Shown piece by piece: positions 1-64,000 of a stretch of DNA of 64,000 nt (positions are counted from its first letter, which is position 1; each line of letters begins with the position of its first letter). The notes beneath the pieces were generated by a model. That model made no database searches. It was given only the letters and a program-made list of their open reading frames with translations, and had not been told where the DNA came from. Origin of the DNA: an uncultured Bacteroidales bacterium (GTDB taxonomy: Bacteria; Bacteroidota; Bacteroidia; Bacteroidales; Muribaculaceae); the NCBI GenBank assembly GCA_902774055.1, contig CACYGX010000012.1, forward strand, positions 1 to 64,000, written 5' to 3'. The position numbers and the translations under genes were made by a program.

Positions 1-48
1 CGTGATTTCGCTTACAATACTTAGCTTTTCTTCAAAACTGTACTTCAT
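1..48 (-). CDS. IS3-family transposase OrfA, N-terminal 16 codons (partial)
   Basis: An ATG on the minus strand at 48-46 opens a frame that runs off the window edge and reads MKYSFEEKLSIVSEIT. This resembles the beginning of the helix-turn-helix OrfA of IS3/IS150 elements, which binds the terminal repeats. The start lies just inside the terminal inverted repeat, as expected. Only 16 codons are visible, so it cannot be judged intact. OrfB with its DDE catalytic domain would lie outside the window. Confidence 0.6.
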   Translation of the reverse strand, partial: MKYSFEEKLSIVSEIT

Positions 49-98
49 AAACAAACTGCACTCCAAAAGTTTTGTGTCTAACTTTTGGGGTGCAGTTC
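1..98 (-). mobile_element. End of an IS3-family insertion sequence (truncated by window edge)
   Basis: The window opens inside an insertion sequence. Bases 54-71 (AACTGCACTCCAAAAGTT) and 80-97 (AACTTTTGGGGTGCAGTT) form an almost perfect inverted repeat around an 8-base loop. Read on the minus strand, the outer arm is followed by a GTTAGACAC-like sequence, as in terminal repeats of the IS150 branch of IS3, and a transposase start codon lies only a few bases further in. The element boundary is inferred at about base 98. The family assignment rests on recalled IR and orfA patterns, not a database search. Confidence 0.7.
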
Positions 99-256
99 AT
101 TCCTTGATTTTTAACAACAAGAAATACAAGAAATACAAATATTATTATATATAAAAATTGTCCTTCTTGTTTTTATTGTCTTTGTTTTAAAGAGGGTGTG
201 GATGCCATCAGAATAATCAGATTTATTAGTTGTTTGTCAATTTGTGTGCTGATGCT

Positions 257-290
257 AACTAAAAACTAAGGACTGAGGACTAAGGGCTTA
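257..290. repeat. Heptanucleotide tandem repeat, about 5 units
   Basis: Imperfect 7-bp units (AAACTAA, GGACTGA, GGACTAA, GGGCTTA) lie just upstream of the promoter of the GH13 gene. They are the reverse complement of the TTAGTCC/TTAGTTT units at 32195-32271 and 42067-42108. Confidence 0.75.
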
Positions 291-301
291 AAAAATATTA
301 C

Positions 302-309
302 TACCTTTG
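302..309 (+). promoter_or_regulatory. Bacteroidetes -7 box TACCTTTG
   Basis: TACCTTTG matches the TAnnTTTG -7 element of the Bacteroidetes housekeeping sigma factor. It ends two bases before the upstream in-frame ATG at 312. That ATG would therefore lie at or before the transcription start, which favours ATG 339. Confidence 0.75.
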
Positions 310-338
310 CGATGATAAAAACAAGATTTTTAGTGTAT

Positions 339-1745
339 ATGAAAAAGATTATTACTACCGCTCTGATTGCTGTCATTGGCTTGTTGTCAGGCATGGCTTC
401 GGCAGCCAATTCAGCTCAAGGAAATGACGAGATTATTCTCCACGCCTGGTCGTGGTCGTTCAACACCATCAAGGAACATCTGTCCGAGATCAAGGACGCG
501 GGCTACACGATTGTGCAGACGTCGCCCATCAACGAGTGCGTCGTGGGCGAAGGCGGCGGCCGCCAGCTCTTCGGCCACGGCAAGTGGTATTACCATTATC
601 AGCCCACCGACTGGACCATCGGCAACTACCAGCTGGGTAGCCGCGACGAGTTCAAGTCCATGTGTGACGAGGCCACCCGCCTGGGCCTGCGTGTCATTGT
701 TGACGTGCTGCCTAACCACACGGTCATCGACCGCACGCAGATCAACGCGCGCCTCGACAGCGCCGTGAATGGCCGCGAAAACCTCTTCCACGCCAACGGC
801 CTGTGGCCCATCAAGGACTACAGCGACCGCTACCAGTGCACAACGGGTGAGATGGGTACGCTGCCCGACGTGAACACCGAGAACCCCGACTTCCAGTACT
901 ACTACATGCAGTATGTCAACGATGTGCTGGCTTGTGGAGCCCGCGGTTTCCGCTACGACACAGCCAAGCATATCGGCCTACCGAACGAGATGTGCGACCC
1001 CAAGTCGCCCGAGAACGACTTCTGGGACGTGGCCATGGGCCGCAAGCCCGTCAAGGGCCTCACGCTGGCAGTGCCGCGCGAGCAACTCTTTATCTATGGC
1101 GAGGTGCTTCAGGACCGCAATGTGCCCGAGCAGGGTTATGCCGAGTATATGGACCTCACGGCCAGCAACTATGGCTGGGTGCTACGCAACGTGCTCAACA
1201 AGCACGATGCCCGTGCCGACAATCTGTTGACGTGGCACCACTCGGTGGATCCCGCCCACCTGGTGACCTGGGTGGAGTCGCACGACACCTATTGTAACGA
1301 GCACGCCTCGGCCGGCATGAGCGATGAGCTCATCCGCCTGGGATGGGTCTTCCTGACCGCACGCCAGTATGGCACGCCGCTGTTCTACTCCCGTCCTCAC
1401 GGCAGCACCCGCGAGAACTATTGGGGTGACAACGAGATTGGCAAGGTGGGTAACGACGAGTTCAAGCACCCCGTGGTCAAGGCCGTCAACGAGTTCCGCC
1501 ACCGCAACATCAATCAGCCCGAGAACATTGTCTATAGCGAAAACGGCAAGCAGATTATCGTCGAGCGCGGTACCCGTGCCGCCGTGGTCATCAACCTCGA
1601 CGAACAGCCCAGCCAGGTGGCCATCCCCGTCACCCTGAGCAATGGCAAATACCGCGACGCGGTGACCAAACAGCGCCTGCAAGTCAAGAAAGGCGTCCTC
1701 AAGGCCACCCTCGCCCCGATGACTGCATACATCCTCTACAAGTAA
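339..1745 (+). CDS. Secreted GH13 alpha-amylase-family glycosidase
   Basis: This protein of about 468 aa has an N-terminal signal peptide (MKKIITTALIAVIGLLSG, then ASA) and a GH13 TIM barrel. It should hydrolyse alpha-glucans such as starch or maltodextrins in the periplasm or outside the cell. The conserved GH13 blocks are present: DVLPNH near residue 122, GFRYD with the nucleophile Asp near 207, the acid/base Glu in IYGE near 255, and the SHD transition-state Asp near 316. A short beta-rich C-terminal domain follows. The -7 box at 302-309 argues against the longer frame starting at 312. A strong hairpin follows the gene. No SusC/SusD partner lies nearby. The exact GH13 subfamily and substrate are not determined. 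Confidence 0.9.
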   Translation: MKKIITTALIAVIGLLSGMASAANSAQGNDEIILHAWSWSFNTIKEHLSEIKDAGYTIVQTSPINECVVGEGGGRQLFGHGKWYYHYQPTDWTIGNYQLGSRDEFKSMCDEATRLGLRVIVDVLPNHTVIDRTQINARLDSAVNGRENLFHANGLWPIKDYSDRYQCTTGEMGTLPDVNTENPDFQYYYMQYVNDVLACGARGFRYDTAKHIGLPNEMCDPKSPENDFWDVAMGRKPVKGLTLAVPREQLFIYGEVLQDRNVPEQGYAEYMDLTASNYGWVLRNVLNKHDARADNLLTWHHSVDPAHLVTWVESHDTYCNEHASAGMSDELIRLGWVFLTARQYGTPLFYSRPHGSTRENYWGDNEIGKVGNDEFKHPVVKAVNEFRHRNINQPENIVYSENGKQIIVERGTRAAVVINLDEQPSQVAIPVTLSNGKYRDAVTKQRLQVKKGVLKATLAPMTAYILYK

Positions 1746-1792
1746 CCTATTCAATTCATCAAATTCAATAGCTTAGACTTTAGAGTGTACAG

Positions 1793-1829
1793 TAGCATCC
1801 GCATTCCAACTGAGGGAGTGCGGATGCTA
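1793..1829. terminator. Intergenic hairpin terminator
   Basis: A 15-bp stem (1793-1807 with 1815-1829, one G-U pair) has a 7-base loop and is followed by a T-rich stretch. It lies between two convergent genes and could serve both. Confidence 0.75.
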
Positions 1830-1865
1830 TTAGTTTAATTCGTGTAATTCGTTGTTTATTAGTTC

Positions 1866-3104
1866 CTAGATGGGTGTGGCACCTAGCATGCGCAGGACGG
1901 TGTGGAGGCGGGCGGTGTGGTCGCCGCGCACGATGACGTGGTGGTTGCCGATGCTGCGCTCCAGGAAGTAGTCCAGCGGCTCGTCCAGGCGCAGGTGCAA
2001 CTGGGTGCGGCACATGTTGGGATTGGAAGTGCATTCCAGCAGGCGTGCCTTGCTGATGAAGTAGCGCTCCATTTGCCTGCCACCGCATTTAACTACTGTC
2101 ATGTCCATCGGTTCGAAGACACCCTCGACAGCGACACCGCTCAGCGACTCGTAGTGGTCGCGCACGATGTAGAAGTCGGTCATCGCGGGAGCGATGGTGC
2201 AGTGGGCAAGAACAATTTCGTGGGCCGCATTGTCCAGAATCTTTGACGGGTTGGCCATGAAGGTCATCTCGCCCGTAGTGGCCTGCACGGTAAGCATGGT
2301 GAGCAGGGTCTGCTCGTCGCCTTCACAGCCTGCGGGAATGCCCTCCTGGTTGAGCAGAGCCAGTGCCACGCAGCCCGTGGTTCGGGTCGTGGGTATGAGG
2401 TCAAAGCAGTTGAGCGTGAACGCATCCAGATGGTAATGCTCCACGATTTTCTTTATGGCCTTGTAGAGACGCATGGCCTTAACTACCTCGTCGCGAGACG
2501 GCTCCTTGATGCCGAAGGCTTTCTTGATGAACTCGTCGGTGATGTCTTGCACCTCGTCGTCTTTAACCGCCTGATAGCCGCTAACGACCTCATCGAGGGG
2601 TACGTCCACCATCACCACACCCCATCGCTCGCGCATGGTCTGATAGTCCACATTACTGGCGATAAGCCACCCCGAGGGCTTGCCGATGACGCCCACGCGC
2701 TTGCCGTTGAGCTTGTCGATGGTGTCATGGGCGATGGCGTAATCGTCAATGCCCTGCATGATGAAATCGGTGGGACCGTGCAATACACGCCCGTGGCGGT
2801 TGTTCAGGCGCATCCACGACAGGATCTCGAGTGATGCGGCCAGCGAGTTTTTCAGACCGTCGGCAATGAGTGTGACATAGGGCGGCAGGCGGTCGATATT
2901 GGCCTTGACCATTTCCTCGACACCACCGCTACCGACAAGCACCATCGTGGGGCCTTCGGGCAACTTGGTGTCCAGATCTTCGGGAAAAATATACTGCACG
3001 TCATATTTCTCGGCAATAGCGTCAAGCAGTTCGTGGTGGTCGGTGAAAATCGACTCCCTCGTCGCTAGTGACGAGGCGAATGTAATCAGGTTCAATTTCA
3101 TCAT
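1866..3104 (-). CDS. L-fucose/L-arabinose isomerase-like family protein
   Basis: This 412-aa cytosolic protein resembles the compact L-fucose isomerase-like family, which is shorter than classical FucI (about 590 aa). Visible family-type features are VGVIGKPSGWLIAS around residue 140, a conserved central FTLNCFDLIPT segment, and a GCEGDEQTLLTML segment followed by a beta-rich C-terminal domain ending in HHVIVRGDHTARL. In classical isomerases the acidic residues of the central region bind the metal. Here the substrate is unknown. The protein may isomerise a deoxy-sugar or have another role. The start is MM, and either Met is possible. A TACATTTG box lies 32 bp upstream. It converges with the amylase gene but is not clearly in an operon. 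Confidence 0.8.
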   Translation of the reverse strand: MMKLNLITFASSLATRESIFTDHHELLDAIAEKYDVQYIFPEDLDTKLPEGPTMVLVGSGGVEEMVKANIDRLPPYVTLIADGLKNSLAASLEILSWMRLNNRHGRVLHGPTDFIMQGIDDYAIAHDTIDKLNGKRVGVIGKPSGWLIASNVDYQTMRERWGVVMVDVPLDEVVSGYQAVKDDEVQDITDEFIKKAFGIKEPSRDEVVKAMRLYKAIKKIVEHYHLDAFTLNCFDLIPTTRTTGCVALALLNQEGIPAGCEGDEQTLLTMLTVQATTGEMTFMANPSKILDNAAHEIVLAHCTIAPAMTDFYIVRDHYESLSGVAVEGVFEPMDMTVVKCGGRQMERYFISKARLLECTSNPNMCRTQLHLRLDEPLDYFLERSIGNHHVIVRGDHTARLHTVLRMLGATPI

Positions 3105-3135
3105 GATGAATGGTTAAAAGATTGTTTTGATAGTG

Positions 3136-3143
3136 CAAATGTA
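3136..3143 (-). promoter_or_regulatory. -7 box TACATTTG (minus strand)
   Basis: CAAATGTA on the plus strand reads TACATTTG toward the fucose-isomerase-like gene and fits TAnnTTTG. Confidence 0.6.
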
Positions 3144-3268
3144 GTGATAATCTGCGATAGTCACAAATAAATGCTGATTGATGTGGTTTTTCAATCCCCC
3201 TTGTGTGTCTAAAAGGCAAAGAACATTGATGGATGACTAAACACTACAATGCTACAAACTGGACGGGG

Positions 3269-4414
3269 TCACTCCATCTCACATAGGACTTTTGTCATCT
3301 CGTTGAGGGCAAGGCATTCCTGTCGTGTGAGAGTTTGGGTCGTCGAGCGGTTTTCCCAAGGAGCGAGGATGAGCAGGTGGCCTTGTGAACAGGCCTCAAT
3401 GAACTCGCCGCCAGGTTTGGTGAATGGCGTGAAACTCATGGGAGAAATGAAGATGAGCGGCAGGTGAGCATCAAGCGCGGCTCTCATGACCGCCTTTTCG
3501 CCTGGGCTGATAGAGGGTGATACTAACACGACGCCATTACGGGCTTCCTCAAGATACTGCCTCACAACATCGTTGATTTCTTGTTCATTTAAGCGGCGTG
3601 AGCATTGCACTGGTCGTTTCATGGGATGATTGAGCAGGAAGCGGTTGCCGATGGCGGCATAATTTTGCCCTGCAATGTGCAAGCCGAACTGCACTCTGAA
3701 CAGGTCAGGGTGTTCACGTTTGGCCAACAAGCGACGAGGGTTGTCTGCCAGGTAGCTGAGCCAGCGTTCAAGTTGCCCTTCTCGGAGCAGAATACGGTCA
3801 TTATATCCACTGGCAAACAGGAGGCCGTGCTTGCGGTCGTAGCACGAGCGTGGTGGTCGTGGGCGTTCGGTTTGTTGACTTGCTTGTTGTCTTGCTTGCT
3901 CTCTTGCTTGTTGTGGCAATGCCACAACACACGGGACGGGGTGCTCGAGGACGGGGTGCTCGAGGACGGGTTGCCCGAGGACGGGGTGCTCGAGGACGGG
4001 TTGATTGAGGACAATGCGGCGGTAATCCTTGTTGCAGCCGGCTTTGAAGCCTGAGATCGCCTGCCCGATGTGCTTGTCCATCTTTTCTCTCACAAAGATG
4101 ACGCCATGCAGGTGGTCAGGCATCATCTGTAATGCGATGACATGGATCTCGGGGTGTCGATTCTCTATCGAGAAGAAGTTGCGTTGTACTGCCTCTCCCG
4201 GTTCGCTTAATAAGATGCGGGGTTCTTCTTGACTGCCTTTCTTGGCATTACTTTTTCCAACCAGTTTCCCGAATAGTGGCCGTCGTCCCTCGGTGACAAG
4301 AGTGATGAGATAGATACAGCGCCCTTGATAATCATGGTCGATACAGCGACGAAGCATCGATGGCTTGCGCTCTCCAGCGAATGGTTGCTGCTTCTCGAAG
4401 GTCTCTCTATCCAT
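3269..4414 (-). CDS. RAYT-like HUH (Y1) transposase with C-terminal DprA/SLOG-like domain
   Basis: The product of about 381 aa starts with a Y1-transposase (IS200/TnpA-REP-like) domain. It has the metal-binding H-L-H of the HUH motif (MMPDHLHG) near residue 102 and a candidate nucleophilic Tyr in CNKDYRR near 131. RAYT proteins nick and rejoin single-stranded DNA at REP palindromes. The region from about residue 138 to 185 is a low-complexity insertion made of PVLEH pentapeptide and QAREQ/QARQQ repeats. After it the domain resumes at GYNDRILLREGQLERW. From about residue 285 a Rossmann-like segment (VVLVSPSISPGEK...KPGGEF...ACSQGHLLILAPW) recalls DprA/SLOG folds. ATG 4414 was chosen. An in-frame ATG at 4468 is possible but falls next to the palindrome at 4448-4466. 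The link to palindromes is discussed as a finding. Confidence 0.8.
   Translation of the reverse strand: MDRETFEKQQPFAGERKPSMLRRCIDHDYQGRCIYLITLVTEGRRPLFGKLVGKSNAKKGSQEEPRILLSEPGEAVQRNFFSIENRHPEIHVIALQMMPDHLHGVIFVREKMDKHIGQAISGFKAGCNKDYRRIVLNQPVLEHPVLGQPVLEHPVLEHPVPCVVALPQQAREQARQQASQQTERPRPPRSCYDRKHGLLFASGYNDRILLREGQLERWLSYLADNPRRLLAKREHPDLFRVQFGLHIAGQNYAAIGNRFLLNHPMKRPVQCSRRLNEQEINDVVRQYLEEARNGVVLVSPSISPGEKAVMRAALDAHLPLIFISPMSFTPFTKPGGEFIEACSQGHLLILAPWENRSTTQTLTRQECLALNEMTKVLCEME
3879..3914. repeat. 12-bp tandem repeat (3 units) inside the transposase gene
   Basis: CTTGCTTGTTGT occurs three times with minor changes. On the minus strand it encodes the QAREQARQQASQQ stretch of the HUH transposase linker. 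Confidence 0.85.
3910..3928. repeat. REP-like palindrome GTTGTGGCAATGCCACAAC
   Basis: This is a perfect 8-bp inverted repeat around AAT. A copy with loop GAT lies at 4448-4466. Both belong to the HUH transposase locus, and this one is inside the coding sequence. Confidence 0.85.
3934..4008. repeat. 15-bp tandem repeat (5 units) inside the transposase gene
   Basis: The unit GGACGGGGTGCTCGA is repeated five times with substitutions and stays in frame. It encodes PVLEH-type pentapeptides on the minus strand. Confidence 0.9.
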
Positions 4415-4447
4415 TTCTCGATTCCTGTTTTGATGGTTATCATGTGG

Positions 4448-4466
4448 GTTGTGGCGATGCCACAAC
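4448..4466. repeat. REP-like palindrome GTTGTGGCGATGCCACAAC
   Basis: This is the second copy of the palindrome, at the 5' edge of the HUH transposase gene, with 8-bp arms and loop GAT. It is followed at 4468-4497 by two tandem copies of a 15-bp sequence beginning TACTGGACTAT. Confidence 0.85.
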
Positions 4467-4467
4467 A

Positions 4468-4497
4468 TACTGGACTATTGTTTACTGGACTATGGTT
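4468..4497. repeat. 15-bp direct repeat, two tandem copies
   Basis: TACTGGACTATTGTT and TACTGGACTATGGTT abut each other between the transposase palindrome and the stop codon of the tRNA-dihydrouridine synthase gene. Confidence 0.85.
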
Positions 4498-5464
4498 CCT
4501 CGTTTTCCTCTTCTTGGGGGTTGAGGGCGGCGGTGACGTCGTCGAGGGCGGCAGCGGCGGCGTTTTGGTACTGGTCAAGGGTGCGGGACTTGCGGATGGC
4601 TTTGAACAGTTTGTGGGCCGTGCCGGGGAGGAAGGTCTGCCAGATGTCTTGCAGGTGGCGCACTAGTTGAGCCTCACCGCCGTTGAGTTGGTCGGTGTAA
4701 CCATCCACCAGCAGGTCGTGGAAATGGCGGTAGTCGTCGGGTGTGGCATCAGGGACCAGCATGCCGGGGTTGGCGGCCAGGCCGCTGCCCACCATCACAG
4801 CGGCAAGGGTGGGGTAGCGATGGATGGTCTGCTCAATGTCCTCGACAGTGTGCAGGCTGCCGTTATAGATGACAGGCCATGCCGAGGCTGCCAGCAGTGC
4901 CTCGAACTGCTCGATATCCAATTCTCCCTTGTACTGCTGCTTGCCCGTGCGTGGATGTACGGCGACATGCTCGGGCTTGATGATGTCCATCAAGGGGAGG
5001 ATGTCACGCCACTGGTCGTTGCGGTCCCAACCGATGCGCATTTTCACGCTAAACTTGATGTCCTCAACACTCGCGAGCGACTTGAACAGCGCCTCGACGA
5101 GGTCTGGATGGGCCAACATGCCCGAGCCCTTGCGATGCAGGGCGATGGGCGGGAAGGGGCAGCCCAGGTTGATGTCGATGCGGCTATAGCCCATCTGCTT
5201 GAGGGCGTCCACCATCATCAGTGCATGCTCGGGCTGGCAGGCAAGAATCTGAGGAATGAGCGTTGTGCCCGCGTTGCGCTCGGGTTCCACATCACGCAGG
5301 TCTTTGCGCCTGACCTCGCCATGTTCCACGCGCATGAAGGGCGCATAGTAGGCGTCCACGCCGCCAAACACCTCGTGTTGGGCCATGCGCCACACGTTGT
5401 CGGTCACTCCTTGCAGCGGTGCCGCAAGCACGGGTATATTGATGTCGTTGCTGTTCATAGTCAT
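4490..5464 (-). CDS. tRNA-dihydrouridine synthase (Dus family)
   Basis: This FMN enzyme reduces uridine to dihydrouridine in tRNA D-loops. The sequence shows the Dus barrel start (PVLAAPLQGVTDNVWR), the INLGCPFPP segment near residue 90, KMRIGW, the VHPRTGKQQYKG block and the IYNGSL/MVGSGLAANP phosphate-binding region. At the position of the usual catalytic Cys the sequence reads GCPFPPIALHRKGSGM, where many Dus proteins have GCP...KxGxGxxL. The general-acid Cys is therefore not where it is usually seen and should be checked by alignment. A TATCTTTG box at 5495-5502 covers the longest possible start (5497), so ATG 5464 or 5458 is more likely. The C-terminus is Glu-rich. The gene stops at the edge of the transposase repeats. 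Confidence 0.88.
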   Translation of the reverse strand: MTMNSNDINIPVLAAPLQGVTDNVWRMAQHEVFGGVDAYYAPFMRVEHGEVRRKDLRDVEPERNAGTTLIPQILACQPEHALMMVDALKQMGYSRIDINLGCPFPPIALHRKGSGMLAHPDLVEALFKSLASVEDIKFSVKMRIGWDRNDQWRDILPLMDIIKPEHVAVHPRTGKQQYKGELDIEQFEALLAASAWPVIYNGSLHTVEDIEQTIHRYPTLAAVMVGSGLAANPGMLVPDATPDDYRHFHDLLVDGYTDQLNGGEAQLVRHLQDIWQTFLPGTAHKLFKAIRKSRTLDQYQNAAAAALDDVTAALNPQEEENEEP

Positions 5465-5494
5465 ATTGTCGCTTTTTTGTTCTTGTTCGTCCCA

Positions 5495-5502
5495 CAAAGA
5501 TA
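5495..5502 (-). promoter_or_regulatory. -7 box TATCTTTG for the dus gene
   Basis: It reads TATCTTTG on the minus strand, about 31 bp upstream of the chosen ATG, and overlaps the longer frame, so it decides the start. Confidence 0.7.
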
Positions 5503-5606
5503 GTCTTTTTTCTTGAGATGTTTCCCAACTGATTGATATCGGCGAAATAATGTGCTGTTTTTACAATTTTTTATCCAGAAATTGGCTGGAAACTGAAATT
5601 TGCCTG

Positions 5607-5614
5607 TATATTTG
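5607..5614 (+). promoter_or_regulatory. -7 box TATATTTG for trkA-trkH
   Basis: The TAnnTTTG match ends 26 bp before the trkA ATG at 5641. Confidence 0.7.
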
Positions 5615-5640
5615 CCGCCCAGAACTTATCATGTTTGACT

Positions 5641-6987
5641 ATGAAGGTTATTATTTACGGCGCCGATGCCATTGGAGCGCATCTGGCCGAATTGTTCTCC
5701 AAGATTAAGCAGAACATCATCGTCATTGATGAGGACGAGGCAAAGTTGGAGCGGGTTTCGTCGGACAGTGATCTGTTGACGATTCATTCTTCATCTAGTG
5801 CGCCCATCGAGACGTTCAAAGTCGCTGGTGTGAGTACGGCCGACCTGTTTATCTCGGTCAAGCGCGACGAGAACTTGAATTTGAATCTGTGTGTACTTGC
5901 CAAGTCGATGGGTGCCAAACAGACTGTGGCAAGAGTTGAAAATGTCGAATATACCCATCCGCAGTTCATCGAGGCCTTCAAGCGGGCAGGCGTCTCATCG
6001 ATTATCTATCCTGATGACCTGGCTGCTCAGGACATCGTTGCCGGGTTGGAACTGTCATGGGTGAGTCAGCGATGGGAGGTGTATAATGGTGCTCTCACTA
6101 TGCTTGGCGTCAAGATGAGAGAGCAATGTGAGGTACTGGGGCATCCACTCAAGGACGTCTGTAAGCCCGACACCCCCTATCATGTCATAGCCATTAAGCG
6201 TGGCGCTGATACGATTATCCCCACGGGTAATGATATGCTCCTTCCAAACGATTACGTTTATTTCATGACGACAAAGGAGTTCATTCCCGAGATGAAGCGG
6301 ATTGTCGGCAAGGAGGATTATCCTGAGGTCAAGAATGTCATCATCGTGGGTGGTGGCAAGACTGCAGTGCGTGTGGTGAACCGCATGCCGAGTGGGGTGA
6401 AGGTCAAAATCTTTGAGGCAAGCACCGCGCGATGCGAGGAACTCAACGAAATCATCGACAAGAAGCATGTGATGGTCATCAATGCCGATGGCCGCTCGGT
6501 GGCCAACCTTCTCGAAGAGAATGTGAAGCAGGCTCATGCGCTGGTGGCCCTGACCGGCAATGCCGAAGCCAATATCCTCACCTGCATGACGGCCCATGAA
6601 CTGGGGGTGCACAAGACTGTTGCCATGATTGAGAATATGGACTACATGGGTATAGCCGGCAATGCCGACATCGGCATCATTATTAATAAACAGGCCCTTA
6701 CGGCCAGCTACATCTATCAGCTGCTGCTCGACGGCGATGTGCGCAATATACGCAGCCTGCTCATGGTCAATGCCGACGTTGCCGAGTTTACCGCTCGCGA
6801 GGGTTCACGCATCACTTCCAAGCGGGTGTATGAGCTCAATCTTTCCAGGCAGATTGAATTGGGCGGACTGGTGCGCGATGGCGTGGGCATGTTGATTAAT
6901 GGCAATACTCAAATCCAGCCCGGAGACCATGTCGTGGTCTTCTGTCAAGACACCAATATCAGCCAGATTGAGAAATACTTCATTTAA
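5641..6987 (+). CDS. trkA: Trk potassium uptake regulator TrkA
   Basis: TrkA is the cytosolic NAD-binding gating subunit of the Trk K+ channel. This protein of about 448 aa has the expected two RCK halves. Each has an N-domain Rossmann fold (MKVIIYGADAIGAHLA at the start and VIIVGGGKTAVRVV near residue 237) followed by a TrkA-C domain. ATG 5641 is preferred over an upstream in-frame TTG. The trkH gene begins three bases after the stop, so the two are co-transcribed from the box at 5607-5614. Confidence 0.95.
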   Translation: MKVIIYGADAIGAHLAELFSKIKQNIIVIDEDEAKLERVSSDSDLLTIHSSSSAPIETFKVAGVSTADLFISVKRDENLNLNLCVLAKSMGAKQTVARVENVEYTHPQFIEAFKRAGVSSIIYPDDLAAQDIVAGLELSWVSQRWEVYNGALTMLGVKMREQCEVLGHPLKDVCKPDTPYHVIAIKRGADTIIPTGNDMLLPNDYVYFMTTKEFIPEMKRIVGKEDYPEVKNVIIVGGGKTAVRVVNRMPSGVKVKIFEASTARCEELNEIIDKKHVMVINADGRSVANLLEENVKQAHALVALTGNAEANILTCMTAHELGVHKTVAMIENMDYMGIAGNADIGIIINKQALTASYIYQLLLDGDVRNIRSLLMVNADVAEFTAREGSRITSKRVYELNLSRQIELGGLVRDGVGMLINGNTQIQPGDHVVVFCQDTNISQIEKYFI

Positions 6988-6990
6988 CCC

Positions 6991-8448
6991 ATGATTAACA
7001 CCAAACTCATATTTAAGATATTAGGAGCCTTGTTGAACATCGAGGCGGCTTTCATGCTTCCGTGCCTGATATTGTCGCTGTTGTATCGTGAAAGCGATAT
7101 GGTGCCCCTGGCCGTGACTGTTGGTGTCACGGTCGCTGTGGCGTTGCTGTTGAGGTTCTTGGGCAGAGGTGCATCCAATGCGCTGAGCAGGCGTGATGCT
7201 TACTTTCTTGTGACCTTTGTCTGGATAGCATTTGCAGCCTTTGGTTCACTGCCGTTCCTGTTGGGCGGTTATATCTCCAATGTCACCGATGCTTTTTTTG
7301 AGACCATGTCGGGATTGACGACGACAGGAGCCACCATTATCGATCAAGTGGAAGGGCTGCCTCATGGTGTGCTCATGTGGCGGTCGTTGACGCAGTGGAT
7401 TGGCGGCTTAGGTATCGTGTTCTTTACCATTGCCGTTTTGCCATCTTTTGTCGGAGGCTCTATCAAGGTTTTTGCCGCAGAGGCCACAGGCCCCATACAA
7501 TCCAAACTGCAACCTCGTCTCACGATGAGCGCCAAGGCATTATGGGGCGTGTATCTCGTGCTCACGGCGGGTTGCGCGCTGTGCTTCTTCTTGTTTGGCA
7601 TGAGCCCGTTTGATGCCGTCAATTATGCCATGACGGTCACTGCTACAGGCGGTTTTGCGACCCATGATGCCAGCACAGGATATTTCAATAACCCGGCCAT
7701 TGACTATACAGCCATTGTGTTCATGTTTTTGTCGGGTGTCAGTTTTGCCATGCTATATGCTGCGATGTTCAAGGGCCAAATCAAGAATTTGTTCAAGAAT
7801 GCTGAGTTTCGTTTTTATTCGATTCTGGCCTTGTCGTCGACTGCCATCATTACAGCATTCCTGTTGCGGTTTAACGATTATTCGGTCAGTGATGCTATCA
7901 GGGTATCGCTGTTCCAGGTCGTATCTTTCCTGACGACAACAGGTATGTTCAATGAGGATGCCGCTCAGTGGCATCACATCACATGGGTCGTGCTGAGCCT
8001 GTGCATGTTCTTTGGCGGATGTGCGGGAAGTACGGCTGGCGGTTTCAAGTGCGCCCGTGGTGTTATCGCACTGAAAATCATGCGCAACGAGATCCTTCAA
8101 CGACTTCATCCCAAGGCCATCCTGCCGGTAAAAGTCAACAACTCGACAGTGCACTCGTCGGGCCAAATCACCTTGATGGCCTTCTTGATGGTCTATTTCG
8201 TGTTGTGTTTCATTGCCTACTTCACCATGATTCTGGTGGGCGTTGACAGCACCAATTCGTTTACTATAGCCTTGAGTTGTGTCAGCAATGTGGGACCCAC
8301 GCTGGGCCTGGAAATCGGTCCGACCATGTCGTGGAGCGTTTTGCCCATGTTTGTCAAGTGGATTCTCTCGATGCTGATGCTCATGGGACGTCTTGAAATT
8401 TTCACGGTATTGGTCATCTTCACGCCTGCTTTTTGGAGGAATAATTGA
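6991..8448 (+). CDS. trkH: Trk potassium channel subunit TrkH
   Basis: This integral membrane protein of 485 aa belongs to the Trk/Ktr/HKT superfamily. It forms the K+ pathway and is gated by TrkA. Selectivity-filter-like loops are visible, for example MSGLTTTGATI near residue 105, TVTATGGFATHD near 215, SFLTTTGMF near 312 and a fourth around CVSNVGPTLG near 430. The sequence is rich in membrane segments throughout. It is directly downstream of trkA and the gene is complete. Confidence 0.95.
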   Translation: MINTKLIFKILGALLNIEAAFMLPCLILSLLYRESDMVPLAVTVGVTVAVALLLRFLGRGASNALSRRDAYFLVTFVWIAFAAFGSLPFLLGGYISNVTDAFFETMSGLTTTGATIIDQVEGLPHGVLMWRSLTQWIGGLGIVFFTIAVLPSFVGGSIKVFAAEATGPIQSKLQPRLTMSAKALWGVYLVLTAGCALCFFLFGMSPFDAVNYAMTVTATGGFATHDASTGYFNNPAIDYTAIVFMFLSGVSFAMLYAAMFKGQIKNLFKNAEFRFYSILALSSTAIITAFLLRFNDYSVSDAIRVSLFQVVSFLTTTGMFNEDAAQWHHITWVVLSLCMFFGGCAGSTAGGFKCARGVIALKIMRNEILQRLHPKAILPVKVNNSTVHSSGQITLMAFLMVYFVLCFIAYFTMILVGVDSTNSFTIALSCVSNVGPTLGLEIGPTMSWSVLPMFVKWILSMLMLMGRLEIFTVLVIFTPAFWRNN

Positions 8449-8474
8449 CAAAAAACAACTTTTTTGAAAAAAAA

Positions 8475-8506
8475 TTTGGTGGGTAAAGGAAATGGTTGTA
8501 CCTTTG
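8475..8506 (+). promoter_or_regulatory. Promoter of the tRNA gene (-33 TTTG, -7 TACCTTTG)
   Basis: TTTG at 8475-8478 and TACCTTTG at 8499-8506 are 20 bp apart, a good fit to the Bacteroidetes -33/-7 promoter. The tRNA begins 21 bases downstream. Confidence 0.8.
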
Positions 8507-8527
8507 CAGTCGCTTTAGAAAAAGGAT

Positions 8528-8601
8528 GGCGGGATAGCTCAGTCGGTTAGAGCGTCGGATTCATAACCCGGAGGTCCTGAGTTCAATTCTCAGTCCCGCT
8601 A
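8528..8601 (+). tRNA. tRNA with CAT anticodon (elongator Met, or Ile2)
   Basis: A 74-nt cloverleaf is visible: acceptor GGCGGGA/TCCCGCT with a G-T first pair, D-arm GCTC...GAGC, anticodon loop TTCATAA (anticodon CAT), variable AGGTC, T-arm CTGAG-TTCAATT-CTCAG and discriminator A. No CCA is encoded. The anticodon stem TCGGA/CCCGG contains an A-C opposition next to the loop. The first pair is G-T, so it is not an initiator tRNA. A CAT anticodon may also be tRNA-Ile modified with lysidine, which cannot be settled here. Confidence 0.9.
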
Positions 8602-8603
8602 CA

Positions 8604-8640
8604 TTCAAGGGGTCGCACCAGATTGGCGCGGCCCCTTGAA
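8604..8640 (+). terminator. Terminator of the tRNA transcript
   Basis: A 13-bp stem with one G-U pair (TTCAAGGGGTCGC with GCGGCCCCTTGAA) is followed by GTTTTA. It sits two bases after the tRNA. Confidence 0.85.
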
Positions 8641-8670
8641 GTTTTAGGTCCAGTATTTAACCCCATTCGC

Positions 8671-10527
8671 CTACATGTAGAGCTTTTGGTTCTCGAAGTC
8701 CACTTCGCGGTCGAGCAGGGAAACAAAGTCATCGAGGACGTCGCGATCGACGTCGCCCAGGGTATATTCATTCTCAGCATCCTGGCGGATGAGCGAAATC
8801 CACTCGCGGCGAGCGGTGACATAGTCCTGGTGGATGCGCTCCACGGCCTCGTCGGTGAGGGCGTCGATGCCATAGTAGTCCAGGATGATGCGGTAGCTCC
8901 ATGCCCATCTCAACTCGTTGTAATTAGCGTCGATATTCTTGAATCGTGCATTGACGTCCTCAATGGTGTTGAGGCGTCCCGAGATGATATCGTCGATAAT
9001 TTGCTTCTCGGCGCTTTGGGGCATGAGCAGGCCTGCCAGGTCAATCCAGTTGCCTTCGCCCTCGGTCGAGGCGGGAGGCACGGGTTTGTGGCGCTTGAGC
9101 ACGGCACCCATATAGATGCGCAGCGCCATGTCATAGAACTTGATGCCCTTGTGCAGGAACGGAGCCTTGATGACATACTCGTGGTAGTTGTAGGTGCTCA
9201 CGTTGTCGCCGCTGGCGGCCCGCAGGTTTTCCAATATCTTTTTCCCGCGCAATACCTCGCTGATGGTGAACGGGCTGAGCCAGTCGAAGTTGACCACGCT
9301 CTTGCGCACACCTTGCGGGCGCTTGTCGCGCTTGGGCCACTTGCGGATGTCGCGGTACAGACCCACGGTGGCAAAGTTGCGTCCGGGCTTCAAGTACATC
9401 GTGTCGCCGTAGGCGATGAGGTAGGAGAAGGGCAGGTCGCTCGTGTCGGGGTGGTACATCAGCTTGCCGAACAAGACGCTGAAGGCGCCAACATTGGCCG
9501 GCAGCAGCAGATAGGCACCGCTGGCGGTCTTGCAACCGCGCTCCAGTGTGCCATAGTGCATGGGACCCATCTTGTAAGCATGGTTACTGAAGTTGGTCGC
9601 CGAACCGGCGTTATAGAACGAGAACATCGCACCAATGAGCAGTGAACTCTTGTGGTGGCTTACGGTGAACGGGCCGCAGAAGGCAGCACAAGCCTCACCG
9701 TTGGACATGTAGCTGTTAGCAAAAAAGACGCTGCTCGCAGCGGTGAAACCGTTCTCGAGATGGCAGGATTCGCCCACGAAGCAGTCGCTCAACTTGACGC
9801 TGCCGACAAGGTGTGAACCGCCGCTGATGATGGTGTTATCGCAGATGACTCCCGTCCGGATGATGATGGGATTCTCCACTGTGCTGCTGATGGTGCAGTT
9901 CGTCAGGCGTGACACGCCGCACAACTGGCAGCCGTCATCGATGATGGAGTTGATGATGACGCCCGTGTTCACTATCCTGACCTGGTTGCCGATGGTACTG
10001 CACTCGGGACGGGATTTCTCGACAGTCTCTGCCACCATTCGTTTGATGGCTTCCATCATCGGCTTGTTGTCGCCATGCTTGACCATGAGCGCTGCAAGCT
10101 GGCTGTTGAGTTCGCTGAGCAGCATCAGATTGCCGTCTCCCACCTCGTTAAGGACAGCAATGGTGTGTCCCTGACCATAATTGGGGTGGCCCTGGGTGTC
10201 GATGGTGCTCACGTTAGAAATATAGCATCCGTCACCGACGGTGACGTTGTTCATGTAGTTGCCGATGTTCTCGATGAGGCATCCGTCACCGATGGTGACA
10301 TTGCGCAGTGTCGCGTTATAGATGCCACAATTCTTGACAAATCCTTCAGTAATCTCGACTGTACCTTTGCCGTTGCCCAATCGCGCCCAACCGTAGAATT
10401 GAACACGATGACAGCGACAGGCGTCAAAGTCGTCAGTTACCAGGATGTCGTTCCAGTCTTGTGCCCAGCAATCTTTTTTCTTCAAGGATTGGATTTCTTG
10501 CTCGGTCAAGTGTCTGTATTCTTTCAT
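8671..10527 (-). CDS. DUF4954 family protein, predicted beta-helix
   Basis: This 618-aa protein matches the DUF4954 family of Bacteroidales. Residues about 60-280 hold many short hexapeptide-like repeats with isoleucine/valine and glycine (for example VTIGDGCLIENIG and VTVGDGCYISNVS), typical of left-handed beta-helix folds seen in sugar-nucleotide acyl- or nucleotidyl-transferases. The C-terminal half is helical and has no recognised catalytic motif. There is no signal peptide, so it is probably cytosolic. Its biochemical role is unknown. A TACCTTTG box lies about 60 bp upstream. It converges with the tRNA terminator. Confidence 0.85.
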   Translation of the reverse strand: MKEYRHLTEQEIQSLKKKDCWAQDWNDILVTDDFDACRCHRVQFYGWARLGNGKGTVEITEGFVKNCGIYNATLRNVTIGDGCLIENIGNYMNNVTVGDGCYISNVSTIDTQGHPNYGQGHTIAVLNEVGDGNLMLLSELNSQLAALMVKHGDNKPMMEAIKRMVAETVEKSRPECSTIGNQVRIVNTGVIINSIIDDGCQLCGVSRLTNCTISSTVENPIIIRTGVICDNTIISGGSHLVGSVKLSDCFVGESCHLENGFTAASSVFFANSYMSNGEACAAFCGPFTVSHHKSSLLIGAMFSFYNAGSATNFSNHAYKMGPMHYGTLERGCKTASGAYLLLPANVGAFSVLFGKLMYHPDTSDLPFSYLIAYGDTMYLKPGRNFATVGLYRDIRKWPKRDKRPQGVRKSVVNFDWLSPFTISEVLRGKKILENLRAASGDNVSTYNYHEYVIKAPFLHKGIKFYDMALRIYMGAVLKRHKPVPPASTEGEGNWIDLAGLLMPQSAEKQIIDDIISGRLNTIEDVNARFKNIDANYNELRWAWSYRIILDYYGIDALTDEAVERIHQDYVTARREWISLIRQDAENEYTLGDVDRDVLDDFVSLLDREVDFENQKLYM

Positions 10528-10586
10528 GTAATTGTCGTTTTTAGATTAATAATCAGGCAAAAGCATCACTTTTGCCAAATGTGGGG

Positions 10587-10594
10587 CAAAGGTA
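10587..10594 (-). promoter_or_regulatory. -7 box TACCTTTG for the DUF4954 gene
   Basis: Reads TACCTTTG on the minus strand, 60 bp upstream of the start codon. Confidence 0.65.
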
Positions 10595-10688
10595 GTGCTT
10601 TTGCCATGTAATGAACTACTCTCCCTGCTATTTTAATATTTGATAGGAATTGTAAATAATTTTTTCGAAAAATTTTTACCCTATTGTT

Positions 10689-12152
10689 TTAGTCCAGGCA
10701 GTGGATGAGCAGGTCGGTCTTGCCCTTATCGATGAGGTGAATGATCAGCTCGCCGAAGAGCGTGTTCTGCCATGCAAACCAGGCTCGGGTGTAATGGGTG
10801 GCATCGTCCTTGTGGAAAGACTCGTGCATGAATCCCATTCCGGCGTCGGTGGTGAGCAGTTGACGTAGGCAATAGGTGATTTCCTCGTCGTTGTCAGCCG
10901 TGAAAGCTTTCATCATGATGCTCATGGGCCAGATGAGGTTATAGGCCGTGTGCGCTCCACCGATGCCTTCGCCCGCCTTCCCCTTGAAGAAGCAGGGGTT
11001 GTCCTCGCTCCAGACAAAGCGGCGCGTGTTCTGGTAGATGGGGTCGTCCATGGGCACGTCGCCCAGGTAGCCCATGGCCAGCAGGCTGGGCACATTGGCA
11101 TCGTCGGCCAGTACGCGTCCACCCCAGCCATCTACCTCGTAGGCGTAGATTTTGCCGTATTTGGGGTGATCGACGATGGCATACTTGTGCAGGGCGTCTT
11201 CGACCTCTTGAGCCAGGTCGCGGCATTGCTGGGCCATCGCATCGTTATGGTTTACTTTCTGAAGGATTTCGCCAGCCTTGCGCAACGAACTGACGGCCAT
11301 GAAGTTGCTGGGCACGAGGAAGGGCAGAACCGTGGCGTCGTCGCTGGGACGGAAGCACGATACAATCAGCCCCACGGGATTGACAGGAGGCCCCCAGCCA
11401 TACCACGTGAGTGACGATTTGGCATCAATGTCGCGGCGCATGAACTTGTACGGGCCCTTGTCACCGCCTTTGCGCTGCTGCTCCTTGAAGGTGCGCAACA
11501 CCGCCTGTATGGCCTCGGTCCACAGGTCGCCGAAGATGCTGTCATCGCCCGTCACGAGCCAGTACTCATAGGCCAGGCGGATGGGGTAGCATAGCGAGTC
11601 AATTTCATACTTGCGCTCATGCAACTCGGGCTTCATGTCCGTCAGGTCGTTCTCCCACTGGCTGCCTGTCGGTCCGTCATTGAAGGCGTTGGCATAAGGG
11701 TCCAGCACGATGCACTTCAATTGGCGCAGAATGACGCCGCGCAGCATGTGGCGCAGTTTCTCGTCCTGGTTGGCATAGCGGACGTAGGGCCACACCTGTG
11801 CTCCGCTGTCGCGCAGCCACATCGCATGGATGTCGCCCGTATAGACAAAGGTGTCGTCCTCGCCGTTCTCGTCCATGCGGTAATGCACCGTGCTGTCGAG
11901 CGTGTTGGGAAAGCAGTTCTCAAACATCCAGGCCAGCCGTGGGTTGCCTTTGATCTTCTTCAGCACTTCCTGGATGCGCTTCTCGATAATCATGCTTGTG
12001 AACAGGCGCTCCTCGGCGGGCGGACGCTTGGTGACATAGGACGTGGTGGCGTCGCTCACCACAGTCGTGTAGCGCTCATGCACGTCGGCAACGGCGGGCA
12101 GAGAACACATCACCGCCACGAGACTCAACAGTAAAAATTTTGGTTTCATCAT
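10689..12152 (-). CDS. GH125 exo-alpha-1,6-mannosidase
   Basis: This 487-aa secreted enzyme has a signal peptide ([16 protein letters not shown]). It belongs to GH125, metal-independent inverting alpha-mannosidases that trim alpha-1,6-mannose from N-glycans or yeast mannan. Hallmarks include [19 protein letters not shown] near residue 105, [13 protein letters not shown] near 160, [21 protein letters not shown] near 180 and the late [15 protein letters not shown] region, consistent with the (alpha/alpha)6 barrel. The start is MMK, and either Met is possible. A TACCTTTG box lies 26 bp upstream. There are no other mannan-degrading genes nearby, so it is not part of a visible polysaccharide utilisation locus. 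Confidence 0.92.
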
Positions 12153-12177
12153 GTCTTCATGTCATTAATATATGTGG

Positions 12178-12185
12178 CAAAGGTA
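12178..12185 (-). promoter_or_regulatory. -7 box TACCTTTG for the GH125 gene
   Basis: CAAAGGTA on the plus strand, 26 bp upstream of the GH125 start codon. Confidence 0.75.
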
Positions 12186-12281
12186 GTCACTCTTCTTTTA
12201 AAAAACAAGTTCAGATGGCCGTGAAACAATGAATTGGTCATTTTTTGTTAATTTTTTATAGGTATTATCAGAATTAATGTT

Positions 12282-12289
12282 TAACTTTG
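12282..12289 (+). promoter_or_regulatory. -7 box TAACTTTG for the 12320 gene
   Basis: The TAnnTTTG match overlaps the longest upstream non-ATG frame start (12287). It supports ATG 12320. Confidence 0.7.
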
Positions 12290-12319
12290 TCACCTGCAAC
12301 CAAATTGAATTTGGAGCCT

Positions 12320-13579
12320 ATGAGTATAAAAAGCATCATATTGAGCCTGCTGGCGTGCTTCGCGCTGGCCGCATCGTCACAACCCGTGCAGGAGGCGGCC
12401 GAGTGGGAGTGGTACCTCGATGAGGTGGTGAACGATACCTTTGTTGGGCGCAACTACTTTGAGTACTACTACTCTCCTAGTGCTGCCGACATGGAGCAGC
12501 AGCGCAGCAAGGGCGAGGTGAGTTACTTCCTGAACAGTCCCGAGGGCCTCACCTGCAAGAAAGTGCGTGACAAGATTGACCGCCTGATGGCCAGTTATGA
12601 CGACATCAAGGCCGTGGGCGACTGGCACATGACCACAGGCACCTATTGGAAAGAATTCCGCTACGAGAAGAATAAATTCCGCTTCAGTGTCAAGCGCAAG
12701 GCGCTGGACGATGGCACCTACTATGTGAGCGTGACCGAGACAGCCGATTATTACAAGTCGTTGGGAAAAAACAAGAAATCTGAATCTGCGACTAAAAAAA
12801 GTGCTAAGACGTCTGAACGCAGGTCCACAAAACGCAGCTCACGCCATGACCGCCATCAAGTGGTTGACCCCGAAGAAGATGGGGGCGTGAGTGAGAAGCT
12901 CGCCGACGTGCCTGACGAAGAGAACGATGAGGACGTTGCCCCAGTGGTGAGCGAGAGGGAACGGCGTCGTGCTGAGCGCGCCCAAAAAGAGGCGGAACAG
13001 ATGGCTGAGCGTGCCCGCGTGAAGCGCGCCCAGGAGAAACGGCGCGAGGAGGCCCGCGCTCTGAAGGAAGCCGAGAAGCAGAAAAAGGCAGCGGCAAAGC
13101 AGAAAAAAGAAGAAGAGAAACGGCTCAAGAAAGAAGAGGAGCGGCAGCGCCGCGAGGAGGCTCGCAAGGAACGTGAGCAGGAGCGCCGCGAACAGGCAGA
13201 GGCCCGCAAGCAGGCTTCCGCTCCCAAGCCTGTCGAGAGCAAGTACCATTATAGCGACATCGCCCTGTGGCTGAGTGAGAAATATGACTTCACCCAAACG
13301 GCAGCCACCGAGTCGTCATGTACGATGTACTCCACTGCTGTCAAGGACGTGGAGATGGCTAAACTCGCGATAAAGAATGCCCTCAAGGGCAGCAATGCCC
13401 GCATGGCTGTGCCCTGGCGTGTAAACGGTGGAACCCAGGCCATAGAGACTGGCTATACCGTTGACGGCCACGTGCTTGTGTTCACTATCGACAAGAAAGA
13501 AGAAGGGCGGGTTTCCTTGACCATTACCGAGGTGAGTGACGAGGAATTTGAGTCATTCAAGCAGGGTTTGGGATATTAA
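12320..13579 (+). CDS. Secreted protein with two similar domains joined by a long charged helix
   Basis: This protein of about 419 aa has a signal peptide (MSIKSIILSLLACFALAASS). I do not recognise a named family. An N-terminal domain (about residues 25-140) and a C-terminal domain (about 320-419) look alike. Both have a helix, then two or three beta strands ending in YYVSVTE or VSLTITE. Between them, residues about 210-315 are almost all Arg, Glu, Lys and Ala (RERRRAERAQKEAEQMAE and so on), predicted as a coiled coil or single alpha-helix. It may span the periplasm or act as a spacer. It stands alone between GH125 and GH13 genes. ATG 12320 fits the -7 box at 12282-12289. Confidence 0.8.
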   Translation: MSIKSIILSLLACFALAASSQPVQEAAEWEWYLDEVVNDTFVGRNYFEYYYSPSAADMEQQRSKGEVSYFLNSPEGLTCKKVRDKIDRLMASYDDIKAVGDWHMTTGTYWKEFRYEKNKFRFSVKRKALDDGTYYVSVTETADYYKSLGKNKKSESATKKSAKTSERRSTKRSSRHDRHQVVDPEEDGGVSEKLADVPDEENDEDVAPVVSERERRRAERAQKEAEQMAERARVKRAQEKRREEARALKEAEKQKKAAAKQKKEEEKRLKKEEERQRREEARKEREQERREQAEARKQASAPKPVESKYHYSDIALWLSEKYDFTQTAATESSCTMYSTAVKDVEMAKLAIKNALKGSNARMAVPWRVNGGTQAIETGYTVDGHVLVFTIDKKEEGRVSLTITEVSDEEFESFKQGLGY

Positions 13580-13660
13580 TAGGGCTATAAGCTCTATTGG
13601 TTATAAAGATTGGCAACAAACAACAAAGAATATTAACTACTTAATACATTTATTAATGAG

Positions 13661-15016
13661 ATGAAAAAGATATTTTTAACTTTAGTGTTACTGCTGGTGG
13701 TTATGACCATAGGCTGCAAGCCCAAGGAGCATCATGCCACCCCGGTTGGCAGTGGATTTATTGTGCCTGAGGTCGCCGATGTGGTGATGTATCAGGTCAA
13801 TCCCCGCGTGTTTGCGCCATCCAATTCGTTCCAGGCCATTATGTCCCGTCTGGATTCTATCCAGGATTTGGGAGTGAACATGCTGTGGATTATGCCCATA
13901 TATCCCATCGGAGAGGAGAAGAGCAAGAACTCGCCCTACTCGGTGCGTGACTACAAGGCCGTGGCGCCCGAGTATGGCACTGTGGATGACCTGCACATGC
14001 TGGTTGAGATGTGCCACGAGCGCGGCATGGGTGTCATCCTCGACTGGGTGGCCAACCACACCGCGTGGGACAACGTGTGGGTCAAGGAGCACCCTGACTG
14101 GTACACCCACGATTCAACAGGCACCATCATTTATCCCCCTGGCACCGATTGGACCGATGTCGCAGACTTGAACTATGACAACAAGGAAATGCGTGCCGCG
14201 ATGATTGATGCGATGCGTTACTGGGTGGACAGCGTTGGTGTTGACGGTTTCAGGTGTGACGTGGCCGACCAGGTGCCCGTGGACTTCTGGACAGATTGTA
14301 TCAACGAATTGCGCGCCTCGGCCAAGCCTCGCAACCTGATTATGCTTGCCGAGGGTGCCAACCCCGATAATTTTACCGCAGGCTTTGACTTGAACTACGC
14401 ATGGGAGTTCATGGGAGCCATTGCCCAGGTGATGAAGGACGGGGCAAGCATCAACAAGTTGCTCGCTGTGGACAAGAACGAATATAAGGATTTGCCTCCT
14501 GGCAAGTTCAAACTGCGCTTCACCACTAACCATGACGAGGCAACCAAGGCTTCGCCCGTGACCCTCTATGGAGGACCCAAGGCCTCGATGGCGGCTTTTG
14601 TGGCAACGACGATGTTGCATGGCGGTATGCTGGTGTATGGCTCTCAAGAGGTGGGTTATCCCGAGCCCATTAACTTCTTCAAGTATGTGCCAGTGGACTG
14701 GAATGCCAATCCCGCAATGCGCAACGAGTACAAGAAGCTTATTGCCATCTATAACGAGCATCCTGCATTGCGCAGTAGTGGTAAAGTGCTCCCCTTTGAC
14801 GATGATGAGAACAATGTGCTCATCGTTGACCGTGTGCTCAATAACGACAATGTGCTCGTGCTGGTGAATGTGCGTGACGCAGCCCACAATGTGGAGTTGC
14901 CAGCCATGTGGAACAACAAGTCGGTCATTAACCTGATGAACGGTGAAGAAATGGTGCTCTCGAAGCATATTACCCTGCAACCCTACCAATATCTGTTGCT
15001 TCACAACCATCAGTAA
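13661..15016 (+). CDS. GH13 alpha-amylase-family lipoprotein
   Basis: The 451-aa protein begins with a lipoprotein signal whose lipobox ends in MTIGC (Cys 19), so it is membrane-anchored. The GH13 barrel shows DWVANHT near residue 130, GFRCDVAD with the nucleophile Asp near 202, the acid/base Glu in MLAEG near 230, and TNHDE with the stabilising Asp near 290. It should cleave alpha-glucosidic bonds, as SusG-like amylases do. It is not a close relative of the GH13 protein at 339-1745, since the motifs and lengths differ. A GC-rich terminator hairpin follows at 15051-15077. No clear -7 box was found. Confidence 0.92.
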   Translation: MKKIFLTLVLLLVVMTIGCKPKEHHATPVGSGFIVPEVADVVMYQVNPRVFAPSNSFQAIMSRLDSIQDLGVNMLWIMPIYPIGEEKSKNSPYSVRDYKAVAPEYGTVDDLHMLVEMCHERGMGVILDWVANHTAWDNVWVKEHPDWYTHDSTGTIIYPPGTDWTDVADLNYDNKEMRAAMIDAMRYWVDSVGVDGFRCDVADQVPVDFWTDCINELRASAKPRNLIMLAEGANPDNFTAGFDLNYAWEFMGAIAQVMKDGASINKLLAVDKNEYKDLPPGKFKLRFTTNHDEATKASPVTLYGGPKASMAAFVATTMLHGGMLVYGSQEVGYPEPINFFKYVPVDWNANPAMRNEYKKLIAIYNEHPALRSSGKVLPFDDDENNVLIVDRVLNNDNVLVLVNVRDAAHNVELPAMWNNKSVINLMNGEEMVLSKHITLQPYQYLLLHNHQ

Positions 15017-15050
15017 AAGGGATTTGTAACTTTTTAGACACAAAAATGGA

Positions 15051-15077
15051 GGGCGCGAGGCAATGATTCTCGCGCCC
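15051..15077 (+). terminator. Terminator after the GH13 lipoprotein gene
   Basis: GGGCGCGAG (15051-15059) pairs perfectly with CTCGCGCCC (15069-15077). A T-rich stretch follows a few bases later. Confidence 0.7.
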
Positions 15078-15190
15078 ACATTGTGTTTTATTAATGTCCG
15101 GTAAATAGCCCCGCGAGGGATGACCAGATCCATAGTAAGTCCTTGATGCCCTCATTGCTCCTAACGGAGCTTTCTCTAGACGAAGAATAT

Positions 15191-16141
15191 CTAGAGAGCG
15201 AGGCGCAGCCCCAGGCTGTGGTTCAAGCTTGACGGTGAGCGGCTGAGCCTGAACGTCACGCGGCAGTATTCAGCAGTGGTGTCCCAGCTACCACCTCGGG
15301 ATATGCGGGTAGAGCCCGAAGACGGCCCCTGGGGATCAGTCTGCCCCTCGGCGTCAGTATAGCTGTCATACCAGTCATTACACCACTCAAATACGTTACC
15401 CGACATGTCATACAGCCCCAACTCATTAGGAGCCTTGGTGGCTACTGGATGGGTCTTGCTGCTCGAATTACCGCGATTCCAGGCGACTTCATTAATGTCG
15501 TTACCGCCGGCAAACTTGTAGTCCATGCTCTTGTTGCCGCCACGGGCTGCAAACTCCCATTCGGCCTCGGTGGGCAAGCGGAAGGTTTTGCCTGTCAACT
15601 GGTTTAAAGTGCTAATGAATGTCTGACAGTCGTTCCAATCAACACACTCCACAGGGCGGGTAAGGTCGCCAGTGAATCTGCTTGGGTTGCTGCCCATTAC
15701 GGCCAGCCACAGCGCCTGTGTCACCTCGGTCTCACCGATACTGTAACTCGATAGCGTCACCTCGTGGGCAGGCTTCTCATTGTAGTAAGCATCCTCATCA
15801 TCATCTGATGCTCCCATCGTGAAAGTGCCGCCCTCAACCAATACCATGGCGAAAGTCACATCGTTGACGGTAAAGGTTTCAACCCAGGGCCAGTTGCCTG
15901 TGAGTAGGTAGTCGATGAGGGTCGATACGTCGGCGATGGTGATTCCATCAATGCCGTTGCAGTCAGCATTCTCCAGGTTGATGCTAGTGGCATCGCCGGT
16001 CAACAGGTAATCGATGAGGGCCGACACATCGGCGATGGTGACCTCGTTGTTGCCGTTCACGTCGCCCACCTCGGCATCGGCTGCAGCAGGCACCATCAAG
16101 GCCGCCAGCAGCAGGACTAAGGATTGTAATGTTTTCTTCAT
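15191..16141 (-). CDS. Secreted dockerin-like + formylglycine-generating-enzyme (SUMF1)-like protein
   Basis: The 316-aa protein has a signal peptide (about residues 1-22). Two dockerin-like EF-hand repeats follow (GDVNGNNEVTIADVSALIDYL and ADCNGIDGITIADVSTLIDYL, about 25-80). Residues about 95-316 form an FGE-sulfatase/SUMF1-type domain (MVLVEGGTFTMG, RLPTEAEWEFAARGG, GLYDMSGNVFEW, SRGGSW). True FGEs activate sulfatases using two catalytic cysteines near the C-terminus. I do not see the usual Cys pair, so this is probably a non-catalytic relative with a C-type-lectin-like fold. Dockerin-like repeats are common as C- or N-terminal tags in gut Bacteroidales, where no cellulosome is known. A TAACTTTG box lies 40 bp upstream. 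Confidence 0.88.
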   Translation of the reverse strand: MKKTLQSLVLLLAALMVPAAADAEVGDVNGNNEVTIADVSALIDYLLTGDATSINLENADCNGIDGITIADVSTLIDYLLTGNWPWVETFTVNDVTFAMVLVEGGTFTMGASDDDEDAYYNEKPAHEVTLSSYSIGETEVTQALWLAVMGSNPSRFTGDLTRPVECVDWNDCQTFISTLNQLTGKTFRLPTEAEWEFAARGGNKSMDYKFAGGNDINEVAWNRGNSSSKTHPVATKAPNELGLYDMSGNVFEWCNDWYDSYTDAEGQTDPQGPSSGSTRISRGGSWDTTAEYCRVTFRLSRSPSSLNHSLGLRLAL

Positions 16142-16180
16142 GTTTCTTGTATTATTTGATTAATAATGTCTTTCCATCCG

Positions 16181-16188
16181 CAAAGTTA
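16181..16188 (-). promoter_or_regulatory. -7 box TAACTTTG for the dockerin-FGE gene
   Basis: CAAAGTTA on the plus strand, 40 bp upstream of the start codon. Confidence 0.7.
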
Positions 16189-16372
16189 GCGATTTATCAG
16201 AAAAATCAAAATTCTCATTAAAGCAGCAAAGAGAACTATAATTTTAGCAGAGAGATGTGTTTTTTGATGAAAAATGGACGAATTTGCGCTGAAAATCTGT
16301 GAACAAAAGTTAAATAATAGTTAAAATTGAGATTTTTTGTTGAGGAATTATGTTTTATAACATAAAAACGCT

Positions 16373-16380
16373 TACCTTTG
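16373..16380 (+). promoter_or_regulatory. -7 box TACCTTTG with no coding gene downstream
   Basis: A perfect -7 box in the 858-bp gap between genes. The transcript it would start has no plausible coding gene and ends at a terminator near 16535. Confidence 0.7.
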
Positions 16381-16386
16381 CACCCG

Positions 16387-16535
16387 ATTTTTCATCAGGA
16401 CAAAAAATCGATGCCGTGAGGCATGAGGTTATTGTTAGAAGGTTAAGATTTAGTTTTAAGGTTTATGTTAATGGTATTAGAGGTTAATTAGATTTTTTTC
16501 AAATGATCCGCGGCGTGAGTCGGGGATTTTTTTTT
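16387..16535 (+). ncRNA. Candidate structured small RNA, about 150 nt
   Basis: The segment has its own -7 box (16373-16380). It carries a 5' hairpin (CGATTTTT pairing with AAAAATCG), a second hairpin ATGCC-GTGA-GGCAT, a purine-rich middle with recurring AGGTT, and a 3' hairpin at 16506-16527 (ATCC, G/G mismatch, CGGC-GTGA-GTCG, GGAT) followed by nine T residues. That is the layout of an independently transcribed small RNA or a leader RNA. I cannot match it to a known family with confidence. 6S-like RNA or a Bacteroidales-specific RNA are possibilities. Very short reading frames (MRLLLEG) are present but not convincing. Confidence 0.55.
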
Positions 16536-16604
16536 AACGATATATCAGTTGGTCTTGAAAGTTTTTTTAATGCGTTTTTCGCGAATTAACCAAAGCTTTG
16601 TACC

Positions 16605-16954
16605 ATTCGTAATGTATTAGATAAATTCGTGTAACCCATTGGCGGAATTATTTGAATAAGTAGTGACTGCGTGAAAAAGTAGAGTTGACTTACTGATGGC
16701 AAAAACGCCCAAAGGGCGGTCATTTGAATCACCCACGGGATCGCAATACTATCTCCGTCGCTGTAAGCGACCCCGATTGTGCCAGTCCAAAATGGTGGGG
16801 TCGCCTTCAGCGACTGTTCACGTTTCAACACACCCCCGATGAATCAGCCACCTTCGCATTGCTCAGTTGCCTGATTTATCGGGGGTTATCCATAGGCCAC
16901 CCTTCGGGTGACAATTGACTGGCAATTCGTAATGTATCAGATAAATTCGTGTAA
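16605..16954. repeat. Hairpin-rich element bounded by 30-bp direct repeats
   Basis: A 30-bp sequence beginning ATTCGTAATGTATTAG at 16605-16634 recurs at 16925-16954 with one mismatch. Between the copies are four hairpins: CGCCC-AAA-GGGCG (16706-16718), an 18-bp arm pair 16757-16774/16797-16814 with two mismatches, a 15-bp pair 16833-16847/16871-16885 with one G-U, and CACCC-TTC-GGGTG (16898-16910). No convincing gene is present. The rest of the 16142-17000 gap outside this element and the small RNA shows nothing I can name. Confidence 0.75.
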
Positions 16955-16999
16955 TTCGCATTAGCCCCGAAGGGTCTACTGCCAGATCACTGCCTTTAT

Positions 17000-18106
17000 T
17001 TATTCTTTGAAGTCGTCGCCCATCAGTTCTTTGAGCTGGTTGTACAATGTGCGTTTCATGCCCTTGTGGAGCGGGGTTTGCAGGCCGTCAAAGTCAGGTC
17101 TTGAATTGGCCTCAATGACTTCAAGGTCGCCGTTCTCCAGAATGGCGATATCCCATCCGATGAAGAAGTGCTTCACCTTGGGGGCCGCATTCAGGCACAA
17201 TGCAGTGATTTTGTCCCAGAATGGGATAGGAAATCCCTTGAACTGTATCTTGGAGTCGGGATGGCACAGGTGGTGTTTCCCCTCGGTGTCGATGCCGTCA
17301 CTCTCGATAATTCCCGTATTGATGTCAATCTGGGCATACAGTCCGCCGGCATGGGTGTTGTCAACCACGGTGCCGCCGCATCCCACGCGCAACATGCCGC
17401 CAAACAGCAGCGCCCGTCCATTATAGGACACGGTCATGACACGAACGGTGTTCAGCGATGCGGGATGGAAGGCTTGGGTGACATGGTAACCCGTGATGCA
17501 CTCTTCGACCACGGTCAATTCTTTGACACATTTATCATACAGTTCCCTCACTTGTGGCCCTTCCTGCTTGTTGACCTTGTAGATGCCGATGCCCCATGAT
17601 GTGTCGTGGGGTTTCATGATGCAATCACTGGAGGAGAGCAGGTCGGCGAACTCCTCGAATGTGGATTCCGGGGCATAGAGCCACCGGCGGTGGCACAGGC
17701 CTAGAGAAGTGGCAAAGCGCAGGAATTTCTCTTTGTCCTTGAGCAACTCCATGTGGTCGTGCTCGGGATACTTCATGCGCAGCTTGAGCACCAGCGCATG
17801 GTAATCGACGTAGGACAGGAACTCTTCCCGCTCGGCTTTGGTCTTTTGATACAAGTTGTACTGGTACAGGTACTCAGACAAGTTCATGTGCTGCGTGTGG
17901 TTAGCCTCGATGAAGCCCTCGCGTGAAGCCCCTTCTGGCAGATCCATGCCATTGTCAATGAGTTGAAGCCCCTCTCGCAGGGCGTCGCGGGATTTCTTGA
18001 CTTTCAATAGGTAAGCCGCTAGGGATGGGCAAGCATGGAAAACCTTATCTACCAACTTGGAAGCCGATTTATTGTGCCTGAGGCGTTGTGCGAACTGCAT
18101 GAACAT
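17000..18106 (-). CDS. ATP-grasp protein of the sugar-transfer-associated type
   Basis: The protein of about 368 aa resembles the ATPgrasp_ST family found near capsule and exopolysaccharide genes. Visible ATP-grasp features are IMKPHDTSWGIGIYKV (about residue 165), the VVEECI segment, LNTVRVMTVSYNGR, and the late metal-binding part FIGWDIAILENGDLEVIEANSRPDFDGLQ. ATP-grasp enzymes join a carboxylate to an amine or thiol via an acyl-phosphate. The substrate here is unknown. A TATCTTTG box at 18139-18146 lies inside the longest frame (start 18181), so the real start is ATG 18106 (or 18100). It is a single gene with no glycan cluster around it. Confidence 0.85.
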   Translation of the reverse strand: MFMQFAQRLRHNKSASKLVDKVFHACPSLAAYLLKVKKSRDALREGLQLIDNGMDLPEGASREGFIEANHTQHMNLSEYLYQYNLYQKTKAEREEFLSYVDYHALVLKLRMKYPEHDHMELLKDKEKFLRFATSLGLCHRRWLYAPESTFEEFADLLSSSDCIMKPHDTSWGIGIYKVNKQEGPQVRELYDKCVKELTVVEECITGYHVTQAFHPASLNTVRVMTVSYNGRALLFGGMLRVGCGGTVVDNTHAGGLYAQIDINTGIIESDGIDTEGKHHLCHPDSKIQFKGFPIPFWDKITALCLNAAPKVKHFFIGWDIAILENGDLEVIEANSRPDFDGLQTPLHKGMKRTLYNQLKELMGDDFKE

Positions 18107-18138
18107 AGTTGTAGTCTTGTCGGAGTTTTTATACGCTG

Positions 18139-18146
18139 CAAAGATA
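18139..18146 (-). promoter_or_regulatory. -7 box TATCTTTG for the ATP-grasp gene
   Basis: CAAAGATA on the plus strand, 33 bp upstream of ATG 18106. It rules out the longer frame. Confidence 0.7.
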
Positions 18147-18298
18147 GTGCAAGCCGAGTACAAAAAAAAGAATTCATTCATTTTTAATTACATTGCTGTC
18201 TCAAATGGTGTGCTTTCACTCCCCGCACAGCCTTAATCTTTTAACAATATATGTGTTAAATTAACGTGATTTTCACGCGTGGGTGTTAGGTAAAGATG

Positions 18299-18306
18299 TA
18301 TTTTTG
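18299..18306 (+). promoter_or_regulatory. -7 box TATTTTTG for the moxR-bat operon
   Basis: The TAnnTTTG match lies 52 bp before the moxR ATG at 18359. Confidence 0.6.
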
Positions 18307-18358
18307 CACCTTGTAATTTAGCATTTTGATAGACATTATATTGAAAAACAATATTGTT

Positions 18359-19354
18359 ATGGCAGAAACAGTCAATATCAGGGAGTTAAATGACCTGATT
18401 GCAAGTAAAAGTAATTTTGTAAATCTCATTCGTCAGGGTATGGACCAGACGATTGTGGGCCAGAAGCATCTCGTGGATTCGTTACTTATCGCGTTGCTCG
18501 CCAACGGGCATGTATTGCTCGAGGGTGTACCCGGTCTTGCTAAGACCAAGGCCATCAGCACACTGGCATCGCTGATTGACGCACGCTTCTCCCGCATCCA
18601 GTTCACCCCCGACTTGCTTCCCGCCGACGTGGTGGGTACCATGATCTACAGTATCAAGAAGGAGCAGTTCGAGGTCAAGAAGGGCCCGGTATTTGCCAAC
18701 TTTGTTCTTGCCGACGAGATCAACCGTGCCCCTGCCAAGGTGCAGAGCGCCTTGCTCGAGGCCATGCAGGAGCGCCAGGTGACCATCGGCGAGCAGACCT
18801 TTAAACTTGACGACCCCTTCCTGGTGCTTGCAACACAGAACCCCATCGAGCAGGAGGGCACCTATCCCTTGCCCGAGGCTCAGGTGGATCGTTTCTTGAT
18901 GAAAGTTATCATCGGTTATCCCAGCAAGAGCGAGGAGAGCGACATCATCAAGATGAACATCGCTCCCGATCCCGTTGCAGTGCGTCCGATGCTGACTCCC
19001 GCCGACATCATCGACACCCGCAAGGTCGTCCAGCAGATCTATATCGACGAGAAAATCCAGAAGTATATTGTTGACATCGTGTTCGCCACCCGCTTCCCGG
19101 GTGACTACGGCATGAATGACTTGAAGAGCATGATCTCGTTTGGCGGTTCGCCACGTGCTTCTATCAATATGGCACTGGCGTCGAGGGCCTATGCCTTCCT
19201 GCGCAACCGCGGCTACGTCATCCCCGAGGACGTGCGCGCCGTGTGCCACGATGTGATGCGTCACCGCCTGGGCTTGTCCTACGAGGCCGAGGCCAACAAT
19301 ATCACTGCCGATGAGATCATCAGCAACATCCTGGACAAGATTGCAGTACCTTAA
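18359..19354 (+). CDS. moxR: MoxR family AAA+ ATPase
   Basis: This 331-aa cytosolic AAA+ ATPase is the usual first gene of Bacteroides bat operons. MoxR proteins act as chaperones for VWA-domain partners. Motifs: Walker A GVPGLAKTK near residue 56, Walker B LADEINRAP near 118, sensor-1 ATQNP near 160 and a sensor-2 region around GGSPRASINMALA near 263. ATG 18359 (MAETVNIREL) is preferred over a longer non-ATG start. It heads a same-strand run of eight genes ending at 26863. Confidence 0.93.
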   Translation: MAETVNIRELNDLIASKSNFVNLIRQGMDQTIVGQKHLVDSLLIALLANGHVLLEGVPGLAKTKAISTLASLIDARFSRIQFTPDLLPADVVGTMIYSIKKEQFEVKKGPVFANFVLADEINRAPAKVQSALLEAMQERQVTIGEQTFKLDDPFLVLATQNPIEQEGTYPLPEAQVDRFLMKVIIGYPSKSEESDIIKMNIAPDPVAVRPMLTPADIIDTRKVVQQIYIDEKIQKYIVDIVFATRFPGDYGMNDLKSMISFGGSPRASINMALASRAYAFLRNRGYVIPEDVRAVCHDVMRHRLGLSYEAEANNITADEIISNILDKIAVP

Positions 19355-19357
19355 AAT

Positions 19358-19378
19358 GAAGTTAGAAGTTAGGTGTTA
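19358..19378. repeat. Short heptanucleotide repeat (3 units)
   Basis: GAAGTTA, GAAGTTA, GGTGTTA in the gap between moxR and the DUF58 gene. The 7-bp period is the same as other intergenic repeats in this window, but the unit differs. Confidence 0.6.
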
Positions 19379-19434
19379 GGCGAGATTGCTCACCATGGTA
19401 ATCCATGCCAACATCTCAAAACTTAAAACCATAG

Positions 19435-20310
19435 ATGGATACTAACGAACTGCTACGCAAGGTCCGCAAGATAGAAATCAAAACCAAGGGCCTGTCGCAG
19501 AACATATTTGCTGGTGAATACCACTCGGCCTTCAAGGGCAGGGGAATGACCTTCAGCGAGGTGCGCGAGTACCAGTATGGTGACGACGTGCGCGACATCG
19601 ACTGGAATGTCACCGCGAGGTATAACCGCCCCTATGTCAAGGTCTATGAGGAGGAACGCGAGCTCACCGTGATGCTACTGGTTGACGTCAGCGGCAGCAA
19701 GGACTTTGGCGCTGTGGGTATCGCCAAGCGCGAGATGATGGCCGAAATCGGTGCCACCATAGCGTTCTCGGCCATCCAGAACAACGATAAGGTGGGAGTC
19801 ATCTTCTTCAGCGACAAGGTGGAGAAATTCATCCCGCCCAAGAAGGGGCGTAAGCACATTCTGCTCGTCATCCGAGAGTTGCTCGACTTCCAGCCCACTG
19901 GCACTGGCACAGACATCAACATGGTGCTGGAGTACATGACCGGCGCCTTGAAGAAACGGTGCACGACCTTCCTGGTGAGCGACTTCATCGATGAGCACGA
20001 TTACAGCAAGTCGTTGTCTATCGCCAATCACAAGCATGACGTTATCGCGGTGCAGGTCTATGACAAGCGTGATGCGCAGTTGCCCGATGTGGGCCTGATG
20101 CGCATGCGTGATATCGAGCGTGGCACCCTCAAGTGGGTCAACACCAGCAGCAAGCGCGTGCGTGATGCCTACAGCCGCTGGTGGTACAACCAGCAGCAGG
20201 CTGTCAACGGCACGCTGCAGCGCTGTAACGTCGATATGGCCAGCGTGGCAACCGACGAGGACTACGTGACTGCCCTGATGGGACTGTTTAAAAATCGGGG
20301 AGTCAGATAA
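19435..20310 (+). CDS. DUF58 domain protein of the bat operon
   Basis: The 291-aa protein is a DUF58/VWA-like protein. It has the family's GRGMTFSEVREYQYGDDVRDIDWNVTARY signature near residues 38-65 and a MIDAS-type DVSGS near residue 82. It has no signal peptide or membrane segment and is presumably cytosolic, working with MoxR. In bat operons the DUF58 gene lies between moxR and batA, as here. The 80-bp gap to moxR holds heptad repeats but no clear promoter. Confidence 0.92.
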   Translation: MDTNELLRKVRKIEIKTKGLSQNIFAGEYHSAFKGRGMTFSEVREYQYGDDVRDIDWNVTARYNRPYVKVYEEERELTVMLLVDVSGSKDFGAVGIAKREMMAEIGATIAFSAIQNNDKVGVIFFSDKVEKFIPPKKGRKHILLVIRELLDFQPTGTGTDINMVLEYMTGALKKRCTTFLVSDFIDEHDYSKSLSIANHKHDVIAVQVYDKRDAQLPDVGLMRMRDIERGTLKWVNTSSKRVRDAYSRWWYNQQQAVNGTLQRCNVDMASVATDEDYVTALMGLFKNRGVR

Positions 20311-20344
20311 TAACCAGAATCTAGAGACAAGAAACAAATAGTAA

Positions 20345-21301
20345 ATGTCACAGAACGTGAGACATATCGTGATGACCGCTATTGTGCTGCTGGCAGCTAC
20401 AGCCACGGCATGGGGCGGTAACATCACATTCAAGGCCAAACTCGACAGTGCCACACTGCTCATGGGCAAAACCACGACATTGCATCTCGAGATCACTCAG
20501 GATAAGGATGCCCGCGGTTTTTTCCCCAATGAGCAACTGGACACCCTCAGCGCGATGATTGAGATTGCTGAGCGCCCCGCTGCCGACACGACCGACTTGG
20601 GGAACAATCGCATCCAGATCAACCGCGACCTCATCATCCAGAGTTTTGACTCGGGCATGTGGATCATCAAGCCCATCCCCTATGTGATTCATGGAGATAC
20701 CGCTTATTGCAACCAACTCACCTTGAAGGTCCTTCCTGTTGATGTGAGCCAGATGAAGGATATCCACGACATCAAGCCTGTCGAGGACGTGCCCTTCAGC
20801 CTCTTTGATTGGCTGCCAGACTACTGGTGGGCATGGTTGCTGGGATTGCTGCTCATCGCAGCAGGCATCTGGGCTTATCACAAGTATTACAAGAAAGGCA
20901 TCAATCCGTTGAAGCCTAGCAAGAAACGTCTGCCGCCCTACGAGGAGGCGATGATTAACCTGCAGAACCTCAAGGCTGCCCAATTGTGGCAGAAGGGTCA
21001 GGAAAAGGAATATTTCACAGGTCTGACCGACATCCTGAGGGTGTATATCGACCGCCGATTCGGCATCAATGCCGTGGAGATGACCTCATCGCAGATTATC
21101 GACACGCTGAAGAAAAACGATGAGACCAAGGCGGTGAACGAGCAACTGGAGATGATTCTTGAGGTTGCTGACATCGTGAAGTTTGCCAACGCCCGTCCGC
21201 TGGCTGATGACAATGAGGTCGCTTACCAGCGTGCTGTGAACTTTGTCGAGGCCACGAGGCCTGTCGAACAACCCGAAAAGAAGGAGGAGGTGAAGAAATG
21301 A
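20345..21301 (+). CDS. Bat operon membrane protein, DUF4381/BatD-N-like
   Basis: This 318-aa protein has a signal peptide (to about residue 24), a beta-rich periplasmic domain (NITFKAKLDSATLLMGKTTTLHLEITQD), one transmembrane helix near residue 160 (WWAWLLGLLLIAAGIWAYH) and a cytosolic helical domain (YFTGLTDILRVYIDRRFGINAVEMTSSQII), as in proteins often annotated in Bacteroides bat operons. Its last codons overlap the batA start by 4 bp (ATGA), so the two are translationally coupled. Role: an envelope component of the Bat complex, mechanism unknown. Confidence 0.85.
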   Translation: MSQNVRHIVMTAIVLLAATATAWGGNITFKAKLDSATLLMGKTTTLHLEITQDKDARGFFPNEQLDTLSAMIEIAERPAADTTDLGNNRIQINRDLIIQSFDSGMWIIKPIPYVIHGDTAYCNQLTLKVLPVDVSQMKDIHDIKPVEDVPFSLFDWLPDYWWAWLLGLLLIAAGIWAYHKYYKKGINPLKPSKKRLPPYEEAMINLQNLKAAQLWQKGQEKEYFTGLTDILRVYIDRRFGINAVEMTSSQIIDTLKKNDETKAVNEQLEMILEVADIVKFANARPLADDNEVAYQRAVNFVEATRPVEQPEKKEEVKK

Positions 21302-22293
21302 TGAATCTTGCTCATCCCGGATTGCTGTGGCTGTTGCCGGTGTTGTTGATACCGCTCATCGCCTGGTATATCTATAGCCAAGACAAGAACGAGCCCGAAA
21401 TGAACGTCTCGTCAACACGGGCTTTTGATGGCATGGGTACCAGCTGGAAGTTATGGCTCAAGCATCTGTCATTTGCGCTCAAGTTGGGTGCTCTGGCATG
21501 CCTCATCGTTATCCTGTGCCGCCCGCAGACCAAGGACAGTTGGTCCACCAGCGATGTGGAGGGTACTGATATCGTCTTGGCTCTGGACGTGTCCACCAGT
21601 ATGCTTGCCAAGGATTTCTCTCCCAACCGCTTCGAGAGCGCTAAGCGTGTGGCCACCCAGTTTGTCAGTGGACGCGACCACGACAACATCGGTCTGGTGC
21701 TTTTTGCCGGTGAGAGTTTCACCCAGGTCCCCATGACCATGGACAATGCGACCCTGATCAATGCCATCGCCCAAACCGAGATGGGCGCGCTGGAAGATGG
21801 TACTGCCATTGGCGACGGCATCGCTACTGCCATCAACCGCATTCGTGACGGCAAAGCCAAGAGCAAAAGCATTATCCTGCTCACCGATGGCTCTAACAAC
21901 ACGGGTGTTGTGGCTCCTAATACCGCTGCCGATATCGCCCGCAAGTATGGCATTAAGATTTACACCATCGGCGTGGGCAGCAACGGGACGGCTGAATATC
22001 CAGTCGCCATCGACTATGCTGGCAATATCCAGTACCAACGCATGCCCGTCGTCATTGACGAGACCACGTTGAAGAATATCGCTGCCACCACGGGCGGAAA
22101 ATACTTCCGTGCCACCTCGGGCAATGTGCTGAGCAATATCTTTAAGGAAATCGACCAGTTGGAGAAAACCCACATGGACGTGCAGCGTTTTACTCACACC
22201 GAGGACCATTATGAGCCGTGGGCAATGCTCTTGCTGGCATTGTTGCTGCTGAGTCTGTTGCTGGATTACACGTTATTGAGGCACATCCCTTAA
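21298..22293 (+). CDS. batA: Aerotolerance protein BatA (VWA domain)
   Basis: The 331-aa protein has an N-terminal membrane segment (LLWLLPVLLIPLIAWYI), a second helix near residue 60, a VWA domain with MIDAS DVSTS near residue 97 and TDGSNN near 197, and a C-terminal helix (WAMLLLALLLLSLLLDYTLL). BatA and BatB are paralogous inner-membrane VWA proteins linked to oxygen tolerance and stress in Bacteroides. It overlaps the upstream gene and is 12 bp from batB. Confidence 0.93.
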   Translation: MMNLAHPGLLWLLPVLLIPLIAWYIYSQDKNEPEMNVSSTRAFDGMGTSWKLWLKHLSFALKLGALACLIVILCRPQTKDSWSTSDVEGTDIVLALDVSTSMLAKDFSPNRFESAKRVATQFVSGRDHDNIGLVLFAGESFTQVPMTMDNATLINAIAQTEMGALEDGTAIGDGIATAINRIRDGKAKSKSIILLTDGSNNTGVVAPNTAADIARKYGIKIYTIGVGSNGTAEYPVAIDYAGNIQYQRMPVVIDETTLKNIAATTGGKYFRATSGNVLSNIFKEIDQLEKTHMDVQRFTHTEDHYEPWAMLLLALLLLSLLLDYTLLRHIP

Positions 22294-22305
22294 AAAGAAG
22301 AAACT

Positions 22306-23397
22306 ATGATCAATTTTGCTCATCCGCAATATTTCTATTTACTGCTGCTCCTGCCGGCATTGGTACTGCTGTTCCTGTGGAACCGACGTGACCGCAGTCG
22401 CCGCTTGCAGCGTTACGGAAAGCGTGCGTCCATCGAGCCGTTGATGCCCGAAGTGTCGCGTTACAAGCCATGGATACGCCTGGTGCTGGAGCTGCTGTTG
22501 CTCACGATGGTCATCGTGGTGCTGGCGCGCCCCCGTGCCGGTTCCAACAAGACAACCACCCAGGTGCACGGCATCGAGGTTATGGTTGCCGTCGATGTTT
22601 CCAACTCGATGAACGCATCGAGTACCGATAATCCTCAGGATGTGAGTCGCTTGCAGCGCTCCAAGATGATACTGCAGAAACTGATAGACCGCTTGGATAA
22701 TAACAAAGTGGGTCTCATCGTGTTTGCAGGCAATGCCTACATGCAGATGCCCATGACGAGCGATGCGGCCTCGGCTAAGTTGTTCCTCAACGGCATCAAC
22801 ACCAATATGGTGCCCACCCAGGGAACCGCCATCGGCGCTGCCATCAATCTGGCTCTCAACGGCTTTTCCCAGAGCAAAAAGTCGCAGAAGGCCATCATCA
22901 TCATCACCGATGGTGAGAACTTTGAGGACGATGCCGTCAGTGCCGCCAAGAATGCCGCAAAACTGGGTGTTCACGTTTATGTCATCGGTGTGGGTTCCAC
23001 AACAGGTGCCCCCATTCCTGTCGAGGGCGGTTATCTGACCGATGATAGCGGTAATCCCGTGACCACCTACCTCAACGAGAAGATGGCTCAGGAGATTGCT
23101 GACGCTGGCGACGGTGTGTATATTTCGGGAACAGCATCCGATGCCGTCTCCACGCTACAGGAGACGCTGGACAAACTTGCTAAGAGCGATTTGGCCGTTG
23201 TTTCTTACACCCAGCACGACGAGCAATTCCCGGTATTTGCCACGATAGCCCTGCTATTGTTGTTGGGCCTGCTGCTGTTGCTCGAGCGCAAGAACCCGTG
23301 GCTCAAGAGGTATAATTTCTTTACTAAGGACAAGAAGGAGAATTTCGTTAAAGATGAAACCGTTAAGGATAAGAAAAACGATGAGAAGCAGCAGTAG
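22306..23397 (+). CDS. batB: Aerotolerance protein BatB (VWA domain)
   Basis: The 363-aa paralogue of BatA has two N-terminal helices (FYLLLLLPALVLLFLW and LVLELLLLTMVIVVLA), a VWA domain with MIDAS DVSNSMN near residue 100 and ITDGENF near 203, a C-terminal helix (FATIALLLLLGLLLLL), and a short Lys-rich tail (KDKKENFVKDE). The end overlaps batC by 17 bp. Confidence 0.93.
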   Translation: MINFAHPQYFYLLLLLPALVLLFLWNRRDRSRRLQRYGKRASIEPLMPEVSRYKPWIRLVLELLLLTMVIVVLARPRAGSNKTTTQVHGIEVMVAVDVSNSMNASSTDNPQDVSRLQRSKMILQKLIDRLDNNKVGLIVFAGNAYMQMPMTSDAASAKLFLNGINTNMVPTQGTAIGAAINLALNGFSQSKKSQKAIIIITDGENFEDDAVSAAKNAAKLGVHVYVIGVGSTTGAPIPVEGGYLTDDSGNPVTTYLNEKMAQEIADAGDGVYISGTASDAVSTLQETLDKLAKSDLAVVSYTQHDEQFPVFATIALLLLLGLLLLLERKNPWLKRYNFFTKDKKENFVKDETVKDKKNDEKQQ

Positions 23398-24226
23398 GCA
23401 GTTGCTCCTGTTGTTGATTGTCGTGTCAACGATGGGTTTTACTGTTCAAGCCCAGAGCAAGGCTCCCAAGATGACCAAGCAGGAGAGGGTTTGCCTGCGT
23501 AATGGCAATAAACTCTATGAGCAGAAACGTTATGCCGAGGCCGAGGTCGAGTACAAGAAGGCCCTACAGGCTAATCCCAATAGCGAAAAGGCGCAGTTCA
23601 ACCTTGCCACTGCCTACATGCGCCAGGGTAGTGTGACGGCCCAGCAGGACGATAAGAACAATCCGATGAACCAAGCCGAAGGCATCCTGACCAATCTGGC
23701 CAAGGGTGCACAGGACAAGCAACTGCGCGGCAAGGCTGCTTATGACCTGGGCAATATTGCCTATGGCCGCCAACAGTATGACCAGGCGGTAGAGTGCTAT
23801 AAACAGGCTTTGCGCTGCAATCCTAATGATGAGCATGCGCGTCACAACCTGCGCTTGGCCCAGCTCAAGAAGCAGCAACAGGATAAGAACAAAGACAAGA
23901 ATAAGGACAATCAAGACAAGAATCAAGACAAGGACAAGCAGAATCAAGATCAAAATAAGGACCAGAATAAGGACCAAAACAAGGACCAGCAAGATCAGAA
24001 TAAAGATCAACAAGATCAGAACCAAAACAAACAGAATCAAGATAACCAGCAGAATCAACAACAGAACCAGCAACAAAAACAGGAGCAAGGCGGCATGAGC
24101 CAGCAAAATGCCGAACAGGTGCTCAAGGCCATGCAGGATCGCGAACGAGCCACTCAGCAGCGCATCAACGCTCAACAGGCTCAGCAGCAACGACATGAGC
24201 GCCGCCGTACCAACAAAAAGTGGTAA
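23381..24226 (+). CDS. batC: Aerotolerance protein BatC (TPR, low-complexity tail)
   Basis: This protein of about 281 aa has a signal peptide (LLLLLIVVSTMGFTVQAQ) and TPR repeats (NKLYEQKRYAEAEVEYKKALQANP and KAAYDLGNIAYGRQQYDQAVECYKQALRCNP). From about residue 165 it becomes a low-complexity run of Lys, Asp, Asn and Gln, then a Gln/Arg-rich end. The DNA in the tail is an imperfect minisatellite of AAGGACCAGAAT-like units. ATG 23381 is chosen because it overlaps the batB stop and starts the signal peptide. TPRs probably scaffold the Bat complex. Confidence 0.9.
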   Translation: MRSSSRQLLLLLIVVSTMGFTVQAQSKAPKMTKQERVCLRNGNKLYEQKRYAEAEVEYKKALQANPNSEKAQFNLATAYMRQGSVTAQQDDKNNPMNQAEGILTNLAKGAQDKQLRGKAAYDLGNIAYGRQQYDQAVECYKQALRCNPNDEHARHNLRLAQLKKQQQDKNKDKNKDNQDKNQDKDKQNQDQNKDQNKDQNKDQQDQNKDQQDQNQNKQNQDNQQNQQQNQQQKQEQGGMSQQNAEQVLKAMQDRERATQQRINAQQAQQQRHERRRTNKKW

Positions 24227-24254
24227 CTGGTTTTTGACTACTGGCAACTGAAAA

Positions 24255-26096
24255 ATGAATGAGGCAATGAACCGCATCATCAACATAGTAATCCTGCTCT
24301 TCACCGTTGTGATGGCTCAAGCGGCGACATTCTCTGTCAACGCTCCTCACCAAGTGGTCGCAGGCGACAAGTTCCATGTCACGTTTGTGCTCAATAACGG
24401 CAAGGGTTCCAGTTTCACGGCGCCCGAGGTGAGCGGTGCCCAGCTCATCTACGGCCCCAGCGTGTCCCAGATGCACAGCGAGTCGTGGGTGAACGGCAAA
24501 AGAAGTTCGGAATCCACAGAGGAATATACCATGGTCTATAAGGCCAACACGACGGGCAAATGTCACATTGGAGCCGCATCGATTGTGGTGGATGGCAAAC
24601 GCATGACAAGCAGGCCGTGTACTATCGATGTGGTGGCGTCGGGAAACCATTCCAGCCAGTCCCAACAGCAACAGCCGCGCACCCCTGGTGCCCCCACGCC
24701 CTACAGCGACCCGATGACGCAGAGCGCAGGCCAATCGGTGAAAGGCAATGACCTGTTTGTGCGCATCGAACTGTCCAAGCCGCGTGTATATGAGCAGCAG
24801 GCTGTGGTGTGCACCATCAAGTTGTATACGAAGTATCAGATTTCGCAGTTCATTCCCACAATCCAGCCCTCCTTTGACGGCTTCCTCATCGAGGAACTCC
24901 CCGTGGAGACCGCTCTCAACAAGGTGGAAACGTTAAACGGAGAGCGCTACATGACGGCTGTTCTCAAACAGTGCATCCTGTATCCGCAACAGAGCGGCAA
25001 ACTGACCATCACATCGGGTAACTATGACGTGACTGTGGTGCAGTTCGATACGTTCCGTAGCATCTTTGGTCCCATTTCGCAGCCTGTCGAAAAGGAACTC
25101 AAGTTGTCTAATAACAAAGCCACGGTCAACATCCTGCCCTTGCCCGAACCCAAACCCGCTACATTCACGGGCGCGGTGGGCAAGTTTAATGTGACCACCG
25201 ACCTCAAGCCCGCAACGGGCCTCAAGACCTATAGTGCAGCAACCTATCGCTATATCATCAGCGGTACGGGTAACATCAAGTACATCAAGGCGCCCGAAAT
25301 CAATTTCCCCGAGCAGTTTGATGTCTATGACCCCAAGACCGATGCCCAGGTCAATGAAGGATCGGGCGACATGAGCGGTCGCGTCGTGATGGATTATACC
25401 TTCATTCCGCAGTATGCCGGCGAGTTTGATATCCCCGCGAGCGAGTTCTCATATTTTGACCCCGAGGCGGGCCAGTATGTGACGGTCAACGTGCCAGGCC
25501 GTCACCTCACGGTTGCCAAGGGAGAGGGCCAGCCCAGTAACCATTACCGCATGAAGAATATGGACATCCGTCCCATCAAGACCGGTGACCTGGGCTTGAA
25601 GAAGTCCCATAGCTTTATCGTGGATCATTGGGCCTACTGGCTGTGGTTCCTCTTGCCTCTGGTGGCTCTGGCTGCATTGTTGCTGTATTACCGCAAGCAA
25701 CTCAAGGAGCGGGCCGATGTGCGCCGCATGCGTTCTAAGCGCGCCAGCAAGGTGGCTCAGCGTCGCCTGAAGGCCGCCCGCGGCTTTGCTTCGCGAGGCG
25801 ATCAAGGAGGCTTCTATGCCGAGATGCTCAATGCCCTGTGGGGCTATATGAGCGATAAGTTGTCCATTCCCGTGAGCGAGTTGAGCAAGGATAATATCAA
25901 CGCCGAACTCGAGCAATATGGCATCGACGAGAAACTGCGCCAAGAGTCGATAGCATTGATCGACAAGTGCGAGTTTGCGCAATATGCCCCCGAGTTGGCA
26001 TCGGGTGACATGAACGCCGTGCTCGACGAGGCTGCGGGCGTCATCGACCGATTGGAAAGTGTTAAACGCAAGAAAACAACCAACGTGGAGTCATGA
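24255..26096 (+). CDS. batD: Oxygen tolerance protein BatD
   Basis: The 613-aa BatD has a signal peptide (NIVILLFTVVMAQAA), a series of beta-sandwich domains (FSVNAPHQVVAGDKFHVTFVLN near the start, then a second block beginning GNDLFVRIELSKPRVYEQQ near 165) and one transmembrane helix near residue 460 (YWLWFLLPLVALAALLLYY). A cytosolic Arg-rich helical domain ends the protein. It overlaps batE by 4 bp. An alternative start is the Met four codons downstream. Confidence 0.92.
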   Translation: MNEAMNRIINIVILLFTVVMAQAATFSVNAPHQVVAGDKFHVTFVLNNGKGSSFTAPEVSGAQLIYGPSVSQMHSESWVNGKRSSESTEEYTMVYKANTTGKCHIGAASIVVDGKRMTSRPCTIDVVASGNHSSQSQQQQPRTPGAPTPYSDPMTQSAGQSVKGNDLFVRIELSKPRVYEQQAVVCTIKLYTKYQISQFIPTIQPSFDGFLIEELPVETALNKVETLNGERYMTAVLKQCILYPQQSGKLTITSGNYDVTVVQFDTFRSIFGPISQPVEKELKLSNNKATVNILPLPEPKPATFTGAVGKFNVTTDLKPATGLKTYSAATYRYIISGTGNIKYIKAPEINFPEQFDVYDPKTDAQVNEGSGDMSGRVVMDYTFIPQYAGEFDIPASEFSYFDPEAGQYVTVNVPGRHLTVAKGEGQPSNHYRMKNMDIRPIKTGDLGLKKSHSFIVDHWAYWLWFLLPLVALAALLLYYRKQLKERADVRRMRSKRASKVAQRRLKAARGFASRGDQGGFYAEMLNALWGYMSDKLSIPVSELSKDNINAELEQYGIDEKLRQESIALIDKCEFAQYAPELASGDMNAVLDEAAGVIDRLESVKRKKTTNVES

Positions 26097-26863
26097 AGCA
26101 AGTCATTTTCATCATACTTTTAACAGTGTTGGCATTGCCTGTTATGGCCAATAATGCCAATATTGACCGTGCCAACCAGGCCTATAAGCAGGAACTCTAT
26201 AACGAGGCTCTGAAACTTTACTTCCAAGAAGCCGAGCAGACGGGTGTCTCTTCATCGCTCTATTGCAACATTGGCGACACCTATTACCGCTTGAAGGACA
26301 ACGTCCATGCCGTGCTCTATTACGAGCGTGCTTTGTTGCTCGACCCGTCGAACAGTGACGCAAGGTTCAATCTGGAGTTTGTGCGCGGTAAGATGCAGTT
26401 GCCCGACGATGCCGGTGACTCATGGTTCAGCAACTGGGTGGATCAGACAGTGAGCCGTCTGTCAAGCAACACATGGGCCATCATCGCCATTATCACCTTC
26501 CTGTTGTTCCTGGCGGGTGTGGCTGCCTATCTGTTTATGGACAACGTGCTCGTGCGCAAGATCGGTTTCTTTGGCGGTGCTGTGATGATTGTGCTGAGCA
26601 TCCTTGCCAACCTAGCCGCCTTCCATGTCTATCACAAGGCAACCAGTGGCAACGGCGCTATTATCATGCCTGAGAGCGTCACCCTGAGTACCGCTCCACG
26701 CGCACCCCGCGACAAGCAAGGCGAGGCCTTCAAACTGCAGCAGGGCACGCGTGTCGAGATCGTTGATTCCATTGTCGATAAAAGCACTGGAACATGGCTC
26801 CAAGTATCCACTGCTGGCGGTCACAAGGCTTGGATCAATGCCAAGGATATCGAAGTGATTTAA
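26093..26863 (+). CDS. batE: Aerotolerance protein BatE (TPR + SH3-like)
   Basis: The 256-aa protein has a signal peptide, TPR repeats (residues about 20-100, NQAYKQELYNEALKLYFQEAE and YYRLKDNVHAVLYYERALLLDP), two transmembrane helices (AIIAIITFLLFLAGVAAYLF and GGAVMIVLSILANLAAF), and a C-terminal SH3-like domain (LQQGTRVEIVDSIVDKSTGTWLQV). It overlaps batD by 4 bp and closes the operon. Confidence 0.92.
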   Translation: MKQVIFIILLTVLALPVMANNANIDRANQAYKQELYNEALKLYFQEAEQTGVSSSLYCNIGDTYYRLKDNVHAVLYYERALLLDPSNSDARFNLEFVRGKMQLPDDAGDSWFSNWVDQTVSRLSSNTWAIIAIITFLLFLAGVAAYLFMDNVLVRKIGFFGGAVMIVLSILANLAAFHVYHKATSGNGAIIMPESVTLSTAPRAPRDKQGEAFKLQQGTRVEIVDSIVDKSTGTWLQVSTAGGHKAWINAKDIEVI

Positions 26864-26910
26864 CGCTAAATGCTGAACCATTTCCTCTAACGTCATAATG
26901 CGCTATAACG

Positions 26911-27573
26911 ATGTTTGAATACCTGAATGATATAGACTCTGATGCCTTGCTGGCCGTGAATGGCTTGCACGATGTGTTCCAGGATGCCTTCTGGTGGATG
27001 CTCACCGCCAAATGGTCCTCGTTGTTGCTTGTGCTGGGCCTCGCATGGGTGCTGATGCATCAGAACCGTCGTCACGCCCTTCTCCTGCTGGGAATGCTTG
27101 CCCTCACCGTGCTGGTGGCCGACCAGGTGTCATCGGGCCTTATCAAACACCTTGTGGAGCGCCTGCGCCCCACACACGACCCGTCGCTAGAGAACGCCGT
27201 TCACGTCATTAACGGCTATCGTGGTGGCCTGTACGGTTTTGTGTCGAGTCATGCGGCCAATTTCTTTGCAGTGTCCACCCTCGTCGCTCTTGTCATGCGC
27301 CATCGGGTAGTGACCCTCGGCCTGTTCACCTGGGCTGTGCTGCAGTGTTACAGCCGTGTGTACCTGGGTGTGCATTATCCAGGTGATATCTTGGGCGGAA
27401 TTGTTGTCGGTGTTCTCGCAGGCTTGCTTGTCTGGTTCCTGATGCGCTGGATTGAGCGCCGCTGGCACATCCCTCATGGCCTTTACACTCGAGTTGATGC
27501 CAACATCATTGCTGGCTCCGTTGCCGTTACTATTCTGGGCCTGCTCACCGCTGCAGCCCTGACAGCGCTGTAA
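26911..27573 (+). CDS. PAP2 family membrane phosphatase
   Basis: The 220-aa protein is a type-2 phosphatidic acid phosphatase. The three motifs are present: KHLVERLRPTHDP (KX6RP, near residue 80), GFVSSHAANFFA (PSGH-like, near 108) and CYSRVYLGVHYPGDILGG (SRX5HX3D, near 147). Several membrane helices surround them. Such enzymes dephosphorylate undecaprenyl pyrophosphate or other lipid phosphates at the membrane. It follows batE by 47 bp and may be read from the same transcript, but no function ties it to Bat. A terminator follows. Confidence 0.92.
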   Translation: MFEYLNDIDSDALLAVNGLHDVFQDAFWWMLTAKWSSLLLVLGLAWVLMHQNRRHALLLLGMLALTVLVADQVSSGLIKHLVERLRPTHDPSLENAVHVINGYRGGLYGFVSSHAANFFAVSTLVALVMRHRVVTLGLFTWAVLQCYSRVYLGVHYPGDILGGIVVGVLAGLLVWFLMRWIERRWHIPHGLYTRVDANIIAGSVAVTILGLLTAAALTAL

Positions 27574-27598
27574 CAGCCAATGATTGTGTGTCAAGGTG

Positions 27599-27627
27599 GC
27601 GAAAAAATGAAAAACCGCTTTTTTCGC
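27599..27627 (+). terminator. Terminator after the PAP2 gene
   Basis: GCGAAAAAA (27599-27607) pairs with TTTTTTCGC (27619-27627), and TTTTTATTTT follows. Confidence 0.6.
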
Positions 27628-27657
27628 TTTTTATTTTGTGGATTGCATGAATTGTCG

Positions 27658-27665
27658 TATCTTTG
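27658..27665 (+). promoter_or_regulatory. -7 box TATCTTTG for the 27714 gene
   Basis: TAnnTTTG match, 48 bp before the ATG at 27714. Confidence 0.7.
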
Positions 27666-27713
27666 TGGAAATAACTGAGATACAACAATTACACTATATA
27701 AAAAGTATCGCTT

Positions 27714-27962
27714 ATGTCAAGAACCATCTCATTCAATGAACTGCGACGGATAAAGAACCGTCTGCCTGAAGGTTCCATTCACACGATCGCCGACAAACTC
27801 AACCTGCCGGTTCAGTCGGTGAGAAATTATTTTGGCGGGTCAAATTATGAGTTCGGAACCAATATGGGCTTCCATTTGGAGCCAGGCCCCGATGGCGGGC
27901 TTGTCGTGCTTGACGACCCTCAGATTCTGGATATGGCGCTCGAAATCTTAGAGAAAAGTTAA
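27714..27962 (+). CDS. Small predicted DNA-binding protein
   Basis: The 82-aa protein reads MSRTISFNELRRIKNRLPEG and then SIHTIADKLNLPVQSVRNYFGG, which fits a helix-turn-helix (recognition helix PVQSVRNYF). The rest has HLEPGPDGGLVVLDDPQILDMALEILEKS. I recognise it only as a small conserved Bacteroidales protein with a probable HTH. The target is unknown. It has its own -7 box and precedes a universal stress protein gene by 59 bp. Confidence 0.8.
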   Translation: MSRTISFNELRRIKNRLPEGSIHTIADKLNLPVQSVRNYFGGSNYEFGTNMGFHLEPGPDGGLVVLDDPQILDMALEILEKS

Positions 27963-28021
27963 AAGCAATTATAGAATCGTTAGCATCCAACCACCTTTTC
28001 ACATCTAACTCCTAAAACGCT

Positions 28022-29125
28022 ATGGACAACAAGAACAATAACGACCCTAACCGACTGATTACTGTCGCCATCCACACGTTTGATCGTGCGGTGGAGTTAA
28101 AGAACACCCTTGAGGAAGAAGGGATTGAGGTGAAGTTGCATAATGTCAACCTCGATGAGAAAGTCCTTGGCTCGGGTGTGAGGGTGCGCATTCGCGAACG
28201 CGACCTGCCCCAGGCGCTGCAGATCATAGAGTCGCCCGAGACCACAACCAGCGACAAGCGCACCGTGCTGTTGCCCGTGGACTTTGGCAAATACTCGCTT
28301 AAGTCGGTGAAATTGGGCATGGAATATGCCCGTCGCAGCCGTGGCAAGGTCCTGTTGCTCCATAGTTACATTAACGAGCGCCACACGATGTCGTTGCCTT
28401 TTGGCAGCGACCGTTATGAGAGCCCCGAGGACAACTTCAAGGCCATTAAGAAGAATGCACGCGAGCAGATGGACGAATTTGTAAAGATGCTCAAGGAAAA
28501 GATTGCCGCTGGCGAGTTGCCGAAGGTGACGATTGAGACCAGGGTGACCGAGGGCATCCCCGAGGAGCAGATTCTGCATTATGCCCAGAAGTATGACGTG
28601 TCGCTGATCGTGATGGGCACTAGCGGCACCAATCGGCGCCGTCAAAACCTCATCGGCAGTGTAGCAGGCGAGGTGATGGATGCTTGCAAATTCCCCATTT
28701 TCACGGTCCCCATCGGCATGCCCGATGTCGGCTTGACCGATATCACCCATGTGGCGTTTTTCTCCAACCTCATCCAGCAGGATTTGATTTCGTTTGACCG
28801 CTTCGCGCGCCTGTTCAACATGCGTGGTGTGGAAGTTTCCATTATTCCTGTGGTCGATAAGAAAGATCGTCGCCTGGTGGACCAGTCACTGCAGCAACTG
28901 GTGCAGTACTGCCGTGAGCACTACCCCGAGTGCACCTTCAGGACCAAGCGCATCGCTGCCAAGACGTTTATGGAGAGTTTTGCCCAGTATGCCAAGGATG
29001 AGAACGTCCAGCTCATCGCCGTGCCCAACAAGAAATCGAGCATTTTCTCGCGTCTGTTCAACCCCAGCATCGCTCACCGCGTGCTGTTCCAGACCGACAC
29101 CCCCATGCTCGTCGTTCCCGTTTGA
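28022..29125 (+). CDS. Tandem universal stress protein with N-terminal DUF2007-like domain
   Basis: The 367-aa cytosolic protein starts with a DUF2007-like domain (about 1-75, TFDRAVELKNTLEEEGIEV...VRVRIRERDLPQALQII). Two UspA domains follow. The first (about 80-235) keeps the ATP-binding pattern G-x2-G-x9-G-S (GTSGTNRRRQNLIGS). The second (about 240-367, HVAFFSNLIQQDLISF...DTPMLVVPV) lacks it. Usp proteins bind ATP or AMP and are induced by stress. The stop is one base from that of the convergent DUF169 gene. Confidence 0.88.
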   Translation: MDNKNNNDPNRLITVAIHTFDRAVELKNTLEEEGIEVKLHNVNLDEKVLGSGVRVRIRERDLPQALQIIESPETTTSDKRTVLLPVDFGKYSLKSVKLGMEYARRSRGKVLLLHSYINERHTMSLPFGSDRYESPEDNFKAIKKNAREQMDEFVKMLKEKIAAGELPKVTIETRVTEGIPEEQILHYAQKYDVSLIVMGTSGTNRRRQNLIGSVAGEVMDACKFPIFTVPIGMPDVGLTDITHVAFFSNLIQQDLISFDRFARLFNMRGVEVSIIPVVDKKDRRLVDQSLQQLVQYCREHYPECTFRTKRIAAKTFMESFAQYAKDENVQLIAVPNKKSSIFSRLFNPSIAHRVLFQTDTPMLVVPV

Positions 29126-29126
29126 T

Positions 29127-29831
29127 TTATAGCCTTTCCTTGATACGTTCCCAGGCATGGGAGCCAAACAGGAAGCAGTCGTGCATCGTGTCCAGCATCA
29201 CGGTGAAACGGCTCATGGGAATGGTCAAGCTCAATTCATCCTTACCGACCCAGGGGCGTACCGACGGGTCAAACAGCCCGAGAAAACAGCGGTGTCCACC
29301 GCGAGCGTTCTCGACCACCGTCATCGAGACCACCGTGCTGCATCCCGAGCCGAATTGCGCCACGACAGCGTCGGGCTCGTTGCTGTCAAAGAAGGCCCAG
29401 CCACATAAACCCGACAGCATATCGGGTGTGGCATAGAACATCACGCCCTCAAAGCCGTCTAGCGAATCGGCCTGGTCTGCCCTGACAAAGTTCAGATAAG
29501 GCTTTGCGCTGCGGCTCATGTTGAGCCCCTTCACGTAATCCGCTACCATCTCGGGTGTCTTTTTGTACTTCTCGACAAGCGAGACGAAGTTGGGCACCCG
29601 CTCCGGCATGTCGCTGAAGCCCGTGTAGAGTTTTCCGCCTCCACACCCGATGACCTCGGCGCTCAAGCTCACGGGAGAGCCCTCACGTGCTGCCTGCAGT
29701 CCCTTGAAGAAACAACCGCCAATCTTTGCAGTTGGTGCAACAGGTTCGCCACTATATCCGAACAATAACGGCAGTTGTGCCTTTTCACCGAAGGCTTCAC
29801 GATAACTCTCAATAAATTCTTTCAGTTCCAT
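29127..29831 (-). CDS. DUF169 family protein
   Basis: This 234-aa cytosolic protein belongs to DUF169, a family of unknown function frequent in anaerobes. Features visible include IGGCFFKGLQAAREG, a Cys-rich EVIGCGGGKLYTGF segment near residue 62, and VAQFGSGCSTVVSM near 165. The conserved cysteines suggest metal or cofactor binding. It follows the lipoprotein gene at 29851 by 19 bp on the same strand and is probably co-transcribed. It faces the universal stress protein gene tail to tail. Confidence 0.85.
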   Translation of the reverse strand: MELKEFIESYREAFGEKAQLPLLFGYSGEPVAPTAKIGGCFFKGLQAAREGSPVSLSAEVIGCGGGKLYTGFSDMPERVPNFVSLVEKYKKTPEMVADYVKGLNMSRSAKPYLNFVRADQADSLDGFEGVMFYATPDMLSGLCGWAFFDSNEPDAVVAQFGSGCSTVVSMTVVENARGGHRCFLGLFDPSVRPWVGKDELSLTIPMSRFTVMLDTMHDCFLFGSHAWERIKERL

Positions 29832-29850
29832 GTTAAGCGTCTGTTAATGG

Positions 29851-30324
29851 TTACTTCATGTGCTTGAGCATTTCAGCCTTATCGACAACGACCCAAACGG
29901 TATCCACCACATGGCCTTGGCCGCCCATGTGGCGTAGAGGATTGGCAAAGTCCTTGTCAAGGACCTCAACATCATCGACAAAGTAGTCGGTTTCGCCTCG
30001 GTTACTGAAGACATTCTTGAAGCCCCACACGGCGTGGTATTTGAGTTTGACCTTCCATCCCTCGATTTGAGCCTGATAGAGCAGCTGCACCAGCGAGTCC
30101 TGATCGTTGCGGTCGTTGTCAAATGAGAACTGGAACGGCTCTCCGCTCGTGTTCATGCCCGTCTGCGTGAGGTTCATGCGACCTTCCCAGGAATCCCAAA
30201 AGACCCCTTTCTTGGTAAATTCAATCAAGTTGCCCACTTTCTCGCCCACCGAGTAATTCTCCTTACATCCACTCAGCGGCATAATCAGCATGGCGATAAA
30301 GCACAAATACAAAAGTCGTTTCAT
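29851..30324 (-). CDS. Bacteroidales lipoprotein of unknown function
   Basis: The 157-aa product has a lipoprotein signal with lipobox PLSGC (Cys 20). The mature part (NYSVGEKVGNLIEFTKKGVFWDSWEG...VWGFKNVFSNRGETDYFVDDVE) resembles a small family seen across Bacteroides with no known function. It is beta-rich, with no catalytic motif. It is the first gene of a probable two-gene unit with DUF169 and is divergent from the small gene at 30437. Confidence 0.8.
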   Translation of the reverse strand: MKRLLYLCFIAMLIMPLSGCKENYSVGEKVGNLIEFTKKGVFWDSWEGRMNLTQTGMNTSGEPFQFSFDNDRNDQDSLVQLLYQAQIEGWKVKLKYHAVWGFKNVFSNRGETDYFVDDVEVLDKDFANPLRHMGGQGHVVDTVWVVVDKAEMLKHMK

Positions 30325-30388
30325 CTTTAATAGGTACGTTATGAGTTATTTTAGTGATGAGAATGTTGTTCAGAATCAGTATTCTTAT

Positions 30389-30396
30389 TATTTTTG
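30389..30396 (+). promoter_or_regulatory. -7 box TATTTTTG for the 30437 gene
   Basis: TAnnTTTG match, 40 bp before the ATG at 30437. It rules out the longer upstream frame. Confidence 0.65.
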
Positions 30397-30436
30397 CATC
30401 TATCTATTAAATAAACGGATTAAAAATCAGAATATT

Positions 30437-30625
30437 ATGGCAAAGGATTTGAAAAGATTTGTTTGGCGGGAGTCTGAGGGAATTCTTAAAGAAACCAGGA
30501 TTATTGTTGACACTCATACCGGCGTAAACTACCTTTTTGTGCATGAAGGGTATGCTGGCGGTTTAACCCCGCTACTTGACGAGAACGGCAAACCCATCGT
30601 CACCCGTGTCATCGTCGAGGATTAA
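30437..30625 (+). CDS. DUF6440-like small protein
   Basis: The 62-aa protein (starts MAKDLKRFVWRESEG) has the core RIIVDTHTGVNYLFVHEGYAGGLTPLLDENGKP, which looks like the DUF6440 family (recalled, not searched). A longer frame begins further upstream at 30290, but the -7 box at 30389-30396 lies inside it, so ATG 30437 is used. Function unknown. The hairpin at 30653-30687 follows. Confidence 0.8.
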   Translation: MAKDLKRFVWRESEGILKETRIIVDTHTGVNYLFVHEGYAGGLTPLLDENGKPIVTRVIVED

Positions 30626-30652
30626 GACAGAACCAGCAGGTATTCAACAAAA

Positions 30653-30687
30653 ATAGCACGAGCCAATGGATTGTTGGTTCGTGCTAT
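30653..30687. terminator. Bidirectional terminator
   Basis: A 14-bp stem (30653-30666 with 30674-30687, one G-U) lies between convergent genes. On the minus strand it is followed by TTTTTG, which fits termination of the transporter gene. On the plus side the T run is shorter. Confidence 0.75.
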
Positions 30688-30718
30688 CGGTTTTATCAAA
30701 TCTATTGATTCAGTAAGA

Positions 30719-32182
30719 TCAAATCCAGCCCATCGAGTGATAAAGGAATGCGATGAGGTAACCGGCTATACAGGCAACGAGGGTGTGAACCAAGCCGGGC
30801 ATCATGAACGAGTGGTTCAGCAGGTACTTGCCGATGACAGTGGTACCCGTGCGGTCGAAGTTCACCGTGGCGATATCCGACGGGTAGTTGGGGATAAAGA
30901 AGTAGCCATATACCGAAGGCAACACGCCCAACAGGATCCAACCGTCGATGCCCAGTCCATAGGCCAGCGGCAGCATGGAAACCACAACTGCGCCCTGGGA
31001 ATTGACGAGTACCGACACGAGGAAGAATGCAAAGGCTATTGACCACGGGTATTTCTCAACCAAGCCCGCCAGCATGTTTTGGATTTCGCCCAGGTAGTTA
31101 GCGAAGTAGGTGTCGGCCAACCAAGCGATACCATAGATGGCCACTACGGCAACCATACCGCTCTGCCAAACGGGACCAGCGATAGCCTTTTTGGGTGAAG
31201 CCTTGCAGAATATAATCATCAGCGCAGCGGCGGTAATCATCACAATCTGGATGACAAGGTTCATCTTCAACGGGGTGAGGTGCATTTTGGTCAAGCCGTC
31301 AACAGCGATGCCCAACTTGGCCAACTGGTCGGCAGTGATGGTCACGCGCGAGCCGATGAGTTCGACGGTAGCGTCACCGTCAATAGCCTTGATGGTCTCA
31401 TAGGAGGGCAACAGTTCCTGGAAAATAGCGAAGAACACAATCACCAACAGGGCACCGAAGAAGATGTAAACGGCGCGCTTGCTCTCGGGGGCAATCTTCT
31501 TGTCGAGGGTGGTGGCGTTGCCGCCATAGATGTACTCGCGCTGAGCGGGATCGGCAATTTTCTTCTGGAATTCGGGGTCTTTGTCCAGATCCTTACCGCG
31601 GCGGTAGGAAGCTACCGATGCGAAGAAGATACCCAACAAGCAGGCAGGAATGGTCACCATAAGCACCTTGGGGATGGTGATGGCATAGCCATTGGTACCT
31701 GAGATGGTAATAAACGCTACCACCGCTGCTGCGATGGGCGAGCAAGTGATACCAATCTGGGACGCAATGCTGGCGATACCGCAGGGACGCTCGGGGCGGA
31801 TGCCCTTCTTGATGGCGATATCGCAGATGATAGGCATCAGCGTATATACCACGTGACCCGTGCCGACGAGCACCGTCAGGAAGAAAGTAGCTAGCGGGGC
31901 GAGGAACGTGATGCGGTCGGGGTGCTTACGCAACAGTTTCTCGGCTAACTGGATGAGCCAGTCCATACCGCCTGACGCCTGCATGATGCCGGCGCACGTG
32001 ACGGCCGCGATAATAATGTAAATGACATCGGTGGGAGGCGTGCCGGGTTTCATGCCAAATCCAAACACGAGAATCGCGAGGCCAATGCCCGAAATCGCTC
32101 CCAATGCCAGACTGCCGTATCGGGAGCCTAGCCACAGTGCTGCAAGAACGATGCAGAGCTGTAAAATCATGAGTAGTGACAT
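30719..32182 (-). CDS. Anaerobic C4-dicarboxylate transporter, Dcu family
   Basis: This protein of 487 aa has about 12 membrane segments and matches the DcuA/DcuB family, which exchanges fumarate, malate, aspartate and succinate. Recognisable stretches: IIAAVTCAGIMQASGGMDWLI near residue 57, GTGHVVYTLMPIICDIAIKKGIRPERPC near 108 and ASQIGITCSPIAAAVVAF. A central cytosolic loop (about 195-250) separates the halves. Fumarate/succinate exchange suits an anaerobe making succinate. It lies downstream of heptad repeats. DcuA versus DcuB cannot be settled here. Confidence 0.9.
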   Translation of the reverse strand: MSLLMILQLCIVLAALWLGSRYGSLALGAISGIGLAILVFGFGMKPGTPPTDVIYIIIAAVTCAGIMQASGGMDWLIQLAEKLLRKHPDRITFLAPLATFFLTVLVGTGHVVYTLMPIICDIAIKKGIRPERPCGIASIASQIGITCSPIAAAVVAFITISGTNGYAITIPKVLMVTIPACLLGIFFASVASYRRGKDLDKDPEFQKKIADPAQREYIYGGNATTLDKKIAPESKRAVYIFFGALLVIVFFAIFQELLPSYETIKAIDGDATVELIGSRVTITADQLAKLGIAVDGLTKMHLTPLKMNLVIQIVMITAAALMIIFCKASPKKAIAGPVWQSGMVAVVAIYGIAWLADTYFANYLGEIQNMLAGLVEKYPWSIAFAFFLVSVLVNSQGAVVVSMLPLAYGLGIDGWILLGVLPSVYGYFFIPNYPSDIATVNFDRTGTTVIGKYLLNHSFMMPGLVHTLVACIAGYLIAFLYHSMGWI

Positions 32183-32194
32183 ATCTTAATTTTT

Positions 32195-32271
32195 TTAGTT
32201 TTTAGTCCTTGGTCCTTAGTTTTTAGTCCTTAGTCCTTAGTCCTTAGTTTTTAGTCCTTAGTTTTTAGTTT
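32195..32271. repeat. Heptanucleotide tandem repeat, 11 units
   Basis: Eleven consecutive 7-bp units of TTAGTCC or TTAGTTT (one TTGGTCC) fill most of the gap between the Dcu transporter and the porin gene. They lie upstream of the transporter start on its strand. Confidence 0.9.
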
Positions 32272-32277
32272 TGGAAT

Positions 32278-33402
32278 TTAGTAGCGGATGCTCACTTGCA
32301 CGAACACGCTGCTATAGTCAGGCTTGGCCAGGGCGCGGTCGTGGGTAAAGCAATACTCGGTCTGGACCTCAAGGTATTTACAGAAGCGGTAGTTCAGACC
32401 CACCTCATAGTTGGTCTTAGCATCGACCGATGATGCCGTGGGGCGGTAGAGGTCATAACGGGCTTTAGCCATCAGTTTATCCTTCACCAGGGGAACGATA
32501 GCGAGGGCATAGACACCATCACTCTTGTTATTGACGACCTCATTGCCGTCTTTGTCGGTATAGGTCTTAATGGTCAGGTCGCTGGCGTTACCCGGGTTCT
32601 GGTAGGTGGTGGCAAATCCGTAACCTGTCGAGTGGATATACTCGGCACGCAGTTGCAGGTCACCCTTCTTGTACTCGGCACTGAAGGCATAACGGTGCTG
32701 GCGCAGGCTCTCCGTCTTGCCGCCGCTCTTGCGGGCGTAGGAACCTTCCCATCCAAAGGCGCCCAGGCGCATACCCGCGATGGGCATGACCCATGCGCCG
32801 CCAATGATGTCTTTACGCTCGTCCACATCCTTGACATTAATACCCTGGCCGTTGAATACACCCACTTGATAGTGCAGCAGGTTGCGTCCACCGCTGCTCT
32901 TGAGGAAGTCGCCCTGGAATTGAAGACCGATGTCGCGGCCGTTGCTCGCGTGCATACCTGTTCGGTCGCTGAAGCCCGCCAATTTGCTGACCGGCTGTGA
33001 ATAGCTCATGAAGCCCTGGTCGATGGGGTTCATCGGGTTCTCGTAGGTGAACGGGCGCTTGAACTGACCTAACTTCACGCGGAAGAAGTCAAACTTCTGC
33101 CACTCCATGAAGTAGTCCACCAGTCGTGGGCTACTGCCCAGCGTGCTGGTGTTACCGTTGATTTGGCCTTGAATCTTGTAGTAGAAATCATTCAGGATTC
33201 GGCCCTCAATCGATGCCCTGACGAGCCTCAAGTCAAACGAGTTGCTATTGTTTTTGTCCTGGAATGTGGCTTGATAGGAAGCCATAGCAAAGCCGCTGAA
33301 TTTGGGCTTGGTGAAAATCGCATTATTGCCATCGCTCTCGGCCGCCAGTGCCGTGAGCAGTACTATAGACCCTAGCAGGGTCAGCATGAGTCGTTTTATC
33401 AT
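32278..33402 (-). CDS. Porin_O_P family outer membrane porin
   Basis: The product of about 374 aa has a signal peptide (MIKRLMLTLLGSIVLLTALAA) and a beta-barrel sequence like the Pseudomonas OprP/OprO porins. It has alternating residues and turn-rich strands (FSGFAMASYQATFQDKNNSNSFDLRLVRASIEGRI, YYKIQGQINGN, DFFRVKLGQFKRPFTYEN), and it ends in an aromatic-rich VQVSIRY. OprP is phosphate selective, but the substrate here is unknown. ATG 33402 is used because the longer frame starts at a non-ATG codon. A TACATTTG box lies 41 bp upstream. Confidence 0.9.
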   Translation of the reverse strand: MIKRLMLTLLGSIVLLTALAAESDGNNAIFTKPKFSGFAMASYQATFQDKNNSNSFDLRLVRASIEGRILNDFYYKIQGQINGNTSTLGSSPRLVDYFMEWQKFDFFRVKLGQFKRPFTYENPMNPIDQGFMSYSQPVSKLAGFSDRTGMHASNGRDIGLQFQGDFLKSSGGRNLLHYQVGVFNGQGINVKDVDERKDIIGGAWVMPIAGMRLGAFGWEGSYARKSGGKTESLRQHRYAFSAEYKKGDLQLRAEYIHSTGYGFATTYQNPGNASDLTIKTYTDKDGNEVVNNKSDGVYALAIVPLVKDKLMAKARYDLYRPTASSVDAKTNYEVGLNYRFCKYLEVQTEYCFTHDRALAKPDYSSVFVQVSIRY

Positions 33403-33442
33403 TGTCGTCAAATGTTTGGAGGTTAATTATTCTAATAATTGG

Positions 33443-33450
33443 CAAATGTA
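33443..33450 (-). promoter_or_regulatory. -7 box TACATTTG for the porin gene
   Basis: CAAATGTA on the plus strand, 41 bp upstream of the porin ATG. Confidence 0.65.
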
Positions 33451-33493
33451 CGCATTTTTTAACAAAACTTCGCAAATTTGCTCCGAAAAAGTG

Positions 33494-33501
33494 TAATTTT
33501 G
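33494..33501 (+). promoter_or_regulatory. -7 box TAATTTTG for mutY
   Basis: The TAnnTTTG match ends 12 bp before ATG 33514 and rules out the longer non-ATG frame. Confidence 0.7.
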
Positions 33502-33513
33502 TGCCGAGAAGTT

Positions 33514-34524
33514 ATGGAAACGTCATCATTTACTACGGCTTTATTGGACTGGTTCGCGCAATATGGGCGCGAGTTGCCCTGGCGCGGCATCAGTGACCCC
33601 TATGGCATCTGGGTCAGCGAAGTGATCCTGCAGCAGACGCGCATCGAGCAGGGGCGTGACTACTGGTTGCGCTTCATGGAGCGCTTCCCTACAGTCGAGG
33701 CCTTGGCTGCTGCCAGCGAGGACGAGGTGCTGCTGCAGTGGCAAGGGTTGGGCTATTACAGCCGTGCCCGCAATATGCATGCAGCGGCGTGCCAGATCGT
33801 GGAACAGGGCGGTTTTCCTCGCACCATCGAGGGCTTGCGTGCCTTGAAAGGGGTGGGGGACTACACGGCAGCGGCTGTGGGGTCGATGGCGTTCAATCTG
33901 CCTGCGGCGGCCGTTGACGGGAACGTCTATCGGGTGCTCTCGCGACATTATGGCATTGATGTGCCCATTAACACGACAAAGGGCAAGCACACGTTTGAAG
34001 CCGTGGCCCAGCAACTGCTGCCCGAGAACCAAGCCTCAATTTTTAATCAGGCGATGATGGACTTCGGTGCGACATGGTGCACCCCCAAGTCGCCTCGTTG
34101 CCTGGACTGCCCGTTTGCCGAGACCTGTGCGGCTCTGCGCACGGGACGCGTCAATCAGTTGCCTGTTAAAGAGAAAAAACTGAAGATACAGGAACGCCAC
34201 CTGACTTACATTTATATCCGTCATGCTGGCATGACCGCAGTGCGTCGCCGTCCCGCAGGTGACATCTGGCAAGGCTTGTGGGAGCCGCTACTGATTGAGG
34301 ATGCCCCCATGCCTGATTTGGGCTGTCCCCTCACATTGCTGGCTCATGACGTGAAACATGTGCTGACACATCGTGTGCTGATGGCCGATTTCTATCTTGC
34401 CGAGCCCCAGTCGCGCCCCAAGTTGCCTGATGGATACATCTGGATAAAAGAGCAGGACCTGGGCGATTATGCCTTGCCGAGGTTGATTGAGAGATTATTG
34501 GAGCGTCTTCCTGCCTCAAAATGA
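33514..34524 (+). CDS. mutY: A/G-specific adenine glycosylase MutY
   Basis: MutY removes adenine mispaired with 8-oxoguanine. The protein of about 336 aa has the HhH-GPD core: EVILQQTRIEQ near residue 37, ALKGVGDYTAAAVGS near 110, and the VDGNVYRVLSR segment with the catalytic Asp near 132. The iron-sulfur loop C-x6-C-x2-C-x5-C follows (CTPKSPRCLDCPFAETC, near 185-201). A NUDIX-like C-terminal domain recognises 8-oxoG. ATG 33514 fits the -7 box. Confidence 0.95.
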   Translation: METSSFTTALLDWFAQYGRELPWRGISDPYGIWVSEVILQQTRIEQGRDYWLRFMERFPTVEALAAASEDEVLLQWQGLGYYSRARNMHAAACQIVEQGGFPRTIEGLRALKGVGDYTAAAVGSMAFNLPAAAVDGNVYRVLSRHYGIDVPINTTKGKHTFEAVAQQLLPENQASIFNQAMMDFGATWCTPKSPRCLDCPFAETCAALRTGRVNQLPVKEKKLKIQERHLTYIYIRHAGMTAVRRRPAGDIWQGLWEPLLIEDAPMPDLGCPLTLLAHDVKHVLTHRVLMADFYLAEPQSRPKLPDGYIWIKEQDLGDYALPRLIERLLERLPASK

Positions 34525-34556
34525 AATAAACATTTTGTGTTGCGCTGTTTTTGTAC

Positions 34557-34564
34557 TAACTTTG
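34557..34564 (+). promoter_or_regulatory. -7 box TAACTTTG for the esterase gene
   Basis: TAnnTTTG match, 25 bp before the ATG at 34590. Confidence 0.7.
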
Positions 34565-34586
34565 CACTAAAATGATAGAATTTTAA

Positions 34587-35714
<1,128 letters not shown>

Positions 35715-35762
35715 GCCGTCGGATGGGCGCAAGTCATTGCGTTTCGTCAATACATTAGAACG

Positions 35763-36230
35763 ATGCTTGACACGTTAATTCATTTCTTTACCCAATGGGG
35801 ATACTTGGGATTGTTCCTGGGATCTTTCCTGGCAGGTAGCATTGTCCCGTTCAGTAGCGAGGCCCTGGTCATCGCCTGTGTGGGACCATTGCACATGAAT
35901 CCAGTCAATAGCCTCTTGGTGGCATTGGCAGGAAATGTCAGCGGTGGCATGACGTGCTATTATATCGGCCACCTGGGTAAAATAGAATGGATAGAGAAAT
36001 ATGCGCGCGTGAGCGAGGAAAAACTTAACCGCGCCCTGCACTTCATGAAGAACCGTGGCGCATGGATGGGCTTCTTTGCCTTTATTCCCATGCTGGGAAC
36101 AGCCATCAGCGTCGCCCTGGGCTATGTGCGTTCTAATGTGTGGATCGTGTTGTTGACGATGACCATTGGCAAGCTGTTGCGCTATGCCGCCATTATTTGG
36201 GGTTCCCTAAAACTCATCGATTTATTCTAA
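35763..36230 (+). CDS. YqaA/DedA-like inner membrane protein
   Basis: The 155-aa protein has about four membrane segments. Its motifs YLGLFLGSFLAGSIVPFSSEALVIA and YYIGHLG match the YqaA branch of the DedA/SNARE-associated (VTT) family. These proteins are thought to help lipid carrier recycling or membrane homeostasis. It is 48 bp after the esterase and may be read together with the downstream LUD gene. Confidence 0.85.
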   Translation: MLDTLIHFFTQWGYLGLFLGSFLAGSIVPFSSEALVIACVGPLHMNPVNSLLVALAGNVSGGMTCYYIGHLGKIEWIEKYARVSEEKLNRALHFMKNRGAWMGFFAFIPMLGTAISVALGYVRSNVWIVLLTMTIGKLLRYAAIIWGSLKLIDLF

Positions 36231-36234
36231 AACG

Positions 36235-36276
36235 CTCTCTAATCACTAATCACTAATCTTTAATCTCAAATCTCAT
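36235..36276. repeat. Heptanucleotide tandem repeat, about 6 units
   Basis: CTCTCTA, ATCACTA, ATCACTA, ATCTTTA, ATCTCAA, ATCTCAT immediately precede the LUD gene start. This is a different 7-bp unit from the TTAGTCC family but has the same period. Confidence 0.75.
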
Positions 36277-36277
36277 C

Positions 36278-36916
36278 ATGACACCTATCGAAATCCATAA
36301 CGAGCAACTGGCAAACCGTATTATCAAACATCTGGAACGGCGCAACTTCAAGGCCCACTATTGTGCCACCGCCAGCCAAGCTATCGCCCTTGTCAAATCA
36401 CTCATGCCCAAGGGCAGTAGTGTCACTTGGGGCGGCTCACAGACCATCCGCGAGATGGGTCTGACACAACAACTCATTGACAGCGGCGACTATAAGGTCA
36501 TTGATCGTGACCTTGCCGAAACGCCCGAACAGAAGCGCCAGTGCTACCTTGATGCGATGGATGTGGACTATTTCCTGACCAGCGCTAATGCCATTACCCA
36601 AGATGGCGTGATCGTCAACATTGACGGCCGCGGCAACCGCGTCGCCGCCATCACATGGGGACCGCACAATGTGATTCATGTCATCGGCATCAACAAAGTG
36701 TCGCCCACCATCGAGGCTGCCTTGGCGCGTGCCCGCAATGTCGCTGCCCCCATCAACACGGCACGCCTGGGCTGTGACACGCCTTGCAAGATTGACGGGG
36801 TGTGCCACAACTGCAACTCCCCGCAGTGTATCTGCAACTACATCCACTTCACCCGCAACAGTTTCCCTGCTCACCGCCACACCGTCATCCTTATTGGCGA
36901 GCCCTGGGGCTACTAA
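36278..36916 (+). CDS. LUD (LutC/YkgG-like) domain protein
   Basis: The 212-aa protein is a stand-alone LUD-domain protein. It shows VTWGGSQTIREMGL near residue 50, AITWGPHNVIHVIGINK near 122 and a Cys-rich C-terminal part (CDTPCKIDGVCHNCNSPQCIC, near 168). LUD proteins occur in lactate utilisation complexes with an iron-sulfur partner, but no lutA or lutB is nearby. The cysteines may hold a metal. It follows the heptad repeats by one base. Confidence 0.88.
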   Translation: MTPIEIHNEQLANRIIKHLERRNFKAHYCATASQAIALVKSLMPKGSSVTWGGSQTIREMGLTQQLIDSGDYKVIDRDLAETPEQKRQCYLDAMDVDYFLTSANAITQDGVIVNIDGRGNRVAAITWGPHNVIHVIGINKVSPTIEAALARARNVAAPINTARLGCDTPCKIDGVCHNCNSPQCICNYIHFTRNSFPAHRHTVILIGEPWGY

Positions 36917-37017
36917 TGCAATAAGATGAACGCTAATCATCTAGATACAGTCATACAAAAAGGATATGGCTGTAGATAGGCTTACCTTACCATAATAATC
37001 ATATCATAAAAACAAAT

Positions 37018-37779
37018 ATGAACGAGAAAGTGAGTTTTATTGGGATTATCCCAGCGAGATATGCATCGACGAGGTTTCCAGGCAAACCGCTGGCGATGTT
37101 GGGTGGAATGACGATGATAGAGCGGGTTTACCGCCAGGTGAGCAAAGTGCTTGACCGTGTGGTGGTAGCTACCGACGACGACCGCATCATGGCGGCTGTA
37201 GAGGCCTTTGGCGGTAAGGCGGTGATGACGAGCACCGAGCACCGCAGCGGTACCGACCGCTGTCAGGAGGCATATCTGAAAAACGGCGGTCATGAGGATG
37301 TCATCATCAACATCCAGGGCGATGAGCCGTTTATTCAGCCTGACCAGTTGCAAGCCATCATGTCATGCTTTGATGACCCGACAACCGACATTGCCACGCT
37401 AGTTCGCCCGTTTGACCCCAGTCGTCCCTATAGCGAATTGGCAAATCCCAATTCGCCCAAGGTAGTGCTGGACAGTCAGATGCGTGCCCGCTATTTTTCT
37501 CGCTCGGTAATCCCCTTTGTCAGGGGGCGTGAACCTGAGGAATGGCCCAAAGCCACGCAATACTATACCCACGTGGGCATGTATGCTTACCGTGCTGCCG
37601 TGCTCGAAGCCATCACGCGCTTGCCGCAGTCTTCGCTTGAACTTGCCGAGTCGTTGGAGCAGTTGCGCTGGCTCGAGAACGGTTACACCATCAAGGCGGG
37701 TGTGACCACGACTGCTACTATCGGTATCGACACTCCTGAGGACCTCGCCCGCGCTGAGGAATACCTGCGCAACTCCTAA
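37018..37779 (+). CDS. kdsB: 3-deoxy-manno-octulosonate cytidylyltransferase (KdsB)
   Basis: KdsB activates KDO as CMP-KDO for lipopolysaccharide core synthesis. The 253-aa sequence has the N-terminal IPARYASTRFPGKPL nucleotide-binding signature near residue 10, VVVATDDDRIM near 55, NIQGDEPFI near 100 and HVGMYAYR near 185, and the length is normal. Beta-galactosidase starts 18 bp downstream and may share its transcript. No other lipopolysaccharide genes are adjacent. Confidence 0.95.
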   Translation: MNEKVSFIGIIPARYASTRFPGKPLAMLGGMTMIERVYRQVSKVLDRVVVATDDDRIMAAVEAFGGKAVMTSTEHRSGTDRCQEAYLKNGGHEDVIINIQGDEPFIQPDQLQAIMSCFDDPTTDIATLVRPFDPSRPYSELANPNSPKVVLDSQMRARYFSRSVIPFVRGREPEEWPKATQYYTHVGMYAYRAAVLEAITRLPQSSLELAESLEQLRWLENGYTIKAGVTTTATIGIDTPEDLARAEEYLRNS

Positions 37780-40863
<3,084 letters not shown>

Positions 40864-40891
40864 CGTTCTTTCAACAGGGATTGATATAATA

Positions 40892-40947
40892 ACTGAACAG
40901 TCTGCTAGTTCTGGGACATTTCCGTTAGAATTATCAGGCTGTTCAGT
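40892..40947. terminator. Intergenic hairpin between convergent genes
   Basis: ACTGAACAG (40892-40900) pairs with CTGTTCAGT (40939-40947), and an inner TAGTTCT/AGAATTA pairing extends the structure. It lies between the GH2 and CDF stops. The T run is weak. Confidence 0.5.
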
Positions 40948-40960
40948 CGTTAACTGTCAG

Positions 40961-42064
40961 TTATTCGCTGTAATTGTGATCGATGACAATTGAGACAGTG
41001 TCGCCGGGGACTAGAGGCTGCAGTTCGGCTTTCAGCTCCTGGATAAAGGCCGCATCGTCGTGGACGGTGATGTCAGGCACAATGTCGATAGAGACACGGC
41101 GCTCGTCCTCAAAGTAGTAGAGGCCGTGAACCTGTTCGACGTGGGCGTGTGCGGCAGCAGCCTGCATCAGGGTGTGCTGCAACTGGGCCCGTTTGTTGTC
41201 ACCCGTGGCGACAGCATATACTCCCACAGTCATGATGATGCCGTGACGGTCAAACATCTCCTCACTGATGCGGCGCGTGAGGCCATGAATCTGGTGGGCA
41301 TCCATTGTGTCCATGACGTTGATGTGCAACGAGCCGATTTGCACATCTGGGCCATAGTTGTGAACAATGATGTCAAACACGCCATGCACACCGTCAAAGT
41401 CATTGACTTCCTTCTTGATTTGAGAAAGCAGCTCAGGCGAAATCTTGGCACCGAGCAACTCGTTGACGGGCGAAGCGAGCATCTCGATACCAGCCTTGAT
41501 GATGACCAGCGAGATGAGGGCGCCCAGGATGCCGTCGAGCGAGACGCCCCAGAGTAGCATCACGCCCGCAGAGATTAGCGTTGCCAGCGTGATAATGGCG
41601 TCAAACAAGGCATCTGATCCTGACGCGATGAGAGCGTCACTCTTGAGATTCTCACCTTGTTTTTTCACATATTGCCCCAACACCAGTTTCACGACAATCG
41701 CCACGATGATGACGATGAGCGTGACGGTGGTGTAGGTTGGAGTTGTTGGCTCGATGATTTTTTTGACCGATTCAATAAAGGAGGTCACACCCGCCGAGAG
41801 CACGATGACAGCAATGATGATGGCACTGAAGTACTCGATGCGCCCGAACCCGAAGGGGTGCTTCCTGTCGGCGGGACGCTGCGAGAGTTTGGTGCCCACG
41901 ATGGTGATGACGCTCGAGAGCGCATCGCTCAAGTTGTTCACCGCATCCATCACGATGGCTACCGAACTGGCCAAAACGCCTACTCCTGCTTTGAAGGCTG
42001 CCAGCAACACATTGGCGATAATGCCAATCCAACTGGTCCTGATAATTTGTGAAGAACGATCCAT
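40961..42064 (-). CDS. Cation diffusion facilitator (CDF) transporter
   Basis: This 367-aa protein has six membrane segments (first IGIIANVLLAAFKAGVGVLA), a CDF core with DAVNNLSDALSS near residue 40 and GSDALFDAIITL near 150, and a cytosolic ZT-dimer domain (VHGVFDIIVHNYGPDVQIGSLHINV...). CDF proteins export divalent metals such as Zn2+ or Fe2+ using the proton gradient. The C-terminal tail seems duplicated or extended (second VEQVHGLYYFEDERRVSIDIVPDITV segment). Heptad repeats abut the start codon. Confidence 0.9.
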   Translation of the reverse strand: MDRSSQIIRTSWIGIIANVLLAAFKAGVGVLASSVAIVMDAVNNLSDALSSVITIVGTKLSQRPADRKHPFGFGRIEYFSAIIIAVIVLSAGVTSFIESVKKIIEPTTPTYTTVTLIVIIVAIVVKLVLGQYVKKQGENLKSDALIASGSDALFDAIITLATLISAGVMLLWGVSLDGILGALISLVIIKAGIEMLASPVNELLGAKISPELLSQIKKEVNDFDGVHGVFDIIVHNYGPDVQIGSLHINVMDTMDAHQIHGLTRRISEEMFDRHGIIMTVGVYAVATGDNKRAQLQHTLMQAAAAHAHVEQVHGLYYFEDERRVSIDIVPDITVHDDAAFIQELKAELQPLVPGDTVSIVIDHNYSE

Positions 42065-42066
42065 AT

Positions 42067-42108
42067 TTGGTTTTTAGTCCTTAGTCCTTAGTCCTTAGTT
42101 TTTAGTTG
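42067..42108. repeat. Heptanucleotide tandem repeat, 6 units
   Basis: TTGGTTT, TTAGTCC three times, TTAGTTT, TTAGTTG, two bases from the CDF start codon. It is the same family as 32195-32271 and (inverted) 257-290. Confidence 0.9.
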
Positions 42109-42112
42109 TGGA

Positions 42113-42145
42113 TTGCGAAAAAAATCGTTGCGAAATTTTTCGCAA
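42113..42145. repeat. 33-bp repeat flanking the AAA ATPase gene (downstream copy)
   Basis: The pattern is TTGCGAA-n6-CG-TTGCGAA-n6-CGCAA. It matches the copy at 43234-43266 except for six positions and contains an 8-bp inverted repeat (TTGCGAAA/TTTCGCAA). It may also act as a terminator. Confidence 0.85.
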
Positions 42146-42161
42146 TGCGTAATTAGTTGTT

Positions 42162-43232
42162 TTATAATTGGTTGTTTACAATCCATTGCTTGAAAAATGG
42201 GTCTTCAATTTCATATTTCTTGTCTCGTATTACATATCCCATCTTCATCAATCGTTTTATGGAGCTGAAAGATGAACTGGTTGGTAATTGTCTATTCTGT
42301 AATGGGTTTTCGTTTTTACATAAAATCCTTAGAATCTGTTTGTCCATTCGGTTGAATTTTAACCAAAGGCGTTCAAAATCAAGGTCATGAATGTCCACAA
42401 GTCGTTCAATGGCGACGTTCACCACATCGTCGCTGATATTCTCATATTTAGCCAATTCCCATACCTGTGATGCTAATTGCTGGGTATAATAGGGATGGCA
42501 ATTGGTCAGAGAGAGGATTTCGTTGCTAATTGGATCGCTCTGACCTGGGAGGACGTTGGACAATCGCTCGTTGACATAATCAAAAAAGTCTTGAAAGGGA
42601 ATTTTGTTTAGCCGCATTAATAATCCAAAGTGGTAGAATGGTGATTTTTTGCGTTCAAATATTTCAGTCATCATAGACTCCTGACTGCCTAAGAGAATGT
42701 AATTCAGGCCTTTCTGAGTTTGCATGATGGCTCGTAAATGCTTGTCAAGCCCCTTGGCAATCTGTAAAATTTCTTGAAATTCATCAAAGATAACAATTAG
42801 TCGTTTTTCCGGCGTCGAGACTTTTTCAAGCAGAGCCATTGCGTCTTCGAGCAATACATTGGAGTCGCTGGTGGGTTGAAACGAAACATCAATTCCGTTG
42901 GTAATGGGATTGGTGGAAATAGTGGGCACAAAATGAAAATGAGTCATCAGGTGTTTTACTTTTTCCCATGTGTAAAGCTTAAAAATCCCTTTAAGTATTT
43001 TGGCTGCAAAGTCTTGGGTGTTAATCACACTTTGCAGATTGAGTAGCAAGTAAGGTCGGGCAACCTGTTTGGTTGCCTTGATGACGAGACTTGATTTGCC
43101 GAAACGACGGGGACTGATGAGAATCAAATGGTTCTCACTATTCATCACTCGTAAGATGGTTTGAAGTTCGCGAGTACGATCGGTGAAGTACTCGTCCTCA
43201 ACGATAGTGCCAAATTTAAATGGATTTCTCAT
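42162..43232 (-). CDS. AAA/STAND-like ATPase with C-terminal winged helix
   Basis: The 356-aa protein has N-terminal FKFGTIVEDEYFTDRTREL, a degenerate P-loop region ILISPRRFGKSSLV near residue 42 (RRFGKSS), Walker B LIVIFDEFQEI near 150 and a sensor-like LGSQES near 190. The C-terminus (MDKQILRILCKNENPLQNRQLP...MGYVIRDKKYEIEDPFFKQWI) looks like a winged helix. It resembles the multi-copy archaeal-type ATPases of Bacteroidales that lack a nuclease domain. Function unknown. It is AT-rich relative to neighbours and sits between two 33-bp repeats, with palindromes in its promoter. Confidence 0.85.
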   Translation of the reverse strand: MRNPFKFGTIVEDEYFTDRTRELQTILRVMNSENHLILISPRRFGKSSLVIKATKQVARPYLLLNLQSVINTQDFAAKILKGIFKLYTWEKVKHLMTHFHFVPTISTNPITNGIDVSFQPTSDSNVLLEDAMALLEKVSTPEKRLIVIFDEFQEILQIAKGLDKHLRAIMQTQKGLNYILLGSQESMMTEIFERKKSPFYHFGLLMRLNKIPFQDFFDYVNERLSNVLPGQSDPISNEILSLTNCHPYYTQQLASQVWELAKYENISDDVVNVAIERLVDIHDLDFERLWLKFNRMDKQILRILCKNENPLQNRQLPTSSSFSSIKRLMKMGYVIRDKKYEIEDPFFKQWIVNNQL

Positions 43233-43233
43233 G

Positions 43234-43266
43234 TTGCGAATTTTTTCGTTGCGAATTTTTTCGCAA
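43234..43266. repeat. 33-bp repeat flanking the AAA ATPase gene (upstream copy)
   Basis: TTGCGAA-n6-CG-TTGCGAA-n6-CGCAA starts one base upstream of the ATPase ATG (43232), in its 5' leader. Confidence 0.85.
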
Positions 43267-43271
43267 AGATA
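43264..43271 (-). promoter_or_regulatory. -7 box TATCTTTG for the AAA ATPase
   Basis: CAAAGATA on the plus strand, overlapping the end of the 33-bp repeat and 31 bp from the start codon. Confidence 0.7.
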
Positions 43272-43277
43272 GGCAAT

Positions 43278-43330
43278 TTGTTGGTTCTAATCAACAAAAA
43301 ACATCAAAAATTGTTGATTCCAATCAACAA
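43278..43330. promoter_or_regulatory. Two 20-bp palindromes over the ATPase promoter (candidate operators)
   Basis: TTGTTGGTTCTAATCAACAA (43278-43297) and TTGTTGATTCCAATCAACAA (43311-43330) are inverted repeats 33 bp apart centre to centre. The first covers the expected -33 region and the second lies just upstream. This is the usual placement for repressor sites. The regulator is unknown. Confidence 0.65.
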
Positions 43331-43343
43331 TTTTGGTGGGTTT

Positions 43344-43805
43344 TTAACACTTCGATGGGTTTTCTGGAGGTTGCCACAAGAATAGGCCTGCGGCGGATGC
43401 CAGCTGGCGGACCAGGTCGAGCAGGGCGGGGGAGGGGTTGTAAAGGGTCATATAGATGTCGCCGCCTCTAGCGGTAATCAGGGCGTCCTCGGCTTCAATC
43501 AGGGCGTACATGTCGCCATGCCGCAGACTAGAGGTCAGCCACTTTTCCAGCATCCCCGGGTCGGGACTGAGCCATTCGTCACCGCCATCGAGGCTCACGA
43601 GCATGTCGTAGTAGCAGTTCAGCTTCAACAGCACATCGGCAAACTGGTGGCACAACCGTTCGTAGCGCGCCCCCTCCAGATAATACTTCTCCACGGCGAA
43701 GAACTGCCCGCCGCTGTCCTTAGGCACCTGCCTCGGCAAGAAGTCAATCACCCAATACGGCGCTTCGAGCAGCCGTTCCACTATTCCGTCAAAAACTGTT
43801 TCCAT
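43344..43805 (-). CDS. Hypothetical protein
   Basis: The product of about 153 aa starts METVFDGIVERLLEAPYWVIDFLP and continues with QVPKDSGGQFFAVEKYYLEG, a central ALIEAEDALITARGGDIYMTLYNP and a C-terminal LLDLVRQLASAAGLFLWQPPENP. I recognise no named domain. It looks like a small cytosolic alpha/beta protein seen as a conserved hypothetical in Bacteroidales. A TAATTTTG box at 43815-43822 lies 10 bp upstream of ATG 43805, so the longer frame is not used. It faces away from the PASTA gene. Confidence 0.75.
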   Translation of the reverse strand: METVFDGIVERLLEAPYWVIDFLPRQVPKDSGGQFFAVEKYYLEGARYERLCHQFADVLLKLNCYYDMLVSLDGGDEWLSPDPGMLEKWLTSSLRHGDMYALIEAEDALITARGGDIYMTLYNPSPALLDLVRQLASAAGLFLWQPPENPSKC

Positions 43806-43814
43806 ATCTATCCG

Positions 43815-43822
43815 CAAAATTA
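43815..43822 (-). promoter_or_regulatory. -7 box TAATTTTG for the 43344 gene
   Basis: CAAAATTA on the plus strand, 10 bp upstream of ATG 43805. Confidence 0.55.
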
Positions 43823-43884
43823 GCATTTTTTTCAATGTCCGAAAAAAACAAGTCACTGATTCTTGTTTTGCCCTTAATTTTCAT

Positions 43885-43892
43885 TACCTTTG
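43885..43892 (+). promoter_or_regulatory. -7 box TACCTTTG for the PASTA-rluD unit
   Basis: TAnnTTTG match, 27 bp before the GTG start at 43920. Confidence 0.75.
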
Positions 43893-43919
43893 CAGATTGT
43901 AACTAATTATTGAATTACC

Positions 43920-44759
43920 GTGAGCAATAATAACGACAACAATGCAAGCGGATTCGACCGCTTTCGTGATCGCCATCCCATCTTGGTGAACTCTACACTG
44001 ATGGCGTTGGCATTAGTGGCATTGGGCTATATCGCCCTGCTGTTTATTGACGTGTTTACCTCCCATGGCCAGCAGGTGCAGGTGCCCGATGTGCGCAACA
44101 TGCCTCTGGAAAAGGCTATCGACATCCTGGAGGATGCGGGCCTGCGTTGGGAAATCAGTGACTCAAGCACTTTCTATGAGAACTACAAGCCTGGAACGGT
44201 CATTGACCAGGATCCCAAGGCCAAGTCCTATATCAAGAAAATCCGTATCATCTACCTCAACGTGAATGCGATGCATGCACCTATCATCCCGTTCCCCAAG
44301 TTGGTTGACTTGCCTGGACGACAGGGAATGGCGACCCTGAAGGCGATGGGCTTCAAGCATGTGACCATGGATAGCGTTGCCAGCGAGATGGATGGCCTTA
44401 TCCTGCAAGTGTCTGTTGATGGTCACCACGTGACCCCCGGTAATCCCGTGAGTGTGAATGCTCAGATCAAGATCACTGTGGGCGACGGTTCGATTGTGGA
44501 CCTTAATCCCGAACAAATCATCGATCCCGAGTTGATGGACTCTATCGATGAAGCCAATTATCAGGATGCCCAGAAGACCTACGAGGAAGAGATGAAGGCT
44601 GCCCAAGCCCGTGCCGAGCAGGAGCGCAAGGAACAGGCTGCCGAGGAGAATAAGAGCCAAAACAACAGGGACAAAGACAAGGATAAGAAAAAAGAACAAG
44701 ACAAGAAAAAGGATCAAGACAAGAAGTCGGACAAAGATAAGGACAAGAAGAAAAACTAA
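43920..44759 (+). CDS. PASTA-domain membrane protein with Lys/Asp tail
   Basis: The 279-aa protein probably starts at GTG 43920 (SNNNDNNASGFDRFRD). A transmembrane helix (LVNSTLMALALVALGYIALLFIDVF) is followed by two or three PASTA domains (VQVPDVRNMPLEKAIDILEDAGL and FPKLVDLPGRQGMATLKAMG), which in other bacteria bind peptidoglycan stem peptides. No kinase domain is attached, as is common in Bacteroidales. The C-terminal 70 residues are mostly Lys, Asp, Glu and Gln. rluD begins 6 bp after the stop, a pairing often seen in this order. Confidence 0.9.
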   Translation: MSNNNDNNASGFDRFRDRHPILVNSTLMALALVALGYIALLFIDVFTSHGQQVQVPDVRNMPLEKAIDILEDAGLRWEISDSSTFYENYKPGTVIDQDPKAKSYIKKIRIIYLNVNAMHAPIIPFPKLVDLPGRQGMATLKAMGFKHVTMDSVASEMDGLILQVSVDGHHVTPGNPVSVNAQIKITVGDGSIVDLNPEQIIDPELMDSIDEANYQDAQKTYEEEMKAAQARAEQERKEQAAEENKSQNNRDKDKDKKKEQDKKKDQDKKSDKDKDKKKN

Positions 44760-44765
44760 CCCGAC

Positions 44766-45866
44766 ATGGCGCTGGACGACGAGCTGCTCGATGCCGAACT
44801 GGAGGAGGGCGGCCACGAGATTCAATATGACTACAGTGAGCCCGATTTCACCGAGGACGGGCGCGACTACTGGGAGCACTACCACTATGTGGTGGAGCCA
44901 GGACAGGTGTTGCTGCGCATCGACAAGTACCTTGTAGAGCGCATCAAGGGCACCAGCCGTAACCGCGTCCAGAATGCTGCCGAGGCGCAGTGCATTCGCG
45001 TGAACGGGCGCCCCGTCAAGAGCAATTACAGGGTACATCCCGGCGATGTCATCAGCGTGGTGATGGACCGCCCCCGCTATGAGTGCGAAATCGTCGCCCA
45101 GGACATTCCCTTGAACATCGTCTATGAGGACGCCAGCCTGATGGTGGTCAACAAGCCTGCCGGCATGGTGGTGCACCCGGGGCACGGCAACTTTGACGGC
45201 ACGCTGGTCAATGCCCTCGCATGGCACTTCAAGGACAATCCCGACTATGATGTTACCGACCCCCGTCTGGGCCTTGTACACCGCATTGACAAGGACACCA
45301 GCGGCCTGCTCGTTATCGCCAAGACGCCGAATGCCAAAACTTCTCTCGGCGCCCAATTCTTCAAGAAGACTACCAAGCGCCAATACATCGCTGTGGTGTG
45401 GGGCGAGATGAAGCAGGAAGACGGCACCGTGACAGGCAACATCGGACGCGACCCGCGCGACCGCGTGTTGATGAAAGTCTTTCCCGACGGAGACCAGGGT
45501 AAACACGCCGTCACCCACTGGCATACGGTAGAAAACCTCGCCCATGTGGCCGTCGTGCGCTGCCAGCTTGAGACGGGACGTACCCACCAGATACGCGTAC
45601 ACATGAAGCACATCGGTCATCCGTTGTTCAACGATGCCCGATACGGTGGCGACCAGATCCTGCGAGGCAACCGCTCCTCCAGTTACGCCCAATTCATCCA
45701 CAACTGCTTTGAGCTGTGCCCACGTCAAGCCCTGCATGCCAAGACCCTGGGCTTCGTCCACCCCGAGACTGGCGAGCAGATGGACTTCGATAGCGACCTT
45801 CCAGCCGATATGGCCGCCCTTATCACCAAGTGGGAAGACTATGCCCGCAATCTCGCTAATAAATAA
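44766..45866 (+). CDS. rluD: 23S rRNA pseudouridine synthase, RluD type
   Basis: RluD-type enzymes isomerise uridines in helix 69 of 23S rRNA. The 366-aa protein has an N-terminal acidic extension, an S4 RNA-binding domain (LLRIDKYLVERIKGTSRNRVQ near residue 45), and the catalytic GLVHRIDKDTSGLLVIAK with the essential Asp near 178, followed by ETGRTHQIRVHMKHIGHPL. It is in a unit with the upstream PASTA gene and 28 bp before the repeat protein. The assignment to RluD rather than RluC or RluA rests on length and order. Confidence 0.92.
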   Translation: MALDDELLDAELEEGGHEIQYDYSEPDFTEDGRDYWEHYHYVVEPGQVLLRIDKYLVERIKGTSRNRVQNAAEAQCIRVNGRPVKSNYRVHPGDVISVVMDRPRYECEIVAQDIPLNIVYEDASLMVVNKPAGMVVHPGHGNFDGTLVNALAWHFKDNPDYDVTDPRLGLVHRIDKDTSGLLVIAKTPNAKTSLGAQFFKKTTKRQYIAVVWGEMKQEDGTVTGNIGRDPRDRVLMKVFPDGDQGKHAVTHWHTVENLAHVAVVRCQLETGRTHQIRVHMKHIGHPLFNDARYGGDQILRGNRSSSYAQFIHNCFELCPRQALHAKTLGFVHPETGEQMDFDSDLPADMAALITKWEDYARNLANK

Positions 45867-45894
45867 TTGATAAACAGTTAATTATAATAGTATT

Positions 45895-46266
45895 ATGAGA
45901 CGACTGATTACCTGCCTGATGTTATGTGTTGCCCTGTTCTCGATGAGCCAGGTAGCCTATCGCCAGCACAACAAATACACTGATCGTGATGAACTGTTTG
46001 ATCGCAGCGGGACTAAAATAGGCTATGCCGTTTATGACAAATACACCGACCGCACCGAGTATCGCGACCAATACGGTAAAATCGTGAAATATGAGAAGGA
46101 AAACCGTTATATGGATCGGATAGACATCATGGATGAGAGATACAACAACATCGGGTACAAGAAATGGAATAAGTATCAGGAGCGCTGGGAGATCTATGAC
46201 AAATACGGTAAAATGACCATGTATTATACATGGAACCGTTACATGGAGCGTTGGGAATATCATTAA
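45895..46266 (+). CDS. Secreted small protein built of 22-residue aromatic repeats
   Basis: The 123-aa product has a signal peptide (about residues 1-20, LITCLMLCVALFSMSQVAY). It then has four and a half repeats of about 22 residues with the pattern NKYTDRxELxDxxGxxIGYxxY (KYTDRDELFDRSGTKIGY, KYTDRTEYRDQYGKIVKY, RYMDRIDIMDERYNNIGY, KYQERWEIYDKYGKMTMY, then RYMERWEYH). No Cys remains in the mature part. It may fold as a small beta repeat like MORN or YD-type repeats. I do not recognise a named family. A hairpin follows the stop. Confidence 0.8.
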   Translation: MRRLITCLMLCVALFSMSQVAYRQHNKYTDRDELFDRSGTKIGYAVYDKYTDRTEYRDQYGKIVKYEKENRYMDRIDIMDERYNNIGYKKWNKYQERWEIYDKYGKMTMYYTWNRYMERWEYH

Positions 46267-46273
46267 AGAAAAG

Positions 46274-46304
46274 CGGTTGAGTTACCGCAAAGGTGACTCA
46301 ACCG
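46274..46304 (+). terminator. Hairpin after the repeat protein, overlapping array repeat R0
   Basis: A 13-bp stem (46274-46286 with 46292-46304, one G-U) has loop GCAAA. There is no long T run. The right arm and the following bases to about 46319 also resemble, on the minus strand, the first part of the ~110-bp repeat found downstream (R0, partial). Confidence 0.55.
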
Positions 46305-46334
46305 GGCATGCCTTGAAAAGACAGGGGAAATGCG

Positions 46335-46997
46335 TCAACCGAAGCAAGCAAAAACCAAATACATCAACGGCCAGGCTTTCTTTAAATCCCTACCTGTCAA
46401 ATTGTATATCAGGCCAAAGAATATGGCTAAAGCAAAGGCGATGAGTGCTATGTAAACATTACCTTTTGTAATAAAGTGGCCCAGACCCCATGTGAGTCCT
46501 AATACCAGTCCTCCCCAAGGGAACATATTTCGTTTGCCTGAAAAGGCCGTGATTGCCTGTTGAGACAAACTGATGATTAAGCCACTCAATAGCATTTCAA
46601 GAAGGTAATAGACATACTGTAAGGTAAAAAATGTCGAAGATGCAGCTTTGAAAGTCTTCACAAAGCCAGGTCCCCCACTGATAATCGACAATACCACAGC
46701 AAATATCACAGGCAGTGCAACACCAAGAATCAGTTGCCACCGGGAAGGTGTGGAATGTGGCTCAAATACATTGAATGAACAAAGTCTTTTGCTAAACAAG
46801 ATTACTAAAATGGACACTATCAGCCATACTGGAATTATGATTTGCCAATGTTGAATCAGCTGACTAACGCTGAATTGTGCTATATCTATCCCATTGATAT
46901 GCTGCTCTATAAGCATCAATACAAATTCTGCACACAAACCCAGAAAAGCCAATGGAGCTAACAAAATAAAACCTATGTTCTTTTTGAATGACATCAT
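46335..46997 (-). CDS. CPBP-like membrane protein (degenerate)
   Basis: This 220-aa protein has about six membrane helices. Segments YLLEMLLSGLIISLSQQAI and LVLGLTWGLGHF align by eye with motifs 1 and 2 of the CPBP/Abi intramembrane protease family. The first motif lacks the full EExxxR glutamate pair, so catalysis is doubtful. CPBP proteins often accompany bacteriocin immunity or are of unknown function. It is AT-rich, belongs to the minus-strand cassette array and has its own TACCTTTG box. Confidence 0.7.
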   Translation of the reverse strand: MMSFKKNIGFILLAPLAFLGLCAEFVLMLIEQHINGIDIAQFSVSQLIQHWQIIIPVWLIVSILVILFSKRLCSFNVFEPHSTPSRWQLILGVALPVIFAVVLSIISGGPGFVKTFKAASSTFFTLQYVYYLLEMLLSGLIISLSQQAITAFSGKRNMFPWGGLVLGLTWGLGHFITKGNVYIALIAFALAIFFGLIYNLTGRDLKKAWPLMYLVFACFG

Positions 46998-47030
46998 CGT
47001 TTTCTTGCTTTAATTGACATTTAACAGTTA

Positions 47031-47038
47031 CAAAGGTA
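47031..47038 (-). promoter_or_regulatory. -7 box TACCTTTG for the CPBP-like gene
   Basis: CAAAGGTA on the plus strand, 34 bp upstream of the start codon. It sits just downstream (minus strand) of repeat R1. Confidence 0.7.
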
Positions 47039-47049
47039 GGCATTCTTTC

Positions 47050-47165
47050 GCGACCTACGTTTTCTTTTCGTTTGTTTATTGTTCATGAGGCGCGGGTGCT
47101 CGTCCAGCGCTTTTATCATTTTGGTATAAGTACTCCAACCGATTAGACCTAGAAAAGACGCAACG
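47050..47165. repeat. Array repeat R1 (about 110 bp)
   Basis: The plus strand shows TTCATGAGGCGCGGGTGCTCG and TTTTATCATTTTGGTATAAGTA, then ending AGAAAAGACG, as in R2 and R3. It begins about 13 bases after the stop of the deiminase gene on the minus strand. Confidence 0.8.
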
Positions 47166-47177
47166 ATAAATTGGAAT

Positions 47178-48062
47178 TTACAAACTATTCGCCAAAGGGA
47201 CGGATGTGTCTTTTCTTTCTATATACTCCCATGTTACACAATGTAATGCACCTCCTCCATCTTGACCTTTTATGAGAGGTTTTGCATAGATAGGTATTAT
47301 CTTTAAATTAGGAAATAAACGTTCGAAATAATTCAAAGCTGCAATATCATCTTTACTATCATAATTCTCAGAAAGACAAGGAAGCAAAATACCCTCAGGA
47401 ACACGTAAATAATTGAGATAGCACCACGAATCTTTATCGCCATTCCATGCAGGAAGTTCTTCTACTTTAAAATGTGCATCCAAAATTTTCCTTAGTCTTC
47501 TATGAAATGGTTTATCTTGTTCCTTCCAACATCCATTCAATAGTATTTTCCCATCCCCAAGATCTGCAACCATACCGTCAGCATGACCAAATGGGTCTTC
47601 CATATCCCAAGGAAGCAAGATAATATTAGCACAAAGTGCAATTTGCAGATGCTCAATCAATTCGTGAGCTGGCCACTTAGGATTCTCGCTAAATATTTTG
47701 TCAGTCATAATGACCTTAGTTCCACAACGAACATAGTTTCCGCCATCAAGAATAATATTCATGTTCATAGGTGCGTATAAATTGAGTCCTTTACATGCAT
47801 CTTGCTGATTAGTTTTAGAATTACGCCATTTCTTATTTTTATTTTCAACCAAATAATCAGGATTATATTCATATTTTGCATATGTACCATCATCGAGAAT
47901 CATTACTGGCATATAATCGCGACACCAATAATCTTGCGTGTTTTTTAACTCACGGTGTTCAACATGTAGTTTATCGAGAGCAGCAAAGATAGCTTTTGCT
48001 ACGCACTCGGTCTTAGGTTCTTTCCTAAGACGTTCGGACGTGCATATAATAGGTGTTGTCAT
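47178..48062 (-). CDS. Agmatine deiminase/PAD_porph family protein
   Basis: This 294-aa cytosolic protein matches the peptidylarginine deiminase-like fold. It has WCRDYMPV near residue 47, DGGNYVRC near 106, DPFGHADGM (His and Asp of the active site) near 159, and GGGALHCVTW with the nucleophile Cys near 278. Relatives hydrolyse agmatine to N-carbamoylputrescine or deiminate peptidyl arginine. At 294 aa it is shorter than typical agmatine deiminases (about 350). It is AT-rich and lies 16 bp after the glycosylase-like gene, so it is likely transcribed with it. Confidence 0.85.
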   Translation of the reverse strand: MTTPIICTSERLRKEPKTECVAKAIFAALDKLHVEHRELKNTQDYWCRDYMPVMILDDGTYAKYEYNPDYLVENKNKKWRNSKTNQQDACKGLNLYAPMNMNIILDGGNYVRCGTKVIMTDKIFSENPKWPAHELIEHLQIALCANIILLPWDMEDPFGHADGMVADLGDGKILLNGCWKEQDKPFHRRLRKILDAHFKVEELPAWNGDKDSWCYLNYLRVPEGILLPCLSENYDSKDDIAALNYFERLFPNLKIIPIYAKPLIKGQDGGGALHCVTWEYIERKDTSVPLANSL

Positions 48063-48078
48063 TTCTGTGTTTTAGTTG

Positions 48079-48723
48079 TTATACTTGTTCTTTTCTCGTA
48101 AAACTCCATAGTCGTTCGCATTTTTCCCCCTCTATCTTTTCATATACATATTCGCTCTTCGATTTGAATACATTCTTACGATTCCTAATTTCCAGTTCTA
48201 TCTTCTGCATTATAGGGGCATCGACCCATTTTACATCATTGCTTATGCCGAGTGGAAAACCGTTTAACAAATAATAGAGATAAGTGGATTGGGTATTATA
48301 GTCGTAATTTTCAGATTTCATGAACATATCCTTTTTCCATTTCAAATACTTTCCATCCTTATCTTTCACCTCGAATGAACGAATTAGCGCAGAAGATCTA
48401 TATTTTCCAACTTCACTTTCAAAAGTAATATCATAGCCAGAAGTGTGTGCATGTAAAGACATAATTGGGAAGTATGGAACTGTTTCAAGAATATTGCCCT
48501 CCTTGTCTCGTATATTTCGATGATAAACAATAGGGTCATGTATTCCATCTATTTCTTCACTATGAAAGTAAAACTCTACGGTGCGAATATAGATTCTATA
48601 ATCATTTCGCACTTGAATATACCCACCATAAAGAAAACCTTGCGCTAACTCATAAAAAAGAATCTGGAGGTCTTCCTCGTTAGTAGCTCCTTTGAATTTG
48701 AATAATAATTTTTCTAAATACAT
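48079..48723 (-). CDS. Hypothetical protein, possible DNA-glycosylase-like fold
   Basis: The 214-aa protein is not assigned to a family with confidence. The run VRNDYRIYIRTVEFYFHSEE, then YHRNIRDKEGN, PYFPIMSLHAHTSGYDITFES and SSALIRSFEVKDKDG recalls the layout of methylpurine-DNA glycosylase-like proteins (acidic strand, His-rich strand, then an ALIR segment). This is a pattern guess only. It is the first gene of a two-gene cassette with the deiminase, and its own TACCTTTG box lies upstream. Confidence 0.6.
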   Translation of the reverse strand: MYLEKLLFKFKGATNEEDLQILFYELAQGFLYGGYIQVRNDYRIYIRTVEFYFHSEEIDGIHDPIVYHRNIRDKEGNILETVPYFPIMSLHAHTSGYDITFESEVGKYRSSALIRSFEVKDKDGKYLKWKKDMFMKSENYDYNTQSTYLYYLLNGFPLGISNDVKWVDAPIMQKIELEIRNRKNVFKSKSEYVYEKIEGEKCERLWSFTRKEQV

Positions 48724-48756
48724 ACAAATTCCGATTTATCTTTCAGTAAACGCAGA

Positions 48757-48764
48757 CAAAGGTA
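48757..48764 (-). promoter_or_regulatory. -7 box TACCTTTG for the glycosylase-like/deiminase pair
   Basis: CAAAGGTA on the plus strand, 34 bp upstream of the start codon of the 48079 gene. Confidence 0.7.
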
Positions 48765-48784
48765 GCGAATTCATTCCGCTAAGC

Positions 48785-48895
48785 ACTCATTTTCTTTTAG
48801 ATTTCGGTGATTTATTATTCATGAGACGCTGGCGCTCGTCCTGAGTTTTATAATTTTGGAAAAGTTGCTCAACTGATTAGGCCTTAAAAAGACAT
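48785..48895. repeat. Array repeat R2 (about 110 bp)
   Basis: Contains CTCATTTTCTTTTAGATTTC and TTCATGAGACGCTGGCGCTCG, then ATTTTGGAAAAGTTGCTCAACTG and AAAAAGACA. On the minus strand it carries an open stretch ending with Gln-Arg-Leu-Met-Asn-Asn-Lys-Ser-Pro-Lys-Ser-Lys-Arg-Lys-stop. It starts 7 bases after the Fib_succ gene stop. Confidence 0.85.
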
Positions 48896-48901
48896 TGTGC
48901 A

Positions 48902-49627
48902 CTAATTCTGCGGGACACGCACAGCACGGACACTGCAACCGACGGCGCGATCGTAGGGGATGTTCAAGGACATGTCCCCCGAAAAGAAGTACAGGATGTA
49001 AGCGAAGTCGGAGACGATCGGGTAGAGCGTACGTGACCAACAGCAGCCGTGCGAGCCCTCGCATTGGAACGAACGTTCATCTATGACCCAGCCTGCGGCG
49101 GGCAAGAAGATGGTGTTGCCGTTAGGGCCGGTGCCTTGCTGGCCATACACGCCGTTACGGGTCGTCCATTTCCAGGTGCACTGTTCTACCAACTCCCGCT
49201 GCTGCTCATGGGTCGGCATGCGCCACGACGGCCCCCAATTTATGTATGCAGCATCGTCCTCAGGGTCCAACTCCGTCTTGTCATCTGGTGTTACTACTGA
49301 AACGTAATTACCCGAGTCATCGTAATACCCCGACGAGTAACTCTGATTGTATTTCGTATAATACATATCGTCGTGGTTATACCACTTGTAAGTGTTCAAG
49401 TCATAGTTGTCTTTGGGTTTGGTCTCACCCCAGGCGAAGTAGTCGCCGTAGTCCTCGGGAGCGTTCGCCCCCACGTTGCACGTCGCCCACAGCGTGCCGC
49501 TGGGCAGTCCCAGGTCAACCCACTCGTGAGTATCAGGATTCTTGGGTTCGTCATCTTTACATGATGTAAGATATGCCAGTCCTGCAACAAGCGACAATAA
49601 TAAAAAAATTAGCTTAATTGTTTTCAT
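48902..49627 (-). CDS. Fib_succ_major-type lipoprotein
   Basis: The product of about 241 aa has a lipoprotein signal with lipobox YLTSC (Cys 19 or so), a short linker and a Fib_succ_major domain: HEWVDLGLPSGTLWATCNVGA, YGDYFAWGETKPK, a Tyr-rich middle, WGPSWRMPTHEQQRELVEQC, AAGWVIDERSF and CSVRAVR. The family is frequent in Bacteroidales surface proteins. The role is unknown. ATG 49627 is used, with a longer frame starting at 49639 possible. It is GC-richer than the neighbouring cassettes. Confidence 0.88.
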   Translation of the reverse strand: MKTIKLIFLLLSLVAGLAYLTSCKDDEPKNPDTHEWVDLGLPSGTLWATCNVGANAPEDYGDYFAWGETKPKDNYDLNTYKWYNHDDMYYTKYNQSYSSGYYDDSGNYVSVVTPDDKTELDPEDDAAYINWGPSWRMPTHEQQRELVEQCTWKWTTRNGVYGQQGTGPNGNTIFLPAAGWVIDERSFQCEGSHGCCWSRTLYPIVSDFAYILYFFSGDMSLNIPYDRAVGCSVRAVRVPQN

Positions 49628-49699
49628 TGTGTAAATCATTAAATATTAAATTGTGAATTCAAATTAAATGATACCTCGTTTATGTATCATTGTACATTG

Positions 49700-49707
49700 C
49701 AAAGGTA
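49700..49707 (-). promoter_or_regulatory. -7 box TACCTTTG for the Fib_succ gene
   Basis: CAAAGGTA on the plus strand, 73 bp upstream of ATG 49627, next to repeat R3. Confidence 0.65.
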
Positions 49708-49729
49708 GAAAAAATTATTGCGAAATACT

Positions 49730-49847
49730 CATTTTCATCTAGATTTCGGTGATTAATCGTTCATGAGGCGCTGGCACTTGTCCTGTGCTTTATCATTTTG
49801 GTATAAGTATATCAACCGCCTGTGGCTATAAAAGACGTTAGGATTAT
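49730..49847. repeat. Array repeat R3 (about 115 bp)
   Basis: Contains CTCATTTTCATCTAGATTTC and TTCATGAGGCGCTGGCACTT, then ATCATTTTGGTATAAGTATA and ATAAAAGACGTTAGG. It begins about 10 bases after the stop of the gene at 49858. Confidence 0.85.
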
Positions 49848-49857
49848 GCACAAATGA

Positions 49858-50319
49858 TTATAAACTCAATCGATTCTTTAATTGTTCAACAACATTTTCT
49901 GCATTCTCCAAGTCGTTACCCATGGGGACTTCAATAGTTTTAATGTCTTTGTCAGATAAAGTTAAAACCAAATGATACTCTTTATCCATATAAGGAACTT
50001 GTGCATTGTAGAATGATGCATCAGCTATGCAATCTCGCATAATCGATTTACCCTCAACAATTATTACCTCCTCATAGACTAAAACAACAGAATTGAGGTC
50101 GTTGGCTCTTATGCTGCCAAGAACAAGAATTGTTTCGGGTTCACCATGAATTGCAATATAATCATCAACAGTTGTTGCTCGATGAGAGATTTCCTTGTCC
50201 CACTTATCACCTTTAGTTTTGTGGTTTACATATAGTGCAAACAAAACAAGCACAACAATTATAGCCACAAACAAAATGCCTAATGTTTCAGGAGGCACAT
50301 GATTTTGTAGTAAAACCAT
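49858..50319 (-). CDS. Unknown single-pass membrane protein
   Basis: This 153-aa product has an N-terminal membrane helix (LGILFVAIIVVLVLFALYVNH), a KTKGDKWDKEI linker and a cytosolic or periplasmic domain (TTVDDYIAIHGEPETILVLGS...SFYNAQVPYMDKEYHLVLTL...GNDLENAENVVEQLKNRLSL). I do not recognise it. It is AT-rich, and no -7 box was found. It belongs to the repeat-separated array. Confidence 0.7.
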   Translation of the reverse strand: MVLLQNHVPPETLGILFVAIIVVLVLFALYVNHKTKGDKWDKEISHRATTVDDYIAIHGEPETILVLGSIRANDLNSVVLVYEEVIIVEGKSIMRDCIADASFYNAQVPYMDKEYHLVLTLSDKDIKTIEVPMGNDLENAENVVEQLKNRLSL

Positions 50320-50374
50320 ATCGATATAATTAATTTATTAATTCTTATTTAACTATTATTTTCTACTCTCGTTT

Positions 50375-50487
50375 ATTCTTGGGTGATTATTGACTTTGTC
50401 TTCAATGCTCACGCTCGGCAATATTCATGTAAGCATGACATTGCGCTCAATTACTCGCATTGGTGTTCATGAGGCGGTGGGACACAC
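50375..50487. repeat. Array repeat R4 (degenerate, interrupted)
   Basis: TTGGTGTTCATGAGGCGGTGGGAC at its right end and TTCTTGGGTGATTATTGAC at its left end match the two ends of R1-R3, separated by unrelated sequence. Confidence 0.5.
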
Positions 50488-50497
50488 TCCGCGACGA

Positions 50498-50779
50498 TCA
50501 TGCTGTCTCCATTTCGTGGTAAACTTGCAGGATTGGTGCTTGCAGCGATTCCTCTATAGCAACAACAGTGTCAATCGTGAAGTTGTGAGTGCCACGCATC
50601 CACTTACTGATTTCGGCTTCACTCTTACCTAACATCATAGCTAGATCTTTTTGGCGAAGGCCACGAGCGACAAGAATTTCATGTATACGGTCAACTATTT
50701 GGAACGAGAGAGCTACCCGTTCTCTTGTCTCTGGATTAACGTGCTTGCGGCGCTCGTCTATTATTCTACTCCGTTTCAT
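50498..50779 (-). CDS. XRE-family antitoxin (HigA-like)
   Basis: The 93-aa protein has a lambda-repressor-type helix-turn-helix: RGLRQKDLAMMLGKSEAEISKWMRG (recognition helix around SEAEISKW) near residue 40, and a C-terminal helix. It overlaps the preceding toxin gene by 14 bp on the minus strand. The toxin-first order is typical of higBA loci. As a HigA-like protein it would neutralise the toxin and repress the operon by binding palindromes in the promoter (see 51258-51334). Confidence 0.8.
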   Translation of the reverse strand: MKRSRIIDERRKHVNPETRERVALSFQIVDRIHEILVARGLRQKDLAMMLGKSEAEISKWMRGTHNFTIDTVVAIEESLQAPILQVYHEMETA

Positions 50780-51254
50780 CTCTACTAAAGTTTAAATCAC
50801 CTATAATCTCTTTATCCACCAAAACAATTGTGCCGTTCTTAATCCGCGATGAAATGAATCGGCTCGTGTCAATAAGTAGTTTAACGTATGGTGCAAGTTC
50901 CTTGCTTTCTTCCCAAGTGGGGGCATCTTTTACTCCACCGTTGCCAAACACAAGAATCTTGTCAGAAAGTCTCAAGCAGTACAACCGCACTTTGTTGCCT
51001 ACATCTATCGGAATCACACCCACACCATCGCCATAACGACCTTCTGGACGGAAATAACGTTCAAGCGCACCTGACTCGGCTATCTTGTCAAGCCAGGCTA
51101 CGATGACATCAATTTCATCGTCATATTCACACCCTATCGGGAATTTCTCGAAAAACCTTTCTAGTTCAGTCAGTTCCTCATCCTCCAAGCGGATGCTGTA
51201 GAAATTCACATTAGGATATTCTTCAACTAGTTCTATCTGATAAAACTGTTTCAT
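50766..51254 (-). CDS. Putative RelE/HigB-like toxin
   Basis: This protein of 162 aa is the likely toxin of the pair. The segment VGVIPIDVGNKVRLYCLRLSDKILVFGNGGVKD fits the central beta sheet of RelE-like mRNA interferases (as in HigB). The N-terminal half (EEYPNVNFYSIRLEDEELTELERFFEKFP) is longer than in usual RelE. No catalytic residue set can be confirmed by eye. Its position directly upstream of, and overlapping, an XRE antitoxin supports the call. The N-terminal extension may be an extra interaction domain. Confidence 0.65.
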   Translation of the reverse strand: MKQFYQIELVEEYPNVNFYSIRLEDEELTELERFFEKFPIGCEYDDEIDVIVAWLDKIAESGALERYFRPEGRYGDGVGVIPIDVGNKVRLYCLRLSDKILVFGNGGVKDAPTWEESKELAPYVKLLIDTSRFISSRIKNGTIVLVDKEIIGDLNFSRDETE

Positions 51255-51257
51255 TCT

Positions 51258-51334
51258 TAACTTTTAAGTTATCTACGTGCAAAAATAAAGCCAATATCTG
51301 AATATGCCAAATAAATTAACTTAAAAATTAAGTT
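51258..51334 (-). promoter_or_regulatory. Promoter and operator-like palindromes of the toxin-antitoxin operon
   Basis: CAAAAATA at 51280-51287 reads TATTTTTG as a -7 box on the minus strand. TAACTTTTAAGTTA at 51258-51271 lies between it and the start codon, and AACTTAAAAATTAAGTT at 51318-51334 lies about 30 bp upstream. Both share the TAACTT/AAGTTA arms, which suits autorepression by the antitoxin. Confidence 0.65.
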
Positions 51335-51339
51335 TGGTC

Positions 51340-51490
51340 ATTACTTTCTATTCTATTTGGTGATTATTGCTTCCTAAGGCCCTACAATCATGGTAAGGAG
51401 GTGGTCATTGTTCAGAAAATTTCGATGAGTTTAGAAATTTTCAGCACTAATAGATAAATGCTCGCTTTCTTTTGGATTTAAATAGGGGGC
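51340..51490. repeat. Array repeats R5/R6 (degenerate) and surrounding gap
   Basis: ATTTGGTGATTATTGCTTCCTAAGGC near 51355 and CTCGCTTTCTTTTGGATTT near 51470 resemble parts of R2/R3. Otherwise the 451-bp gap between the toxin gene and 51706 holds only the promoters noted. Confidence 0.45.
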
Positions 51491-51629
51491 GAAGGCAGCT
51501 TTGGAATGGATGCACATGGCAGGGGTGTAGGAGGTGCATTGTTGGTGTTAGAGGCCCGTTATTTCATCTTATTTCTTGGGTTTTTTATAAAAATTGTTAG
51601 GAAGAGGTGGATTTCTTTTGGAAAAATGT

Positions 51630-51637
51630 TATCTTTG
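51630..51637 (+). promoter_or_regulatory. -7 box TATCTTTG for the acyltransferase gene
   Basis: TAnnTTTG match. TTTTGG around 51616-51621 is a possible -33. The ATG is 69 bp downstream. Confidence 0.65.
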
Positions 51638-51705
51638 TGGGTTAAAGAAAAAAGAAATTAACCTGAGGGGCGTTGAGACGTCTCCACTAAATCACTCAAA
51701 TCACT

Positions 51706-52887
51706 ATGATAGAGAACGAGAACATACCCATCCCAATTGAGTATCAGGACATTTGCCCGATTCCCGACAAGGACTTCCAGACGGCGATGACTATTTTGGT
51801 GCAAGAGCCAGGTTTCCAGAAGATTGTTGCTTTGGCGTTGCCTAACTACAAGTACTCGGAGTTCAAGCATGTGCTATTAAGCATCAACACCAAGCATGAG
51901 TTCCAAGTGAAGGTGATGAAGCCCTTCATCGAGGGTCTGATGGCCAAAACGGGCACCACCCTCACCACCAGTGGTAACGAGAACCTGGACAAGGAGATGC
52001 CCTACACCTTTGTCACCAATCACCGCGACATCGTCCTTGACTCGGCCCAGTTGAGCTATCTGCTCATCAAGGGCGGACGCGACGCCTGCGAGATCGCTAT
52101 CGGAAACAACTTGCTCATCTATGACTGGATCACCAAGTTGGTGCGTATGAACAAGAGCTTTATCGTGAAGCGCAACCTGGGCCGCATCCAGACGCTGACT
52201 GCTGCTGTGCAATTATCGGGATATATGCACTTTGCCGTTGAGCAGAAGCGGGCCTCGCTGTGGATTGCCCAGCGTGAAGGACGCTGCAAGGACAGTAACG
52301 ACCGCACCCAGGAGAGCCTGATCAAGATGCTGGCCTATGGCAACCGCGACAAGCCCTTTATCGAGAGCCTCAAGGAATTGAACATCGCGCCCATCTCCAT
52401 CAGCTATGAGTATGACCCCAACGACTATCTCAAGGCCAAGGAATTCCTGTGCAAGAGCAAGAACCCCAATTGGCGCAAGGCTCCCGAGGACGACCTCATC
52501 AGCATGAAGACGGGTATCATCGGCCACAAGGGCGAGGTGCATTATGCCTTCACGCCCTGCATCAACGAGGAACTCGATAAGATTCCCGAGGGCTTGGACA
52601 AGTTCCTGGAGGTGGACCGTGTGTGCGCTATCATTGACCATGCCATCCATCAGAACTACAAGATCTTCAAGACCAATTATATCGCCCACGACATCCTGTT
52701 TGATGACAAGCATTTTGCCGACAAATACACCCCCGAGGAGCGCGAAGCATTTGAGCACTATCTCTCGAGCCAGATCGACAAGACCGAGGGCATCAAGTTG
52801 AGCGAGGCCGACCGCTTCTACATGTACAACAAGATGTTGCAGATGTACAGCAACCCGCTCACCAACTACTTGGAGGCAACAAAGTAA
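51706..52887 (+). CDS. Acyltransferase of the PlsC/AGPAT-like family
   Basis: This 393-aa protein has the acyltransferase H-x4-D motif in TNHRDIVLD near residue 105 and downstream conserved parts (RASLWIAQREGRCKDSNDRTQESLI near 185). It has no clear transmembrane segment, so it may act at the membrane surface. Members transfer an acyl chain to glycerol-phosphate or another lipid, and the substrate here is unknown. It is a native GC-rich gene that ends the accessory island. Confidence 0.82.
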   Translation: MIENENIPIPIEYQDICPIPDKDFQTAMTILVQEPGFQKIVALALPNYKYSEFKHVLLSINTKHEFQVKVMKPFIEGLMAKTGTTLTTSGNENLDKEMPYTFVTNHRDIVLDSAQLSYLLIKGGRDACEIAIGNNLLIYDWITKLVRMNKSFIVKRNLGRIQTLTAAVQLSGYMHFAVEQKRASLWIAQREGRCKDSNDRTQESLIKMLAYGNRDKPFIESLKELNIAPISISYEYDPNDYLKAKEFLCKSKNPNWRKAPEDDLISMKTGIIGHKGEVHYAFTPCINEELDKIPEGLDKFLEVDRVCAIIDHAIHQNYKIFKTNYIAHDILFDDKHFADKYTPEEREAFEHYLSSQIDKTEGIKLSEADRFYMYNKMLQMYSNPLTNYLEATK

Positions 52888-52990
52888 GAGACATCAAACC
52901 GGCTTGTTGGTGACGTGAGATCTCGCGTCTCCATGTGAAAAAGTCTAAACCGAGATGCAGCATACATTGTGTCTCTAGAATGAACTCGTA

Positions 52991-54166
52991 ATGAAGATAC
53001 ATTGGTTAGGGCTTATCGTTGTGGCGGTGCTGGGCATCGCCATGGACGTTTATATCTGTAGGCGATTGAAGCGCAACGGCTACCGCTGGGCCATGTTTGT
53101 TAATGCCTTTTGGGCCTTATTGACAGCGGGGCTCGTCATTGCCATCGGCGTGTTGCCCATGTCGAGTGCATCGATGTCCAATAGCTCCTTTGTGGCGGGT
53201 CAGTACATGCTCTACACCTTCTTCTCCATCACGGCGCCCAAGGCGATAGGCCTGTTCTTTTATGGCATCCTGCGGTGGATGAAGCGTCGCTGGGCGGCCC
53301 TGTGTGCCTATATCGTGGCCGCGCTGATTTTCGGCGTGATGTGGTGGGGGGCGATAGTCACTCCAGGCACACTTGACGTGCAGGAGGTCGAACTTGAGTT
53401 TGACCGCTTGCCCGACGCCTTTGACGGCTACCGCATTGTGCAGTGGAGCGATGCCCATCTGGGAACCTATAATGGCCGTACCGCTATTGTCGAACGGCAG
53501 ATTAACGCCATCAATGCGCTGCACCCCGACATAATTTGCTTCACGGGCGACCTCGTGAGCCGCGAGACCAACGAGGCGGAGCCTTACCGCGAGCTCCTGT
53601 CCCGCCTGCATGCTCCCGATGGCGTATTTTCGGTGCTTGGCAATCACGACTACGACAACTATGTGACATGGGTTGACGAGAAGGAAAAGCTCGCCGACCG
53701 TAAGGCCCTGTGCGACCTGCAAAAGGAGGCGGGATGGCGCCTGCTCAACGATGAGTATGCCTTGCTCAAGCGAGGTGATGACCAGATAGTCATCATCGGC
53801 ACCGAGAACTTCGGTGACCGCGTTGGTGAGAAGCGTGGCAACCTGCTGCGGGCCTATCCTGGCTTGAACGACCGCAATTTCAAGATCCTGCTGCAGCACA
53901 ACCCTTATGCCTGGCGTGCCAACACCTTGACCAATAGCAATATCGACCTCATGCTGGCAGGACACACCCATGCCTGGCAGTTCATGCTCAAGTTGGGCAA
54001 GTGGCGCTGGTCACCAGCGAGCATCCACTATCCCGAGTGGGGTGGGGCATACCATGAGGGCGACCGCTGGCTCTATGTCAACATCGGCACGGGCATGGTG
54101 GGACCGCCCATGCGCATCGGTGCCACACCCGAGATTACCGTCATCACCCTCAGGAAGAAAAGATAA
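52991..54166 (+). CDS. Membrane-anchored metallophosphoesterase
   Basis: This 391-aa protein has about four N-terminal membrane helices (residues 1-130, for example LIVVAVLGIAMDVYI and ALCAYIVAALIFGVMWWG). A calcineurin-like phosphoesterase domain follows with SDAHLG near 158, GDLVSR near 190, GNHDYDN near 222, LLQHNP near 300 and AGHTHAW near 325. Such proteins (YkuE/YaeI-like) can hydrolyse UDP-diacylglucosamine or other phosphoesters at the outer face of the membrane. Spacing suggests an independent gene, 44 bp before tex. Confidence 0.88.
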   Translation: MKIHWLGLIVVAVLGIAMDVYICRRLKRNGYRWAMFVNAFWALLTAGLVIAIGVLPMSSASMSNSSFVAGQYMLYTFFSITAPKAIGLFFYGILRWMKRRWAALCAYIVAALIFGVMWWGAIVTPGTLDVQEVELEFDRLPDAFDGYRIVQWSDAHLGTYNGRTAIVERQINAINALHPDIICFTGDLVSRETNEAEPYRELLSRLHAPDGVFSVLGNHDYDNYVTWVDEKEKLADRKALCDLQKEAGWRLLNDEYALLKRGDDQIVIIGTENFGDRVGEKRGNLLRAYPGLNDRNFKILLQHNPYAWRANTLTNSNIDLMLAGHTHAWQFMLKLGKWRWSPASIHYPEWGGAYHEGDRWLYVNIGTGMVGPPMRIGATPEITVITLRKKR

Positions 54167-54209
54167 TCCACCCTCCACAGTAAACCCAGTATATCCAGCA
54201 ATACCAATT

Positions 54210-56348
54210 ATGGCAACTCAAATCTCAACCCTCATCTCCCAGGAGCTCAATATCCCCATCAATCAGGTGGCGGGCACAGTCAATCTGCTTGACGATGGAG
54301 CGACGATTCCTTTCATCAGCCGTTACCGCAAGGAGGTGACAGGCAATCTTGACGACTTTTCCATCCAGTCCATCGACCAGCGGTTGCGTTATTACCGCGA
54401 GCTGGAAAAGCGTCGTGCCACCATCCTCAAGACCATCGAGGCCCAGGACAAACTCACTCCCGAGCTGGCCGACCGCATCAACAACTGCTGGGATGCCAAC
54501 ACGCTCGAGGACATCTATTTGCCCTATAAACCCAAGCGCAAGACCCGCGCCGAGGCCGCACGCCAGCTGGGATTGGAGCCCCTGGCCAAGATCATCATGT
54601 CGCAGCGTGGTGGCAACATTGAGGAACGTGCACGCCAGTATGTTGACGGCGACAAGGTGCCTGACACCGATGCCGCTATTGCTGGCGCTCAAGACATCAT
54701 AGCCGAGTGGGTGAGCGAGAACGAGGCGGTTCGAGCCGCCGTCAGACGAGGTTTCAAGTATGACGCGCGCCTGGTGTCGCATTTTGTCAAGGGTAAAGAG
54801 ATCGAGGGTCGCAATTATGAGAATTACTATGATTTCTCGACGCTGCTCAAGCGCATTTCTTCTCACCAGTTACTGGCAATCCGCCGTGGCGAGAAAGAGG
54901 GCTTCCTCAAGGTGGGCATCGAGATTAACGATGAACGCACGCTGGACAACATCGCTCGCATTGTGGTCAAGGGCAATGGTGAGGCTTCACAGCTTGTCGA
55001 AGAAGCCGCCGAGGACAGTTTCAAGCGCCTGGTCAAGCCCTCTATCGAGACAGAGTTTGCTGCCGCAGCCAAGGAGAAAGCCGACGATGAGGCTATCGAG
55101 ACGTTTGCCCAGAATGTGCGTCAGCTGCTGTTCGCGCCGCCCTTGGGCCGCAAACGTGTGCTGGCCGTTGACCCTGGATTCCGCACGGGGTGCAAGGTGG
55201 TGTGCTTGGACGAACAGGGCAACCTGCTGTATAACGACGTGATTTATCCCACCGCACCCCACAACGACATCGAGGGCGCGACCAAAAAAATCCACACCCT
55301 CACCGAGTCCTATAAGATCGATGCCATCGCTCTGGGTAATGGCACGGCAAGCCGTGAAACGGAGCGCTTCCTGAAACGGATTCGCTATCGCAGGCCCATC
55401 GACGTGTATGTCGTGAGCGAGAATGGCGCCTCGATTTATAGTGCCAGCAAGATTGCCCGCGACGAGTTCCCCGACAAGGATGTGACAGTGCGCGGCGCGG
55501 TCTCTATTGGGCGCCGATTACTCGATCCGCTCGCCGAACTGGTCAAGATTGACCCCAAGTCCATCGGTGTGGGGCAATACCAGCACGATGTGGACCAGAC
55601 GAGGCTCAAAGAGGCGTTAGATTTCACGGTGCAGAGTTGTGTCAACAGCGTGGGTGTAAATGTCAATACGGCCTCCAAGGAGTTGCTTACTTATATCTCT
55701 GGCATGGGACCCACACTGGCCCAGAATATCGTGGACTACCGTGCCGCGAACGGCCATTTCACTTCACGTCAACAGTTGCTCAAAGTGCCCAAGCTGGGGC
55801 CCAAGACGTTTGAGCAGGCGGCGGGCTTCCTGCGTGTCCCCGAGAGCGACAACCCATTGGACAACAGTGCGGTTCACCCCGAGCGCTATGCTCTGGTGGA
55901 GCGAATGGCACGGGATTGCGGATGCGGCATAGCCGACCTGATCAAGGACAAAGCCCAACGCGATAAAATCGATGTTCAGCGCTATATCTCACAAGATGTG
56001 GGAGAACCCACCCTGCGCGATATCATGAGCGAGTTGGAGAAACCGGGACGCGACCCGCGTTCGACGGTGCGGGTTTGGGAATTTGACGAGAATGTGAATG
56101 ACATCAAGGACCTGCGTGAAGGTATGGAACTCAACGGCATTGTCACCAACGTGACACAGTTTGGCGCCTTTGTTGACCTGGGCATCCACAAGGACGGGCT
56201 CGTGCATGTCTCCCAGATGCCCAAGCGTGGCTTGCCGCCCGCCAAGCAGGTTCATGTCAGCCAGCACGTGCGCGTCATCGTCACTGGCATCGACATGGAG
56301 CGTGGCCGTATTGCCCTGTCGATGAAGGGTATCGAGCAACCTAAATAG
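54210..56348 (+). CDS. tex: Tex family RNA-binding protein (transcription accessory)
   Basis: This 712-aa cytosolic protein has the Tex domain order: Tex N-terminal helical domain (start MATQISTLISQELNI), YqgF-like RNase H fold (VLAVDPGFRTGCKVV near residue 315), HhH region (TASKELLTYISGMGPTLAQNIVDYR near 490) and C-terminal S1 domain (GMELNGIVTNVTQFGAFVDLGIHKDGLVHVS near 645). Tex binds nucleic acid and affects transcription or RNA stability. ATG 54210 is preferred because the upstream part of the longer frame (from 53970) overlaps the phosphoesterase and is unlike Tex. Confidence 0.95.
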   Translation: MATQISTLISQELNIPINQVAGTVNLLDDGATIPFISRYRKEVTGNLDDFSIQSIDQRLRYYRELEKRRATILKTIEAQDKLTPELADRINNCWDANTLEDIYLPYKPKRKTRAEAARQLGLEPLAKIIMSQRGGNIEERARQYVDGDKVPDTDAAIAGAQDIIAEWVSENEAVRAAVRRGFKYDARLVSHFVKGKEIEGRNYENYYDFSTLLKRISSHQLLAIRRGEKEGFLKVGIEINDERTLDNIARIVVKGNGEASQLVEEAAEDSFKRLVKPSIETEFAAAAKEKADDEAIETFAQNVRQLLFAPPLGRKRVLAVDPGFRTGCKVVCLDEQGNLLYNDVIYPTAPHNDIEGATKKIHTLTESYKIDAIALGNGTASRETERFLKRIRYRRPIDVYVVSENGASIYSASKIARDEFPDKDVTVRGAVSIGRRLLDPLAELVKIDPKSIGVGQYQHDVDQTRLKEALDFTVQSCVNSVGVNVNTASKELLTYISGMGPTLAQNIVDYRAANGHFTSRQQLLKVPKLGPKTFEQAAGFLRVPESDNPLDNSAVHPERYALVERMARDCGCGIADLIKDKAQRDKIDVQRYISQDVGEPTLRDIMSELEKPGRDPRSTVRVWEFDENVNDIKDLREGMELNGIVTNVTQFGAFVDLGIHKDGLVHVSQMPKRGLPPAKQVHVSQHVRVIVTGIDMERGRIALSMKGIEQPK

Positions 56349-56380
56349 AAGAACAATAGTAGTTTGACGTCTATACAGAT

Positions 56381-56680
56381 ATGGAAAAGAAGGAGAACAA
56401 TCGTGTGGAAGTGAGCATGGGCATGAAACTGTGCCGTGTGATTGGTGTTTTGCTGGTATTGGCTGCGATAGCCTATGTCGTGTGGCATGGCGACTTTGAT
56501 GATAAAGGCATCGTGGGTTATGTGGACGATTTCATGCTCTTCATGGCTGCGTTCACGTTTGCCCATGGGAGTTTTCAGCGTCCTGAGCGCAGATATATCC
56601 GCCGCCAGTTGTACATGCTATCCTCGCTATTTGCCCTGCTGGCCCTGTGCTGGGTGATTATGCTGGCTTTCATCAAGTGA
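56381..56680 (+). CDS. Small membrane protein
   Basis: The 99-aa product has two or three membrane helices (VIGVLLVLAAIAYVVW, DFMLFMAAFTFAHG and LYMLSSLFALLALCWVIMLAF). No domain is recognised. It follows tex by 33 bp on the same strand and ends before a terminator. Confidence 0.75.
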   Translation: MEKKENNRVEVSMGMKLCRVIGVLLVLAAIAYVVWHGDFDDKGIVGYVDDFMLFMAAFTFAHGSFQRPERRYIRRQLYMLSSLFALLALCWVIMLAFIK

Positions 56681-56692
56681 TATCAACACAAT

Positions 56693-56717
56693 GGGTCGCG
56701 ACTGTTTGCCGCGACCC
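56693..56717 (+). terminator. Terminator after the tex unit
   Basis: GGGTCGCG (56693-56700) pairs with CGCGACCC (56710-56717), and TTTGTT follows. Confidence 0.75.
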
Positions 56718-56749
56718 TTTGTTAATTCTGTCATGAGAGTGGGAATGTG

Positions 56750-57211
56750 TTATTCCACTATCTCCTCTTCGTGGGGATTGATGTTGAAATGATAAGTCTT
56801 CAGGTTCACGCTTTCCTTAATCAGACCATTGATCCTGACGGCACGCTTCAAGTGAATTAGTGCTGTCAGGTTATCGTCATTCAAATCCTCATAAAGACTC
56901 ACGTAGTCCTTGTAGGCCTGGTCACACGCGGCAAGCACGGCTTGGTCATTACCTTGCGGGTTAGGGGTGGGGTAGGCTTTCTTGATGGCATCCTGCATCA
57001 GTGGGATGGGATTTTGATACATAGTTGTTCCATCCTTGGAGCCATTAACAAGAAACTGTTCCTCCACTTCGAAGTAGTAGTCGATAGCGTTGGTTTTGTC
57101 GTCGTCATCACCACATGAGGTGAACACACCCAACCCGCTGACCACGATAATGGCCAGCAGCAACAGCCGCCAAGCACTCTTTTGTCTTGTCATTAGTGAC
57201 GTGGATTTCAT
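56750..57211 (-). CDS. Lipoprotein, paralogue of the 57706 gene
   Basis: This 153-aa product has a lipobox VFTSC (Cys near residue 33 of the longest frame). The mature part (IDYYFEVEEQFLVNGS...AIKKAYPTPNPQGNDQAVLAACDQAYKDYVSLYE...ALIHLKRAVRINGLIKESVNLKTYHF) aligns with the lipoprotein at 57706-58164. It follows a dockerin-like gene by 6 bp on the same strand, from a promoter at 57610. Function unknown, and no catalytic motif is seen. Confidence 0.8.
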   Translation of the reverse strand: MKSTSLMTRQKSAWRLLLLAIIVVSGLGVFTSCGDDDDKTNAIDYYFEVEEQFLVNGSKDGTTMYQNPIPLMQDAIKKAYPTPNPQGNDQAVLAACDQAYKDYVSLYEDLNDDNLTALIHLKRAVRINGLIKESVNLKTYHFNINPHEEEIVE

Positions 57212-57217
57212 TTAGCG

Positions 57218-57568
57218 TTATTTCTGTTGCTTCTTCTCCAGGCTGCGATCAATGGCCTCGCTCACTTCGCTGATGTTGGGCGTGGGAGGCTCATTGTCAA
57301 GGATGTCGTTGATGATGGCGTCCACGCTGGCGGGCTTTTGGGCCGGAGCCTTGTTGATGCGCATCTCCTCGAGAGCCTCATCGATGATAACAGATACATC
57401 CTGGATGGTAATCACACCATCGTGGTTGGCATCGAGGTCGGTTGCCATGGCCTTGGTGGGAGCCACCTTGCCCAGCAGGACATCGATGCACTGGTCAACG
57501 CGGTCGTTAGCACTGGCTGAGAGCGCCAAGGCTACAACGCAAAACAGTAAAGTAAAGATTTTCTTCAT
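57218..57568 (-). CDS. Secreted dockerin-like EF-hand protein
   Basis: The 116-aa product has a signal peptide (FTLLFCVVALALSASA). A single full EF-hand/dockerin-type loop follows (DLDANHDGVITIQDVSVIIDEAL near residue 45), preceded by a half repeat (VDQCIDVLLGKVAPTKAMA). The C-terminal 45 residues are hydrophilic helices. It may bind calcium and a partner. It is the first gene of a unit with the lipoprotein at 56750. Confidence 0.82.
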   Translation of the reverse strand: MKKIFTLLFCVVALALSASANDRVDQCIDVLLGKVAPTKAMATDLDANHDGVITIQDVSVIIDEALEEMRINKAPAQKPASVDAIINDILDNEPPTPNISEVSEAIDRSLEKKQQK

Positions 57569-57609
57569 ATCGTTTCCTTTTTTAATGAGTAATAATCGTT
57601 TTGTTGATG

Positions 57610-57617
57610 CAAAGGTA
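57610..57617 (-). promoter_or_regulatory. -7 box TACCTTTG for the dockerin-like/lipoprotein unit
   Basis: CAAAGGTA on the plus strand, 42 bp upstream of the start at 57568. Confidence 0.75.
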
Positions 57618-57705
57618 GTTCATGAAAACCAATTTTGCAAGAAAGAGTCCTAAATAATATTTTCGGGAATTCTTAATCCGGCTATTGGCCTGAGTCCCAA
57701 ATAAA

Positions 57706-58164
57706 CTAGAACACTGGCGGAATATAACCAAAATGGTACACCCTCAAGCAGGTGCTGCTGCGGATGATTCCATCGATTCTATAGACCCGATACAGTGTGG
57801 CGACACAAATCGTGTTCTTTTCCAACTGACCAAACTGTGCTTTGTAAGAGTAATAGATATCATCGCAAGCGGCCCCTACCTTGGAATCATCGCCTTGGGT
57901 GGTAGGAACGGGATAATTTTCCCGAATGGCAACCCTTAAATCCTCAATGGTTCTGGCCAGGACATTGCTGCCCGCACTCATGGTGCCTTGCTCCTGGTCA
58001 GTTGAAGAGATGCTGATGTCCTCCTGTGAATTGATGTGCAAGTAGTAGTCAATCAGGATTTCATCATCATTATTAGAACAGGCGCTGAAGGCGGTAACAC
58101 ATCCTACGAGCAATAATGCCACATAGAGGGTCCGCAATATGTACTGTTGGCATTTTTTGTTCAT
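57706..58164 (-). CDS. Lipoprotein, paralogue of the 56750 gene
   Basis: The product of about 152 aa has a lipoprotein signal ending in AFSAC. It shares with the 56750 protein the pattern DYYLHIN...LRVAIRENYPVPTTQGDDSKVGAACDDIYYSY...TLYRVYRIDGIIRSSTCLRVYHF, so the two are tandem duplicates separated by the dockerin-like gene. ATG 58164 is used instead of the longer frame (58176). Function unknown. A TATTTTTG box lies 33 bp upstream. Confidence 0.8.
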   Translation of the reverse strand: MNKKCQQYILRTLYVALLLVGCVTAFSACSNNDDEILIDYYLHINSQEDISISSTDQEQGTMSAGSNVLARTIEDLRVAIRENYPVPTTQGDDSKVGAACDDIYYSYKAQFGQLEKNTICVATLYRVYRIDGIIRSSTCLRVYHFGYIPPVF

Positions 58165-58196
58165 AATAATAAGCATTTAAATCATATTCATCGATG

Positions 58197-58204
58197 CAAA
58201 AATA
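58197..58204 (-). promoter_or_regulatory. -7 box TATTTTTG for the 57706 lipoprotein
   Basis: CAAAAATA on the plus strand, 33 bp upstream of ATG 58164. Confidence 0.6.
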
Positions 58205-58267
58205 ATGATTGGAAATGAGTTATGCAAGAAAATGGTCAAAAAATGCCGACTTTCCATCTAAAATATT

Positions 58268-58275
58268 TAACTTTG
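58268..58275 (+). promoter_or_regulatory. -7 box TAACTTTG for nadE
   Basis: It lies inside the longest frame that could start nadE (58222) and 31 bp before ATG 58306, so it decides the start. Confidence 0.75.
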
Positions 58276-58305
58276 CAAGTTAAAACTCATGACAAGAAAA
58301 AGGAT

Positions 58306-60294
58306 ATGGCAAAAGAAAAAGTCAAAGCGGTGACCGATTATGGTTTTGTTCGTGTGGCGGCCGTTGTGCCACAAGTGAATGTTGCAGATGTGGAGAATAA
58401 CTTGACCCACATCATCGAGAGCTTGGAACAGGCGATTGATGCCGGAGCCCACATCGTGGTCTTTCCCGAACTGTGTGTGACGGGTTATACTTGTGCCGAT
58501 TTGTTTGGTAACGAGTTGTTGCTCGATGCGGCCGAGCAGGCATTGGTCACCTTGTGTGACCGCTTCAAGGATGCCCCGGTCATGGTTGTCGTTGGGGCAC
58601 CCCTGCGTTGCAGTGGCCATCTGTTCAACTGCGCTGTCGTGATTAATGACGGTGAGATGTGGGTGGTCCCCAAGACCTATATCCCTAACTATAAGGAGTT
58701 TTACGAGAAACGCTGGTTTACCACGAGCAATATCACCGCCATTGCCGGCAAGGACACCATTATGGTCGGCGACATGAACGTGCCTTTTGGTACTCACATG
58801 ATTTTTGATGCGGGTCGTGCTCGGGTGGCTGTTGAGATTTGCGAGGACCTGTGGGTGCCCGCACCTCCCAGCAGCATTGCCGCCATCAATGGCGCCAATG
58901 TGATTGTGAATCTGTCGGCCAGCAATGAACTCATCGGCAAGCACACCTATCTGATGGACCTCATCAAGCACCAGAGTGCGCATTGCATTGCTGCCTACGT
59001 CTATGCCTCGTGTGGCTATGGCGAATCGACGACCGACCTCGTGTTTGGCGGGAATGCCGTCATTGCCGAGAATGGAAAGATGCTCGCTGAGGGGCAGCGC
59101 TTCACCACCGAGCCCCAGATGTCGATAGCCGATATTGATGTGGCAGCTCTTGAGAACGAGAGGCGTATCAATGGCAGTTTTGCTGACAGCATGGTTCAGT
59201 TCGGCTCGCCGTTTGAACACATCGATATCGCGGTGGCTGGTCTGCTGGACTATGAAAAGCAAGAGCTGATGCGTCCTATGCGCCGACTTCCTTTTGTCCC
59301 TGTTGAGGATGACCGCCTGAATGCCCGTTGTGAGGAAATCATTGCTATCCAGACCGAGGGCCTGATGCGCCGACTGGACTTTACGGGCATTCCCACGATT
59401 GTCGTGGGCGTGTCGGGAGGACTGGACTCCACTCTGGCGCTGCTGGTTGCCGTGCGCGCGTTTGACAGGATGAAACGTGACCGCAAGGACATCCACGCCA
59501 TCACGATGCCGGGCTTCGGGACCACCGACCGCACCTATACCAACGCTTGTGCGATGGTGCGCGCCCTGGGTGTGTCCTTGCATGAAATCAGCATCGCTGC
59601 TGCCGTGACCCAGCATTTCAAGGATATTGATCATGACCCGTCGAACCATGATGTCACCTACGAGAACAGCCAGGCCCGCGAGAGGACCCAGATACTCATG
59701 GACTTTTCCAACAAGGTGAATGGCTTGGTACTGGGAACGGGAGACTTGTCAGAACTCGCCCTGGGCTGGGCTACCTATAACGGTGACCACATGTCGATGT
59801 ATAATGTCAATGTGAGCATCCCCAAGACGCTGGTGCGCCACCTGGTGCGCTGGTTTGCCGATGCGCTCAATGACGGCACCTCCAGCGGCAAGGCGATTCA
59901 TGAAACCTTGCTGGATGTGTTCAATACACCCATCAGCCCCGAATTGACGCCTGCCGCCGGCGATGGCACCATCTTGCAGGTAACCGAGGACATCGTGGGA
60001 CCCTATGAGTTGCATGATTTCTTCCTGTTTAACATGCTGCGTTATGGCTTTACTCCTGCCAAATTGTATATGCTGGCGCGCAAGGCCTTTGCGGGCGTGT
60101 ATGATAACGCGACCATCAAGAAGTGGTTGCGCACGTTTGTCAAGCGCTTCTTTGCCCAGCAATTCAAGCGTTCCTGCTTGCCCGATGGCCCCAAGGTGGG
60201 TAGCGTCTCTCTGTCGCCACGCGGTGACTGGCGCATGCCCAGCGACGCCTCGTCACGCCTGTGGATAGCCCAGTGTGATCAGCTGCCCGATTAA
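58306..60294 (+). CDS. nadE: Glutamine-dependent NAD+ synthase (NadE)
   Basis: This 662-aa two-domain enzyme converts nicotinic acid adenine dinucleotide to NAD+ using glutamine. The N-terminal nitrilase-type glutaminase has the Glu in VFPELCVTGYT near residue 48, Lys in IPNYKEFYEKRWF near 128 and the nucleophile Cys in VEICEDLW near 178. The C-terminal synthetase has the ATP-pyrophosphatase P-loop VVGVSGGLDSTLAL near 372 and GTGDLSELALGW near 480. Start 58306 (MAKEKVKAVT) fits the -7 box. It is a full-length bifunctional form. Confidence 0.95.
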   Translation: MAKEKVKAVTDYGFVRVAAVVPQVNVADVENNLTHIIESLEQAIDAGAHIVVFPELCVTGYTCADLFGNELLLDAAEQALVTLCDRFKDAPVMVVVGAPLRCSGHLFNCAVVINDGEMWVVPKTYIPNYKEFYEKRWFTTSNITAIAGKDTIMVGDMNVPFGTHMIFDAGRARVAVEICEDLWVPAPPSSIAAINGANVIVNLSASNELIGKHTYLMDLIKHQSAHCIAAYVYASCGYGESTTDLVFGGNAVIAENGKMLAEGQRFTTEPQMSIADIDVAALENERRINGSFADSMVQFGSPFEHIDIAVAGLLDYEKQELMRPMRRLPFVPVEDDRLNARCEEIIAIQTEGLMRRLDFTGIPTIVVGVSGGLDSTLALLVAVRAFDRMKRDRKDIHAITMPGFGTTDRTYTNACAMVRALGVSLHEISIAAAVTQHFKDIDHDPSNHDVTYENSQARERTQILMDFSNKVNGLVLGTGDLSELALGWATYNGDHMSMYNVNVSIPKTLVRHLVRWFADALNDGTSSGKAIHETLLDVFNTPISPELTPAAGDGTILQVTEDIVGPYELHDFFLFNMLRYGFTPAKLYMLARKAFAGVYDNATIKKWLRTFVKRFFAQQFKRSCLPDGPKVGSVSLSPRGDWRMPSDASSRLWIAQCDQLPD

Positions 60295-60337
60295 GAAAAT
60301 TAAACACCAATTTACTGTATCGGGTCAGTTGTGGCAT

Positions 60338-60345
60338 TAATTTTG
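60338..60345 (+). promoter_or_regulatory. -7 box TAATTTTG for tamB
   Basis: TAnnTTTG match, 28 bp before the ATG at 60374. Confidence 0.65.
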
Positions 60346-60373
60346 CACATGGTGATGGCAATGAGATAACGAA

Positions 60374-63300
60374 ATGAATATCCCAAGGGGTACATATAAC
60401 GTCCTGCGCAGTGTGGTAGTGACCGCACTGGTGGCGGTCGTCGCTGTGGTGGCATTGCTCTACCTGCTGTTACTGCTGCCGCCGGTTCAACAGCGCTTGT
60501 GCTCCGAGGGTGAAAAAGCATTGGGCGAGTTCCTCAACACGCAAGTGGATATCGGCTCGGTATCGATAAGGCCGTTTAACCAGTTGGAACTCAACGACGT
60601 GCTGATTAACGACCAGCAGGGCGACTCATTACTGACCATCGACAAATTGGGTGCGGGCATCAGTCTGAAACAACTGATTGCCGAGCGGCGCATTGTGATT
60701 ACTTATGGTGAGATTATCGGTCTCGACGGGCATGTGACCCGCCCCGACAAGCAGAGCCCCACCAATATGCAGTTCATCATCGACGCGTTTAAGCCCAAGG
60801 AAGACAAGCCTCCCAAGCCCTTTGACGTGCAAGTCAACACGGTTGTCGTACGCAAGTCTAATCTCTCCTATGACGTGCTCGATCAGCCTCGCAAGCCCGG
60901 CCGACTGGATGTCAACCACCTGGCTGTGAGCAATATCAAGGCCGACTTGACCTTGCCCCGCCTAAAGAATAATGACTTTGAAATCAAGATAAAACGCCTC
61001 TCGTTTGATGAGGGCAGCGGCTTGTCACTCAAGCGCTTGGCGACTAATGTCCATATTACCGACAATGCCCTGGATGTCCAGGACATCAAGGTGAAGTTGC
61101 CAGCGAGCGATATCGTGCTTGACGATTTGCATCTGGAATACTCGTCGCTCAAGAATCTGGGCAGCGAGATCGCACAAATGCCTTTGCGGGTGAGCACACC
61201 GGGTATCACGGTCACTCCCGCCGACTTGTCGGCCTTGGCGCCGCAGTTGGCAAAATTTACCGAGCCCATGCGCGTCGTGGCGACCGTCGTGCGCGATGGC
61301 AACCGCATTGAGTTCCCGACGCTCAACGTGAACGCTAACAACGGTGGACTCTCACTGAATGCGCGTGGCGGCCTGTCATTGCCCACCCCGGGCGGTTATG
61401 CCACTGTGGATCTGGATCATATCGTCCTCAATGCATCGGCTGGGAAGATCAACCAACTGATGACTGCCATTCCCGGCTTGACCCCTAAGGCTCGTGATAT
61501 CATTGCCCGTTGTGGCAATGTGGCTCTCGATGGAGCCTTGCACGGCAAGCCCGGCAAAATGAGTTTTCACGGCAAAGTGGGCACCGCGCTCGGTCATGTT
61601 GACCTGGACGGTACCTTGGCACGTCAGCAGGGCGACTCACGGTTTGTGGGACACGTCAAGACCGACGGCATGGGCGTTGGCACCTTGCTTGCCAAGCGCG
61701 AGTTGATCGATCAGGTGGCCCTCGATGCCCAGGTGGACGCTGTCTTGCGCAATGGTGACGTCTCGGGGCGCTTGGATGGGCACATCCCCTATGTGGATTT
61801 CAAGGGAAAACGTTATCATGACATCACGGCCAATGTTGACAAGCAAGGAAACTCTTTCACGGGCACGGTGGCCATGAATGACCCCGATGGGCGTGTCAGC
61901 ATCGACGGAACGGCGGTGCTCGATGGCGCAAATTCGACCTACGACATCAACATTTCTACCGAGGGTATGAACCTCGCCCGCATGGGCCTGCTGAACAAGT
62001 ATGCCGACCATCGGTTGAAACTGACTGCCACTGCATCGTTCTGGGGCAACTCGCTCGACAACGCGTCGGGTCATGTACAGGTTGCTGACTTCAAGTTCAT
62101 CGACAGTAACGATAAGGGCTTGAAATTCAACATGCTGGACCTTAACGCCGACAATTCTGACGGGGAAAAGGTCATCAGCATCGAGAGTGACCACATTAAC
62201 GGTTATATCTCGGGACAATACGATTTCAAGACCATTGTGCCCACCATCAAGCACATGCTTGCCAAGGCCTTCCCGCAATATCTGGGTAATTTCGCTGATT
62301 ATAGTCATGCTGGTGCGCCTAATGACGTGAGCTTCAATTTGACCATCAATCCTGATGAGGAGTTGCATGAGATGCTGAAGTTGCCTGTCAATCTGGCTTA
62401 CCGCACCATCATTGAGGGCAATATCAACGAGACCGATACCACCTTTAACCTCGTTGTTGATGCACCCCTGTTGATGCAGGGCAATAAACTCATTGAGCAG
62501 ACGCGCCTGTTTGCCGAACTCGACAGTGTGACCAACAGGGTTGTGCTGAATCTGCAGTCGCGCTATCCGGCCAAGAAGGGAATGATTGACCTTAATCTGG
62601 ATGCCAGCGGACAGGACAACCGCATTGACGCCAACTTGGGCTGGAGAATGCCTGGGGAGCATGACTTCCATGGCAACCTCAACCTGAATGCGATGCTTGA
62701 CCGTGGCGACGATGGAAAAATCAAGGCCGACATCGACTTGAACCCTTCACAACTGATTTTTAACGACACCATCTGGATGGTCGAGAAAGGGCACATCAAT
62801 GTGGGCAACGGCGTGATAACGGTTGACAACATCGCTGGCGGACGCGGCGAGCAGTTTATTCGCATCAACGGCAGGGTGTCGCATGATCCCGACGATGAGT
62901 TGTGCTTGGAACTGCAGGATGTGAACCTCGACTACGTGTTCGAGACGCTGGCGATTGACCATGTGGACTTTGGCGGCAGGGCGACCAGCAAGTGCTATGC
63001 GAGCGACCTGTTGTCGGGAGCACCGCGCCTGTACACACCCAGCCTGTTCATCAAGAATATCTCTTATAATGGCGCTGTCATGGGCGATATCGACATCAAA
63101 GCGTCGTTTGACAACGCATCGCGGGGCGTACTCGTTTCGGGCGACATTGCCCAGACCAACGGGTACCACACGCTGCTCGATGGCGGCATCTACATTGCCG
63201 ATGACTCGCTTTACATCGAGTTTGATACCGACCACGCCAATGTCGAGTTCCTCAAGCCCTATATGGAAGCCTTCACGGGTGACGTGCAGGGTGAAATGTC

Positions 63301-64000
63301 GGGCAAGGCAATCCTCTTTGGTGATTTCCACACCATCAACCTGAAAGGCGATGTTGTGGCCGACTCGTTGAGTTTCCTCATCGACTATGTGAACTGCTAT
63401 TACACTTGCTCCAATGCGCCGATCCACATGGTGCCTGACTTGATCGAGTTCAAGGATATCCCTATCCATGACCGTGAGGGCCATGAGGCGAAATTCGGCG
63501 GTTGGCTCAAGCACGATGCCTTCCACGATCCCGAGTTCAGTTTTGCGATTACTGGTGCCAGGAACTTCCTGTCCTATGACACCAACCCGACGATCAACCC
63601 CGATTGGTATGGCACCATCTACGGTAATGGCTCATGCTTTGTCGAGGGAGGCCCGGGCATTGTGAACATCAGGGTGAACATGACATCGGCACCTCGCAGC
63701 AAGTTCACCTTCGTGATGAGCGACAATAAACAGGCCGACCATTACAATTTCATCACATTCCGTGACCGCAATGCCGCTATGGCGCCTCCAGTCATCGAAG
63801 AGGTGGACTCGGTTGCATTGATAAAAAGCATGCTCACCAAGAAGGAGAATCCGCAGGAGAACTCCGAGCCCAGTGCCTACAATATCGACCTGCAAGGAGA
63901 CATCACCCCCGACCTGGCGTTGACGGTTGTCATGGACCCCGTGGGTGGCGACCAGATCAAGGCGACCGGCAATGGCTCGCTGCGCATGACCTACAATAAC
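60374..64000 (+). CDS. tamB: TamB/AsmA-like translocation and assembly protein (5' part, 3' cut by window)
   Basis: An open frame of 1209 codons runs from ATG 60374 off the window end without a stop. The first residues are MNIPRGTYNVLRSVVVTALV, followed by more hydrophobic sequence, a single N-terminal anchor. The rest is long, beta-rich, and follows the AsmA/TamB pattern (GEKALGEFLNTQVDIGSVSI near residue 50, repeated amphipathic strands). TamB family proteins bridge the periplasm and carry lipids or help insert outer-membrane proteins. The C-terminal DUF490 domain would lie beyond the window. No companion tamA is visible here. Confidence 0.88.
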   Translation, partial: MNIPRGTYNVLRSVVVTALVAVVAVVALLYLLLLLPPVQQRLCSEGEKALGEFLNTQVDIGSVSIRPFNQLELNDVLINDQQGDSLLTIDKLGAGISLKQLIAERRIVITYGEIIGLDGHVTRPDKQSPTNMQFIIDAFKPKEDKPPKPFDVQVNTVVVRKSNLSYDVLDQPRKPGRLDVNHLAVSNIKADLTLPRLKNNDFEIKIKRLSFDEGSGLSLKRLATNVHITDNALDVQDIKVKLPASDIVLDDLHLEYSSLKNLGSEIAQMPLRVSTPGITVTPADLSALAPQLAKFTEPMRVVATVVRDGNRIEFPTLNVNANNGGLSLNARGGLSLPTPGGYATVDLDHIVLNASAGKINQLMTAIPGLTPKARDIIARCGNVALDGALHGKPGKMSFHGKVGTALGHVDLDGTLARQQGDSRFVGHVKTDGMGVGTLLAKRELIDQVALDAQVDAVLRNGDVSGRLDGHIPYVDFKGKRYHDITANVDKQGNSFTGTVAMNDPDGRVSIDGTAVLDGANSTYDINISTEGMNLARMGLLNKYADHRLKLTATASFWGNSLDNASGHVQVADFKFIDSNDKGLKFNMLDLNADNSDGEKVISIESDHINGYISGQYDFKTIVPTIKHMLAKAFPQYLGNFADYSHAGAPNDVSFNLTINPDEELHEMLKLPVNLAYRTIIEGNINETDTTFNLVVDAPLLMQGNKLIEQTRLFAELDSVTNRVVLNLQSRYPAKKGMIDLNLDASGQDNRIDANLGWRMPGEHDFHGNLNLNAMLDRGDDGKIKADIDLNPSQLIFNDTIWMVEKGHINVGNGVITVDNIAGGRGEQFIRINGRVSHDPDDELCLELQDVNLDYVFETLAIDHVDFGGRATSKCYASDLLSGAPRLYTPSLFIKNISYNGAVMGDIDIKASFDNASRGVLVSGDIAQTNGYHTLLDGGIYIADDSLYIEFDTDHANVEFLKPYMEAFTGDVQGEMSGKAILFGDFHTINLKGDVVADSLSFLIDYVNCYYTCSNAPIHMVPDLIEFKDIPIHDREGHEAKFGGWLKHDAFHDPEFSFAITGARNFLSYDTNPTINPDWYGTIYGNGSCFVEGGPGIVNIRVNMTSAPRSKFTFVMSDNKQADHYNFITFRDRNAAMAPPVIEEVDSVALIKSMLTKKENPQENSEPSAYNIDLQGDITPDLALTVVMDPVGGDQIKATGNGSLRMTYNN

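What the first reader, a model, noticed from the sequence alone, without database searches (positions are those of the whole stretch)
46270..51490. Array of minus-strand accessory genes separated by one ~110-bp repeat (cassette-like)
Between rluD and the acyltransferase, seven genes on the minus strand are separated by copies of one repeat: strong copies at 47050-47165, 48785-48895 and 49730-49847, a partial one near 46274-46319, and degenerate ones near 50375-50487 and 51340-51490. In the three strong copies the repeat starts about 7-20 bases after an ORF stop, and a TACCTTTG promoter for the next gene follows. A repeat right after each ORF, uniform orientation, an AT-rich mix of unknowns and a toxin-antitoxin pair are what integron or superintegron cassette arrays look like. 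Classical attC core sites were not found, so a different recombination system or repeated tandem duplication is equally possible.
Basis: partly seen in the sequence, partly recalled or inferred. Interest (0 to 1): 0.8.

Follow-up and report, generated by a model that had tools for sequence, protein, structure and literature searches.

The report
Phage-derived gene cassette array without integrase
Gut bacteria of one Bacteroidales genus carry rows of interchangeable accessory genes joined by a repeat made from the end of a virus tail gene, which looks like a gene-cassette system built from old phage DNA instead of an integron.

Summary
The array is real and behaves like a cassette array, but it is not an integron. 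Each ~140-bp repeat has two halves. Half B is the 3' end of a temperate phage's tape-measure gene, usually with a TAnnTTTG promoter motif; half A is the hairpin-bearing leader of the next phage gene. In prophages these halves flank a "moron" slot: tape measure-B-gene-A-next gene-integrase-tRNA. In the window the phage is gone and five units stand in a row.

Units shuffle. Four of the five window units have close relatives in other species, none found at this site; synonymous divergence is 0.03-0.18 for three of them and 0.25-0.58 for the fourth, against 0.66-1.06 for core genes. Two of four junctions switch from one relative to another inside the repeat. The same chromosomal sites hold different units in different species: of 99 pairs, 1 had identical content and 86 shared nothing.

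Most likely mechanism: phages bring and spread morons, and homologous recombination in the A/B flanks inserts, swaps and loses them. No recombinase near the window and no single crossover point was found. New variant of a known kind (phage morons).

The parts
46251..46323 (-). Terminal half A: GTCTTTTCAAGGC motif plus terminator-like hairpin; 3' end of the array
   Evidence: hairpin -17.6 kcal/mol; aligns at 83% to the leader of the next phage gene, rel -60..8
46335..46997 (-). unit 1: 220-aa membrane-protein-like ORF, no Pfam match
   Evidence: 92% aa in G007 at another site
47031..47168 (-). A.B repeat copy 1 (half B = tape-measure 3' end + TACCTTTG)
47178..48062 (-). unit 2, gene a: agmatine-deiminase-like (PAD_porph, E 4e-22)
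48079..48723 (-). unit 2, gene b: 214 aa, unknown; no repeat between it and gene a
48757..48895 (-). A.B repeat copy 2
48902..49639 (-). unit 3: 245 aa, lipoprotein-like, weak Lcl_C match below Pfam cut-off; its family is the largest unit cluster (10 members)
49700..49844 (-). A.B repeat copy 3; identity switches from one relative to another between 49741 and 49815
49858..50319 (-). unit 4: 153 aa, unknown
   Evidence: 94% aa in G019 at another site
50396..50465 (-). palindromic insert (small dispersed element) interrupting half B of the fourth junction
50458..50487 (-). remnant of half B, fourth junction; switch between relatives at 50475-50500
50498..50779 (-). unit 5, gene b: 93-aa HTH_3 protein (antitoxin-like)
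50766..51254 (-). unit 5, gene a: 162-aa partner, no Pfam match (toxin-like only by arrangement)
44766..45866 (+). left flank: rluD-type pseudouridine synthase, edge of the site
51706..52887 (+). right flank: acyltransferase, edge of the site

Best explanation
The array is a chromosomal row of moron cassettes derived from a temperate phage. In the phage, an accessory gene sits between the tape-measure gene and the next gene. Upstream of it lies half B (the tape-measure 3' end with a promoter motif) and downstream lies half A (a terminator-like hairpin). Shown by sequence: this phage layout; the origin of the repeat halves; prophages and arrays at the same tRNA site in the same orientation; different units at the same site in different species; and switches of identity inside repeats. 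Inferred: successive phages deposit morons at attachment sites, the phage body decays, and homologous recombination in the A and B flanks (array with array, or array with incoming phage) inserts, swaps and deletes single units. Most units carry their own promoter motif, so order need not matter. How the first unit reached sites without a tRNA, such as rluD-acyltransferase, is not known.
For: Half B encodes the tape-measure C-terminus; the tape measure matches PHROG tape-measure families. 14 phage or prophage slots were read, several cut by contig ends: 11 hold one unit, 3 hold several, contents differ almost throughout. Four distant relatives have an empty slot with the two genes overlapping by 4 bp. 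100 of 142 B copies carry TAnnTTTG against a 3.1% background; 72 of 84 lone A copies fold at -10 kcal/mol or below (no shuffled control). Prophages in G002, G009 and G049 and arrays in G032, G037, G044 and G055 share one tRNA-Ser/Arg site in the same orientation. Neighbours of shared units differ on 26 of 34 testable sides. Unit dS against core dS: 0.155 and 0.182 (unit 1), 0.073 (unit 4), 0.25-0.58 (unit 5) against 0.66-1.06. One moron is 99-100% identical in two phage slots and one array. Identity switches from one relative to another inside two of four window junctions and drops on one side in the other two.
Against: The simplest stacking model predicts less decay near the attachment-site end; it was not seen in 28 arrays (rho -0.17, p 0.16; first-last p 0.62). 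No tRNA lies in window 40000-56000, and 25 of 47 loci scanned had none (two of these are phage contigs, many are cut by contig ends). 42 of 142 B copies lack the promoter motif. The HTH gene of unit 5 has dS 0.49-0.58, not far below core; for unit 3 (dS 0.029 with G044) no core gene of that genome was measured. In one search many similarity edges fall outside the repeat. The gene after the slot has no PHROG match; it is called a tail gene by position only. All loci come from draft or metagenome assemblies, and no movement was observed directly.
Confidence: 0.75

Rival explanations
1. Passive graveyard: the array is only a pile of decayed prophage right ends. Units arrive with whole phages, and repeats look alike through common descent rather than through recombination between units.
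For: Tape-measure and next-gene fragments flank many arrays; arrays share a tRNA site with prophages; three phage slots already carry several units.
Against: Identity switches inside two window junctions; 26 of 34 neighbour sides differ; no age gradient; arrays at sites without a tRNA in the stretch read; 29 of 32 unit pairs with dS above 0.05 have dN/dS below 0.5 (the exceptions are 0.71, 1.20 and 1.25, and the window unit-3 pair has 1.05 at dS 0.029), so most genes look kept, not decaying.
Confidence: 0.17
2. Site-specific cassette system (integron or rAID-like): a tyrosine recombinase recognises A.B and inserts circular cassettes.
For: Uniform orientation, repeat after each unit, very mixed cargo, whole-unit differences at the same site.
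Against: No recombinase in the window; similarity edges scattered from model position 8 to 148; several different junction types; the halves are explained as phage coding, promoter and hairpin sequence; the integrase beside C6 is that of the prophage type, and the one beside C27 matches phage integrase families.
Confidence: 0.05
3. Local tandem duplication of one gene plus repeat, followed by divergence.
For: Some joints of next-gene start and tape-measure end (for example L009 9226-9429) look like tandem-duplication joints.
Against: 141 unit ORFs fall into 82 clusters, 52 of them singletons; window units match different species.
Confidence: 0.03

Closest known systems
Phage morons (definition read in PMC4378225, passages only)
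   Different: Here several morons stand in rows, joined by a repeat made of the phage flanks, often outside any recognisable phage, and differ unit by unit between chromosomal sites.
P2/P4 hotspots of antiviral systems (PMC9122126, passages only)
   Same: A fixed place in temperate phages and satellites with swapped cargo; homologous recombination is suggested there too.
   Different: Those hotspots lie directly next to cos; no rows of units with a phage-gene repeat between them appear in the passages read. Cargo here is mixed.
rAID arrays of Bacteroidales (PMC12247911, passages only; the original 2019 paper is recalled, not read)
   Same: Co-oriented short genes in a row with conserved intergenic sequence motifs, in the same bacterial order.
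   Different: rAID is described there with a predicted tyrosine recombinase and orphan immunity genes; the window has no recombinase and cargo is mixed.
Integron or superintegron cassette arrays (recalled)
   Same: Rows of units, each followed by a repeat; whole-unit differences between strains; mixed cargo.
   Different: No integrase near the window, no attC recognised, several chromosomal sites, most units with their own promoter motif.

Membership tests
Phage moron | Inserted between two genes that are adjacent in related phages | tested here: met
   Slot occupied in 14 phages or prophages, empty with 4-bp gene overlap in L069, L240, L241, L242
Phage moron | Own promoter | tested here: inconclusive
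   TAnnTTTG in 100 of 142 B copies vs 3.1% background; that this is the Bacteroidetes -7 box is recalled, activity not tested
Phage moron | Own terminator | tested here: inconclusive
   Hairpin at -10 kcal/mol or below in 72 of 84 lone A copies (no shuffled control); 3 of 10 consensus pairs show double-sided change in 24 sequences. Internal A.B junctions have lost the right arm. Activity not tested
Phage moron | Located in a phage genome | tested here: not met
   True for the slots, not for the window array: none of the ten ORFs of the site scanned in Pfam is a phage gene. The window units look like descendants of morons but are not in a phage
Integron | Adjacent integrase (IntI) | tested here: not met
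   PF00589: 10 matches in the genome at E<=0.001, none on C12
Integron | attC-type recombination site with one crossover point | tested here: not met
   Similarity edges scattered; repeat explained by phage sequence. No attC model was run
rAID | Predicted tyrosine recombinase upstream of the row | tested here: not met
rAID | Orphan immunity genes as cargo | tested here: inconclusive
   Among 83 representatives one SUFU and one CdiI_3 match among the 25 of 82 Pfam families shown
rAID | Conserved intergenic motif of the rAID type | not tested
   The rAID motif was not given in the passages read

The most novel reading that the evidence does not exclude
A phage-powered cassette economy: a bacterial genus keeps banks of promoter-gene-terminator units at several chromosomal sites, and temperate phages with an ever-changing slot pick up, carry and deposit single units by homologous recombination in two short flanks, giving the outcome of a superintegron without any dedicated recombinase.
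Probability: 0.4. Interest if true: 0.8.

Novelty: new variant of a known kind. Interest (0 to 1): 0.62.

Why it matters
Morons are well known, but a paper read here in passages (PMC4378225) calls the mechanism of their acquisition mysterious. This system leaves readable joints: the same two phage-derived flanks around units in phages and in chromosomes. That makes moron acquisition and exchange testable by sequence, and shows how an integron-like gene bank could arise without an integrase.

Tried and rejected
Integron/attC reading: rejected. Known RNA element: the only Rfam match in the window at gathering threshold is a tRNA at 8528. Age gradient from the attachment-site end: tested, not seen. 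A fixed crossover site: not seen; the first rows marked identity 1.0 within the unit-3 family are artefacts of the identity function and were ignored, and many edges lie outside the repeat. Target-site duplication at the empty rluD site: none recognised by eye, flanks too diverged. Clustering of sites by flanks chained 53 of 83 loci through shared phage genes and was replaced by single-gene site lists. The gene981 and EamA lists are two sides of one site (L175 carries both flanks and is in both lists; L123 and L168 in the EamA list are prophages), so the 99 pairs are not independent; L138 and L219, without unit ORFs, were left out of the pairs. In one search, 17 of 135 units without an ORF of 60 aa were dropped, and only loci fetched around hits were used. 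Literature: nothing describing rows of morons or a tape-measure-end repeat in the listings; many subscription papers and bioRxiv are not in that library. Passages of PMC6379469 on grounded prophages were seen and give general background only.
Full report
What is there. The window lies on contig C12 of a 3.17-Mb draft genome. Between an rluD-type gene and an acyltransferase, seven minus-strand ORFs form five units. The repeat between units was confirmed with a profile that contained no window copy: three full copies with E between 1.7e-23 and 1.3e-36, a lone half at the 3' end of the row (E 0.0027), and a weak interrupted copy (E 0.019); 20 shuffled windows gave nothing at E<=10.

What the repeat is. 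The same repeat occurs at two other places of the genome, C6 and C27, again with gene-sized spacing. On C6 it overlaps the 3' end of a phage tape-measure gene. The repeat has two halves. Half B is the tape-measure 3' end, which reads ...QDEYQRLMNNKSPKSKRK and a stop in the phage, followed by TACCTTTG. Half A is the leader of the next gene, with GTCTTTTCAAGGC and a hairpin. That next gene (653 aa) has no PHROG match; calling it a tail gene rests on its position. TAnnTTTG was found at 100 of 142 B copies against 3.1% in random stretches of the same loci; that this is the Bacteroidetes -7 box is recalled. Of 84 lone A copies, 72 fold at -10 kcal/mol or lower (no shuffled control); in an alignment of 24 of them, 3 of 10 consensus pairs show changes on both sides. 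In the window the tape-measure reading frame is intact in copy 2 only; copy 3 has an early stop and copy 1 has lost the stop. So the sequence is kept as DNA rather than as protein.

The phage slot. Fourteen prophages or phage contigs were read at the place after the tape measure, several of them cut by contig ends: 11 hold one unit, 3 hold several (C6, L132, L157), and contents differ almost throughout (shared are one gene of C6 and L132, and a small ORF of L123 and L130). In eight of the 14 (C6, L123, L130, L152, L154, L155, L157, L168) a convergent integrase follows and then a tRNA gene for Gly, Arg or Ser; for the other six the integrase, the tRNA or both lay beyond the contig or were not tested. 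In four distant relatives examined (L069; L240 from the same genome; L241; L242) the two genes overlap by 4 bp and the slot is empty. The slot content is therefore an insertion, as for morons.

From phage to chromosome. DNA matching the repeat was found in 31 of 101 genomes, all of one genus out of 41 (at most 8 candidate places per genome were scored). An exact core pattern met 50 stretches in named records, metagenome bins called Prevotellaceae, Muribaculaceae, Bacteroidales or (one) Porphyromonadaceae, several from goat, sheep, roe deer or water buffalo guts. Some arrays keep a short tape-measure piece upstream and a piece of about 35-100 codons of the next gene downstream (for example L045, L050, L052, L054, L055, L158). 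At one site, behind an ORF that looks like tilS (recalled name) and tRNA-Ser/Arg genes, three genomes (G002, G009, G049) carry the prophage and four (G032, G037, G044, G055) carry an array in the same orientation. Arrays also end 115-290 bp from tRNA-Ser(gct) in three loci and tRNA-His in one (L145, L147, L173, L056). Of 47 loci scanned, 25 had no tRNA, and none lies in window 40000-56000.

Units move one by one. The window's own units match different species: unit 1 with G007 and G019, unit 3 with G044, unit 4 with G019, unit 5 with G025 and G035; unit 2 has no match of 150 bp or more in the loci compared. None of these copies lies beside rluD or the acyltransferase in the loci read; the rluD site of G044 was not located. 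Core genes rluD and acyltransferase differ at dS 0.66-1.06 in six genomes, while unit 1 has 0.155 and 0.182, unit 4 0.073, and the 162-aa gene of unit 5 0.25-0.26; its HTH partner, at 0.49-0.58, is less clear. Unit 3 has 0.029 with G044, for which no core gene was measured. Old relatives exist too: c6_1 at dS 1.2-1.3, other unit-3 relatives at 1.1-2.7. Inside the junction at 49700-49844, identity to the unit-3 relative is 0.92-1.00 up to 49765 and then drops to 0.64, while identity to the unit-4 relative is 0.92-1.00 from 49816 on; at 50475-50500 the unit-4 relative gives way to the unit-5 relative; copies 1 and 2 show one-sided drops near 47126 and 48826. Across the fetched loci, 135 units with 141 ORFs fall into 82 clusters; among 49 pairs at 80% amino-acid identity or more, neighbours are the same on 8 and different on 26 of 34 testable sides. 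One moron is 99-100% identical in two phage slots and one chromosomal array. Of 32 pairs with dS above 0.05, 29 have dN/dS below 0.5.

Same site, different content. One search looked at 23 stretches beside the acyltransferase. Array content: five units in the window; two units in G020; repeats and units in G024 (rluD not on the contig); one gene with a lone A in G006; one gene of the same family in G036, where the profile finds no repeat but a hairpin is visible; a lone A with no unit in G025; a lone A followed by several genes without detectable repeats in G033. No repeat: G002, G003 and G023 with gaps of 392, 181 and 256 bp, and G007, G015, G017, G019, G026, G032 and G035 with gaps of 0.8-7.4 kb filled otherwise. 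In G009, G012, G021, G028, G029 and G034 rluD was not found in the stretch and no repeat was seen. Over the recurrent sites (which adds G060 beside the acyltransferase), 99 pairs of occupied arrays gave 1 identical set, 12 partly shared and 86 with nothing shared; the lists are not independent.

Cargo. Among 83 representatives there are agmatine-deiminase, GDSL lipase, C69 peptidase, SUFU, CdiI_3, DUF4160/DhiT, YhcG nuclease, SusC-like, ATP-grasp and dockerin-like matches, mostly one each (only the first 25 families of each list were shown). This is mixed cargo; whether immunity or anti-phage genes are enriched was not tested.

Mechanism. Homologous recombination over two short phage-derived flanks, with temperate phages as carriers, explains the scattered similarity edges, the loss of phage genes, the free order of units and the sharing between phages and arrays. 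The model of simple stacking of successive prophages predicts a gradient of decay, which was not seen in 28 arrays. No recombinase was found near the window. Direct observation of movement is missing, and the genomes used here are draft or metagenome assemblies.

Noticed in passing
window 50396-50465 (-); 39 further inserts in array loci, 19 model hits in the own genome at E<=0.1: A dispersed 60-75-bp palindromic element sits inside the phage-gene remnants at recurrent positions; 12 of 13 consensus pairs show changes on both sides. It resembles small palindromic elements such as those of Rickettsia and Wolbachia (recalled) and may be a mobile element of this genus.
   Followed up: partly
G000:C7:168099-175876 (L240): The same genome holds a second, 42%-identical relative of the phage genes with an empty slot next to an integrase.
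   Followed up: partly
G000:C4:105344-106760 (L239): A further remnant at the EamA/tilS-like site of the own genome: fragment of the gene after the slot, a weak lone A (E 0.09) and a leucine-rich-repeat ORF.
   Followed up: partly
L071 and L065 (two ends of IMG/VR contig 3300026549_002532): One contig carries an occupied slot at one end and, about 60 kb away beside an integrase, a separate array with tape-measure and next-gene pieces.
   Followed up: partly
window 45895-46266 (+): A short Tyr/Lys-rich ORF with a signal-like start lies between rluD and the array; relatives occupy the same gap in G033, G032, G019 and (as a double copy) G017.
   Followed up: no
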